A stretch of DNA of 64,000 bases, taken from the NCBI RefSeq assembly GCF_029227915.1, contig NC_079886.1, positions 5,456,001-5,520,000 of the forward strand, read 5' to 3'. The position numbers were made by a program, and so were the translations under genes. The DNA is from Hydractinia symbiolongicarpus (lineage: Eukaryota; Cnidaria; Hydrozoa; Anthoathecata; Hydractiniidae). The notes under the pieces are model-generated. The model worked only from the letters and a program-made list of their open reading frames with translations. It was not told the origin of the DNA and did no database searches. Shown here in pieces: positions 1 through 64,000 of the stretch. Within the stretch, counting starts at the first letter, position 1; every line of letters starts with the position of its first letter.

Positions 1-595
1 AATCAAACTTTTGTGAGTAAATATGTGACATACTCCAAAAATAACCTCTGAATTTTCCTGAATCATCTCTATGGTAGGTAGCTTTTTCAATGCAGTCAGC
101 TGTTTCAATTACCTCTTTCCATCCATTCTTAAAACCATCTGGGTGACGTTGCAAATACAAAACATGGTCAATGCCATTTGAACCTATGTAGGAAATAAAT
201 TCTTCAAATTCCATGACTGGCACATACAAGTTCATACTAGATAAGTCAAAAAAGTATCTCCATGGTGTAGCCTCTTGACGTAGATACCTAGATTTCCAGT
301 GAAACAAGTGTCTCCATGGCGGTAGAACAAGTATCCAATCTTCGCCTCTATCATTCATGAACTGAATAAGATTTGCTACGCGAACATAAACATCCCTTCT
401 CAGATTAAAACCTTCGCCTGGATTCACATCATAAATGAGAAACCTAGTTTTTGATGTAATGTTAAGGTAATTTGAATAAAATATTGGAGATTTATTTCCT
501 GGATCAAAAGCATCACTTTCTTCGATTTGAGCAAATGAATGGTTTAGGACAGCCAGAACAAAAATAAACATAAAAAGTAGTATTCTTGACGCCAT
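1..595 (-). CDS. POFUT2: GDP-fucose protein O-fucosyltransferase 2, N-terminal part
   Basis: The minus strand is open from an ATG at 595 to the window edge, giving 198 residues with no intron. It starts with a signal peptide (MASRILLFMFIFVLAVLNHS, cleavage probably after SFA). The mature part has the POFUT2 hallmarks: RFLIYDVNPGEGFNLRRDVY at about residues 50-70 (the GDP-fucose-binding motif region), DWILVLPPWRHLFHW, and FFDLSSMNLYVPVMEFEEFI. Family knowledge: POFUT2 is a soluble ER enzyme that puts O-fucose on Ser/Thr in C-x-x-(S/T)-C-G of folded thrombospondin type-1 repeats. The catalytic C-terminal half lies outside the window. The gene is head-to-head with the large gene starting at 1440. 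The window also holds a gene with four TSP1 repeats, a possible substrate. The identification is secure; only the gene's extent is unknown. Confidence 0.94.
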   Translation of the reverse strand, partial: MASRILLFMFIFVLAVLNHSFAQIEESDAFDPGNKSPIFYSNYLNITSKTRFLIYDVNPGEGFNLRRDVYVRVANLIQFMNDRGEDWILVLPPWRHLFHWKSRYLRQEATPWRYFFDLSSMNLYVPVMEFEEFISYIGSNGIDHVLYLQRHPDGFKNGWKEVIETADCIEKATYHRDDSGKFRGYFWSMSHIYSQKFD

Positions 596-1439
596 CTTTA
601 CCCAACGTGGTATTGTTATTATGATGGAATGCCAATCACTTTATTAATACACAGGGCGCCATATGTACAAAACTAGTGAACGAGAGGGAGCATCTCGTCA
701 CCAGATCTCCTTTTTCTACAAAAATAACCCCGAAAATTATCGGGGAAAATATCGCGCCCTTATCGACTGATGACGACGGAAATGTTTTTAATTTCTATTT
801 TGATTGGGTTTAATTAGTATATAAACTTCCATAAATATATATATATATATATACCGTACTATTATTATATTTACTTCCATCATAAAAAAGAGAGAACTTC
901 AGAGAACACAGGACAAGGTTGCCGCGCATGGCTATTATTACTGTATCCAACTTGCCGTTGTATGCTAAAAACTCAAATCACCTGTACACGATATTCTTAA
1001 CATTTAAAATTTATTTTATTTTCACACATCACACATCTGGGGGGGGGGGGGGAGTTATATAAGAACTAAAAACGTTATTCGAAATTTATAAATCTGAGCT
1101 TTTTCGAGCGTTTAAGATTTATCATACAGAAATAAAAACTCAGCATTGTTATGATTTCGCTGTTGTTGCCATACTCATTCAGTATGAAAATTCGTACAAT
1201 GCCAAGACTCTATCAAGAAAGAAAGCTATAAAATTGGTAAGTTGTTTAAAGTTTTGACCAGAAATTATTAGTTAGTTGATCTTTATGGCTTAAAATTATG
1301 TCTTCATAACCTTTTCTAATTCAGAGAATAACGCAAATTTGTGAATATATCGTTTAAAGTTAAGTTTGTTTCACTCAACGTATAAACTATTATATTTTAC
1401 TTTCTTACCTTTAAAAGTCATAATTTGCAGACGTAACCA
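596..1439. other. Divergent intergenic region (shared upstream region)
   Basis: These 844 bases separate the POFUT2 start codon (minus) from the start codon of the next gene (plus), so both 5' UTRs and promoters should lie here. It contains an AT dinucleotide run near 836-852 and a poly-G run near 1039-1052. I saw no open reading frame of note and could not place a TATA box with confidence. Confidence 0.5.
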
Positions 1440-4400
1440 ATGATGGCGCCTGTACAACTTATTTGCTTGATTTTGTCCATATTAACGACAGCAACAAACT
1501 GTCTGGATAAACAAGGCATTCAACGGCTCAAAAAGAACTTCAACGATAGCATTTCAGTTTTGGATGATCGAGGTAAGATATTTTTTCGCTATTCTTTTCT
1601 ATACTTTTATTTTATCCACTATGTTAAAAAGTCCATCAGTATTATTTCCTGGGTGACTGTCTACCAAAAAATTCGTAAAATTATATTTTCTTTACAGTTG
1701 ATTGTAGTGTCGTCGTCGCGAGAGAAAACAACGGGTGCTTGTTGCAGGGTTTCACAGATAAATGCGTCATCCTTCCAACTTTGAAGCTGCTACAATCTGT
1801 ACTGTTTCCTTATATTCACTTAGAAAAAGCTTCAGGTAGGTTGATAAAGCTACCATTTTAATTTACCATATTATTTGTGATCTGTGTTTTTTTATTTAGT
1901 AAAGCACTGGCATTGTACAATTTTCACGTTATTTGGGAGCAAGTTTTACTAAGCAGTGCTAAAAGTAAACAACAATGAAAAATCTATAATGTCCACGGCT
2001 GCATGGAAGGGGGAAAAGATGGAGCTACGCAACTTAATTATCTTTTTAGCTTTGTAGAAATACAAGCTTCAATTTATTTGCTACTATTTGAAAGAAAGAG
2101 TAAAAACAAAAGTGTTAGCAATCCACGATTCTCTCCAAACACTACATATATTGATACATAACTGGTTGTTTTGCAATAAATAATAACCAAAACATGTATA
2201 AGTCTGACATCTGAGATTGTATAAATCCATTTCGACCGCAACATATTGCTAAGATCGTCCTCACAAACAATTAAATGCCTCATTTTAAAACTGATACACA
2301 CTTTGTCAATGATGTCAACAACAAAAGTGTTTTGGTATTTGCAATTTCTAGAAAACTCAAAAAAAAGTTCTACAAAAATATTGCAGAAAAGACTAAAAAA
2401 AAGATTACACGCAGTAGAGGGTTATTCAAATTGCGCTCTTGTAAGAGTCTACTGGGAAGGATTTGGCAGTGCTTTTACCAATGCTATCACTTTTTGTCTA
2501 GGTGGTTTCATCAAAAACATCAAACTTCGCGTTGAAATGTACTCTCTCAATGTATGCGACGAAACGAGTCCATTTTTTCAAATATCACTGACCAGCTTGG
2601 AATCATATGAGCTTGCCGAACGATACCTGATTGTTGACCAATTAAAATTCAATATAAGGTTCTCCACAATAGAAGGAACAGTAAACGGTCTTGCCGATGT
2701 CACTATATCACATGGTGAAGCGCAAACGATGATTGGTGGAAACAACCTCACTATTGCGCTAAATTCTGGAAAAGGAAAACGTGTATTAAATTATGAATTC
2801 GCTGCCGATGTACTGCCATTGGAAGAAATTCTGAAAAAGTTCCATTTGACAAGTTTAGAGTCCACGTTTGGTAAGGAAGTGGTAGATGAGAAAAGGTTAT
2901 CCCTGTTACAATTTATTGATTTAAAAGCTGTCGGGTACTCAACACCAGGAAAAGCCTTTGAGTTTGAATTATCTGGAAACGTTAATGGTCCTGATAGTTT
3001 TTCTGCAGCTTCAAAGGTCTTTCTTATCATGCAGAAGTACACTCACGAGCTAAAAGATGTCAAATGCTTACTGTTTGCTTTACTAGAAGACCAGACCCCT
3101 CTTACGTTCTATAGGATTTCACGTTTGGGTGAAATCGATTCAAACATTCCATTTCTAAATTCAGTTGATGGTAAAATTGCATTGGTCATTTCTAATGCTG
3201 ACTTTCTTGCTTTTAACAATGAGGGAATAAAGCATACGGTGAATATGTTTACAACAGAATCAAATTCAGGAAATATCGTCAGCAAAGGTTCAAAGTTTAT
3301 ATATAGGCTTCAACGTGTTGATGTTGATAATGATAACGATGGGAACAGCACAAGCGTTGATTCTGATGATGCGACTGAAATGTTAGAAGGTAGTAACATT
3401 CTCTTTGTTGTCTTGTCTGTTCAAAACCATCAACATCTTCCATCTGTCATGTATGATAAATCAGTGTTAGAGATGATATGATGGATAAACCAATTGAAAA
3501 GCCTGCATTTTAGGTTTTCAAGTTAATTCAAGGGAGCTTTTAAGAATAGAAAAGATAAAACGCCTTTTAAAAAATTGCAGAATATTGAAAGTAGCTGAAG
3601 TCATTAAAAAATTCCTGTCCACTTGTTGACGTCCCCCTATGGCGTTAGTATTTTCAATGCTGTGTCGTAAAATTTGTTGGTGCAATGTGTTCGTCCATAC
3701 GATTTTACGATGTGCCTTTAAAATAACGAATGAATCAAGTTTAAGTACATAAGGGCCGACATAGCATAAAATAATGTCAAGAAGATGTCAATATATTTTT
3801 TCGTAAAAGCGTTATAAATAATGCACTTTTTTTTGTCATCACAGATTCTGCAAAATCTGGCTTAAAATATGAGCCAACACCAACAATGAAAACCACAACA
3901 AAACCTCTCACGACCACGTGGAAGTTAAAGACAACCAAAACAAAACATGATGGATACTCGTCAAGTGCGTTGGAGAGACAGCAAGCAACTTATCAACACA
4001 AGTCACAATCATTTCCACAACAACAACAACAACAACAACGTAAACAAAAACAATACCAATATAACAAACAATCCAATATGGCGCAATCCTATTCATACCC
4101 ACCACAACAAATATGGTATCCGAATCAACGGAATTATCAACAGCGACAATACCTCAGTTACCCAAATAATGGTTACTACAATGTTAGAAGCAAGCGAGAG
4201 CCAGGTAAGCACTATGGTGGAGAACATTTGCGGATTTTCACGTTTTACTTTTTAAAATTATGAATGCTTGGTGCTCTCCAAAGGGGAGGATGTGTAGTGT
4301 ACTGGTGGTATTATTTCCTTTCTAAACTCCGAATTTAACCAAAAAACGTTTTTAGGAGACAGTTACGAGAATGAAGAAATCATCAAAAATATTATGAAAA

Positions 4401-7400
4401 ACGAAAATACATCTTCGGATAAAGAACTTTCCTTTCAGTCCGAGACGAGATATCTTGTGTTTGAAATGGAAGTAAATAAAGATTCCGTTTTGATCCAACC
4501 AAAACAAGATGTTTCTGGAAATTTTGCAGACATGATGGCTTACATATTAGGTAACTTTTCCGAAACTCCTGCTGCTACATCTCCCTATATTAATAGGCTA
4601 CTTCCGTGTTCTTGCCTGTAACAAGCGAAGTGGATGTCTTTATTTACGTTTGATGTAGCCGGAAGAGTTACGTCTCAAATGTTAAATTTTCTGACGTTAC
4701 GACACGACGTTAAACTAATGAAGCCATTACAATGAACTTAAAAATTTGAGGCTAAATAACTAAATAACGAGTTGGTGACGTAATTTTTCACCGCGTGGGT
4801 TTTTCGGGACAACCTGAAACCAAATTGGTTAAGTTTTTTAAATTTGGTTCCCGAACCATCAAGCCTCTCATTCGTCACCTCAATGTCTCTGTAACCATTT
4901 GTCAAAAGTACATGATCCTATACATTTTTTATCCGCGCTTCAAGATCTTTTTGGACTTTGAGTCGGCAAAATTCATAACTCGACAACATAATCCCATACT
5001 TTATTTTGATCAGCGTTTCACGTTCTACACTATATAAGCAAAATTCTTTTTGCATCTGGGTTTATAAACAAAGAACTTAAAATAAGAAGTAAAACGTACA
5101 ACACTTCTAACTCTATGTCAAATGAATAACCAAAAAAAGAAAAAGAAGAAGATATTCTGTCTTAGCTTACACCAAAACTCTGATGCCAGCGTTTTGGGTT
5201 TTGTCAGAAAGTAGTTGAATACTTTTTGAGTACAATTTTGAAAGTTTTGTGCAAAAAGTTAAATTTCCTCCCTTTCTTCTGCGCGAACACTAAATGGTTC
5301 AGGGAAGTTAGTAGCACAAACTAAAGACGTCTATTTATATCAACTCTCAATATGTGCTGTATCTTAAAGTTAAAGTTCTGCAATAAAAATATATGCGTGC
5401 ATATATTTCTTTAAACTGTACATGTGATAACTCATAGGTGATAAATACGCAGCAGGGAGAGATGAAGTGCCAATTAAAGAAGAAAGTGATGTGTATCTAC
5501 AAAGTGTCGAGCTCTTCAATGTTGATAGTATGATGGATGTAAAGATGGATTTGATACAATCAGAACCATTAGTGGTAGCGCCAGACTTTCTCGAGTTGAA
5601 AGAAATAGGTAAGACGCTCAGTTATTATTGTCCTCCCTGTCGTTGCACAGTTTTATTTGATCCGCATCACGTGTTCGTAAGTTTAATTACCGGCTGAGTC
5701 ATGCCTGAATCTATAAAAATACGTAAGACCCTTTAGCAGTACCCTTCAACTGGAGCCTTTATGATAAGAGTACAAATAGATAAAGAAAATCTTGATTTGT
5801 TTCCTTCATCTAACTTGTTTCAGACTTTTTATTTAAAAAAGTTTATTTTTTAAAATATACACAATGATTTTCGTCTTGTTGCTATATTGTCTTTCTGCTT
5901 AGTGTTTAACATGAGGATAGGATTAATATCTTAGGCGGTGGTTGTTGTTGTTGTTGTTTTTTGTTGACGATGAAATCTATTCTATTGCCCATAGGTCTCT
6001 CGGTCTCTCGTTCTATTTCTTCAAACAATAAATGGCGACTTGCTAAAGGAACTTCCAAAAACGACGAAAGCGATACAAATATAGTATACAATGTTTTCAC
6101 AAAAAATTATTTTATAACTGGTCAGCTTGAAGTTTATGCACAAGACGAATTGGAAAACAAAACTAACCAAGCTCCTTTACCAACCAAATATCAACAAATC
6201 TTTCCTGAGCTGACCAAATTCCCTTACAACAATGCTACCTTCAAGATGGAGTTGAATAAAAATGGAACAGGATTCACTGTGTAAGAACTTTTTAAAACAA
6301 TATATACACTAGTAGTTAGCCGGTGTAAAATCTATCGAAATTCACCCATTGCAGCGAGGTTATTAAGAATATATCACAATTGTTATTATCAGTTGAAAGC
6401 TTTTTTGCGTAGTTTAGCATGAACCGGTTTTGGCTGACAAACACACAAAGCACGGTTATCATGAGAAGACGAGAGTTATAGCTACCAAAAACTAATAGTA
6501 ACTTTAAAAGAATGAAAACTAAGTTAACAGATCAATAAAAAAGTAAATTATTGTGGAAGATGTTATACACATTACTCAACCTCGTCACCAAAGCCCTTTT
6601 ACGCCTATAATATGCTGACAGAAAGGTGCCGTTTTGCAGGCATACCATAGACGTAGGAGTAGTATAACTAGTTTAGCATAACTAAAATCACTTCAGTTGA
6701 AGTTCAGTCAATTATAATCACTTCAACTTTTGTTACTATTTTGTTATACAATGTTTGTATTATTATGGCTGCCCCCACATATTTGGTTTTTACCTAAAAC
6801 ATTACCCTACTATGCAATGACGTAACCTATTTAATTTAACTTCCACAACGTTTGTTTTCCGCAATTCCAAAAACACTGTTGCTGCAGCTTTAACTTTTGT
6901 TCTGTATAAACAAATGATAGTATCACAATTTTTAATCTAGACACTATTTCTGTTGCTGCGACACAGTTAACTTTTGTATGTATCTTTTTCTATTCTCTTC
7001 AGCATTGAAGCGGAATCCTTAATGTTTGATACGAAGAAAGTTGCGATCGAGAGTGTCATATGGAAAGACGAAAAAATTGAAGGGCTCACGACTGGTATCA
7101 TTGTAAAAAATATTGACCTGAATGACTTTTTGTTCAGTCTTTACAGTAAACGTATGCTGAAGATATGTTGGTTAAAAATGAAAGAATTAGGTAGCTTTAT
7201 TCATCGTCTTTTTCCCAAAAAATATTTTTAACTCTCCGGTTATATTGTAGCCTTAAAGGTACAATATTGTAAAAAATTATACATGGACAAAGGAGCAAAT
7301 CTTAAGAACACAACTTGACGTTATCAATAACGTGCTCAAAACATAAAATTTGGTCCAAGTTAAAGTTTAAATTTAGATACTTTAGATATTTTTAAAGGGT

Positions 7401-10400
7401 GAAATTTTTATCAGTGATCAGCTTGTGTTAACACTTAGTTCTTTTTTCTTATTTTAGTGATCATTTTCAGCACGAAACAAAACAATAGTATGGACGGAAT
7501 GTTTCTTTCCAACGTGAAAGGCATTGATCTGTCTAAAGATGGTAATAATTTTAGGTTCCTAACATCGAGATTCAAATGAAGGGACATTCATATCATTTTC
7601 AATTGTTTAAAACAAGTAAAGTAGATTTCTTGTACTCAAAAACTCCCCGCAATATATTGCACTAGTTGTTCACCTGTTAAGAAATCCACGGAAAAGCACC
7701 TGTTTTATGCATCTTTTATTTATGTTTAACAAATCGTAGTGGTTTGACAGCCATTTGAACAAAATATGCTCAACCTACAGCCCACCTTGATTAAGCATCC
7801 TTATGTATGTATACATAATCATTGTATACAATATACTAAAATGTACATTATAAAGCAAAAGTATACATTCCCAAAATGTGTTTTTACAAACCATAATAAA
7901 ATCCATTTATTTTTCAGATATAATTGTGGTAAAGGGAAGCCTCGATGTCAACCTAAAAACCGGCTGTCTCGATGAACCAGTCTGCAATTTCATTAAAAAT
8001 CACATTCTTCATGAATTATCATTAAATTTAGAGGGACGTATTTTAACCACATCGTATATGTTTACAGCAGCATTAGAAGGTGTGTCGATACCATTTGGTG
8101 ATACTTGGGGAATGAGCCAGTTAATGTTAACAATTGCAGGGACAAGCGAAAAGGATTCTGGGATTACATTAGCAGGAACTATTATTCATGCAGAAACAAA
8201 GCGAATCGGAAAATGTAAGTATACATTGATGTTCGAGAAGAGTCATAACTTTATTTGTTTTTCGTCCCAGTAAATAAATATGACATTATATTGATGAAGT
8301 TGTAAGTTTTCTTTTTGTCCAATTTATCAAATGATTACAGAGCCTTTCAATGTTTTAGATTCTAAGTTTCAATGTTTTGGATTCTAAATTTCACCTCTTT
8401 AATAGCGTTGTAACTAACTCACAAAGACAAACTCACAAAGAGATAGGTTCAAAAATATCATCATCATAATAATAGGATTTATGTTTCATTGTATAATCTT
8501 TTATAAATAAATGTTCTATTCTTTCGTAGTTTTTGTTGGAGAGGATAAATTTCTAAAGCGAAATACATTAGAAATTATATTTGAAACGCCATGGAGATCA
8601 TTTCTTGGGTTTCCAATGCTGACTGTAAAAGGTATGGTATCTGAAATGGATATAAGTGGAGATAAAAAGCTGAAAGACCTAGGTATGTTCTTCTTTTTTC
8701 TTTTTTCTTTCTTCTTTTTCTCCTTTTTTTCTTTTCTTCTTTTTCTTCTCACAGCGTGTCACTCTTATTTATCTAGCGTTTACAGCAACAATGGAAGTTG
8801 GCAACTCAAACACACCAATCGTAATTGAGAATGCAATTGTCGTCATGGATATGAAACGGGCGCATTCTGCAGAAAATGATGTCATATACGGCTCATTAAA
8901 AAACGTCTCAATGATTCAATTTGGAAAAGCATTCAAATCAGCGAAATTGGATCAACTGAGTCGAAAGTTTGCTTTCAATCATGAGTTAAGGGTATGCTTC
9001 ACCAACAATGAAAAAGGTGGGTAAAGAATGTAGCAAACTGTTTATCAAACTCCTGTTTTTCATTACTAAATCAAAGAGGTGCTGATTTCGTTGACTTTAG
9101 TGACAACATCAACTTTTCCTCATATTAGCAACATTACGAACCTTTGATCAGAGTTATTTTTGTTAGGAAAACTCAACCATTCCGCTAACATAAAGCTGTG
9201 GAAAATGGGTTCTTGCTATTGAAGCATGTTTTTGTCCCCTGCTGGTAAAGAATAACACATCCTGAGTCTCTTGTACTCTTGTAGCGTATTACATTTTAAA
9301 TTTTTACATTTCAAAAAATACTTGGGTATTAGGGACGGTTTTTGACTAAGCATACAAGTATATATAGCTATCTTCTGTTATTGCTTTCTCAAGTAACTGT
9401 TTCTGTTTAAATTATTCTGGACTATCTTTATCAGGACAGTTTACTCACACGATTGTCTCACATGGTTCTGTTGTGATAAGTGTAATTGAACAATGGTGTA
9501 TAGAAGTATAGAAATAAACAAATTAGTTGCTTGCTTTTGGATTATAACATGAAAAAAGATACATATAATTTTATTTTAGGTTTTCAAGTAGAAGAATTTG
9601 GAGGATTTAAATTTGATCCAACTTGTAATGCTATAGGCAGCATCAACACATTCGCAGGGAATGTTACAGCTCAATTTACACTGAACAGAAAATTAAAAAT
9701 GCGTTTTCAATCAAAACGTTTAAAATACAACGATGAAAACTTGATAATTCAGAAAAGTGAGAAAAACATAAAAGATGGACCGGAATTTACGTTTCAATTC
9801 ATTGACGGCAAGAATACTACAAGTAAGAAGGTCTTGTTTACTAAAATCACCTTAATATTGGCAATCAATAACCAATGGTCATGAGTTGCCAAAAAGGATA
9901 ACTATACACATCCAGATTTAGTTTTTCCACAACAAGTGTTTATCAAAATCAGCCATTTCCCAGTATCAGAAAGTGCTGCAAAGTACTTTTCTAGAAAATC
10001 ACATGCATGTCTCTGTATAATAGCCATTGTTTTTTTCTACGCAATTTTATAATCATGTTATGAAAAAAGCAAACGTGGAATTTAAAGGACGGACCAACAC
10101 GTGCATTTATATTTTCATACTTTTTGTCAGTGGTCAGTTGTCAGTTGTCAGTGGTCAGTTGTCAGTTGTAAGTGGTCAGTTGTCAGTGGTCGGTTGTCAG
10201 TGGTCAGTTGTCAGTGGTCAGTTGTCAGTGGTCCGTGGACAGTGGTTAATTGTAAGTGGTCAGTTGTCAGTTGTCAGTGGTCAGTGGTCAGTTGTCAGTG
10301 GTCAGTTAAAGAATAAAAAAGCAGTGGGTTTGAGGAGGTCTTACTAGAACCCACAAAAAAATAACGCAAATATGAAATAAAAAGTGATCCCTATTATTCC

Positions 10401-13400
10401 GACACACTCGTTTATAATTTTGCTGTACTTACAACTTGCACCCCACCCCTTTACTAAATTCATCTGTAAATTTTTTGAGGCCGAAAGCCAAGTGTTTTTT
10501 TTATTTGTTATTAGGAGTTTCAAAATAATTTACATTGATCAAAACGTCCGCCTCAAAGATCTCGCATATGTATTTTAGCAAATCTGTTTTGTCATAGCTT
10601 TTGTATAGCTGTATTTTTGTTGCAGCATCGAAAACTTCAGTGAAGGGTTATATGGAAACAGTTGGTTTTAAAGGTCCATTCAATAGTAATTTACAGAACA
10701 GTCGGTTTAGTCATCAATTTTCAGCGTATTTGTTTGATGAGGTCAAAATGTTAGTCAACATTACTGGTAAAATTGATCAGCATATGAACGATACAAAGGT
10801 AAGATTGCTGTCAATTCTGTACATTGCTTAATAACCCAAAATTTTATTTACAAAAAAATATTCTAAAATATTTAATATTCGGTAAAGAATTTGCTTTTGA
10901 TAAACATAGAAGACAGACAATATTTAGATGATATTATTTTCGGTTTAGTTTACGACAAAGCTTGACCAAGTAACAGCGTTACCGGAAATTAAGCGCAAGT
11001 TACGCCATATTATCAAAAAAGAGACTGATTTCGTTACGAACAACCTTATCAGACGAATGGAACTCTTAGAAAAAGAAATTCTCAAAGTAATTAACAATAT
11101 TCAAAACGATGAAATCAAATTAACATCAGAAATTCGAGAGAAAAAGAGTAATGTTTTTAAAAGAAGATTTAGTATTGAGAAATTAAATGAAGTGATCAAA
11201 CAGGATTGCACAGAAAGTTGTGGAAAGGGTGAGTTGCTGCTACTATTTGTTCTCTTTGGGTTAGCTCGTTTTTCGAGATAAGAAACATGGTCGGAAACGA
11301 ACAAGAAACTTTAAATCTTCTGTCTGTTAGTGCGCATTTATGTAGGGCGGCCTTAACTCTACTTGGAATAAGGGGAACATAAAATGTCCGTGGGGAATTT
11401 AAATTTAAATCATTTATATCGATCAAAATAGAAATGCCAAAATATTTCCAGAATGTCCTTAAACCTAATTTGTGTTAATAATGGCATCTTCCATGATTTT
11501 AAAATGCCTACGTCAGCAAAAAATAATTATGTTGATTTATTTATTTTGAATTTATTTGATTCGATTTTTATTTGACCAATCACCGAGCTGTGTTTGATAT
11601 AGAACAGCATTTCTCGCTAATCATTGTTTTTTTTATCAAATTCCATAAGGCGTAAACTTTGAGAGTCTAGGAGCCTAAAGGCATCTAATTCACAAAGCTT
11701 AAAATGACACCTTGCAATTCTGCAAAAATTTCTTACCATGCTCTGTATAAATTAGTAGGGGGCGGATAGAAAGAGAGAAAAATGATATTTTAAGGAAATC
11801 TTGGATTTCCTAAATGAAACGATAAAAGCTTCCAAGCAGGAATAAAAATATGATGGATTTCGACTACACACAGACATTTGTCCATCATTTTTTACAAAGT
11901 ATAGGTATCATCTATGGAAATACTAACCAAATGTAAACGCTTGTAACATTACACAGCAGTGAAAAATTATTTTAAATTATCATGTTACTAGTTTATCAGA
12001 AAACTAAACTTAAAATGTAGGAGATTCTTGTTTCACTTTTTTATTTGCGCCGAGTAACTCTATACTCAGTTTAAATGATCTCCTTTATTATAAATGTTAA
12101 CAAATATATTATTTTTGGAAAGCAGTAATCGGTACCTTGATTGAAAACGCTATTCTAAAATTGATATAATTCTTTCTTTCTGTGATCATTAAACAGTGGA
12201 CAACTTTTTGCATATTTCAGAATGTGTCACTGCACTGGATTGGGACCACGATTGTTCCACTGTCAGAAATCAGAAATTTGGATGCTTAAAATGGAAGACC
12301 TGTCAGGCCCAGGCATCGGATACTAGATGTATCGCAAAATGTGAAGCAGCAAAAATACCTGCCACCATCACTGCTCATGAAAAAAGAGATGGCATAAGGG
12401 TATGGATAATAAATATTAAAATCACACAATCTTACTCTTTGTCTTCATCAGTAGCATAGGTAAAATTTGTTCTTGCTGTACTTTGTTTGATGCTATAAAG
12501 GATTGCTGCTTTAAAAAGTTTATGTTAATTTTTATTGCTACTGTGTTATGTTCACACTCTTGCGTTTGTTTTGCGGCAGTCTTGGAGTCTTCCTCACCGT
12601 GGTTTTCCCCTGAGTATTTGTAGGCATGTGATTGGTTGGGAAAACTATTGTTTTAAAGGTGTAACTTGAGTTGACAAGATTTACAACTGTATGAGACAAT
12701 AATCCATCCAAAAAACGATGTACAAATGGTTGTTCGGCACTGATGCATTTGCTCTACATAACACAAACATGATGCATTTTACTAAGAAATTTACCATTAG
12801 CTACATCACGGAGCAGTTCAATATTAGCCATCAATAACATTTATGATTTTTTTATTTACGTTAGCTCAGTGTAGACACGAACGTGTATTGTGTTTTAGTA
12901 TCTTTCTGAAGAAATCATCCAGACGCGAAAGTTGGCTGGCATAAAAGACAAATTAATAAAAAAAGGTAGAAATTTACATGCTGAAGCAAGAAGGAAGACA
13001 GATTACTTTAAGGACAGGTAATAGATCATATCACTTGTTTTAAAATGGATAAATAGATGCAAACATGACATCTCGTCTCTCATATATTCTATTCTTGGAA
13101 ACAGTTTAACGCAATTGCTCCGGCATGAAGAAGAAGATCTAGAAGTTGATATACTAGTGTTAAAATAGTTAGCTGTTTCTTCATGTAATACACAACTCAA
13201 TATAACATACATCTTTCCATAATGTAACAGCTATGAACTGATAGCTATTTTCAATCAGGTTTACGGGAAATCCGCTGCGCTGATTGGCTAAAAAAGCTTC
13301 ACTACAGGCATTATACAGCACGGTATAACTTAACCTCATAACAACCAAACTACATTACTATAAATGTAAACAAACAACTTCGCCAGAGAAACAGACTCAA

Positions 13401-16400
13401 ATATCAACTTACAGTAAATCCAAAACTTCGCATCACTTCGCCAGTAAAACAGCAATTCAACAGATAATTTTAAATTCACTGCGTTTTTAATATCAACATT
13501 CATCGCAACAATAAGCGACAAGCGAAACAGCGTCGAATTTGTGTGATAGACTCTTCTTCTAACGAAGAATTAAACTTTGGTTTAAAAAACGTTTAAAAAA
13601 ATTCGATATATGGATATTCGAATGTTTTGTGTTCCTTTTGTACATGTATTTAAAAAATTGATACAATAAACTTCAAACCGAACTTTTTCTTTTTTTTTTG
13701 AATCTTTAGATAATTATGCTGGTTTCCAAAAACCCAAACAAAATAGCTATCAGCTGATAAATACAACATGAACTGTTTGATCTATCTCTTCTGTTAAAAA
13801 TATTTCCCTCGGTCACCGCATCGACCTCGCAAGCTCGGTCTATACTTTTGACCTCGGGTAATATTTCTCGGTATAGATAGATAAACAGTTTATATTGTAT
13901 TACATTGTACACAAAACACAAAGCAACACGCCGCTCCATATAACACGCAGCTCAACCATGCTCAAAAGGATATTTACAACCCTAATGAAACAAACTATAT
14001 TCTTAATAATATTTTTATACAGGTTATACTTCTTGACAAGCATCAACCCATCAATAAAAGCCTTATTTTCCTTCACTACACCCATGACGCCTGCATCATC
14101 GCAACAGCTTTCCAATATGACGTCACCGTGTTTGTATTATGACGCCATCGAATACAAATTTCTTAGTCAGACTTATACGGTTAAAAATAAAGAGATATGC
14201 ATGAATGGAAATTACTTCAGAGATTTAGCTGAGGTGATATTAGAAGGAGTCGGTAAGGGGTTTGGACAGCTGCCTGAAATAAAAGATGAAATTACAAAAG
14301 ACATTATAAACTTACAGAATAATTTGAATACATTCAAAGAAAAATACAGGTAGATAGCTACATTTTAATCCTTAAATGCCTGGAAAATTAGAAGTATAGC
14401 GGAGTGGGATACTTTTATTTTGCTGTAACAATGGCCGCATTTTGTCTGTTCAAATTAGTTGGGGCAGCAAAAATCCTCAGACTGGCGAACTCGTTGATTC
14501 TTTCATTCTTCCACGACTAGTTTACCTATGAGAGTGTCTACCATTTTGTAAATAGATTTTAACATTTTCAGCAGAAACTTAATTTTTTGTAGAAGAATAT
14601 ACAAAATAAACGTTTCTAATAAATAAATCCCACTCAACTTTTAGTAGGCAGTTAGAAAGAGAGAAAGATGAAGTTAATGGAGATGAAGATGATGATGATG
14701 ATGATGAGGATGACGACGAGGATGATTATAAGGAGGAAAAGGAGGACAAAACAAACTCCGGTCAAACAAAAAGGCCATCTGAAATACCAATGGAATCTTC
14801 CAACATAACAGGAAGTGTGTTTAGTGACGCGTTTCCGCTTTATCAAGCGTCCAAAAGGAGTGAAGTAACAGACGAAGACGAAAACAAAGAGATATTAGAA
14901 GCTACCGAAGCTGATATAGCTCATTACGTCATCAAAGGTAACATCTAACGTAGTCACCGAAGCATGTTCTTTAATTTCAATTGTAAATAACTAGTAAGTC
15001 TGTGGTAAAATAGTGATCATATTTGGTAATATTTAATACACTATTTTCAAGTATTTATTGAAAGAATACAACAGACAAAATAAAATCTATGTTTGCTTTT
15101 CAACAGGTTCAAAAACATTCGCTGCGTTCGAAACAGATGCACCATGGATATATATGAACAAAAAACGTGGAATAACCATACCAGCCCTGGGAATGCTCTC
15201 CCTCAAAAACTCCTCCTTTGATGGTAAATATATTACCTCTTACAGTCAAAAATTTTTGATAACAGCACTAAGCCTTAGTGCTCGTTAGTGCTCGAAAAAC
15301 AGCACTAACGAGGGACAATGAGCACCGAGGAGCGTTGATTCTCACTTATGAAAAAAAACACGAGATATCGCGCATTAGTGCTCTTTAGTGCTCTTTAAAG
15401 TGCCAGGTGAGAAACAAGCTTAAAAATCTTTCATAATCGGTCAATAAACCAATGCCAGCAATATTTCTTTAACATCTTTTTGGTAAATTAGTGTAAAATT
15501 ACTTGATTAAAGTATAACAAAACTAAATAGGACTGTTAGTAAGGATATTTTAAAAAAAAGTTGCCACGACAACAGACGTCACGTCATAAATTGTAAATTG
15601 TAGATCATTGCACCAAAAGAAACGACGCTATTGAACACTTCGAAGATCTGGCGAGCAGTCTGAATGACATCAAACTGGCTTATGAAGAAGGAAAAACATC
15701 CTTAGAAAAAGAAAGAACCCGTCTTTTAAATGACAGAAGAGATGTTGATGATGAAATCACAAATGGTGCGTATTGTTTAAAAATTCGATTTATGTTTTCT
15801 TCTTTATTTTCTATGGAATGTAAAGTTATCAAATTTCTGTCTCTTTGTTCTATTAAACGATAAAAAAAAAAATTATCATTTAGCCAAAAATTCAATACAG
15901 TCAATCCTGGAAAGAAATGATATGATCTATTGGTTAAAATCATACAAAGACGGTCAGTCTGCTTTTTATTAGTGTGTAATTATTTCGTGTAATGTTTACT
16001 AAAGGTTATGAAAACATGGCGGCCTTAGTTAAACTTTTTTCTTTTTGAATTTCGTAGGAAGTTTTAACAAAGTAAAAAGGAAAGTATCAAATTTGATGCA
16101 AAGTGGATTGATTTTAAAACTCTCTCACAAAACTTCCAGAGTTTCGTCATTTAGAATTGAGCCTTGTTTATCTAAAAGCTTTAGCCAATTTACAATAAAA
16201 GTTTCGTAATACTGACAAAAATGCTGCGTGGATATCAGGCGATATTTTTACGATGTTTTTAGGAATTACTGAATATCTCGAGTCTGCAAAGAAACAATTG
16301 GAGCATCAAAATAAAGTGAGTTTGAAATATTGGTTGACGCAGCTGGATTCTGCAGTCCGAGCGAATATCGCACGTACATCAGTAAAATACTTTGAAAAAC

Positions 16401-16874
16401 TGAGACTTAATGTGGTTAAATCGAATTATGCAGCTAAACGGAGCAAAATAGCTGGTGAAGAAGCCTTAGATAGTGTCACAAAGGTTAGATACTTGTTGTT
16501 AACAATAATGTTAAGGGATATACATAAAGGACGTCCGTACAATTTGTCGAGTTTTTACCCTCTCTTCCCCCTTGTCCACCTGTCTGCTTTTACTTAACAA
16601 CAAAACAAAAATTCGGAATAAATTAAGCTATTATTTTATGACAAAACAAGCACTGTTCGTTAGAAAATTATCTTGTTTACAGGCAATTTTATACTTCCTA
16701 AGACATAAAACTATATTAAATAGGTGGACTCCTGGTGTGTTAAGATTATTTTTTTAGGAGTTCATCACTATTGCACAAAAAGAACTATCGCTCTCCGAAC
16801 TGAATGGGAGGCTTACAAAGATCTCAAAACAGCTTGATGTTTTTAAACGTTCGTCTCTAACCTGCGCACCATAA
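1440..16874 (+). CDS. Large secreted modular protein, unrecognised family (24 exons)
   Basis: Proposed exons: 1440-1572, 1698-1835, 2352-3389, 3845-4204, 4356-4550, 5438-5608, 5995-6280, 7003-7190, 7458-7541, 7918-8214, 8530-8682, 8777-9016, 9580-9822, 10626-10798, 10949-11228, 12197-12399, 12899-13017, 14023-14349, 14648-14937, 15107-15223, 15604-15765, 15884-15952, 16263-16483, 16758-16874. They total 5604 nt (1867 aa) and every junction agrees in phase, mostly phase 1. The start MMAPVQLICLILSILTTATN is a signal peptide. No later membrane span is evident, so the product is probably secreted. Residues to about 1230 are beta-rich with a recurring hydrophobic-x-G-hydrophobic pattern (FELSGNVNG, VVKGSLDVNL, LTVKGMVSEM, NITGKI). 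Then come a helical stretch, a cysteine cluster, an acidic tract and a helical C-terminus. I do not recognise the family and assign no function. The last exon is the weakest call; exon-like sequence continues to 17.9 kb. Confidence 0.7.
2352..3389 (+). CDS. Exon 3 of the large secreted protein (longest exon, beta-rich)
   Basis: This 1038-nt exon follows acceptor AATTTCTAG and ends at donor GAAG|GTAGTA. The open frame runs on to a TGA at 3479-3481, but the tail after 3389 is probably intron: the GTAGTA donor leaves phase 1 and joins exactly to the exon at 3845. It encodes about 346 residues with basic N-terminal helical sequence (KILQKRLKKRLHAVEGY) and then alternating hydrophobic strands such as FSTIEGTVNGLADV and FEFELSGNVNG. 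It belongs to the 1440-16874 gene. Confidence 0.68.
3845..4204 (+). CDS. Exon 4: Thr/Gln/Tyr-rich linker with furin-like site
   Basis: A phase 1-1 exon of 120 residues made of low-complexity sequence: a Thr/Lys-rich start, a run of seven glutamines from a CAA tract near 4015-4038, then Tyr/Gln/Pro-rich sequence ending SYPNNGYYNVRSKREPG. RSKR fits a furin-type R-x-K-R cleavage site, so the secreted precursor may be cut here; this is an inference. The exon looks like an unstructured spacer between the N-terminal domain and the beta-repeat region. Confidence 0.65.
10126..10307. repeat. Minisatellite of CAGTGGT / CAGTTGT units
   Basis: About 180 bp of tandem GTCAGTGGTCAGTTGTCAG-type units with a basic period of 6-7 bases, lying in the intron between exons 13 and 14 of the large secreted gene. 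Open frames across it are an artefact of the repeat. Confidence 0.85.
10949..13017 (+). CDS. Exons 15-17: helical stretch and cysteine cluster
   Basis: Exon 15 (10949-11228) is rich in Lys/Glu/Leu/Ile and probably alpha-helical or coiled-coil (RRMELLEKEILKVINNIQND), ending CTESCGK. Exon 16 (12197-12399, or 12221-12399 with an alternative in-frame acceptor TTTCAG) carries seven cysteines, as in ECVTALDWDHDC, FGCLKWKTCQAQ and CIAKCEAAK, a likely disulfide-bonded module unlike any family I can name. Exon 17 (12899-13017) is basic and helical. All three splice in phase within the 1440-16874 gene. The two acceptors of exon 16 would give isoforms differing by eight residues. Confidence 0.62.
13761..13900. 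repeat. Imperfect hairpin, MITE-like
   Basis: About 54 bp at 13761-13814 (ATACAACATGAACTGTTT...CCCTCGGTC) is the imperfect reverse complement of 13849-13900 (GACCTCGGGTAATATTTCTC...AACAGTTTATATTGTAT). The spacer is about 35 bp. It sits in the intron between exons 17 and 18 of the large gene. A further 14-bp match (CTGATAGCTATTTT at 13237, inverted near 13741) may mark the ends of a larger element. I saw no clear target duplication. Confidence 0.5.
14023..14937 (+). CDS. Exons 18-19: linker and acidic Asp/Glu tract
   Basis: Exon 18 (14023-14349) encodes 109 residues including an N-glycosylation sequon (NMTS) and helical sequence ending NLNTFKEKYR. Exon 19 (14648-14937) opens with RQLEREKDEVNGDED, followed by an acidic run of about 16 Asp/Glu from a GAT/GAG-rich tract at 14684-14730. 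It then carries SKRSEVTDEDE and AHYVIK. The acidic tract could bind cations or keep the region extended; this is inference. The gap from 13017 to 14023 holds the hairpin repeat. Confidence 0.62.
15604..16874 (+). CDS. Exons 21-24: helical C-terminal region of the large secreted protein
   Basis: Exons 15604-15765, 15884-15952, 16263-16483 and 16758-16874 encode long amphipathic sequence: IEHFEDLASSLNDIKLAYEE, ITEYLESAKKQLEHQNKVSL and KELSLSELNGRLTKISKQLD. This predicts coiled coil or helical bundles. The final exon reads to a TAA at 16872-16874 (LTCAP stop). Splicing 15952 to 16263 is in phase and skips an exon-like piece at 16058. The 3' end is uncertain because helix-coding sequence recurs near 17001-17095 and 17800-17914. 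Confidence 0.55.
16058..16209 (+). other. Exon-like segment ending in a stop (cassette or alternative end?)
   Basis: After acceptor TTCGTAG the frame continues in phase 1 as GSFNKVKRKVSNLMQSG... to a TAA at 16207-16209 with no convincing donor. Including it would end the protein about 110 residues early. Skipping it joins 15952 to 16263 in frame. It is either an alternative terminal exon or simply intron. Confidence 0.3.
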
Positions 16875-18378
16875 AAAGACTGCAGAAGTTATCCTTACTA
16901 TTCTATCTAAATAATGCGTTGAATCTTCAATTTTTTTAAAAGATCCAGAAGAATCCGAGTTTTTTTAAAATATCTAAACTTTGTATATAAATTTAAAAAA
17001 TTGAAAATATTGAAAGCTGTGTCAATGTTAGAAGAATATCTTAAAGCTGTAAAAAACAACATAGTCACTCTGCAACCGTTGGAGAACATATGTTTTTGGG
17101 TGACACAGTCATATTTTATATTGGTCCCTCGATTATCTGCCTCTCGTGGTACACCCGCTTTAATATCAAGCTACTTACATTTTTTATCTTCCACATCGTG
17201 CGTTCAGTAATCATAAGTGAGAAATGGTAGGAAAAGAAAATTTTGCTGCTTCCACCAGTCAAAAGATATTGTTAACGAGTAACATTTCCTTGCGAAATAT
17301 CATTTCATCAAACATTTGTACTTGCAGGATGTAATAAACATGTTCTCTAAGGTGAAACTATATACATTCGTTTTCTTTATAACGCATTGACAATTAGATG
17401 ACGTTGACAATTAGATCCGTCATCTACAGAGCGGCACATCATGAAAACGATATCTCTAAAAAAATACAGATTTCCTGGTTCTCATACGAATCCTTTTTTT
17501 ATCTCTTACTAAATGTTTGTCGCCGAAACCTAAACGAAAACAAAAAATAAAAAATAAAAAAGTATTTAGATTTATTACAAAAGAGAAAAATTGATCTTCT
17601 AAAAAAGAATTTCCCAGTTTCACTTTTCAAAATCGTATGAATGTCCCCCCACCCTGTGCCCTCCCAATCATATGTTGTATTATTGATCTGTTTGGTGACA
17701 TACAGGGGTGATATACTAACCGTTATAAAGGATATACTAACCGTTGTTAGCTTTTTTTCTGTTTATCAAACTTTTCGTTTTTCTGTGTTCCTATCTTTCG
17801 GCTTATTTTGACGACTCTCAACGTACTCCGAATAACGCTTGTATCGCAAGAAAACAAGATGCAGAAGCTGCATATCTCGCTTTAAAAAGGTGCAACTACA
17901 ATACAACCAAAATGGTATATGCTACTTAGGATCTATGATTGACCAGTTATACGAAACATTAGGAGACATTTTAATAGTTAGTTATAAAAACTCAAGACAT
18001 TAAAACAGGTTATAGTTCAGTTGATAAGTTACGAGTTAAATACTAATACTATCCTCGCAAGCGAGATAGTAAGATATGCATCCGTTAAAAAAAACATATT
18101 TAACAAATATCTAAACACTAAACAAGGTTAATTATTAATGGTTGGTGATTTTTACGTTTTTTACGTTCTTATGATCTGAGCCAATGTAAAATTTGCTGGT
18201 AGAAGAAACCTATGTCAGTCTTTTAAGTGATTTATCCATTTTTATCTTGTCAGTGGAACACTGTTTCAAAAGCAGTTTCTTATTACACCCGTTTGACCTG
18301 TGATTCAGGTTAAAGAATATTTTAACAACTCAAAAAATATTCATTATTTAATGCAAACAAAAATACCGCAAAGAGAAC
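16875..18378. other. Mostly non-coding; two exon-like fragments
   Basis: No complete gene. Around 17001-17095 the plus strand reads LKAVSMLEEYLKAVKNNIVT, and around 17800-17914 it reads DDSQRTPNNACIARKQDAEA...KRCNYNTTKM up to a possible donor ATG|GTATAT. Both resemble the helical C-terminus of the upstream gene and may be further exons, but no acceptable acceptors tie them in. The rest is AT-rich with no recognised feature. Confidence 0.35.
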
Positions 18379-18621
18379 TACGATGGCCCCTATGGCTCAC
18401 TTCTCTTCCAAATCAAAATCACTTCTCTTCTATATAACGAAACACTTCTCTTCTGTATTTTGACACTTCTCTTCTGCACTTAACACTTCTCTGCATGTGG
18501 CTCTTTACAACTTGAATTCTAAAATCTGGTCCGCAACTTTACATCATTGGTCCGTAGTTTTAACCTTTTGTGAGGTTTATTACACGGGACCAGTCCCCTC
18601 GCCATGTGACATATTTTTTCA

Positions 18622-19160
18622 ACAAGAATAAGGTCTGATGATGGTACTGAAAACTGTATTTTGGAAGCTGTTGAGATTGCATTAAGATCTCAGCATAATG
18701 ACGAATATGCTGGCACTGGCAGTTTTATTGTTGGTACATCAACAGCTAATCAAAGAATCGAATCTTTTTGGTCACAATTTTCAAAAGACAGACCAAGTTG
18801 GTGGAGGTTATTTTTTAGAGAACTTGCAGACACTACTGCTTTATGGATTTGATCAGAAAGAACCTTGATAAATTTGCGATTCGTTGGAATCAACATCTGT
18901 TAGCACCAAGCAAAGGTGCTACTGCTCCCCGTGGAAGGCCTGATACATTGTACTTTGTTCCAGAATTATATGGTTGCGAGTCTTTTAAAAAAACTTTAGA
19001 TCTTAATGAGCTAGAAGAATTTAGCCAACTATCTGTACCAGATCACGATAATGAGCCTGAATTTATTGAATTTGCGAAACAGTTCTTCCAATGGAAGGTT
19101 TCTCCAAACTCAAGCCAGATACAGCTCATGAAGCTATTGATTATTATATCGCCTTGATTT
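18622..19160 (+). pseudogene. Truncated, frameshifted integrase-like (DDE) transposase
   Basis: The reading begins RSDDGTEN at 18631 (second catalytic Asp of a DDE core, in the D-x-G-T-E-N pattern) and continues to GTSTANQRIESFWSQF, where the Glu of NQRIE is the probable third catalytic residue. A stop at 18850-18852 is bypassed by shifting frame to MDLIRKNLDKFAIRWNQHLL and RGRPDTLYFVPELYG, the C-terminal part typical of this family in fish and invertebrates. A second shift near 19090 gives MEGFSKLKPDTAHEAI. The N-terminal part with the first Asp is missing, so the copy cannot be autonomous. Confidence 0.75.
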
Positions 19161-19754
19161 GTGCAGTAGAAAGATATATGTATTACAACACTTGTAACAA
19201 TGTAAAATGCTTGGATTTTAGAAATATATATCTTGTTTTTTCAAAACCACGAGTTCTTTTCCCAACATTGCTGCAAAAAAATATCTTGGTTTTTGTAAAC
19301 CACGAGTTCTGTTCCTAACAGACATCATAATCAATATTTATTCCCGGATAAAGTAGGGTCAATTGTAAGCCGCAAAACGTTCTAGTTTCGCCGAATCGCA
19401 ATTATAAAAATTCAAAGTTAGTAGAAACTAGATAAAAAAAAGCAATCTCGTATTACGCTTCTGGGACCGTATAAGAATATAGCTTGAAATTTCGCAAAGT
19501 TTTTCCCGCGAAAAATCTAATTTTGTAGAAACGTTAATATGCCCCCGTAAGAATTTATGCAAACTTTACTGGGTACAAAATTTCCTATGCGCAGAGCCCG
19601 GGGTGTGCCATTTATTCATAAACAAGATCTGGATAAATTCATATATTAAGGACCAGATTCAGTCTGGGAAATTTTCGAGCTTATGGAAGAAAAGTGTTTC
19701 GCACTTGGCGAAGAAGTGTTTCGAACGGAAGAGAACTTCGGGTATCAAAGTAGA

Positions 19755-19899
19755 GAAGTGTTTTTATACAGAAGAGAAGTGTTGTTATACAGAAGAGAAG
19801 TGTTGTTATACAGAAGAGAAGTGTTGTTATACAGAAGAGAAGTGTTGTTATACAGAAGAGAAGTGTTTTTATACAGAAGAGAAGTGTTTTTATTGAGAA
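19755..19899. repeat. 21-bp subterminal tandem array of the transposon
   Basis: About seven direct copies of AGAAGAGAAGTGTTGTTATAC, the last copies with TTT for TGT, run straight into the right terminal repeat. The core AGAAGAGAAGTG is the complement of the CACTTCTCTTCT copies next to the left terminal repeat at 18397-18495. Confidence 0.85.
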
Positions 19900-19932
19900 G
19901 AGAAGTGAGCCATAGGGGCCATCGTAGAGAAC

Positions 19933-20599
19933 GTTTAATTTCTAAGTTTTACACAGAAAGTAAATAACATAACTTATGCACGCTTGCATAGAAAAAAAAT
20001 ACCAGGTCATTGGGCGCTTATGCACACTGTTGCATCTGAGAAAAAAATAACGTTCCGTTAATATCTAAACATATTTTTTGGCCATTTTTTGAATGGAGTT
20101 ACTGTAGTGATGTACATAGCTTAGTTAACTAAAATTTTTTTCGAGGATACTAAAATTTAGTCAGCAAATTCCTCAAATTTAAATTCCTCAACACAAAAAA
20201 GCGAACCCCGAATTGAAATCAACCAATAAGCACAAAACTAGCGTGGTTATATCTCACCCTTTTAAATAGTACCAGAATTAATTATATCTGTTCGGGTGAA
20301 TAAGGCCATTTGCGCTCAAAACAAAGGAATGCCCGATAGTGATCACGTGAGTAAAAAACAATAGAAGTAACCAATCAGGAAACTCGTTTGCGACCCAGCA
20401 TAATCTTCATAATTTAATTATTGCCATTCATGGTGAGAAAGATTACTTCTCCTGGCTACATAAAAGATTTATGGTTTGCAATAAGCATTTTAGAATTCCG
20501 AATATTTTGAATCACGAAAAAATTTGTCACACATTGAAAGTTTTAAAGGATAACATTACATCGACGAGCAGTCAGTCTTTCAGTAGCTTTCAAGGAGAG
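19933..20599. other. Intergenic, upstream of the secreted cysteine-rich gene
   Basis: AT-rich sequence with no recognised feature. The reading frame of the next gene is open upstream to an earlier ATG at 20471, but the later ATG at 20600 gives a proper signal peptide. The distal part therefore probably holds promoter and 5' UTR. Confidence 0.4.
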
Positions 20600-22205
20600 A
20601 TGTCGTTGGATATAAAGACAACTGCGTTTCTTTTTTCAATTTGTTTACCTTTGGTTAAAGCTGGTATATACGTACAAGGTGATGAATTACCTAATGGCAA
20701 CATAACAAAATATTTGAAGGGTAAGACTGAAGTTAGTTGTCTGTTGGAATGTGAAAGAAGCGAGCAGTGTGACACCATTTTATTCAAGCAAAAGAATAAA
20801 CAGACGAGAAGCGGATATTGCTGGTTTGTTAAAAAGAAAAACACAACAGATGTAAAAAAGAAGATGGATAACAGCTCTGCTAAGATCTTTAAAAAGGTGA
20901 GTTTAGTTTAGTGTTAAGTACAAAGATATACAACAACATTGCACACCTTCTATCTACACTGCTTTGTTAGATTGGGGTAAACATTTGTTTAAAATCTAAA
21001 ACTTCAATACGAATTAATTTCTTTAAGCTACCATCTACATGTGCAGCTGGACCTCCGTGTAAATATAAACAATGTGTGGATATATATGCTTCCAAAGGAT
21101 ACAGATGCAAATACAAAGGTAAACTAAGGTTTTCTCTCCATCTACAAGCTATAAAAACACAGCGGATGAAAGACATATTATGAATTGCTTTTTAAAAGGT
21201 ATCAAAATAAGGCAATAAATTAGAAGCTTGCAAGATTAAGGACAGTTTAAAAAGTGATCTAACCAAGTGTTGACTGAGAGTACGAACCACCATTATTTTG
21301 CTGTTTCGACAAAAACCTTAGACGTCTATCACTCTAACAGTTTGTCAAAAACAAAGGCTCTGCATATCACTTGACCAACGTGCCAAGTTCTACACTCCAA
21401 CATTTTTACATTTTCTATCGTACCAATCAAGAACAAAGAACTAATTCATTATTCTATTACAGAAATACATACAATAGATCCTAGCTAAAAGAGAAAACGC
21501 CATTGTGAGCACAAGTTTAACGGCATGCGATTCAAAGCACGATGAAATTGGCTTGCTTTTAGTTTTTCATGCGAAGCTCGATTTAAAACTTTCATGTAGG
21601 CTAGCTGAACTCTTTACCCTGTGCTATATCTATGCTAGTTTCGCAATTGGCCTAATGATTATATATTCAAATGATGTAATTCATATCTTGTACCCAAAAC
21701 ATTACGTACAAGGTCTTCTAGGATAGTTCAAGTTAATTTTCTTGTTATAGATGACTGGATACTGCTACAACAGAACGTCTGCTTTGGAGCACGTGCAAAC
21801 GAATTTGGAACATTTACAATACAGCATGAAGCAGTCATGACCGGTATGAAGCTGGTCCATGTTGGTGGAGTTGGTCTTCAATGCGTTGATACAACACCAA
21901 CAAAATGGGGATGTAACTCAACATTCCATCTTGGGTATAAAATGGAAAATGTCATGACTCTCGTTACAGATGTTGAGAACAAGATAATTTACCCAAATAT
22001 CAAATACCATATTGAAAAGTATGGTTATTTGTTGCCAGGATACAATGCTAACTCTCCCTACCTTATTTTTAACTCACGTAACTACACTCTTCACCAAGGA
22101 CAGGAGTTAAGAATACAATATGGCGAGACTTTGTATATTACTCCTTTGTACAATAACAAAGGTGTATCTTGTGCCGATATATATGCAAAATTTGCTGATA
22201 CGTAA
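20600..22205 (+). CDS. Secreted PAN/Apple-like cysteine-rich protein (3 exons, 280 aa)
   Basis: Exons 20600-20896, 21028-21118 and 21751-22205 join in phase (0, then 1) to give 280 residues. The start ATG at 20600 gives signal peptide SLDIKTTAFLFSICLPLVKA. Residues about 23-95 hold a small PAN/Apple-like domain (VSCLLECERSEQCDTILF, then GYCWFVKKKN). Exon 2 is a short cysteine hook (CAAGPPCKYKQCVDIYASKG YRCKY), EGF-like in position but with too few cysteines for a full EGF. Exon 3 is a 150-residue beta-rich domain with VCFGARANEFGTFTI, MKLVHVGGVGLQCVD, YGYLLPGYNANSPYLIF and GQELRIQYGE, ending GVSCADIYAKFADT. From memory this PAN / hook / C-terminal domain arrangement recurs in predicted secreted proteins of cnidarians. 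The function is unknown; a matrix or lectin-like binding role is possible. Confidence 0.8.
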
Positions 22206-24371
22206 GACATTTTAAGCTGAAAATTTCTTTTAATATGTTACAGGGTATAATCGTTTCTATATAAAAAAGGTATATATGGATAATAGGTTTGAGAACCTTT
22301 TGAACATAAACAACCGCGTACGTGTCTTCTTGGAGGAACCTGCAAGGTGTCATCATGTAAAAAAACGTCAACTTTGAATCAATAGGCGAGTAATAAGTTT
22401 TGTTGATAAAATTTCGCATATGATGGGTTTGTTGTATATTTAGATATATAGTATGTATGTACACTTGACGAATATATAATTTATACTTCTTTCATTTTGT
22501 AAATCTATATAACCATAGCGTTACAACATTAAGTTTTGCTTGTTGTTGACGCGACTTTTTCACAATTTTTTTTATTTACCAAGTCACACATAAAGTGTTA
22601 ATTTACTTCGCAGTAATAAACATCATTGTTGTTTGGTGTTTTCAATTCTACTCGCCTCGTTTACGCATGAACCCTGGCATGAACCGTTCTAATTCTGATA
22701 ACATTGAAATCGACTCAGACAAAATAGCGAGTCTGTTGACATCAAAAAATTTTTGGCACCTAATACTGTTGCAGCAACAATCTGTTTTTCGTGTATCTTA
22801 ATAATATGGACGTTTTTTTTGTTATTTTTATTGATCTCGTTATATAACCAATATATAATCATGCACAAAAAGAAATTTGTTTTTTGATTTTTGTCAAATG
22901 AGAAGGTTAATATATCCTACTTGTTTATCAAATAAAACAATTGTAGTTTTTGCATCTCGCTGTGTATCATATGAATCCTCTAATGGTTATACTTTTCGTA
23001 TGGGTTGAATTAAGAACATGCATTCATACTTTTTATATATTTTATTTTTCTTACATCGTCTGGATACAGCAACAAACATCATTATACAATCCATAAACCA
23101 GTAGAATAACAAGAGTGTAGAACACAGTATAGAGCATATATACATGCTTGATACTGTATATTCTTTAATAGTGGAGGTCATATCTATCGGCGAAGTAAAA
23201 AATAAGAGCAAGCGGATTTGAACCAGTAAAATACTTCTTATTTATAGTTTGTATAATGCTCCATATATATCTTATATACATCTGTTTGCAAAACTAAAGG
23301 ATATGTGTATATCTAATGACACGGAAAGAAGGGACGATGCTTCATTATCAGGGATAAATAAATGAAAAAATGAACACTTTAAGATATTTCGTTTTTAAAG
23401 CCTCAGGATTGTATCTTCCTTTTTTTTCTCCCCTAGTACCAACAAGCACAATAAGAAAACATCTGAATACAAAAATTTTTCTTTCGCTTTGGGATTAGGA
23501 AGACTATTTTCATCATAATTTAAAAAAATATGAATCTTATCCAGCACGGTGCACTTGCTGTGTATATACAACAACCGATTTTTTTAACACTGTGGAAACG
23601 TTTTTTGAGAGACAAAGACATATTAAAGTCACCAAAATTAGAAACATAAACTTTATTTCCGAAAATTTTTTCTTCTCTGTTTACTAATATGCATTTATGT
23701 TTTTCATATATTCCATTTCTTCCAATACTAAAAACTGCATTATCTGCAAATATGAATCAGTATGATTTTTTGTGGAATAATTATTTTCCGCAATTTTTTC
23801 GGAAGAACGCAAAAATAAGAACATTTGAGGCTGAAAAAATAAGCACATCCAACATAAATTAAAATTTAGCCTTTTTTTATATGTATATAAACCGTGTATA
23901 ACAGTACAGTGTTTAAAAATAACCAAAAAATACTTAGTAACATTTTAATTATGGGTAGCTACTTAATTTCATGGGTTGATTTTTTCAGAGAAGATTAACA
24001 TGTTATCTATTTTTTAGTAAATTAACCTTATCTTATTCAGTTTCGGTTTGACAAGCTATATATTTCTGCGGTCAAAAGATAGCGTTAATATTTTATTATC
24101 ACATCAAAAATTTATTGTTTAGTACTAACAAAGATGTGTTATTCCGGAGAATAAACAACCTTTCATCTATCTGCATGATTATTTCGTATAACAACGATTA
24201 AGTCACAAAAGTCGTGCGCATAAATAATAAGCCGGTATCCACGCAATTCCGAGTTTCTTACGATAAAGTTGTGAAGTCAAACTCACCTGCATAAAGAAGG
24301 ATTTCTTTGAATAAATCCTTAGCCTAAAACGTAGCATGCATGAATGCAGAAAAACTACATAAATATTCGTG
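22206..24371. other. Intergenic, no gene seen
   Basis: About 2.2 kb of AT-rich DNA. A 68-codon frame at 22595-22801 (SPRLRMNPGMNRSNSDNIEI) has no start context, splice partner or recognisable family and is not called. Nothing else is supported. Confidence 0.5.
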
Positions 24372-24537
24372 GTCACTGTACTCGTGCTCACTGTACTTGT
24401 AATCACTGTACTCGTAATCACTGCTCTCGTTACGAGAACAGTAATCACGAGTACAGTGATTACGAGTACAGTGATTACGAGTACAGTGATTACGAGTACA
24501 GTGATTACAAGTACAGTGATTACAAGTACAGTGATTA
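24372..24537. repeat. Palindromic array of 15-bp units
   Basis: Four copies of CACTGTACTCGTAAT-type units at 24372-24425 meet about seven inverted copies (GATTACGAGTACAGT) at 24447-24537 across the centre CTCGTTACGAG. The whole is an imperfect palindrome able to form a long hairpin. Several short open frames on both strands are by-products of the 15-bp (codon-multiple) period. Confidence 0.85.
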
Positions 24538-24573
24538 GTGATATGAAACTTGTTGTCAAATTTGAACTTAGCG

Positions 24574-24942
24574 TTATATTGACACGCCATTAGAAGTGAT
24601 CGCACGTCTTCTATGTTCCTTGGTCGTCCACCGTCTTTGATCTTCTGCATCTTTGCGGGTCAGCGCAGAGTCCGTTGGAGTGAAAATGTCTCCCAAACCA
24701 TTTGATCCGTGGCTGGTCAAACGTTCACTTAGAAGATTTGTTGCTGTTGGTCCAAAATATAGGCGTCGTTCCATTCGGTGTAGATTTTCATGGATTTGGA
24801 AAACACTTTTGTTCTTTGATTCCTTGTCAAGTCGTAGCTGGTGATAGCCCCATCCCACCTCTATCTCACTGAAAACCTTGGGTTCCCTCAGATTATAGCG
24901 TATCTCCTGTGGTATTTGGATATGGAATCTGGTACGCTTCAT
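24574..24942 (-). pseudogene. Ty3/gypsy reverse-transcriptase fragment
   Basis: The minus strand reads IRYNLREPKVFSEIEVGWGY HQLRLDKESKNKSVFQIHEN, matching the Ty3/gypsy RT block around L-x-G-x-x-x-F-S-x-x-D-x-x-x-G-Y-H-Q. The first catalytic Asp is replaced (EVGWGY instead of DL-x-x-GY), and the YxDD motif and the rest of pol are not seen in frame. Sequence up to about 25560 looks like further decayed pol but has many stops. Confidence 0.7.
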
Positions 24943-26780
24943 TCCTGGATTCTGAGGTGTGTTGCCGATATTTATGCGTATCTAGCCATTGTTCTTGTTA
25001 GTAATGACCATGTTCACGATACAGTCGTAAATCTTGCGAGAGTCGACGTCAGTGATTACTCCTAGGACTCTCAAGAATGAGAGGAGTTTGCTGACCTCGT
25101 CTTGGTGGTGGATTGGAACGTTGTAAAGTGGTGGCTGCTTTATTGTATTTTAGGTGGATTGGTTTCGTGTTGAGACATCCTACTTTGTCTTCATCAAAAA
25201 CTAGACCTTACTATCCATCGACGAGTTGCTGTATCTAGGATTTGGTTTGGTTTCCGCTGGGCGTGTCTTTTACTCCTAAATTTGTGTTTGACCGGTGTAG
25301 CTGGTAGTCCGCCGCCAACCTTGTTAAAGGTGTTAAATCTAAGATTGTTCTGCATCTGTGTCTCCTAGCAGTGGACTAGAATCCATCGACGACATAGACT
25401 TCGCAATGGACTGTGGTGCCTTTAAAGTTTTCAATTACTGCGTTGATCATGCCTGTAATGTGGAGGTTGTCTGATTAGTCTCGCGCTCTTAGTTCTCGTG
25501 ATGTACGTCCATGTAGATCACGAAAGCGAATTATGGCTCAATTCGTGAGAGAATTTTAATTTATTCGACCTAACTCTGCATGCAGTATCGGCCAATGGTA
25601 GGCCCGAGAATCCAGACTATGATATCTGATATGTCTCGTTCGCAGTATTACACATGTAAAAAACTAGCCTAGTTAACTAAGCTTCCCCTACGGGAAATTA
25701 AAATTTAGTTTTTTTCTATAATAACGTGTTTATTGCTTTCTAGGCTTTACTCGAATGCCCAATCTTTTTTTTAATTACAAATTAGTGTGTACTTTATGAA
25801 CATTTAAAATGAGGAATCGGCCCCTAGGTCGTGTCGATGTTCGCTGTTACACCACACTCTCACATGAAACTATTTCCATTTTCTGGTGGTAAAGAAAAAT
25901 ATGCTGGTTCTCCCGGCTAGGAAAGAACCAAAATGATATAGAAAAAGCGGAAATAATAATGAGTGCCTGAATTGTCCGCCAGGGAAAATTCTAATAACAA
26001 GTGCGAGGACGGAGGTCCTGTTTTCTACAGTGAATATTTTAAAAATGTAAGTAGCTGACATATGAAGGCCATTCTTGTCTCGATTTATAACATGCACGTG
26101 GTGCAAGTGTGGTTATTCTCAATTCGAACGGTGTTGGTTTGTTCCTGCGTTATAAATTTTCACATAATTCAATCTAGTTTCCTTTTTTACTACTTGCACC
26201 CTTTACCTAAATTCCCCCTCTGTCGAGGAATATGAGAGTCTCATTTTTCGAAAAAAACTCCCTTTACTTGCCTTGCGTTTAAAGTAGTTTGCTTTTTCGC
26301 TCAACATTTAGCAGCCAAATTAAGAAAAAAACTATTGGAAAAAGATATCTGCAAGCACTAGCAAGATACTTTAGTGGAATTGGAAGTGTATCCTATTGAG
26401 TCATATTACCCAATCTAGCGAGTCGCATTGCTTAATTTTGATATACCTCATCTAGTAAATCTGCCTTGACCTCTTGGCAATAGCCTACACTATTACCTGA
26501 TCAAGTTAGCATATGTTAATGCACTATGGTTTACCACTACAAATGAGGTCACCCACTTAGATATTCTCTTCATATGTGAAAACATCACACATAACCTACT
26601 GTGTTCTATACCTATTTTCTTTTCGCATGTACCTTGTTAAACCTTGTTGTAGGCTTTCAAAGAAAGTCTTCAGGAGTAGCAGTTGTGTACCAGTCCTCCA
26701 TTGGATTGATCATCCAGTTTATACCAATGTGTGCATATGTATATTAGAGTTTGAATCAGCCCGACTTAACGTGGTGTATC
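24943..26780. other. Degenerate repeat-derived sequence, no gene seen
   Basis: The first 600 bp is probably the upstream part of the decayed Ty3/gypsy copy (minus strand). From about 25.6 to 26.8 kb I saw no coding signal, RNA gene or clear repeat. Confidence 0.4.
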
Positions 26781-27525
26781 CTACCAGTTGTGGTTCATCT
26801 GGTATCTGGAATAGATATTTATCAAGGCTGTTTTTAAAAAGGTCAAGTGTGCAACCAGACATATACGGATGGATTTGGGGAGGATGTTAAAGAGCTTTAT
26901 TCCATGGATAGGTAAACTGAACTTTGCCACCCTACTGCATGGACCACACAGAAGTTTTTCTTTCCGCCCATGCCAAGGATGATGATAGCTTTGGATTTTC
27001 AGATTGACATTTGGTACCAACTGTTCCATGATTTTCCAAATATAAATTATTCGATACCTTTCCCTTCTACGCTCCAATGAATACAGTTTCAGTTCCTTCA
27101 ATGATTTCCAATAGGTGTGATTGGTCAAGTTTCTGATTTTTCGTATATAGGACCATTGCAATGCCTCTATCATCTGTATCTCTCCAACTTTATGTGGACT
27201 CCATAGGACTGAGCATTACTTTAATAGAGGAAGAAAAAGAGATTTCTACATGGTCATAAGGTGATCCTTCGTTCTAGTGTAAAAAGTTCTTAAAATCCAA
27301 GACATCATGTTTTTACTGTCATTTACTACTTTTAATATGTTGGAATGAAAGGAGCAGTTGGTGGATAATATGACACCAAGATCTTTCAGTTCCTCTTGCT
27401 CTGTGATTATGGATCCAGAAGGGAAAAGATACGACATGCATATTTTCAGGGTGTTGTTCGTTTTCAGGGTGTCGTATGTTTTTGAAGTTTGATAAACTTT
27501 TCCAATATTGGAACAGACAACACAA
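26781..27525 (-). pseudogene. Non-LTR retrotransposon (LINE) reverse transcriptase, C-terminal fragment
   Basis: On the minus strand, 27437-27246 reads ELKDLGVILSTNCSFHSNIL KVVNDSKNMMSWILRTFYTR, the post-RT 'thumb' region of CR1/Jockey-like LINEs. 27173-26781 reads MIEALQWSYIRKIRNLTNHT YWKSLKELKLYSLERRRERY and LFNILPKSIRICLVAHLTFL, the far C-terminus of the same ORF2. A frame break separates the two parts, and there is no YxDD or endonuclease, so this is a 5'-truncated dead copy. Confidence 0.8.
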
Positions 27526-28509
27526 TAAAAGTTGACAACAGTAAAATTAAAAGGGAATCAAAACTTGCATATTCAAGATTATGTCATTGAAGATGAAGAA
27601 CAAGCTAAAAACAATATAGCTATGAAATAAATTTATGGTCGAAATCAATCTATTGTTATTTCAGAAAATTAAGCATACTCCCCATTGAAAAACAAGAATT
27701 ACAGAAGGAAATATAGCACTGTCAAAAATGTGACTATGTAACATGTGACTATGTAAAGTTTTTATCATAAGTTAATAGTCAATAAAGTGGAAAGATGTAT
27801 ATATTTAGATGTATATATCTGGATCAGTCTCCAAACAAGCAAGCACAAACAATAAGAGTACAAGTCATGACGGCAATCCAAACCAAGTAAACATCCATAT
27901 CGGATGGTACAATGAATTATTTTTTTGATCGGTGAATCAGTGCAAAATACAATAGTAATCATATGTAAAACAATTATTTAAATACACTTTCCTCAAGCAG
28001 CTTGCCACCAGTCAGAGCTGAAAAACTACTCACCTGATTGAGACATGTCTATAAAACTCATTTAACTTTCCGATTTCTCTAAACTATAAAGTTCTATTAT
28101 CTCACCAAACCACTGGAAATTGTATGTTATTGCTTATTTTTGTTGATTCAGGAGATTATGATCCAATTGATATTTCAATCTTCCAGTAGTCCCAAGAGAG
28201 TTGTGATATGTTCATCTTCAATCAAATTTGCTGTTAAAACCTGCTTGCAGGGTGATTTTAATTTGAAATGACACCTTTTTTTCCCAAGTGTAACTAAAAT
28301 AAGGTGATCTATAATACAACCCCCTGTTGAGACTTTGAACCTGCAAACTCTATACAGTACAGTCTAAATGTAAGTACACAGAACAATAACATTGTGAAAG
28401 CTTTTGCTATTTTAAAAATAATTGTTTAAGTAAAGTTATGTTGATAAGTAAAGTTATCTTGATTAATTCAAAAAAATAATGTGTAAACCCTTGCGGCATT
28501 TGCATAACC
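27526..28509. other. Intergenic, no gene seen
   Basis: AT-rich sequence between two LINE fragments with no supported feature. Confidence 0.5.
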
Positions 28510-29150
28510 ATATAACTTACCTGATAACTTACCAGATCCACCGGTATGGTCTTTAGTAGGCCAACATCGGTGGTCGTTTCAAAACTTGAGCGGACAGTCT
28601 TCTTTGACTTGTATAAAGCCCCCTAACAGTCTCGAAATGTGGTTGAAATAAGTTTTTAAAATTGTTTATGGAAGTAGCAGACACTGTTGTATACATGATC
28701 CACCATCTTTATATTTATTTAGTTGGCGCCTGCACTTTGGTCGGTATTGTTTAACGAATATAACAGACACTGCTTTCTCTGGTAGAATGTTCCATTTATT
28801 AATAACCAGAGGAACAAATATATATATATTTTTATTCAGCCTACTACGAGTCAGTGGATTCAAACACAGTTCAAAAAAGTCATTATTATTTTAAATACTT
28901 CTATGAGGTCAGCTCTTAATCTCCTCATTTCCAGAGACATAAAATTACAGTGTTTGAGTCTTTCTTTAATGGTAGATGACCAATACCTGTGATCATCATG
29001 GTAAATCTTCTCTGGACCTTTTCTATGTTATCAGCATCGTTTTGTAGGAATGGTCTCCATGATTGTATGCTGTATTCAACATGAGGTCTCACTAGGGATT
29101 TGTATATATAATATACGCAAGTTGCTTTTGGTTTTGCATTCAAATATTTA
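28510..29150 (-). pseudogene. LINE 3'-end fragment (second family)
   Basis: The minus strand reads YIYKSLVRPHVEYSIQSWRP and DNIEKVQRRFTMMITGIGHL at 29143-28925, then, after a frame break, RLNKNIYIFVPLVINKWNIL PEKAVSV at 28863-28760. A non-coding tail ends near the GGATCCACCGGTATGG-like stretch at 28533-28550. This is the C-terminal end of a LINE ORF2. A sister copy lies in the opposite orientation at 61.67-62.27 kb and shares the coding end and the ACCGGTGGATC tail. Confidence 0.8.
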
Positions 29151-30354
29151 AGCTTTGGTCATACCCTACTAACTTCAATTGGTACTCTTATTTTGGTGAG
29201 TTTACTAGGACTCATCAAAATCAAATCAAAATAAATCAATTGAATGGACCCTAAGTTTTAAAAATAACATTGTATTCACTAAATTTTAACCACCTGGAAC
29301 CAGGATTTTTCTTTGTTGGTTCAAGATTTGAGTATCCTTGATGCTAGCTCTTACCTGAATGTAAAGGGAGGTTCTCTTTTTAAGAGCAAGTTATATTTAT
29401 TTAGCCTAAATTAATTTTATTTTCTCTTAATTTTTTAAATCGTTGTTATCTGTTAATATATCTTGAATGTATGTATGCTTGTGCATATCATTGTTCTAAA
29501 GCCGAAATAACAACATCGCATCACACCACAACTTGTATTCACTAAAGCACCAAGGTGACACAAAAAAAATTTGTACAAAGTATTTTACAACCAAGTATTT
29601 TTTTGGCTATTGGCAACATTTTTTGTTACCAGTAACAAGATTATACAAAATCAAATATTATGTTAGATATCAATTTTTTGTTTTTTTTAGTGTCTAAAAT
29701 ACTGTATATATGTATAAATTGTACATATTTATTGTATATATATACACAGGGTTCCCACAGCTCCTTGAAACTCCTTGAATCTCCTCCATTTTTATTTTCC
29801 TTAAAAAACTTGAAAATCAATGATTCCCTTCTCGAATCTCCTCGAATTTTTTTTTCAAAGTGCGCAGAATATTTTGATGAAAAGAGAAAAAGGCTAAAAT
29901 GGACAAGTACAAATTCAAATTGATCAATTGAACAAAAAAAAATCAGTTATAAAATAAGAATTCCTTGTTATTTTCTTTTTTTTTCTGGTTTTGATAAAAA
30001 TTTAAAGATTTTTCTAATTCCCATCATTATAAGTTTAGAATTGTGTAGATATTGTAGATATTGTATTTGCCTTTTTTAAATTATTAACTTCCCCGGGTTT
30101 TAAATGTTAAGCACTGTTATAAGAACTAGTGTTTTTCGTTTGTTTGTATATATAAAGTATAATATACATGACGAAATAGCGAAAGAACCATTTTTTGTTG
30201 ACCTAAAAACTCCTTGATTCTCCTTGATTTTGTTTGAAAAAGTAAGAATAAGAATTCTGCTCACTTATTTTCAAAATCATCCTTGAATTTTACTAAATTT
30301 CTTTTTTAATAGATATACATAATTAATTTTATATCAACTTATAACGTGGCAGAG
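29151..30354. other. Upstream of ATIC; CTCCTTGAAT-type repeats
   Basis: No gene. Short motifs such as CTCCTTGAAACTCCTTGAAT and CTCCTTGATTCTCCTTGATT recur at 29760-29850 and 30205-30230, perhaps a dispersed repeat. The ATIC 5' UTR and promoter should lie in the last few hundred bases, but I could not define elements. Confidence 0.4.
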
Positions 30355-33300
30355 ATGAGCAGTTCAATATCAGGTATGTTTTTTTTTCATATATTTTATG
30401 TGATTAGCCTCCCTTTTGTGCTACACAAGGCAGCTTTAAACATTGTTAAATATTGTAAATTTTAGCTATAGTAAGTGTGTCGAATAAAACAGGTGTTACC
30501 GAATTAACAAAGGAACTTTCTAAACTTGGTTATCAGCTACTTGCATCTGGTGGCACAGCTTCTGCAATCCGTGATGCTGGAATATCAGTCAGGTAGGTAC
30601 TGAGACATTTTTCACACTCTGCAAAATTATTTAAATTTGAAAACATCCAAAAGTGTTTCGAATGTGGCATAACATAACAATTCTTGTGTACAATTTTTTA
30701 TATATCAACTTTTTTCACCTTGTAAATGTTAGTTTTATTTTTTTTCATGTTTTGCATATATACTCAGTATAACTGATAATGGGGAAACTTAAAAAGCTTT
30801 TATGAAGAAATGAAATCTTTCATATTTTATACTTTTTTTTAACTAATAGTGAATAAATCAAACACTTTAGTCTCTATTTCACACACTGTTATATACACAC
30901 TGTTATATATATATACAATAGCGATGTGTCTGAAGTTACTAAAGCTCCCGAAATGCTTGGTGGTCGTGTGAAAACGCTTCATCCTGCTGTGCATGCTGGT
31001 TAGTGGTATCTATATGTAATTTACTTTTTGCCAACTGAAGACAGGAAAACTTTGCAAGAATTATCATCATATCACTAAAAAGATTAAAAGGAGACTACTG
31101 TTTTTCAGTTAAAGAATGTTACTTTTACTTGTTTTAACTTCAGTTTAAGGATACCATACCCCCTAAATCAATTTTTATTAAAAATATGTACATTCCAAAA
31201 TCTCATTTTCAATAACATTCTTTTGAAATAAATCAGGCAGTCAAATACAATGGAAAAAAGATATTATTCTTTTACAATATTGCTTATCGTTTTCACACCT
31301 TCTTCTAAATTTAAAAAGAAGAAGCTTTTATTTTTTAAACAAATTATGCACACACAATAAATTATTTAATGGTTTCACACTTTTTGCATACCAGTATTTT
31401 ACAGGTGAAATCTTTGAAACTTTACGAAAATGATGTAAATAAACACAATTGTTTATACTTATATTACTATAAGATTTAAAACGAGTTATTAGAGAGATAT
31501 ATAGCAGTAAATACATCAAAATAGTTATAAACCCGATAAAAAAAGGAACAAAGCAATGGAAATCTAAATAAAACAATTTGACCATTATATGCTTTATGTA
31601 AAAAAATAAGTTCTGAGGGTAGTTATCAAAGCTTAAATTTAAGTGTAATTTCTTTGGTGCAGATATTTTTCTACCTTTTTAAAAAAATCCTTATAGTAAA
31701 GTAATAATCATCATGTAGAGAATCTTTCAACTAACATCTATTTTTATATGAACAGCTCTCTCATGATTTTGAAATCTATATTACAATACCTGTGTAAGTC
31801 TGTCTGTAAGTCGTGTAAAATGGTACTGCAAGTAGCGAGATACACGCAATGCAATATAGAAAGAGCGGGCGAACCCATGGATTTTTTCACCGGCCACCGA
31901 CTAGTATTTAAAAAATACTGAGTGTGTAAGGTCTGTCAGTACCGGAGGCATGCCATAACTCTTCCCACAAAAACCACATATATACACTTGCACTTTTTTA
32001 GAACGAAAAATGATTCACTTTCTTAATTAAGGTTGACAGATTATAAAAGTTATTACTAATTGCTAATTATAGAAGCATAGAGCAATATCACAAACATGCA
32101 TGATTTCAAGATCTTGATAAGTGTTTTGATTCAGAATTTTATTCATTTGTTCAACAATTTGCAATCAGAATGTTGAGAATAGTGGAATAATAATGCAGTT
32201 ATACAAACTATATTCACTGTACGTATATCTTTGTAGGCATACTTGCACGAGATTCGGAAGAAGACGAAGCAGACCTCAAAAGGCAAGGATACACTAAAAT
32301 AAGGTATAATGTATAATAAATTGCCACGTATATTCAATTTCTATAAAGTTTAAAACCTTTAAATTTTTGTCTTTTTTTTGTAGAGTTGTTGTCTGTAATT
32401 TATATCCATTCAAAGATACCATCTCGAAAGAAGGAGTAACTGTTGACAAAGCTGTGGAAAATATCGATATAGGTGACTAACAACATTTTATTGAGTTGCA
32501 TTTTGCTAGAAAGAAAATTTGTTTTATCTTGCTTATTATGTTATTAGGTGGTGTAACATTGCTTCGTGCCGCTGCCAAAAATTTTAAATATGTTACGGTT
32601 TTATGTGATCCTGCTGATTATGAAAGGTAAATCTGCATAAAACTCTATCAGAATTTTATCAGGTTTGAACACATTGATTTCCTATGGCAAATTAAATCTG
32701 AAATAGAATCTTTCATCCTCAATTTTTGTGAATGGTTAAATCAATAGTCATCTACGATAATGTTAAATAACTATTCGAGTTGTGTGTTAGCAAGGTAAGC
32801 CTAACATTTTAAGTTTATGTTTTTTTGTAGTGTGATAAAGGAAATGAAAGAATCCAGTAACAAATTTACGTCTTTAGAAAGAAGAAAAAGACTTGGATAT
32901 AAGGTTTTATTATTACTATTTTTTTTATACTTTCCTTATTTTCTTTTTTTTCAAGTCAGATTTAAAGTTACTTTCTGCAATTTCAAAATTACTCTCCGAT
33001 AAAAACGATATTGTTTGCTTTAGATAAAAAAGATTCATTTGTGGTTAGTTCACACTAGGGGCTTTAATCTTTTTTTAATGCACCTGTCATGCTAAGAAAA
33101 TGATGTTTACACCAGTGAGCTAATGAATATAAAACAGATCTTAGCTCAAAGAAAAGAAATTCAGTACCATGCAAAGAAAATAGGAGTTTGCAGGCTTTTT
33201 TAGGAGAGGCGTGCAATTGCACGTGCACACCTTGGCACACGCCTAAATTGTTTTAGGCGTGTGATTAATCGCACGCCTGAAAAATAAGTATTGAGTTTTC

Positions 33301-36300
33301 AAAATCAACCTAAAAATCCATTTTGTGGCGTGCCATGGCAGCCCTCAAAATAATTTTTGGAGACTCGTCGGACAAAATGTCCAATAGATTTCCGTCGTCA
33401 GGCCAGAATTATTGAATAGTGCTGGTCCTTTTAATCCACGAGCAAGCCTATTCATAGCCAACCGGACCATCCTAGCTAATTCACCGACTCATGAATTAAT
33501 TAAAAGAACTACGTAGACATAAATCTCTTTTGCCTGGCCCCCTCGTAGTTGGAAACCAGGTCTTACACAAGAAATTCAGCCATGCGGTTCTTAACTAATG
33601 CAGAGGTGAACGTCGACAGAGCACAGATGAAGCAAGTCTGCAAAAGATTAAGAGAGTCGCTATACCAGTAGACCCTCGATCATCGTGTTTGGGGTTCACG
33701 ATTTAAAACGTCCCTCACTTTTCTACTGCAAAATGAATGCGCATCAAAAGTTAACCTTGGAGCCCGTATCGCACGTGTAACATCCTTTGCACATGCATTT
33801 TACATCGCTAGCGTTAATTGATTTACACCTGCGAATCATCGCACACCTACTCCAAATATTCCTGAAAAAGCCTGAGTTTGGCTTTTAAATTTAAAATTAT
33901 TTAAAGCAAAATTATCATTCTTTGGTTAAAGAAATATGTTTCCTTTTTGTAGATATATAAATATATTTTATATATTTTATCATGTATTAAAAACCTTACA
34001 AAATTTTGGTTTACAGTATGCTATTGAAATGTTTTTAGGCATTTACGCACACTATGGAGTACGATACCATGATACAAAGTTACTTTAAAACAGAAATTTC
34101 ACCTGAATGTGCAAATTACCTTCCTTTGCGTTATGGAATGAACCCTCATCAGAAACCAGCAAGTTTATTTACCACACTCGATACCCTGCCCATATCTGTA
34201 ATGAATGGTTCCCCTGGCTTTATTAATTTATGTGATGCGCTAAACGCTTGGCAACTGGTGAAGGTGGGAAAATTGTATTCATTTAATGTCTGATGAAAAT
34301 TTTAGCGCCGTATCTGCATCTTCTGCAATGAGTAAAAATTGTTTAATTATTAGTGTTAGGGAAAGAGAAAGTAGAATAATCAATTGCTGGGCTTTTGACA
34401 AGCATATATTTTAAATTGCTGTGATGTCTAACATTTCATTCCAGGTATTACCAATCTATGAATCTGGAGATTGAAATTCAATAAAATATTGTACTGCTTT
34501 AATTAAATAACTGTGGCTTTTATTTATTAGGTGTTTGTTTTAGGTGTATAGGTAGTTTTAAAGTATGGATAATATTATTGTTAATCTGGCTGCTAAAAGC
34601 TATATAGAACAACTTTGTACTTAGTTAAATTAGTTTTTCACTAAAGGAACACAGAATTAATATATAATATTATATTTTTTAAAAATAGTGTTTCTGGAAA
34701 TAGAGCGTGTAAAAGAGAAAAGTGTGTCCTTTAATGATACTGCAAGTAATAATGTTAATGACCTAAATATAATATTTTTTAAAAAAAATTGTACACCCAT
34801 CCCACAAAGTTCATTGTTTTAAGAATATTTAGGAACTTAAAAGATCGCTCTCTTTGCCAGCTGCTGCTTCATTTAAACATGTCAGCCCTGCAGGTAGGTA
34901 ACTATTCTTTATTTTAATATACGTAAGTTGACTTAAGGTGAATTGCACCTATTGCTTTTTTCAAATGGCATGTGCTGCTTTTAAATTTTAAAGTCACATT
35001 TCAACAAACCATTATATACATAGCACCTAGAATAACATGTTCACAGGCTTGTATCCAAGCTAAGCAGTAAAACATTTTGTTTCTACTGTAAACAGGAGCA
35101 TATTTAACCAGTATGGCTAAGAAAACATCGCAATATAAATATTTAAATATCTGCCTGGTACACATGCTTGCCTAATTCTACTTCTCAGTACATGCATACT
35201 ATTCATTTTTTAAATGCGATGTTTTGTGCTATGTTTTTGTCATATAATTTTATGAATGCTTGTACAAAAGTTAAGAGTTTTTATTTGATAGGCACAGGTT
35301 CTAAAAAAACTAAAATTTGATAATATCCTAGAAAATATCCTAGAAAATCCTAAAGTTTTGTACAATATACGTCTGTCTGTCACACAAAATGGTACCGCAA
35401 GTAGTGAGATGCACAAATTGAAAATAATGGGCGATCGCGTGAATTTTTCCATGGGCCACTGACTAGTTTGGATGAAATTGATAAAACAAAGACAGTTTTT
35501 TTTCATTTTTCGAACATGGCCAAAAGTGTCAAATGGTCAATATTCTGCATTCAAGGAAAAGTGTCAAATGGTCAATACTCTGCGTTTAAAGTTGCTACTT
35601 TTGCACACACGTAGGCCAGGTAGAGAGTGTTAAAATTTGCTTGACATAATCAACGTTGGAACCCACAAAGATTCCAAAATTTGCTAAAGACAGCTGTGCT
35701 GACCTCAGCAACAATTAGAATGTTTCTAGAGCAAAATAACCTAAGATAGTCATAATTCCATATTCATAATTTTACTGGAACGGCTACCAAAAAAACTGTT
35801 AAAAACGGTTTACTTTGAGTGAAAACTGATTTCATATTGAATTCTGTCTGCTTATTATTTAAAAGTAACATTTAATGTCGTTAACATAGCTTGATATTGA
35901 TAAGTAGCTTAAAGTCATAACTCTGAAGCGAATATGCTTTATTAATAAATAAAATAAATAGACAGAAACTGTATGCATTTGAAGCTGCTGTTAAAACTTT
36001 CTCAACTTTATCATTCTAAGGTGCAGCTGTTGGTGTCCCACTGTCTCCAGCTGAAGCAAAACTCTGCATGGTGGATGATATGGATTCCTGTTTGAGTCCT
36101 CTTGCAATTGCCTATGCACGTGCACGCGGAGCAGACAGAATGTCTTCATTTGGTGATTTTATAGCTTTATCAGAATCATGTGATGTTGCCACTGCTAAAG
36201 TTATCTCAAGGGAGGTAAATATGATAAAATGTAACAAATGTAAAATTCAAAAAATAAAGCAGTATAATTTGTATGTGTTATCTGTTCTAAATGTATTTTT

Positions 36301-39300
36301 GATTAGGTATCTGATGGAGTTATAGCACCAGGCTATGAAGATGAGGCTCTTGAAATTTTAAAGAAAAAGAAATCTGGAAAGTATTGTGTTTTAACGGTGA
36401 GAGGCTGGTTGTTTTACATCAAACGTTGTGTGCAAATTGACACTGTCTTTTAAAATAAACAATTCCCCCCTTTTCCAAAAAGATAAATGCTGTAAAGAAT
36501 TTGTTTTGATTGGACAGCCTTAATGTTCTAAAAAACGTTTTTTACCAAGCCAGAAAGACAAACTGTCACTATTCCTAAAAAATATTTTTTTCAGATGGAT
36601 CCTAACTATGAGCCAAGTCAGATGGAATCAAGGACGTTGTACGGAATGCAACTAGAACAAAAAAGAAACAATGCATTGATTGATAAAAGTTTTTTCACAA
36701 ATGTTGTGTCTAACAACAAAGAGGTATATACTTTTATTGTTACTATTAGGGTATTCTACTGGTATTTTATGACTTGTTCTGCTCGTTACTCTGTTCTTTT
36801 TAACTAAAAAAAATGGGCAAATCCCAACTATATATGTCGACAGGAGCGGTGAAGTTGTTAACTAATCAGGTTCTAGCATAAAATATGTTTAAAAGTTTCG
36901 TTTTTCTAATGTATGCAAATATTTTTTTGAAGATGAAAGAGTGTATTCACAACTATTATATTCGAAATCTGCATTTTATGTTGTGTTAATCAAAAGCATT
37001 ATTCAGCAGTAAAATATGTGTTTGAAATAAATGTGCTGCTTGTTCACAGTTTAAGATTGTTCCTTCACGCGATGTTTGTTGCCTATCTTAAGGCCTAAAC
37101 TTTTATAACTTGCAATGCTAGACTTCATATGTTTTTTAGCTAACAGAAGATGCAAAGCGTGATCTATTAGTTGCCACCATTGCTGTGAAGTACACACAAT
37201 CGAATTCTGTTTGTTTTGCTAAGAGAGGACAAGTAAGTTTGAAGTAATGTGTGTGATATTTTATGTTTTTCTAGATTAGTTTTATTCTTAAGTAGGAGAA
37301 AAGTAGTTTTTTTAGTGTTCGTTTGGTGTTTGTTTGTTTGTTTTGAATCGTATAAATCGCTGTCATTCTTAGAAAATTTTTGCTAACAAACACACAGTGT
37401 GAGCAACTCCCTTTTTTTCTTTTTGAGATAAGATGGTTTTCATTTCAGGTTGTTGGGATAGGAGCTGGTCAACAATCTAGAATACACTGTGTTCGATTAG
37501 CCGGTGACAAAACCAACAATTGGTAAGATAACTTAATGTTTTGTTGTGACCAAGTTGTTATTTTCGCATTATTATACCTACAACCCTGGAACTGACATTT
37601 TAAAAAAGTGTCCGTTAGCAAAGGCTGGGATAACAACATTAAAAAATGCAACTATATTTTTAGTAAACGATATTTTCGTGATGAGGCGTATACCAGGACA
37701 TCGCTTCCAAACAATCATTCAAAAAATTAATAATTTCAACAATAACTTTAAAATGCGATCACGTCCCTAACAGGAAGTTCGCATTAAGAAGTAGCGTGGC
37801 CTACAGCCCGTAATAGTCTTAGAATTTAAGAAACAGGGTATGGCAACGTCAGTAAAAGTAGCATGGTTTAAGAATTATGTGCTAAGCAAATAACCTAACG
37901 CATGAGTCACCTCTGCAAAGTAAACGTTACCTAGAAACGGCGTTCTCAACTTCTTAGAACTATCTCCCTCTTTTCCAAACTTTATCAACCGTGATTGTAA
38001 TTGCAAAACGAAATACCTTAAATCTGTATTGTTGTTGTTTATATGATGATGTTCTTAAAAACTTTCATGATTCTCAACGATCTCTATTTTTCTTGTAGGT
38101 GGCTAAGACAGCATTCAAAAGTTTTGAGTTTGGTTTTCAAAAAGGTATATCGATACCTTTTTTGTTCAGTTGTTCTAATCTACGTTTATAACCATTACAG
38201 TTCATATACGAATTTCACGAAGACAGCACAGACGTATTTGTTGCCTTTCATAATTTAGGTGGCAACAACATATAGCTGCACCTGGAACTTTTTTTTTATT
38301 TCTGATAAATATTCAAAAATTGTTGTTTTTGTTAACGGTATCATAAAAACACGTGTGGAAACGCACTATTTTTTATGAGTTTCAGAATATCTCAAATCTC
38401 TGCATAAACTAAGCAAACAGTGAATTTTTTATGAATAGGGTGTAAAGCGATCTGAGATGTCCAATCTGATCGATGTTTATGTGAATGGTACAATTGGCAA
38501 GGTGAGTGTTTTCAGCTACAACTTGTATTTGCATGTCTTTTTTGATACATAGAATATGTATATTCTGCTTCACGTTAAGTAGACGAATTCCTACATTATT
38601 ATTTAGGATATGGAAAGGGAAAAATTTGAAGAAAATTTTGATGTTATACCGGAAGAGTTTACTGATGTAAGTGAACTCTTCATTTTTCTTTTTGCATTCT
38701 TTTCAGCAATGGGAGATATCAGAAGATGATAGTTACTATCCTGACAGAAATAAAACAAATATATTACTATTGTCTGGTAACATACTAGTACTGATTGCTA
38801 GCCTTTTGAAAAATGAAATGATGTAAATGGATGTTGCGTTTTTAGTTAACAGTTTTTTCATATTAGTGCTGTTTCATTCGTTGTTAACTATTCTAATTAC
38901 TGTACACATTTTGTTTTTTTGGAATACCAAAATTCTAGCAATGGGATCATTATTCTTTCTTCTCTATTGTTTTAAACAATAGGCCTTTTCTTTTTAACCT
39001 GGAATCACAGCCTGATATTCTTATAAAACATTTTCTTATCAAAGAAAAAGCCTTTATGTGTTTTTATTCTTTAGAAGGAACGCAAAAACTGGATTGCTTC
39101 TCTGTCAAATGTTGTGCTAAGTTCAGATGCTTTCTTTCCATTCAGGGATAGTATTGATCGTGCTGTCCAGGTTTGTAACTGTGTGTGTTGGACTGTGATA
39201 CAACCTGAAACTCTACCCAGATGCTTTTAAAGCAATTATTTTCGACCAGAGCGGGAATGAATTTTCTGTGTAAAAGGTAATAAATGTGAAGAGCCAGCAT

Positions 39301-39870
39301 CTTTAAAACACTGCTAATTCTATATAATTAGCTTGCCCCAACGCTCGATTTTAGTATGTTGTTTTAAATTGTGTCATAAAGATGCTAGATTGGTGATGCA
39401 GGGTCAAATCACAGAAACTATGTGAGATGTTATTACTTCATGTTACATGAACTGTGAGCTGTATTCTTAAACTTAGCATTTGTAAACTACCCTTGTAGCA
39501 CCAAAAAATTTGGTTTTTTGCATTTCCAGGGCGGCCTACAGGAATGAGAAAACTAGAAAACAAGTTTGGGGCTAGATGTGTACTAAAAAACCTTCCCCAT
39601 TATGAATTTCCTTATTAATTCGTGTTAAAAAAAACCTCGATCGATTGGGCTTGCCATAAATGGATGTTTATGCATATATATGTTCTTTTTCCCCCAACTT
39701 GTTTGATATACTTTAATTGATGCCCCATCAGTACCACGTCTGTATTTTAGAGCGGGGTGAAATATGTTTGCAGTCCCAGTGGTTCTGCTGCAGATCAGAT
39801 TGTCATCGATGCATCCAATGAACGAGATGTTGTGTTAATTCACACCAATACAAGACTCTTCCACCATTAA
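30355..39870 (+). CDS. ATIC: Bifunctional AICAR formyltransferase / IMP cyclohydrolase
   Basis: Exons: 30355-30373, 30466-30592, 30922-30998, 32237-32303, 32384-32472, 32548-32626, 32831-32903, 34039-34263, 34833-34893, 36021-36214, 36307-36396, 36595-36723, 37140-37232, 37449-37522, 38099-38144, 38439-38501, 38607-38666, 39075-39170, 39751-39870. The sum is 1782 nt (593 aa); human ATIC has 592. The N-terminal IMP cyclohydrolase domain has [16 protein letters not shown] and [15 protein letters not shown]. The formyltransferase domain has [12 protein letters not shown], the catalytic Lys-His pair in [10 protein letters not shown] (K267/H268), [26 protein letters not shown] and a C-terminus ending RLFHH. 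Known role: a cytosolic homodimer that converts AICAR plus 10-formyl-THF to FAICAR, then to IMP, the last two steps of de novo purine synthesis. All catalytic landmarks are intact. Introns carry two tiny Helitrons and a MITE. Confidence 0.97.
31775..31904 (+). mobile_element. 130-bp non-autonomous Helitron-like element, copy 1
   Basis: It starts TCTATATTACAATACC after an A and ends with a GC-rich hairpin region followed by GACTAG and a T, matching Helitron insertion between A and T with TC...CTAG ends. It lies in ATIC intron 3. Sequence and length match the copies at 35338 and 47570. Confidence 0.65.
33190..33885. mobile_element. MITE-like element with inverted ends in ATIC intron 7
   Basis: GCAGGCTTTTTTAGGAGAGG near 33190 matches the reverse complement of the segment ending near 33880 (TCCTGAAAAAGCCTGAG), and the adjacent GCGTGCAATTGCACGTG-like stretch has a looser partner. 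About 0.7 kb lies between. No coding capacity is visible and the target duplication is unclear. Confidence 0.45.
35338..35466 (+). mobile_element. 129-bp Helitron-like element, copy 2
   Basis: It lies in ATIC intron 9. The start TCCTAGAAAATCC is more diverged. The body (TATACGTCTGTCTGTCAC, AAAATGGTACCGCAAGTAG) and the end (GTGAATTTTTCCATGGGCCA, then CTGACTAG followed by T) match the other copies. The end again shows a small hairpin 12-13 nt before CTAG. Confidence 0.6.
35495..35640. repeat. Dispersed repeat shared with 45.9 kb
   Basis: GTCAAATGGTCAATACTCTG and CACGTAGGCCAGGTAGAGAG here are similar to sequence at 45890-45985 (GTCAAATAGTTAAAACTCTG, CACGTAGGCCAGGTAGAAAG). It directly follows Helitron copy 2. 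Its class is not determined. Confidence 0.5.
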
Positions 39871-40593
39871 GAACATTTCTCAAAATGGTATCTTCAACAA
39901 GCTTTCCTGGCTAGCCTCTTATAAAAAAGAAAATTCTTATTGTTGTTAAAAAAAAATAAAAAAAAAAGATGTTTATTTTTATCTACAAAAAGATTTATAT
40001 ATTTTTTTATTTTAGAAAAATTCTTATTGTACATATTGTCTCTTTCTCTTGTCCAAACACAGGGTGACTCGCGGGCCCTAAAAACCGATTAGTTTGGCTA
40101 AACTGTTGAAATGGACTATTTGTACTTTTCATGTACACAAACACATCCTTTTTCTCATAGCTTCAGGAGTCAGTGTAGCTGCTGTAAGAGTAATTATAGA
40201 AACTTGTTTGTCAATGTCGAGTGATTGTTACATACAAAAATAAAAATTAGTTTGGTTAAGTAATATTCTTTATTTATCTATTTTACAATTTCCCATTTAT
40301 ATTGAGGGTACATTAAATACAATTTTTATAAAAATCCATAACTGAACTTTGAAATGTTCACGCTGTCACAGACAATATTTTTTGTGTTTTTCTCACCCTC
40401 TTTTCCACGTCTTTTCTTTTTAAACAAGAGTGTTAAGGGCCATGTACGCGTTGAAGTCCTGACAACGAATTTTATCAGTGCTGTCGTAATATTTGTTTTT
40501 GATTAAAATTATACCCTCTGTTGAAGTACTTTATTTTTTCCGCAATTACTTGGATATATGCGTCATCAACCATAGCAATATATGCTTCACCTT
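39871..40593. other. Convergent 3' intergenic region between ATIC and the channel gene
   Basis: ATIC ends at 39870 (plus) and the channel gene stops at 40594 (minus). A plus-strand AATAAA at 40239-40244 and a minus-strand AATAAA (plus TTTATT near 40269-40274) lie about 30 bp apart, so the two 3' UTRs probably abut or overlap. Nothing else is seen. Confidence 0.5.
40239..40244 (+). terminator. ATIC: Candidate ATIC polyadenylation signal
   Basis: AATAAA lies 369 bases after the ATIC stop codon and is followed by a TTTGGTTAAG/TATTCTTT-rich stretch. An earlier A-rich AATAAA-containing run at about 39950-39968 is an alternative. Confidence 0.4.
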
Positions 40594-40823
40594 TCAGCTT
40601 GTGACAAACGGTCGGTTCATATACTTGGGCGTAATGGCGTAATTTTCTGGGCGGATTGTGTCCTGTACACCAGGTTTTAAATTTTTCCACACCTGCAATT
40701 TTTCATTCGTGTGTTTTTTCTCCATATTAGCCATGTCTTTCGTAATTTTCTCTTTCCACTTTTCAATCATTTCAGTTAGTTCTCTGCGGGCATCACGATT
40801 CACTTTTATTCGACGTCGAGTTG
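40594..40823 (-). CDS. Terminal exon: basic cytosolic coiled-coil tail
   Basis: After acceptor GTTTTAG this exon reads TRRRIKVNRDARRELTEMIE KWKEKITKDMANMEKKHTNE ..., ending YMNRPFVTS with a TGA at 40594-40596. It is phase 1 and fits donor GAAG|GTATTG at 41275. If that donor is not used, the frame stops after GIAS at 41261-41263, giving a receptor with almost no tail. Both forms are possible. Confidence 0.6.
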
Positions 40824-43800
40824 CTAAAACACAAGGAATCCAAGTAACACGTCAGTTGTTTGTTTTGTTTTTCATAATTAAAGAACCGGATCTAAACATC
40901 AGCCTCGTTCCCAGGGCTTAATTTTAAGTGTGCAATAAAAAAATTAATAATCAAATTGATATTGAAGAGACGAGGCTATGGAAAAACTATATGCTTAAAG
41001 AACCGTCATCGAAATTTAAATACACTTTCCCTTGGTCTTCTGCTTAATTTGATTTTTTCACAGCTTTCTTGATTAGTTAATCGCATATTTTTAAAAACAT
41101 TCAATCCAATGAATAGTGTTCTAAAACTTCTCGGACCTTTGCCTTTGTTGTTCGGCTTTGTACACATGAAATGACCACGGCTAATGTTTGAGTGTCTTGG
41201 GACATAGGCGACCACTAAGTTTATGTCTGTGTGTGTTTGTGACAAGCAAAGTAGACTGAATTAACTGGCAATACCTTCAGTTGTATATTTGCGTTTCCAT
41301 CTTTTGAATCCTATATACCAGACGCTTGCCCCCACGCCAGTGAAGAAGATGAGCATGATAATCAACGTTACCATGGCAATTTTCATCTGTGGTGAATTAG
41401 CACTTGTCAGGCTTGTACTTTCAGCATTCTCTGGAAAATTGAACTAAAATAGAAAAGACTGTAAGAGGACACGTGAAAATGGTTCATCCTAAGAGAAATA
41501 ATATGTCGAGGTATTCAGGTGCGTCGCGTATACAATAGCAGTCGCTTAACTCCAACCTCCATGGAGGGAAGATAAAAAAGGTTCCAGTTAAAGAAAGCCT
41601 TTTCAAACAGAGAGGCATTTCCACTTCTTAAAACCTATTTGGTCAGGGAGTGTTTCAAACAGGAGAGGGGGGGGGGGGGGGGGCTGATTTCTTCTTGCTT
41701 CCACGCTATCCGACGTAAAATTCACTCAAGTACACAAATTATGGTTCGAGTTTAACTATGCGCATTAACGACCTCGTCCCCAGGATTTTGTGCTTCTCAT
41801 CTACACTGCAATTTTTTCATAGTTCTAGCAGCTAGGGTCACGCTTGAATACTTTAATCTAATGCGCATATTGTATAGATATCTAATAAATGCGTACAATA
41901 TACTAACCTTTAAAGCTGGCATGTATTTTTGAAACGCTAAAGCGATCGCAGTGGCGTTTGCTTTTATAGCGCTGTTAAAAAAATCTGCTGACGTAGACAA
42001 CTTCGAACTAAGCACAATTCCGTAAGATTTGCTTGTTTCTACAGTTCGTAACACAACCATTTGTGGTATATTAAACAGTTCCATATTCAAAGCAGCGTCG
42101 TATACATTAACTAACGCCCCGTCCACGTTTCTTGATAACAATACTGATGATACATTTTCAGGTTTTCTCAACGCTCTTACTAAAATAAATATAAAAATGT
42201 TTTAGCATAGTTTAACGACGTGCTTGACAATATGTACTTGTATTTGGTGGTCACTAACCTTTCGCTTGGCCTGTTTCCGCAATTTTTTGTTCTAAGCTTC
42301 CTTTTAAGACTGATATCTAAAAAATGCCAAAAATTACAATGCTGATTTACACTTCCTCGAATAGTTTTTGAAAATCTCGTTCCCATGTCTTTTTGAAATG
42401 TAACTTTGGAAGAACCTATAAGATTTTTTACTTACTTTTGAACCTAACATTTTAAAATCGAATTTTGAATTTTCTGTTTTCATGACAACCGTGGTTACAC
42501 TCCCTAAGAAGGTACTAATTATGATCATGCTTGCTAGAATCCAAAACATTGCAAATATTCGTCCTGGGATTGTTGTGGCGTGTTTGTCTCCATAACTAAA
42601 AGGAAAATTGAAAATTGCTTTTGATTAAATTTTTGATCAGTCTATGTCAAACTTTGGTAGAAATATTTATCGTAAGTTAGGTCACGCACTCTCCAAAAAG
42701 TATTGGTGACAGTGCATGCAGAGAAATACTTTTTTTTCAGAAATTCCATTTAAACCTTTAAACCGAAAATGTAGGGCAAACGTCCGATCGCACAAAATAT
42801 TTATTGATTCTTATTGGTATGAAAAAAATTCTTCTGTTAAGTTTTTATGAAGTAATTATGTAGGTTGTATTGCAAGTCCAGCACATATCTTTATATTGAC
42901 GTCAAATGTTAACATCTGTCAATCATATTTGCATCTTTATATTGACGTCAAATGTTAACATCTTTCAATCATATTTGCATTCAATCTTACCCAACTGTTG
43001 TCATGGTTACAAAGGACCAATAGAATCCTTGTAGTAAAGCACCTCTCAAAAAGTCTGGATGAAACTGATCGGAATTTTTGGATCGTTCCTAAAGAAGTTT
43101 CATAAAGCAGCATTAGAAGAATAACACATAGTTTTAGGTAGCCTCTATATACAAACTGTTTCTAGGGAATGGTTTGTTTACGTTTTTGCAGAATTCAACT
43201 ACCAAAATGCATTGCGAATTAGCTGTATAGAGAGAACGGGTAATTGACAGCCGCCACCAACCTAGTCCCCTGGGTTTTTTGCCTTCTTGATATGAGAGGG
43301 GACTGCGAAAAAATATACCTTGTATGTTTGAGAGACACAAAGAGGTATACTTGGCCTAAGTTTTTTGAGGTTCACTTAGTTAACTCACGTTAAGACTTAA
43401 ATTTCAGAAATACACACAAACTTACACAAATCCACAAAAGAATTCCACATATGACTACGAAGAGGGACATGATGAGGATGAAAGGTAAAATGGATGCGAT
43501 TTCTTTGATTTGTAACTCAACGAAGGTGTCAAAGGCGGGAACCATTGTAAAAAGAAAACTGCCTGGGTACGAAATAATAGGTACGAATGTTCCTGTGAGA
43601 TAACTTGTTGTACTATCATCTAAGAAGAACGGGAATGACAATGATGGCGAACCATTTATATCACTGGATGCTTCCTGTGATGTGTGTTTCTCGGCCCAGT
43701 TCCCCTTTCCTGAAACGAAGAAATAACGTTAAACAGTTTCTGTTTAACATGGGAATAAACACCCTCGATCTCAGTGCATGTGTTTTTTATATGAGAATAA

Positions 43801-46800
43801 ACATCCTTACATCAAAAAACGCTATAGGCCCTGGGATTAAGGTTGAGGACAAAAGTTTTGAAAATAAAGAAAAATTCACAATAAACAACAGTACCATTTT
43901 ATAGCAGACAAATCGCATCATTTTTTCAAAATCAAATCTCGAAATTTTTTAGCCTCAGACTCTTGTAGCCCTTTGATAATGTGTCTTGCAATTTAGAGCC
44001 TATTTTCTAGAATAATTTCAAACGTAGTCTAGTGACGAAACGTTTGCTTTTTAAAGTCTTGGTCTTATCTGAACCTCTTCCAAACTGAAACAGCGATTAT
44101 GATATTAATTTCATCCTTTCTTCTTTTAATATTGAGTTGAGTATTTGGTTTCTTTGTGCTCCAGCGTAGATGAAAATAGAAAGATTTAAGAAAAGGCGTT
44201 ACTCTTGTTATAAAGGCTAAACAATTAGCCCATTAGGTGTGAAATGCTTTAAAAGGTGCGCCAGTATACGTACCGTTGGTAACCCAATCTACAGTTGACT
44301 TCCTCTCCACACCATTCACTGAACACGTTTTGCAAACCTGCTCTATGAGACCGTCCACGACATCAACAAACAGACCTGTCAAAGTCCCATCGTCATTTCG
44401 GAATAAGTATGGTTTTTCCATGAAATAGTTTGTCGTTACCACCAGTGGACATATACAATTTTCTAAAAAATTGAAGCAAAAAGTAATAGTTTTATTGCTA
44501 TTGGTTTTTTGGGACGAAGGTTTGGTTTTTACCCAATAACAGAGCTAGATGGATCTTCCTGTAAAAAATTGGAATTAAACAAACTTTTCGCTTGTAGGAG
44601 AAGATATGAATTGAATCCAAATTGGACGTTTTGAATTCATTTTATAGGTATTTGCGGCTTCTAATATTTACAATTCAATGAGATACCTGTTTTCACAAAC
44701 GCTGACTCAATTCCATATCCGTCCTGATTGATAGCCTGTACATTTATTGTGTAATGACCAGAAAATACCAAGTCATTTATTGTCAAGCTGTTCTGATGGG
44801 CAGGTACCGACACGTTTTTTGTCACGGGATTATCTAAGTCATTAAATCCATATTTGGTGACCGTGTAAATGATGTTGTATCCGATCAAATCGCCGTAATA
44901 CCAATTAAAGGGGACTGGGTTCCATGAAATTGTGATGCTATTTGGAGCGGTCCGTGGTTGCACTTGAACATTAAAGAAGTGCCATGTTTGAGCTTAAAGA
45001 AAGAATATTTAAGTTTAAAATAAAAGTTCAAGATATCTCTGTTTACAACAAAAGCCAAGTCATTTGATTAGGCTGTTATCTTCGAGAAATTAAGTAAGGG
45101 AGATTGAGTACGAATTTATCATGTTTACTCACTGTTGCCCTTTGTACTCCACGTCGTCTTTGTGCAATGCAATCCTTCACCAACCTCGTTCTCAGGACAT
45201 ATTTTGATGACAAAATGATTAGCTGGTGCTAGCTCAGCTATCTGCACTCGATCTGAGGTGTAGGGAATTTTTGCGCTGAAATCTGTATGGCCGTTGGAAT
45301 CTCGTATTATGTACATATTGTATGAGACTGGCTGGCCGTTCATATACAATAAGGGGATTTTTTCCCATTGAATAAAGAGGTGACCAGGATTTATTTCATT
45401 GATGTTAATCTCTGGAGCATCAGGTGGCAAAACTGGTACTAAAATTAAACAAAAGATGAAATTACTTTAATGCTTTCGATCTTAATTAGCTCCCATGTTC
45501 CTTAGCCGAAAGGCGTTGACTTTTGACGATTATTTTAAGAAAGGGCGTTGGAACCACTTAATATTCAGCAATAGTGCTATCTTTCAAATCCTCAGGATTG
45601 GAATTCAACTACAGGAATTGCATTCGTTTTATAACGGAAGACATTAAATTTGCGGTAAAACTCATTTTAAAAATGTAATCTTATCTGTTTGGTACTTTGT
45701 TTTTCATAAAAAGTTAATCAATAAAGTGTAAAAAAATATAGTTTGTAGCAGTGAGATGTGTACATTTGAAGCATTACCAATGTTATAATTGTCACATCGA
45801 GCACTTCCAAATTAGGTAACATGACAATTTTAAAACGACGATAAAAAAAAGGACTGAAGAAGAGAAGAAAATCCAAAACGAAAATCGTGAACAAAAGCAG
45901 TTTTCCCGTTATTTTTCAAGCATGGAGAAGGGTCAAATAGTTAAAACTCTGCAGCCGGCACACGTAGGCCAGGTAGAAAGCTTTTAAATTTGCTAGTTTT
46001 AATCTGCAGCACACCCTCCTTTGTTCAGTCAAAATTGAAAAAAAAATGCGAAACTGGCAAAGAAAATAAAAACAAGCCGTTAAACATACAAAATTTAGAA
46101 AAAAAATTATATTCCATTTTTCTTCGTGCTTTTACAAGTAATATTTCCATATTATTATTACTATTATTATTATTATTTAGTCCAAATATTTATACAGGAT
46201 ATAGTCACTTCAGTATTAGAAATACTGTTAAAAATGTGGGTCTTGTATTCTGAATGTATACATTAGGTAATACACCGGCTAGCCTACCCAATGTCTCTCA
46301 TATGGCTTGGCTTGAACCGTAGCTGTGGTAAAAAACTTGCTAAACATTTCGACGTTATCCCCACAACCTCAAAATAGTTCTAGTCACGAAGAGATTTACC
46401 TTGATCTGCGCATGCACATGTTAAATAATAGTGTTTTCTCAGTCGTTGATAGCCCCGTTCTTATTTCGTAAGGTCACTAATATATGAACAGCGCACGCCG
46501 ATAACTTGTCCGGATAGCGTTTGGGTAGTTGAAGAATTAACATAAAATGGTGTTTTAAAAAAATAACTCACATTGTGGTAAAGTCTTAACGGAGACAACT
46601 TTACTTGGTACACCATTTCCCCACGCATTGTACCCCAATACTACCACTCTATATAAAGTTCCTGGGTTTAAACCGGTAACCAACGTGCTTGTAACGTTCA
46701 TCCATACTGTCCGTCCTTGATAGTGACTTTCCCGCACATCAGCATAGCGAAAATATATATAGTATCCACCCAGTGTAAAGTTGTGGGTGTTGTTTTTGAA

Positions 46801-49800
46801 AACATTGAAGTTAGAGTTATCGATGCTTTTCCATGAAATCTCAAATGAGTTGGAGGATAAAGGAGTTGCTGAGTTGATGTCAGGTTCTTCTTTTGGGACT
46901 AAAAAATTAAAAATTAACAGTCAAAAATGTTACCACGGCAGTTATAACGAAATGTCGTCACGATTAATATTTGTTACACTAAACTTGCTAACGAAAGTCA
47001 ATTAAAATGAGCAACGCCCCTTTTCTAACGTTGAATACCATGAAAAAATTTTACGTTACCTTCTCCCAATAGCGATAAATTTGTCAACAAACTTTCATTG
47101 ATTGAGACTTCATATGAATTAAGTTCGATGGCCAACTTTTGCATGGATCCATGTTTTTGTAATTCGTCCAAAAGATAAATATATTCTTCCTTGTTTATTG
47201 AGTTATACACAATGTCAATGAAAGATGTGAATTTGTTGTTTCTAAAAGACACAGAAATGAAAAATGAAATTCCGAAACGCGTGTGTACCTGAGTTGAACT
47301 TCATAGTTGATTGTTACAGAATACATTTGCATCATGTGATTTATGCGGATGTAAAGAAACTCACATCAACTGAAATGACTCTACACTCACACTGCTGACG
47401 CTAGAGTTGATTGGAGCAAGTGACTCTTCATAAAACAGAAATATCTAAATACATAAAAGTTGTTTTTATTTTGTGCTGAAATATATGGATGTCATAGTAT
47501 TCGTTAGACATTTACTTTTTAGCACGACGTCCACTTTGAAATTCAAATTTTAGGCGATAAAAGGATGAATCTATATTATAACACCCGTATACGTCTGTTT
47601 TGTTGCCACGTAAAATGGTAGCACAAATAGTGGGAGGGACGCAATGTGGTATAAAAAGAACGTGCGAACTTTGGATTTTTCCACGGGCTACTGTCTAGTA
47701 TCCTAAAACAATATAACAGTTTTCCAATGTTTCACATAACCAAGCAAAAAAAAAAAATCTTACGCTGTTGCTAATAAATGCTACTAAATCATCATATATT
47801 GCATTCGGAGGGTACAGAAGTTGATTTTCCCAAAGTTGCTCTGTTAATACTCCTTTAAGTTTCAACAATGTTTCTAGGGTAAAAAAATATTTATTAAGAT
47901 TTTTTGCACGGATTCTTGATGCAATAAAATACTTAGAGTGGTAAAAAGTTGCTATTTCCTTTAATTTTTATATATTTTCCTTTAACTATTACATATTTTC
48001 CTTTAATTATGACGTATATTTTTAATTATTATATATTTTCCTTTAACTATTACATATTTTCCTTTAATTATGATGTATATTTTTAATTATTATATATTTT
48101 CCATATTTTTAATTATTATATATTTTCCTTTAACTATTACATATTTTCCTTTAATTATGATGTATATTCTTAATTATTACATATTTTTCTTTAAATATTA
48201 CATATTTTCAAACTTGTCTTACTATCGGAGCAAAAGCTCAGTTGGCACATCATTTGGGCGCTAACCTAATGGTTACTGGTTCAAATACCGCTCGGTTCAA
48301 GTGTTTTATTTTTGACCAATAGATATCGTCTACATACTAAAAATTCTAAATATATTTAATTCTAGTACGGTGTTCCACTACTATTCCATTTTACTACTGT
48401 TCTATGAATTGCATATTGGCTCGTTCGTTTACAGCATGCTACCATTTTTAAATTTCTTACGTTGGCCTCAGATATTTCTATTGTTTTATTAAGGGATCTC
48501 CATTGCTGACATCAGCATGCTGAGACTTTCATCGCTCTATATATAATTAAATTAAGAAGTTTAGGTTAAATAGACTTTCTAGTGACAGCAAGATCATTGG
48601 TTGATGCGTACTGTAAACAATGCAAATCAATTCTACCCTGGAACGACATTTCCACCAAACAAAACAAACAAAATGCTTAAAATCAGAGTTAGCTCAGAAT
48701 ACTATGCTCAGTGGAGATGAGTTAGTGGCGCCCTTTAATTTCAACACTCTCTTCATTATTTGGTTAAATACTCTTTTTTAACCCACTGACATTTATATGA
48801 ATGCAGAATAGTAATCTCAACATGTCTCAGCTAATCAAAATTTGCAGTTAACCTTCTAGCTGGATAGAAATGTTGGTGTATTTATTTATTTATTTATTTA
48901 TTTACTTTATTCATTCAATACTTATACAGGATTGCCAATTCAGAATATATACAAGTATTACATGTACAATTCTGTAATTAATGTGGGTTCTGTGAAAAAT
49001 AAAATTGTCAAAAATTAAAAGATTGATATTTAGGAAGAAAAAAGACTTTAAACCAAAATGGATGGATAATAAAAAGAGAAAAAAGAAAAAAAAACATGAC
49101 TGAAGGTAGGATAGAAACTACCACTAAGAGATGTAAGGTAAAAGATTTCTAAGCTGATACGACACAGACGCACAAAGAATAAATTGAAGAAAAAAAGAAT
49201 ATCTATAATGTTAGATAAGCAACAAAAAAACTGAAATGACTGCTAATTAGAACTTAATACATATTAAAATTTGTTTGATTTCGAATATTTACAAGAAATT
49301 TATTATAAATAAAGCGCCATTGTAAAAAAATGACGCTTTTCCAACTCGAGATGTAATTTTGGCAGTTTTAACGAGATCGTGTTGTTTCTTGTTTGCTTGG
49401 TATGATTCATTGAATTAAGATAGTTCACGTAGTTCTCACATACTTCTCCGTTGATCGATTTTCTAGTAACAAGTAACGCATTACAAGATGGTAATTTGTC
49501 GTCTAGGTTTCGACCGTAGTCAATAATTCTACAAGCTCTAAGATGAAGTTGTAGCAGTTTGAAGCTTTTAGTTTCCCACAGTCAGTTTTACAAAACCACA
49601 GTATGTAACCATAGGCTGTATCATACTTCTGTAGATAGCTGAAGTTGAGACCTTGTTATTTCTAAGTCGAATTTTCGTAAGAGGCTAACTTAATTTATGG
49701 CTTTCCTGAAGGTATTTTCGAAGTTTTCGTTCAGGTTCGAGTTTGGGTCCAGAGTGATACCAAGATATTTGTATGACATGGTAAAAAGTATGTTGCTGGA

Positions 49801-52800
49801 TCCATATGTTCAACGTTGTTGGCTGCAGTTGAAGATTTTTTGCAGTACCAAAAAGCATGCATTCCGTTCTTCCAGGTTTTAGATTGAGTAACATTTCGTT
49901 CTCACCACACCAATCGTATATTCCGATGATAAACATGACTTAATTATATACGTATACTTCCCTGCAACAAAGAGGACTGTATCATCAGTATACATGATAG
50001 CATCTGAGTGCTTAAGAATTTCGAATAGATCGTCAAAAAACAGAATGAATAGTACGGGTCCTAAACTTGACCCGTGTGTTATTCCGGAGGTTACTGGATG
50101 GTGATTGGCAAAGTGCATTATTACATGTGACACATTGAGTCCAATTGAACAAATAGTTTGTGAACAAATCCAGTTCACGTTCTTTAACACCATACCGGGA
50201 TAGTTTGGATAGTAACTTTGAGTGACTTAACATATCAAAAACTTTAATGATAAGATCCAAAAACACTGCACAAACTACTTTTTTCTTGTCTCAGTAAAAT
50301 AAGTTGCCGCAAGCTCAGTGGAGCGTCGTGATCTAAAACCAAATCGATTGATGTTATAATTTAAAAACATAACTGTATATGTACTAATCGTTCAATAATT
50401 CTGGAAATAACCAGTATGACAGATATTGGTAGATAGTTGTCGATGTCCACTGATGCACCTGATTTATAGAGTGCGGTAACTTTGGTGCGTTTTCCAATAA
50501 GATGGGTACGTTGATGATGATAGAGAGGTATTGATAAGGTGTGTCAAATACTCGACGATTTAGTAGTCACCCTGGTGTGTCATCCAAGCAAACTGTTTTC
50601 TTCTGTTACAGATTTCCAAGAAGTTGTTTTACTTCAGCGACAGCATTGAATTCGAACCTTTTTTTTGTTAAATTCTTTGCATGTTAATAGTACTTCCAGG
50701 TAAAATCACCTGATAGAAAATTTAAATTCTTGAGTTTAACGATGACGATTTCGGAGAAGAAGCCGCAAAAACCCTCAGCGATCGCTTTCGGATGGGATGT
50801 AGTTTTTCCGTCAATTGTGAAAGAAGCTGTAGTTTCTTTCTTACATTTGTTCGCATCGCATTACAGAATATACTTGGGTCTTGAGCAGATTCTTCCAGTA
50901 ATGTTTTGCTATAGTCTTGTTTACATTTCCGAACGTCTAGGTTAACTCTGTTTCACACTGATTTGTATAATCCAATGTCTTTGGGAGATTTTCGTTTTCT
51001 TGATTTTCTATGAAGTTTATCTCGTAGATTCATTTCCTTCTTTATATCGTATGTAACCATTTACATGGTTTTGCTCGGATTTTCTTCTCAATACTTGGTG
51101 CAAGAATATCTAAACTGTTTAGGAGAGCGGTTTTCATAAAGTCCCATTTGTCATTCACATTAATATAATCGTAAAACGGTTTCCAATTAATATTTATCAA
51201 AAAATCACACATAGATTTGGTATCGTAATGGCGGTAATTTCGGCATTTGATGTTCTTCTGCTGAAACTTCTGAGGGCTCATCTTGCGTACACAGCATATA
51301 ATGTCATGATAACGAAGCTGGTATGACGTCAGTGGTTGCGATAATCGATGAATTTGTTGTAAGAATAATGTCGATTAACATTTCACTGTTTCCCATTATT
51401 CTTGTCGGTTTGTTGATGATTTGTTTAATCCATAAAGAGATAATCAAATTTTTAAGTTCTAAGTGGTCTTTCTTTACAAGATAGTCCATATGATAATCAT
51501 CATGTCTTTATTGCTTACTTTAGATAATATTTCTGCAAAAATTGCGTTATGGAATCTCACAGGGATACTTGCTTTTTATCATAGAATATCGAAAGTGATA
51601 TAGCTATTGCTATTTCGAAAGGAAGATTGGATCCCAACACAAAAATAATTGTTTCCCTGAACGGTGAAATTGTGAATTAACCTAGCTTGATTGCAGCTAA
51701 GGAAAACTCAGATCAGAAGATAAAGATTGACGATCACAAAGCAAAATGCAATACTTCGGTTGACGTTGGCTCATATGAAAGAAAAGAACAGTATGATCAA
51801 CAAGGAGTTGACAGAGGCGAGTCAACATAAAAAGGATTTAGGGAAATTTTAAATTTATCGAACGATATGATTCCGAAACAATAAGAAGTTAAAAAGAAAA
51901 ACTTTTGAGGCCGAGGGAAACTTAGCATGCTTGATTGGTAAAGTTTAGTAAAGCGAAAGCCTCCATTCAATTCTGTATTATAATACGCTTGTGTGAGTGA
52001 CTGTGGTTGTCCACGGTACAAAAATCATCAGTCACTATCTTATGGCTCTCGCCTTGCTTCACTAAAGGAAGGCATGAAGCTTAGATTTTTTTCATCCTTT
52101 TGGCGTTTTGAATTAACATAAAGTGGCATATGCAATATTTATACCGAAATAAATGAATTTTTAACAATGGTAAATTTTGGTAAATTTTTATTTCACATGT
52201 TGTGGGCCTTGGAACTTTTGAGTAAAAATATTGTGGACGATGGCATTAACTATATATATACTAAAAGAATTGATTTTTGTTGTTTTGAATGTTATGACTG
52301 AAACATTTTTTTGACATTTCACGTAAACATTTGTGAAGGATGACCATATACAATGTATCAAAAGATGACAGTATTGACATACCGAAGTGATTAATTCTTC
52401 TCCATTTATACTCGATCTATTTTCATAAATTATGATTTTTTGGGTAAAGAAAATATACAAAATGTCAAAAAAAGGATTTTTTTTGATTCGGTTTTGCTCG
52501 CACAAATCCGTTGTTTGTTTACATTTTCTGTAAACCTCTGCGGGAAAGGACTGCATGCAATGTGCTAATGTGAAGAATGATATGCAATAGACAGAAATAA
52601 AGGAATTTAGTTGGTTATGCTTTATATGTTGCGAATAGTGGGTTTTAAAAGTTTATGGTAAACATTGTGGTTGTATAAAATGAACCGAAGATAGATTATT
52701 ATTGTTTTTTTAAATTTTTAATAATTTTTGTGTCGAAGGACAATATGCAATACCTGAGATCAATCATTTTTTGTCCAATTAGATTTTTCACCTTTCAAGC

Positions 52801-55800
52801 TGTTTTTTTTATTATGTAAACTTCTGTGACAGAGGACTGTATACGATTTGATATTTTGTGTAAAATTTTATGAGTAGCGATGGAAGCTCGGACCGAATAG
52901 GGTTAACAGCACTAAATTTCACCAGCCAGAAAATTTCTTATGGCTTATTCCTTTTTTTAAAAAATTTTACTATGACATAATAAATTTATCCCCCCCTGTT
53001 TTAAATTTTAAGTTTAAGTTCTTGCTAAAAAGAAGAAAGAAAAGAAAAAGAAATTTAGCCGAGAATCCGATTATATCAGAGTGCTGTTACTTTTTCTCTC
53101 AAATGTCACTTCGGCATACTTTAATCAAAAAGATAAACTGAACTGACCTGGGCATGTTTCATTAATTGGTAAATCGTCACACGGCATTTTATCCACGTAT
53201 TCTCCAAAACATGACAGTCCACCATACATTGGTGGAGGTTCCAGGCAGGGGCGATAACGCAAATGGTGTCGACCATTCAATGGATCGGTGCAAACAGGAC
53301 ACGAATTCCATGATGTCCACTGGCTGAAGCTTCCATTGACTAATAAAATATTGGGTAAGAAATGAACAACCATTTACAAACGAATCTAATTACGAAAGGT
53401 GTTTAAATATAAGATAGCTTAATGTTTAAAAGCTCGACAGACAAAGTCTAGATTAAATGCTATAACTTATCCACGATAAAAAAGTCCGCTTTAGATAATA
53501 TTGGACCAAAAATATCTAGTTACCACTTCTTTAAAGTTTCTTAAAATTTTATAGCCGAATGACAACAACCTTTTTAAAAGGTTGAGGTTGTTGTAAGTAT
53601 TTTTCTGTTTGCAAACAGATGACGTATTCCATACGTACTGGGACAACATTGCACATTGCACGATCCTGTTTCTTCAACTATGTTAAAACACGGATTGCCA
53701 TCATACATTGGTATGGGATTCGTGCATGTTCGATTTCGTGTTTTTATCCCTCCTCCGCATGTGACTGAGCAAGATGACCAGCCTGACCAATCAGATAGAT
53801 CACCATGTACTAAATAAGCATGACTATATCTGAATCCAAGAAACTCTGTAGGAGCGCATTTAAGCTCTATAGGTTGGTAGCAAAATAGAAAAAGTTCACG
53901 AATATCACGAAACTTTACAAAATAGAATGGTAACGGAAAAAGAAATATATTAGAAAGCTGTGAAGGAGAGCACAGAAAGAAAAAAGAAGTACCAAGTAAG
54001 GTGTAGGTAAAAGTAAACAATAAAACATATCGATGCAAAACCTTACCTGGACATTTCTGCTCATTGCAATATCTTTGTCTTCTGCTATCTCCACTACATG
54101 GGGGATATTGGCAGTATCGACTTTGATATTGGGTCCCGCTTCCACATGTGGTCGAACATGCTCCCCAAGATGTCCACTGACTAAAGCCTACATCATCTAA
54201 TAAAAAAGAAATAATTTATCGATAGACGGACGTTTGATGGGATATGTAATGACTACAGTTTTTAGTTTATATGTACTAGTTGTCGCACAGTGCACAGTAT
54301 AGTATAGCATATATTTTTCAGTTCTGACATTTTTGCCTGGTTATTTTTTGAGTCTTTAGGAGAGAAAAATAAATATAAAAATATAAGAACGAGAAAAATA
54401 TATGTCATATTGTACGAGGTTTCAGTGCGATAGCTGGTTTTTCATATCAAAATGAAACAAAATGCCAAATAAATCGTAAGTCTCTTTTCCAAGAGGTTTG
54501 TTGTAAATTTTCAATCAAAGGCGGGAATATTTTTGATGAAATTTTGATGAAATAGACAACAATCGAAAGACAAAGAAGCAAACAATAAACGTTAATTTAC
54601 CGCGACAATAACACAATAAATTAATTTAGTGTAGGTTGTAACTTTTACACATTAAATTTTATAAAAAAAATACGGACAATAAAATTACATATGTCACAGA
54701 AACACAGACTGATATTTTTATGCTAATATTAAACATCACTTTTATAATTATCCAGTCTTGTCTTCTACGAATAGTCAATGTTAGCCAGTGAGATAGGATG
54801 TATAGAGTGAAAAGTTACAACTCGGTGAGTGTACTCTCTAATAACATTGACATACCTTGAGTATAGCAGTTACACAATCTTCTGAAGCCCAGTGGTGGAG
54901 CTACATCACATGAAATCTCCTCCGGGGTGAGCAGATAGCCGTTACAAGCACTAGTTGCCACTTGATATGAAGGATCAAACTTGTTGTTCCATGTTGGTAT
55001 TGAAAAAATAGAACAAGATACCCCCTGAAACGTGAATGCTTCCACTCGATTGGCTGTATGTATATCTGTTCCGCATTTTACACTTGCGCCTGTATAAAAG
55101 GTGCTTACAATCGAATATAAAATGCAACACATAGTAAAAAAAACCGGGATAGTTGTGTTGTGTTGAAGACAAAATAGGCTAGCATTGATCACGTATTATC
55201 TGGAACAATTCTGGTAGAAAATTGTTACAAATATACCTTTTCCATTTAGAAATTTAAAGTTAAAATATTGTTAATCGGGCATCCACGATGCTCAAATTTC
55301 TTTTTGCTTTTATAACCTATCTCAGACCCTCCCACCCCCTGATCTAATCAGCTTTTATATAATCGCAATTACTTTTAAGTTGGACGTTCGAAGGACCGAG
55401 AAATCGGTCCCACTAAGTGAATTAATCTTTTGTAAACATTACTTTGACACAAGAGGTAAAAATATCTAATCCAGGGTTCAATCGTTGCTCGTTTCAAGTT
55501 AATTATAGTAATTCCCCATTATTCAGGGTCCCACATAACGCAAGTATACTGGTATTCAACAGGAGAAAACAGTAAAAAGCTTTCTTTGATTAAGCGAAGG
55601 GATTTGGTGGTAGTAAAATTGAGGTACCTAAGCTTGTACAATAATTTTCGCAGCTTTGGCCATCATTTGCAAGTACAGTTCCAGTGCATGGCTTTAAATG
55701 ACATGGTTTGTAATCTACGTTGCTCCCAGCACATGTGGAACCAGTTGAAGATGGTGTAGGATTGTCACAGTAGCGCCATCTTGACTGTCGACCCAAGCCA

Positions 55801-56079
55801 CATATTTCACTGCATTCTATGCTCCATGGACCCCACACGCTCCATCCGCCATTAATTACTGTTGAGCTCACTGTATGGAAAGGAATGAAACTCAAAAGAA
55901 AGAGTTGAAACAAAATCGACAAAGAAAGGACTTTTGAAAAAAAATGATTAAAATTATAAACAAATGTATTTGAAATAGAAGAATAATTTGAAGAAGAAGA
56001 AGAAAAGGAGAAGACAAAAAATATTTTTCTTACCTATGTTTACGGTGACAACGCTGAAGATAAGAAGTGTACCAACCAT
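40594..56079 (-). CDS. TSP1-FN3 receptor with glutamate-receptor topology and K+-channel selectivity filter
   Basis: Exons in transcript order (plus coordinates): 56034-56079, 55628-55870, 54856-55089, 54047-54196, 53639-53809, 53148-53339, 47764-47873, 47365-47444, 47060-47241, 46572-46898, 45133-45438, 44687-44992, 44274-44462, 43811-43830 (microexon), 43426-43707, 42991-43088, 42436-42595, 42259-42316, 41908-42179, 41275-41443, 40594-40823. The sum is 3825 nt (1274 aa), all in phase. Order: signal peptide; TSP1; Cys-rich domain (97-174); TSP1 x3 (to 345); helical region (346-469); FN3 x3 (470-782); S1-like lobe (783-920); TM1 (924-946); pore loop FYWSFVTMTTVGYGD (filter 977-982); TM2 (992-1016); S2-like lobe (to about 1160); TM (1164-1188); basic cytosolic coiled-coil tail. 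The filter predicts K+ selectivity. The usual animal SYTANLAAF motif and the S1 ligand-binding Arg block are not seen, so the ligand is unknown. It is probably a plasma-membrane receptor channel. Confidence 0.78.
41275..44462 (-). CDS. Channel module: S1, TM1, K+-type pore, TM2, S2, last TM
   Basis: S1-like: PLVVTTNYFMEKPYLFRNDD GTLTGLFVDVVDGLIEQVC (exon 44274-44462), a 20-nt microexon (PIAFFD), then SLSFPFFLDDSTTSYLTG, FVPIISYPGS and TM1 ILPFILIMSLFVVICGILLW (exon 43426-43707). Pore: QGFYWSFVTMTTVG (42991-43088) joins YGD across a phase-2 intron to TM2 RIFAMFWILASMIIISTFLG (42436-42595). S2-like: ISVLKGSLEQKIAETG (42259-42316), then RKPENVSSVLLSRNVDGALV, MVVLRTVETSKSYGIVLSSK and LAFQKYM (41908-42179). 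Last TM: IAMVTLIIMLIFFTGVGASV then KRWKRKY (41275-41443). The basic C-terminal flank sets the tail in the cytosol, which fits glutamate-receptor rather than two-TM K+-channel topology. Confidence 0.82.
42887..42980. repeat. 46-bp tandem duplication with CRE and octamer motifs
   Basis: Two nearly identical units (42887-42932, 42933-42978) each contain a palindromic TGACGTCA (42897-42904, 42943-42950) and an ATTTGCAT octamer (42927-42934, 42973-42980). The duplication lies in the intron just downstream of the exon that encodes the first half of the selectivity filter, on the transcribed (minus) strand. Confidence 0.8.
43811..43830 (-). CDS. 20-nt microexon restoring the channel reading frame
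   Basis: Flanks are acceptor CCTTAATCCCAG and donor GTAAGG. It converts phase 1 (end of exon 44274-44462) to phase 0 (start of exon 43426-43707) and adds seven residues (G)PIAFFD. Without it the two well-supported neighbouring exons cannot be joined in frame. I found no alternative donor or larger exon in the 44273-43708 interval. Confidence 0.55.
44687..46898 (-). CDS. Three fibronectin type III domains, one per exon
   Basis: Exons 46572-46898, 45133-45438 and 44687-44992, all phase 1-1. FN3-1: FEISWKSIDNSN, GYYIYFRYADV, LVTGLNPGTLYRVVVLGYNA, GNGVPSKVVSVKTLP. FN3-2: PPDAPEININEINPGHLFIQ W, PVSYNMYIIRDS, ELAPANHFVIKICPENEVGE G. FN3-3: PRTAPNSITISWNPVPFNWY Y, LIGYNIIYTVTK, SGHYTINVQAINQDGYG. 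The conserved Trp, Tyr and Leu of FN3 strands B, C and E-F are all present. They lie directly N-terminal to the channel module. Confidence 0.9.
45890..45985. repeat. Dispersed repeat, partner of 35.5 kb
   Basis: It shares ordered motifs with 35495-35640 (GTCAAAT-GT, CTCTGC, CACGTAGGCCAGGTAGA). It lies in the intron between the FN3-1 and FN3-2 exons. Confidence 0.45.
47060..47873 (-). CDS. Helical juncture between TSP1 and FN3 domains (GAIN-A-like?)
   Basis: Three exons (47764-47873, 47365-47444, 47060-47241) encode about 124 residues: ETLLKLKGVLTEQLWENQLL, FLFYEESLAPINSS, then FTSFIDIVYNSINKEEYIYL LDELQKHGSMQKLAIELNSY and NESLLTNLSLL. The pattern (FIDIV..N.I......LL.ELQ..GS..KL) resembles helical subdomain A of GAIN domains in adhesion GPCRs, where it also follows TSP1 repeats. 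No GPS cleavage motif (H-L/M-S/T) follows. The resemblance is by eye only. Confidence 0.6.
47570..47698 (+). mobile_element. 129-bp Helitron-like element, copy 3
   Basis: It starts TCTATATTATAACACCCGTA after an A and ends TGGATTTTTCCACGGGC..., then CTGTCTAG followed by T. The TGGA-TTTT-TCCA stem-loop 12-13 nt before CTAG is the Helitron 3' hairpin. It lies in the intron between exons 7 and 8 of the channel gene. Confidence 0.68.
47960..48205. repeat. AT-rich minisatellite
   Basis: Tandem units built from TATATTTTCCTTTAACTATT and ACATATTTTCCTTTAATTATG, about 45-60 bp per higher-order unit, in the large intron between the TSP1-4 exon and the helical region. Confidence 0.75.
48222..48300 (+). 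mobile_element. tRNA-like sequence, probable SINE head
   Basis: GGAGCAAAAGCTCAGTTGGC fits a polymerase III A box and D arm, and GGTTCAAATACC fits a B box and T loop, about 45 nt apart. The acceptor stem does not pair well at the 3' end, so a functional tRNA is unlikely. A tRNA-derived SINE or tRNA pseudogene fits better. Confidence 0.45.
48877..51489 (-). pseudogene. CR1/Jockey-like LINE, decayed, inside the channel gene's large intron
   Basis: Minus-strand order: endonuclease end (LIISLWIKQIINKPTRIMGN SEMLIDIILTTN, DVIPASLS) at 51489-51304; linker at 51281-51042; RT (FLDLIIKVFDMLSHSKLLSK LSRYGV, SSLGPVLFILFFDDLFEIL, YTDDTVLFVAG) at 50266-49879; post-RT (ENEMLLNLKPGRTECMLFGT) at 49936-49685. 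The catalytic YADD is now YTDD. It ends at a TATT microsatellite (48877-48905), the typical LINE 3' tail. Frame breaks make it inactive. It has the same orientation as the host gene. Confidence 0.85.
51490..53147. other. Intron sequence, nothing further recognised
   Basis: This is the 5' part of the 5.3-kb intron between exon 6 (TSP1-4) and exon 7 of the channel gene. I saw no coding potential, RNA gene or clear repeat; the LINE 5' end may extend a little way into it. Confidence 0.4.
53148..56079 (-). CDS. Ectodomain exons: signal peptide, TSP1 repeats 1-4 and Cys-rich module
   Basis: TSP1-1 (exon 55628-55870): GGWSVWGPWSIECSEICGLG, then RWRYCDNPTP and CHLKPC. The Cys-rich module (exon end plus 54856-55089) has SCENYC, VKCGTDIH, GVSCSIF, SACNGYL, ISCDVAPP and RRLCNCY, a disulfide-rich domain I cannot name. 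TSP1-2 (54047-54196): FSQWTSWGACSTTCGSG. TSP1-3 (53639-53809): LSDWSGWSSCSVTCGGG. TSP1-4 (53148-53339): FSQWTSWNSCPVCTDP. W-x-x-W C-mannosylation motifs are present in all four, and C-x-x-(S/T)-C-G O-fucose sites only in repeats 2 and 3. Every exon is phase 1-1, the classic shuffling pattern. Confidence 0.85.
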
Positions 56080-57420
56080 CTAAAATATAATATAAAATTT
56101 AAGATGAGATATTTCTGCAGGTCACATAATTAAGAAGTTAAAAAAGACTTACGTTCAAGTAATGGCTTTTAATTTAAGAATATGAGAACGATTTAAATTA
56201 TATTAACGTGAACTGAAATTCCTATGTATGTGATTATTTATGTCACCGTAAAAAAAGATTTAAAAAAAAATATTTTCTACCTACCACCGTAATCTTTCAA
56301 TATAATTAAAATGTTTACTTTGGTCACGTACTTCAAAAATTAGTAACAGGACCAGGAATGAAGTTTTTCAAGTATTGTATTAAAAATGAGTAACCTTTCA
56401 AAAAAATTTTAGTAAACTTGTTTACGTAGCAACGACCTGTATCGAGAATACAACGTTACCTCATTCGTTATTGTACATTCACGAATTGAATGTGAACTTA
56501 ATTATTTAAAAATGATATTTATTGATATGGTACGTTTCGCAGAAATATTTATGAGTAAAGAACAGAAATGAAATAGTAGGGCAGGTTTTAGCAACCACGA
56601 TTTGTAGTAATTCAGAATAGGACATGCCATATTTTGTAAGTAAGAACAAGCCACAAGCCACTACATGTTCTGAAATTTAAACTTCCTGTTTTTATAACTT
56701 TTTTTTAAATTGAATTTGTTTTCCTTTTTTTTAAGATTTCACAGCACTACTTTCTATCTTATTCGATGCTGGAAAGATAGGAAAAGAAAAGTTCAGGGAA
56801 AAATTGAGTCCAAAAACTTTTTGTAAAAAAAGTTTTTAAGCTTTAACTTGCTTTAAATTTCATCAAACTTTATTTTTCTTATGCAATTTTTTTAACAAAT
56901 GAGCTCCCCCGGTTGTGTCAAGCACAGTAACTTCATTACGACTCAAAAATGTTGTTTAATTATTTAAAGGAATTTATTTGTGATTTTTATTTATTTTTTT
57001 AGGCATGGTGACGTACAATAAATAGGGTAGTAACAACGTATTTATTGATAGTGGTTGCCTTATCCTACTCAGAGTTCGCAACAGCAACAACCTTGATAAT
57101 CAGTTCTGCATACTTTCTTTAACGAATACATTGTATATGTTTTGAAACTTCACAATCATGGTGTCCGTGCTGCAGCTGATACTGCAACAACCTTTAGCAT
57201 AACAAATCATACAGAATGAAGTATTGGTCACTCAAAGTGTCATACTAATTTAGCTACACATGCAAAAAAACCAGGAAATACATCAACTCTCTATTATTAG
57301 CACTCTTTAACTTCAGTTTTTAATCTCTCTCACGCGTGTTTGAGTTACAGAAAATCTGCTGTAGTATTTTTCTAGCAGTGTTTTATTTTTTGGGACTAGT
57401 CAAGCTAGAAGTTCTAACTT
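56080..57420. other. Upstream region of the channel gene
   Basis: The start codon at 56079 is directly preceded by a splice-acceptor-like TATATTTTAG (minus strand), so a non-coding first exon may lie further upstream here. No coding signal is seen. Confidence 0.4.
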
Positions 57421-57429
57421 GATTAGTGT

Positions 57430-57664
57430 GGAAAAAAACAATAAAGAAGGTAGGCAGATAGGTTATGTGATGAAACCGGCTTATTTTTTGAAGAATGACC
57501 TGGTAAAATGAAATGTCTGGTGCTGAAATTCATTTCTCTGGTGAATGTTCTGGTGAGATCACATGTTATGATGATTCTAGTGTTAGAACCAATGCATTTG
57601 GTGGTCGTTCTGGTGAAATCTAGTGTTCTGGTGATTCTGGGTTTTTTCACGGGCTAACGACTAG
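57430..57664 (+). mobile_element. Helitron-like 3' end with CTGGTGA minisatellite
   Basis: Short tandem TTCTGGTGAAATCTAGTG-type units at 57505-57640 lead to TTTTTTCACGGGCTAACGACTAG and a T at 57665, the same terminus as the three 130-bp elements. The 5' end could not be placed, so this is a longer relative or a partial copy. Confidence 0.5.
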
Positions 57665-57763
57665 TATTATTAAAAAACGCGCCAGCTTCTTTACAAAACG
57701 AGCGGATGATTAATTACAAAACACGTCAGATTTTTATTACAAAATGAGTCGTTCATAGAAAAA

Positions 57764-57808
57764 CGCAGCAGGTATTAGAAAATGGTTCATTTTCTAATAC
57801 CTGCTGCG
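57764..57808. repeat. Perfect 21-bp inverted repeat with 3-nt loop
   Basis: CGCAGCAGGTATTAGAAAAT G at 57764-57784 is exactly complementary to 57788-57808, around GTT. It lies in a stretch with repeated ACAAAACG/ACAAAATG units. No element or gene is attached. Confidence 0.9.
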
Positions 57809-58859
57809 TACCTCATACAAAACGGGGCTCAAATGTCTAAATATAAAAGCGTTTGTGTTACTACATTAAAAGCCTTGCAGAGCTATGACAGCTCATATTC
57901 CATATACTGTTTTCTCTCCTTCTTAACGGCTACTTAATATTTCATGTAGGTAATAAGAACTATATTATATGCATACTAACTATATGCAAAAAACGTGCCA
58001 TTTCATCGTACTTCATTAATATTTTAAGCAGTAAAATTTTAATGTTACAAGAATAGGTTGTTTTGCACTTCATCCACGTCATATGTTATGAACTCTTTTT
58101 TAGTAACATGAAATGCTTGAGGGATTCTTAAACCGAGCAAAGCAAATATAATCCGCATTAAGCCAGGCTATTTTAATTATTTCAGTAGAATATTCCAAAT
58201 CAGAGAAACACTATGTAAAACACAAAATATTTTAGTTCATGCCTCTACAACGTTATGTACATAACGTCACACAGGAGAAAAAGTGAGGGGGATAGGGGTA
58301 ATCAATTATAGATGATTTGAGATGTGCGTGCAAAGGATGGAGCTATCGCTGAGGCATATGTATCTTGAGTATTGAAGTATTGACAATGTTGTAATCGCTA
58401 TAATCAGAGACAAAATTAATTCAACGTCTGACAAAATAACCCTTTCCCTTGCTTTGTCTCAGCTTACCGAAAAGCTGTCTCTTAGTCAAAATAGTCTGCA
58501 CTGTATGAATCCAACGTTGTCAGGAGGGAGAGCTGCAAAATATCAATACTTTTTAAGATTTTTAATTACATTTCGTGCAGGGTCTGTTACAAAACTCCTT
58601 TTTATGTGGCCGTTGTAAACGGTGTCAAATGTTTGCGGACAACACATTCCACTTAGAAGCGGAATTTCACACAAAAATTGCGAAAACATGCTCACATTTT
58701 GAGTTGAACTATGTTAAACTTGTTTTTGTACAGATCACGGTTGCATGGCAAGCATTTCAACATCAAAGAACCAATAATATTCTTTACTGGAAGATCATTA
58801 ATTAACATATTAAGTTTTGCTATAAAACACTTTGAAATGTAAATTAAAATAAACAAGCC
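57809..58859. other. Intergenic, no gene seen
   Basis: AT-rich sequence. A 76-codon frame at 58575-58805 has no family resemblance or splice partner. Confidence 0.5.
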
Positions 58860-59644
58860 TTAACCCTAGGTCCGGTGTTTTTCAAACATATTATGACCGA
58901 GGGGGGGGAGGGGGGGGGGTAAATGGGCGGATTCCGGGCCCCCTTTTTAACTATTTATAGGCTTATTCAAATTGAATCAAACTTGGCACACTTATAGTAC
59001 GTCACAAAAAGAACAAAATGGCGGCAATAAATTTTTGCTTGCGTCAGCATATTTTTTGTGACGTCATCAAAAGCTTGCAATTTGTTTAAAATGCCTTTAG
59101 TTCTAGAGCTGATTTTTACCTTCTCTTAAAGCTACATAAAAGTTATTTAACATATTTTCCGGTTTTTATATAGATCGCATAAAAAGTTGCCGAAAGTTTC
59201 CCGAAAATCCGTTTTTTCCGATTTTCGGGGAAAATCCGAAAAATTCCAAAACATGGAAAATGATTTTCTTAATGAAACAATGTTGTATTGTAAGTTTCAA
59301 GTTCTAAAGATAATCCTTTCAAGAGTTATTATATTTTCCCCGTTTTAAGGGTTTCGAGTATTAGCTAATATCAAAGCCTTTGAAAGTTATGGGACCTTTT
59401 GATTTAAGATTTGGCATGCAGGTGTCTAATTGATAAATATTGAAACTCAGTAAGTATCATAGCCATGCAGCATAGTGTTAAAGAGTTATTAAAAAAACCC
59501 GTCAAGGGGAGGGGGCGGAATCCGCCCACTCCCCTGGACCGAATAAAAGACTAAAATGATAGTATAGAAATTTATATCACTTTTGACCGACAACAAAACG
59601 ACAATATAGAGAAGACAATTATGTACTTAGGGTCTTAGGGTTAA
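58860..59644. mobile_element. piggyBac-like MITE (TTAA duplication, CCCTAG ends)
   Basis: TTAA at 58860-58863 is followed by CCCTAGGTCCGG, and the right end TACTTAGGGTCTTAGGG is followed by TTAA at 59641-59644, giving TTAA-CCCTA...TAGGG-TTAA. Just inside are G-rich stretches and an inverted GGGCGGATTCCG / CGGAATCCGCCC pair (about 58925 and 59514). The body of about 780 bp has no transposase. Confidence 0.7.
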
Positions 59645-60199
59645 ATAGTCGAAAAAAAATATTTAAAGCTTTTTAAAACAAAAAGAGAATGGACTGTGAC
59701 AAAATAACAAACGGTTGTAAAGAAAACAATAACAGTCTATACTTATTGCAGAGTAAAACACAAGGTCAGTGCAATGGAATGTTGTTTTTATTTCCAAATT
59801 GTAAATTCTTATGTACTTTGGGAATATATAAACTTTATTGTAGCAGTTACCATACCACGTTTAAAAGTTATTGTGCAGCTAAAAACTTAACTAACTACTT
59901 AAAAAACTCTTAGCATGTGGAGAAAATTTTACAAACTTGATTGACTCCTGGTTATCAGAGGGTAGTTATTTCTGGTACTGCAACTATCGTTGACTTTCTT
60001 TCATTCATTACATACTACGTCCTCCGTCTTAAACTCTTCAACGCACAGTATTTCATCGACTTACTCAGTTGTCTCGCACACATGACATTCTGAAGTCAGG
60101 CACCTTTCGTCAGCAGAGTTACAAGCAAATCTTTCAACGATATCATGGGGATTGGTTTTGGCATTTGCGAACTTTTTGGAAACCACTGATTGAGCCCTG
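59645..60199. other. Intergenic, no gene seen
   Basis: No supported feature. Short frames here lack family resemblance. Confidence 0.45.
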
Positions 60200-60789
60200 T
60201 CATAAAATATACAGCATTTTAGCATATTTCGCACAGGCAGGTCGCATGCGGAATGTTCTTATTAAAAATGTATTCTTTATAAGTTTTAGTGTTTCATAAA
60301 GAAAGTTTCCGACCAAATACTTCCACAAACGAATCATCAATTTCATGTGTAGTATTCATTGCTGAGCATCCGTTAGCAATATCCAATATGTCGGTCAGTG
60401 TTCAAAGCAGGTATTTTTTCTGCTTGAAGACTTTCTCACCGCCAAATCTTCCCAATATACACCTGATCGTTTTTGCCTGGAGTTGCATAGGTGATATCTG
60501 GGCGATGCAAAAACTCAATTAACCAGGATTTTTCTTTGACGGTTAGTTCATGTTTCTTCCGCCCTTTATTTTTTGCTTGTGGTGCAATTCTTACTTGGAA
60601 CTTTTTAGCTAAACTCGATACAATGGCTTTTTTTCTTCTAAGACTGTCCAGCAAAGCTTTTTCTGCTTTTCGAAGAGACCGCATAAGGGTAGATCGATGA
60701 CTGAAGCCTTCGGGAGTTGGCCAAGATGTCGGAGATAATGGAGCCATATCTTTAGAAGTAGTCACAGTAATGTAGTAATAAATAGTCAC
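60200..60789 (-). pseudogene. Transposon-like ORF fragment
   Basis: The minus strand is open from an ATG at 60789 for 117 codons: basic helical sequence (STLMRSLRKAEKALLDSLRR KKAIVSSLAKKFQ), then ELTVKEKSWLIEFLHRPDIT YATPGKNDQVYIGK. After a frame break near 60445 it continues FGGEKVFKQKKYLL, stop, TLTDILDIANGCSAMNTTHE ID. The pattern 'LT..EK.WL..FL..PDITY.TPG..D.VYIGK' looks like a repeat-encoded DNA-binding or transposon protein of invertebrates, from memory. Its class is unassigned. Confidence 0.45.
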
Positions 60790-61664
60790 ATAGTTTTTGT
60801 GACGGAATAAATAAAGGCATTAGTAAATTTTAACTGTCATATTTAACTTTATGCTTAAGATGTGCTTACATTTTATAAAACCTAAGCGTAGAAATGCTTA
60901 AAAGGTGCTAATGAAAAGTGCCTATAAAAAAAAGGGAAATAATCACACCAAAAATTAAAGGCTCACCTTACTTTGAGAAGTTTTATTACACACACACAAC
61001 ATTCTCAAGCTTGCCCATTGTTTACTTTCCAATAATGCGTTCAAGTTTTACATTCGAATCAAAGATACTTCTCCATTGCAACGTTCAATTTTTCACAGAA
61101 AAGCTTGAAAAACATAAATTGTTGTGAAATAATCCATCTAAATTATCTCATCCTATCCATATGGATCAGTATTACTAAGATTTACATGAGAAACGTTGAG
61201 TTAGAGTCAAATATTGTCGTTAATAAAGAAAACATTTTTGTCCGTCTGTCACGCAAATTTTTTTCAAGTATTAATGTTAACTAGCTCAAAAAAAAAACAT
61301 AAAATGACAACATATTTATTGTTTTCGTCCTAGCCATTATCAGAAAATAACAATATTTTTATTATTCTGTTAACTTTTAAATTTTGTGTAAACGCAACGA
61401 TTTTTGTAACAGCCTCGGATGACACAAAGTTATTTTCCAAAGTGAAAAAACAGAAGTAATACAGATCAACTACAAAATGATCTTGAAACTATGTATAATT
61501 GGTCAAAACTGGTATATGGTTTTCAATTTTAATAGATGTAAATGTCTACACATTGTTTGCAACAATCAACACCATGAGTTGATACATTGATAGTTGAAGC
61601 TGTAGAAGTATGTGTATGTTGATGCAACTATGAGTGTGCAGATGCTGTGTCAAAAAAAAACAGA
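60790..61664. other. Intergenic, no gene seen
   Basis: AT-rich sequence with no recognised feature. Confidence 0.5.
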
Positions 61665-62265
61665 ACCTTTTGTCATCTAACGAACGCTTCAATGCAAAAC
61701 CAAAAGCAACTTGTGTATATTATACAAATCCCTAGTGAGACTTTATGTTGAATACAGCATACAAACATGAGGACCATTGCTGCAAAAAGACATTGACAAT
61801 AACATAGAAAAGGTCCAGAGAAGATTTACTGGGATGATCACAAGTATTGGTGTCATCTACCATATGAAGAAAGAGTTAAACAATGTAATTTGACATCTTT
61901 GGAAATGCGGAGATTAAGAGCTGACATGAAGTATTTAAAATAATGAATAGATATAAAAATTTGAACTTGAATGACTTTTTTGAACTGAGTGAGAATTTAC
62001 TGACAAGAGCAGACTCAAAAAAGATTTGGAAGCTTTATAGATTCATTTGTTCCTCAGTTATAAATGAATGGAACATTCTACCAGAGAAAGCAGTCTCTGC
62101 CCCTTCAACAATCCTTTAAAAAGTTTATTCAACCACAGTTTGAGACTGTTGGGTAGCTCTACACAAGTCAAAGAAGGCTTCCTGCCCCAGTTCTAAAACA
62201 AACCACCGATGTTGGCCTGCCAAGACCTACTAAGACCATACCGGTGGATCCGGTATGTTATAACG
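61665..62265 (+). pseudogene. LINE 3'-end fragment, sister of 28.5-29.15 kb
   Basis: Broken frames read NAKPKATCVYYTNP, VEYSIQT, LLQKDIDNN, IEKVQRRFTGMIT and VINEWNILPEKAVSA, ending in a tail CCACCGATGTTGGCCTGCC...CCATACCGGTGGATCCGG. The order and sequence match the minus-strand copy at 28.5-29.15 kb in opposite orientation. Confidence 0.75.
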
Positions 62266-62383
62266 TAACTTTGCACAACTGAACATCTATTTTTGTTGGA
62301 ATGCCATTTTTAAAATATAAAACAAAAGACAACGGATTAAAAAAAATCCGGAAAATTGTTGCCAAAAACTTTTGCGTTTGGCG

Positions 62384-62497
62384 ACTTTTGGGAGAACTTT
62401 CGCGAATTCGAATTCAAAATAACTTTTAGGAGAACTTTCGCAAATTCGAATTCGAAATAACTTTTGGGAGAACTTTCGCAAATTCGAATTCAAAATA
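62384..62497. repeat. Three 38-bp tandem units
   Basis: Units starting ACTTTTGGGAGAACTTTCGC and containing AATTCGAATTC repeat exactly three times with few differences. Confidence 0.9.
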
Positions 62498-63342
62498 AGG
62501 TTCGTTTCCGCATGAAAATTTTTTGTGTAAGACAAAAATACAAGAAAATATTTCATTCGGTAAGTCGCATTCGAGATATTTAGTATTATCTGCATTCATT
62601 ACTGTTTTAAAGAATCGGTTTATTCAAAAAATGTTCGCAGCACCCAAGAAGAATGAAAACACCAAATGTTATTGTAGTTGATGATTAAAGAAAAAATAAA
62701 CCACTGACTTTGGTATTACCCGTGTTAAAATTTTTTTACGGTAAAAAAATTTTTTTCGCGTTTTACTGAATAAAGTCTTGCGAAAATAATAAAAATTCGA
62801 AGTTTCTGTCCGCACAAGTTTTTGCTCATAAAGTAGCCAGTCAAGAAATAATACTTTGAAGAATTTTCTTAATATAATAATTTACACTTTCATAAATGCT
62901 ACAGAATTTTCTTTTTTGCTATAGTTGTACTACCCTACTAAAATTTACAGTCCAGATTTATAGTATCATAAAAAAAATGTTCATACCTGAAAAGGCTTTC
63001 CAAAAGCAGGGTACCAATTTTCGACAAGAAACAAAAGAATTCATTGACTTAGAGTCCTTTTAATGTCAAAATATGAACAAGATCCGCTTAACTAAAAAAA
63101 AATTCGTTGCTTTAGAGTAAAATATGAATTAATTTACAAAATGTTTTCTCCTTTTATTTACAAAGTATTTATTCTCGTTTTTTTGTTTTGTTTTTCTTTC
63201 GTTTACTGATAGAGGTATAAAGCCATTAACAATCTTTGTGATTTTTTTATAGGCGCATTTCTCGATAAGTAAATCAGTTAAATAAGCATATCTTCGCCAG
63301 TACAAAACCTCTGGTGGTCACACTTTAAACAATCTGATGTAG
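62498..63342. other. Intergenic, no gene seen
   Basis: AT-rich sequence with a perfect-looking local repeat of AAAATTTTTTTACGG / GGTAAAAAAATTTTTTT near 62727-62752. No gene. Confidence 0.45.
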
Positions 63343-63684
63343 TCACAGTAAACAAATGACAACAATGCCGCATATGACCAGGGCTGTTCCAGTTCCAGTC
63401 ATCTGTGTCACTTGTTTGTACTTTACAATTTTTTTGACAATTTTTCGAAATCCTCGTATTCTCCTCGCATGTAACTGTGATGCTTTCGTTGGTTGAACCT
63501 GGCGACGACAATATTGAGGAGAGTTCAATAGTGCTCTGTAGAATTCTGTTTGGTCTGTGTAACCAGAGTAATCAAAATCGGGAGCTGTTGGATGGCTATC
63601 TGGAACTTCAGCACTAATGGAATCGTATGGAGCACGTGACACGTATTCTTGTTTATCTTGGATACAAAGTAAATCACTCTCCAT
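63343..63684 (-). CDS. Hypothetical 113-aa protein with C-terminal membrane segment
   Basis: A single open frame from ATG 63684 to TGA. The N-terminal half is acidic and polar (MESDLLCIQDKQEYVSRAPY DSISAEVPDSHPTAPDFDYS GY). The middle is basic (HARRIRGFRKIVKKIVKYKQ). The last 13-15 residues are hydrophobic (TALVICGIVVICLL), which fits a tail-anchored or C-terminally truncated membrane protein. Tyr motifs (YDSI, YSGY) could be cytosolic phosphosites. I do not recognise a family. It may also be the first exon of a longer gene, since the hydrophobic segment is short. Confidence 0.45.
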   Translation of the reverse strand: MESDLLCIQDKQEYVSRAPYDSISAEVPDSHPTAPDFDYSGYTDQTEFYRALLNSPQYCRRQVQPTKASQLHARRIRGFRKIVKKIVKYKQVTQMTGTGTALVICGIVVICLL

Positions 63685-64000
63685 ACAATCTCGTAAGTTT
63701 TTCGGATTAATTTTTACGACTTTTCACTTCAGACTTTTTTTGATCGTTTGTTTTTTTAAATCTCTTCTAAAAAATAAGTTAAAAAACGGTAACATCTTAA
63801 ATCCTTTTTTTCTGTAAATAGAAGTGAGATAAGTCAAAATTATCGCAACTGAAAAAGAGCAAAAATTGAGTGAAGCATTTAGAAAATACCCTGTTTAAAT
63901 CATGAACAAGAAAGTTTTAAATACAAAAATAAGAAAAAACTTGCTAGGGAGGATGTAATTAAAGAAGCAAACTTGTTAGATGGTACGTAAACAATTTTTT
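63685..64000. other. Window end, no gene seen
   Basis: Possible 5' region of the small minus-strand ORF. Nothing else is supported. Confidence 0.4.

What the first reader, a model, noticed from the sequence alone, without database searches (positions are those of the whole stretch)
40594..56079. Chimeric receptor-channel: four TSP1 and three FN3 domains on a K+-filter glutamate-receptor core
One phase-consistent minus-strand gene links thrombospondin repeats, a Cys-rich domain and FN3 domains to an S1-TM1-P-TM2-S2-TM module whose pore reads FYWSFVTMTTVGYGD. Animal glutamate receptors are cation channels with a Q/R-type pore and SYTANLAAF in M3. TTVGYGD is the K+-channel signature, known in glutamate receptors only from GluR0 (Synechocystis) and AvGluR1 (a bdelloid rotifer), as far as I know. 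A TSP1/FN3 ectodomain in place of the usual amino-terminal domain suggests a K+ channel gated or tuned by matrix or cell contact. The usual ligand-contact Arg region of S1 is not apparent, so the ligand may not be glutamate.
Basis: partly seen in the sequence, partly recalled or inferred. Interest (0 to 1): 0.93.

Follow-up and report, generated by a model that had tools for sequence, protein, structure and literature searches.

The report
Cnidarian potassium-channel receptor with adhesive ectodomain
This is a real animal gene that joins sticky cell-surface modules to a glutamate-receptor-shaped core carrying a potassium-channel filter, and it belongs to a large family, mostly from corals, anemones, hydroids and jellyfish among its named members, that I could not find described in the open papers searched.

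The parts
56034..56079 (-). Exon 1: start Met and hydrophobic signal-like segment (aa 1-15)
   Evidence: hydropathy peak aa 3-21; P0001 starts at the same Met. A further upstream exon is not excluded.
55628..55870 (-). Exon 2: TSP1 repeat 1 and start of the Cys-rich domain (aa 16-96)
54856..55089 (-). Exon 3: Cys-rich domain (aa 97-174), no Pfam match; similar by eye to a stretch of the Clytia relative P0037 between its TSP1 repeats
54047..54196 (-). Exon 4: TSP1 repeat 2, with CSTTCGSG (POFUT2-type site, consensus recalled)
53639..53809 (-). Exon 5: TSP1 repeat 3, with CSVTCGGG; acceptor corrected from 53866 by P0001
53148..53339 (-). Exon 6: TSP1 repeat 4
47764..47873 (-).
   Evidence: by P0001
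47365..47444 (-). Exon 8: SEA domain, part 2
47060..47241 (-). Exon 9: SEA domain, part 3; the GSV motif of relatives aligns to NKF here
46572..46898 (-). Exon 10: FN3 domain 1, single phase 1-1 exon
45133..45438 (-). Exon 11: FN3 domain 2, single phase 1-1 exon
44687..44992 (-). Exon 12: FN3 domain 3, single phase 1-1 exon
44274..44462 (-). Exon 13: S1 lobe, first half (aa 783-845)
43426..43709 (-). Exon 14: S1 lobe, second half, and TM1 (aa 846-940); Tyr882 sits at the Arg-anchor column
42991..43088 (-). Exon 15: pore helix and start of the filter (TTVG, 43001-42991)
42436..42595 (-). Exon 16: end of the filter (GYGD, 42595-42586) and TM2
42259..42316 (-). Exon 17: start of the S2 lobe (aa 1027-1045)
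41908..42179 (-). Exon 18: S2 lobe (aa 1046-1136), with Asn1070 at the family Asp column
41275..41443 (-). Exon 19: linker and TM3 (M4 equivalent)
40594..40823 (-). Exon 20: cytosolic tail and stop codon

Best explanation
The gene encodes one subunit of an iGluR-like channel, expected to be a tetramer, with a K+-selective pore inserted upside down compared with ordinary K+ channels and facing an extracellular clamshell. The TSP1, Cys-rich, SEA and FN3 modules stand on top in place of the usual amino-terminal domain and most likely bind matrix or neighbouring cells. An extracellular small ligand, or strain passed through the ectodomain, would close or reorient the clamshell, pull TM2 and open a K+ conductance that hyperpolarises the cell. 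Shown: gene structure, a single spliced form in a close relative, domain order, a high-confidence predicted iGluR fold with M4, a nearly invariant filter, and membership of a family whose named members are nearly all cnidarian. Inferred: K+ selectivity, tetramer, ligand gating, adhesion, inhibitory role. Glutamate is an unlikely ligand.
Against: No electrophysiology exists. The canonical Arg is absent and the S2 acid is Asn in this gene, so it may bind nothing and be an orphan or constitutive channel. Lig_chan scores below its cut-off (28.2 against 30.8), and no PBP or Lig_chan-Glu_bd family matched the window protein at E up to 1. Over the whole core the Foldseek rows shown have TM-scores of only 0.36 to 0.50 to the query length and rmsd 8 to 13 A, so lobes and membrane part are placed differently from the solved receptors or the model errs there. 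The model is a single chain of P0001, not of the window protein, and no tetramer was modelled. A 4208-base contig could in principle be an intronless retrocopy.
Confidence: 0.72

Rival explanations
1. A constitutively open or voltage-independent K+ leak channel in which the LBD-like clamshell only holds the subunits together and the ectodomain anchors the channel at contacts.
For: In this gene both amino-acid anchors are gone: Tyr at the Arg column and Asn at the acid column, the latter shared only with P0001 and P0038 among 139 rows.
Against: The clamshell is kept with high confidence and S1/S2 differ little from P0001 (7 of 123 and 6 of 123). In the wider family the S2 acid is kept in 136 of 139.
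Confidence: 0.2
2. A glutamate- or amino-acid-gated K+ receptor working like GluR0 or AvGluR1.
For: Same predicted fold as the GluR0 ligand core, same type of filter, hhalign to a GluR0-like protein E 2.4e-25.
Against: The Arg that both GluR0-like reference proteins have is Phe/Tyr in 129 of 139 family rows in both alignments; Arg occurs once (P0139), Lys at the column once, in the second alignment only (P0141); no Arg or Lys lies anywhere in SLSFPFFLDDSTTSYLTGTFVPIISYPGSFLFTM.
Confidence: 0.06
3. An adhesion receptor whose pore no longer conducts.
For: Long branch in the tree; loss of the S2 acid and of the SEA GSV motif.
Against: The filter is intact, and P-loop plus TM2 are 0 of 77 different from P0001 while the rest changed.
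Confidence: 0.06
4. A false join of separate genes, or a decayed gene.
For: One 5.3 kb intron with what looks like decayed transposon sequence separates the TSP1 exons from the SEA/FN3 exons.
Against: P0001 carries all parts in one 4208-base contig; Nematostella P0004 and Clytia P0037 have TSP1, FN3 and the core in one protein.
Confidence: 0.01

Closest known systems
GluR0 (Synechocystis) and the prokaryotic K+-filter glutamate receptors (Group 1 of PMC2950845)
   Different: GluR0 has two transmembrane segments (PMC12332018, passage); this has a third, a large adhesive ectodomain, and no anchor Arg
AvGluR1 (bdelloid rotifer)
   Same: Eukaryotic iGluR architecture with a K+ signature filter (PMC12332018, passage)
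   Different: It is glutamate-gated (recalled); here the Arg is missing
Animal iGluRs with solved structures (AMPA, kainate, NMDA, delta)
   Same: Predicted LBD-TMD with M4 aligns over its whole length
   Different: K+ filter, no LIVBP-type amino-terminal domain found by Pfam, no canonical Arg; the passages returned from two iGluR phylogenies do not describe the family (PMC6307864; PMC12226733)
MUC16-type SEA domains
   Different: The GSV motif of relatives aligns to NKF in the window gene and P0001

Membership tests
Ionotropic glutamate receptor superfamily (as a fold) | Bilobed ligand-binding clamshell split by the pore | tested here: met
Ionotropic glutamate receptor superfamily (as a fold) | TM1-P-TM2-S2-TM3 (M4) topology with the ligand domain outside | tested here: met
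   Model helices 123-136 and 138-159, 171-187, 200-234, 372-402; hydropathy peaks. Orientation inferred from the signal-like start and extracellular modules
Ionotropic glutamate receptor superfamily (as a fold) | Pfam Lig_chan above its cut-off | tested here: inconclusive
   28.2 bits against 30.8 in the window protein; 37 of 37 bare relatives scanned match at E up to 0.01
Amino-acid-binding glutamate receptor | Arg in S1 that holds the ligand carboxylate | tested here: not met
   Tyr882 at the column; family F 71, Y 58, R 1 of 139 in both alignments, K 0 or 1. The S1 column rests on MAFFT alignment, not on coordinates
Amino-acid-binding glutamate receptor | Acidic residue in S2 that holds the ligand amine | tested here: not met
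   Asn1070 in the window gene; Asp in 136 of 139 family rows
Amino-acid-binding glutamate receptor | LIVBP-type amino-terminal domain | tested here: not met
   Pfam finds TSP_1 and fn3 there; no such domain at E up to 1
K+-selective channel | T-x-V-G-Y-G-D filter | tested here: met
   TTVGYGD; 136 of 140 family sequences
K+-selective channel | Measured K+ over Na+ selectivity | not testable with these tools
   Needs expression
GluR0 type | Two transmembrane segments only | tested here: not met
   A third transmembrane helix after S2
AvGluR1 type | Sequence relation to AvGluR1 | not tested
   Sequence not available; paper not held
Mostly cnidarian K+-filter iGluR-like family (described here) | Homology over S1-TM-P-TM-S2-TM | tested here: met
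   HMM of relatives, window gene and P0001 removed, scores the window protein 270.6 bits
SEA domain | Fold | tested here: met
SEA domain, self-cleaving | G-S-V cleavage motif (recalled) | tested here: not met
   NKF in the window gene and P0001

The most novel reading that the evidence does not exclude
Cnidaria carry an undescribed, ancient and expanded class of inhibitory ionotropic receptors: K+-selective iGluR-like channels whose clamshell has exchanged the amino-acid Arg for an aromatic residue while mostly keeping the acidic amine contact, and whose ectodomain has been reshuffled by phase-1 exons (bare, CUB-Ig, EGF, FN3/TSP1/SEA). They would sense non-amino-acid amines, contact or strain, and a hemichordate copy suggests the class predates the cnidarian-bilaterian split.
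Probability: 0.45. Interest if true: 0.92.

Novelty: new variant of a known kind. Interest (0 to 1): 0.82.

Why it matters
In the passages I read, a 2025 review of K+ channel modules names GluR0 and AvGluR1 as the glutamate-receptor-like channels with a K+ filter (PMC12332018). A large animal family with an intact K+ filter in an iGluR core would give a directly testable set for how excitatory cation receptors arose from K+ pores, and would offer a candidate for fast inhibition in cnidarians. The ectodomain links ion flux to adhesion modules in one chain. Databases call members PTPRQ, Cubilin, sidekick-2, contactin-3-like or Kv subfamily F, so expression studies may have reported them under wrong names.

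Tried and rejected
The first splice model used a wrong acceptor for exon 5 and missed the SEA exons; replaced. Considered and rejected: separate genes (P0001 holds all parts), a second copy in the window (one search finds none), a voltage-gated K+ channel (no room for S1-S4 by hydropathy; the PDB sequence hits shown cover mainly the pore), and a plain glutamate receptor (Arg missing). The window gene's place next to P0038 is a long-branch join flagged by the tree program and is not trusted. The tree holds 50 of the 141 aligned rows, chosen by me; Clytia P0037 and Saccoglossus P0141 are long rows whose places are unsure. The 13 SEA segments used for the HMM were picked by their GSV motif, so its presence in them is no finding; the E-values are for a database of two sequences. 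Lists cut short: one search shows 60 of 265 PDB hits, one search shows 60 of 284, and one search lists 120 of 196 proteins, so other phyla may sit in the 76 not shown; searches scored only the candidates sharing most words. Dropped before the 139-row counts: P0080 (no filter, probably an incomplete model), P0009-P0011 and P0040-P0046 (other channels); P0008 and P0039 were kept as reference rows, outside the counts. The Lys of P0141 falls on the Arg column in the second alignment only.

Full report
Gene model. The minus strand from 56079 to 40594 splices through 20 exons with GT-AG at all 19 introns into 1268 residues ending in one stop. My first model (1163 aa) missed three exons. The correction came from P0001, a 1268-residue protein found by homology search on a 4208-base contig (source tag lgn, which I take to be Logan assemblies of public reads). 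It matches at 1186 of 1268 residues with no gap. The window gene spans 15.5 kb, so a 4208-base contig with the whole reading frame is most simply a spliced transcript; an intronless copy is the only other reading.

Family. Three searches returned 151 distinct proteins in their listings. With 12 other channels or GluR0-like reference proteins set aside and the window gene added there are 140: 136 have TTVGYGD, one each TSVGYGD, TTLGYGD and TTVGFGD, and one none (P0080). Named sources are Anthozoa (such as Nematostella, Acropora, Stylophora, Dendronephthya, Xenia, Oculina), Hydrozoa (Hydra, Hydractinia, Clytia), the scyphozoan Rhopilema and one hemichordate, Saccoglossus (P0141). A tree of 50 of the 141 aligned rows groups the FN3-bearing rows (25 rows, 100/99) and the CUB-Ig rows (7 rows, 100/98). 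The CUB-Ig set holds anthozoans, Hydra, Hydractinia and Rhopilema; the FN3 set holds anthozoans and, on a long branch, Clytia. So the CUB-Ig class, and probably the FN3 class, predate the split between Anthozoa and Medusozoa. The window gene lies in the FN3 set on a long branch; its exact neighbour is not trusted.

Ligand site. Two MAFFT alignments of 139 family rows plus two GluR0-like proteins without names (P0008, P0039) put Phe (71) or Tyr (58) at the column of their anchor Arg; Arg appears once, Lys once in the second alignment only. The column of the S2 acid is Asp in 136; Asn occurs only in the window gene, P0001 and P0038. The reading of these columns as carboxylate and amine contacts is established knowledge of GluR0, AMPA receptors and binding proteins, recalled. 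The S1 column was not checked on coordinates. So the wider family may bind an amine without an amino-acid carboxylate, while this gene has lost both contacts.

Gate. The bare-family consensus after the filter reads IISIFTAxVTTSLTA, which resembles the SYTANLAAF gate of animal iGluRs (recalled); the window gene reads IISTFLGSVTTVV. The pore and S2 of the bare family align to the GluR0-like P0008 by hhalign at E 2.4e-25 and to P0039 at E 5.3e-21.

Constraint. Between the window gene and P0001, P-loop plus TM2 differ at 0 of 77 residues, S1 at 7 of 123, S2 at 6 of 123 and TSP1 repeat 3 at 9 of 57. This argues for a working pore; no DNA of P0001 was available for a test of selection.

Literature. 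Ten searches of open papers showed no description in the titles and abstract starts listed; one search listed 20 of 29 papers and one search listed 20 of 386. Passages, not whole texts, were read in PMC6307864, PMC12226733, PMC12332018, PMC5446238, PMC2950845 and PMC6259924. PMC6307864 holds no occurrence of potassium, GYG, selectivity filter or pore; PMC12226733 holds none of fibronectin or thrombospondin, and its passages on potassium do not describe such receptors in cnidarians. The cnidarian TSR survey PMC5446238 holds no occurrence of ion channel or fibronectin. PMC2950845 describes prokaryotic receptors with a potassium-like filter, so the filter in a glutamate-receptor core is known outside animals beyond GluR0. 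Subscription papers and supplements were not searched.

Mechanism. The most likely picture is a tetrameric K+ channel with its pore loop entering from the cytosol, coupled to a clamshell and an adhesive stalk, opened by an extracellular small ligand or by strain and hyperpolarising the cell. Structure and family are shown or predicted with confidence; conduction, ligand, force and adhesion are inferred.

Noticed in passing
window 2-640 (-): Start of a POFUT2 gene (PDB match GDP-fucose protein O-fucosyltransferase 2, E 2e-42), the enzyme known to fucosylate TSP1 repeats (recalled). Two of the four TSP1 repeats of this gene carry sites of that type; the shared contig may be chance.
   Followed up: partly
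window 34039-36322 (+): Exons of a purine synthesis bienzyme (AICARFT/IMPCHase, Pfam E 2.3e-14 and 2.5e-8).
   Followed up: partly
window 51700-49300 (-): What looks by eye like decayed reverse-transcriptase ORFs in the 5.3 kb intron between the TSP1 and SEA exons; the one ORF tested had no Pfam match.
   Followed up: no
window 47959-48209: AT-rich tandem array (units of about 21, 61 and 87 bases) beside the SEA exons.
   Followed up: no
window 2225-17000 (+): Many long ORFs that may belong to one large multi-exon gene; the three ORFs tested gave no Pfam match.
   Followed up: no
P0090 and P0091 (related proteins): Family members with EGF-type ectodomains that pair with each other (99/99) near the base of the tree, a weakly supported place (85/29); source animals unnamed.
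   Followed up: no
P0004, P0007, P0013, P0020, P0026, P0047 (related proteins): Public names such as PTPRQ, sidekick-2, Cubilin, contactin-3-like and Kv subfamily F member 1 for members of this channel family.
   Followed up: no
P0039 (related protein): A precomputed PF00850 domain (histone deacetylase, name recalled) in the same protein as a GluR0-like K+ receptor; possibly a false fusion of neighbouring genes.
   Followed up: no
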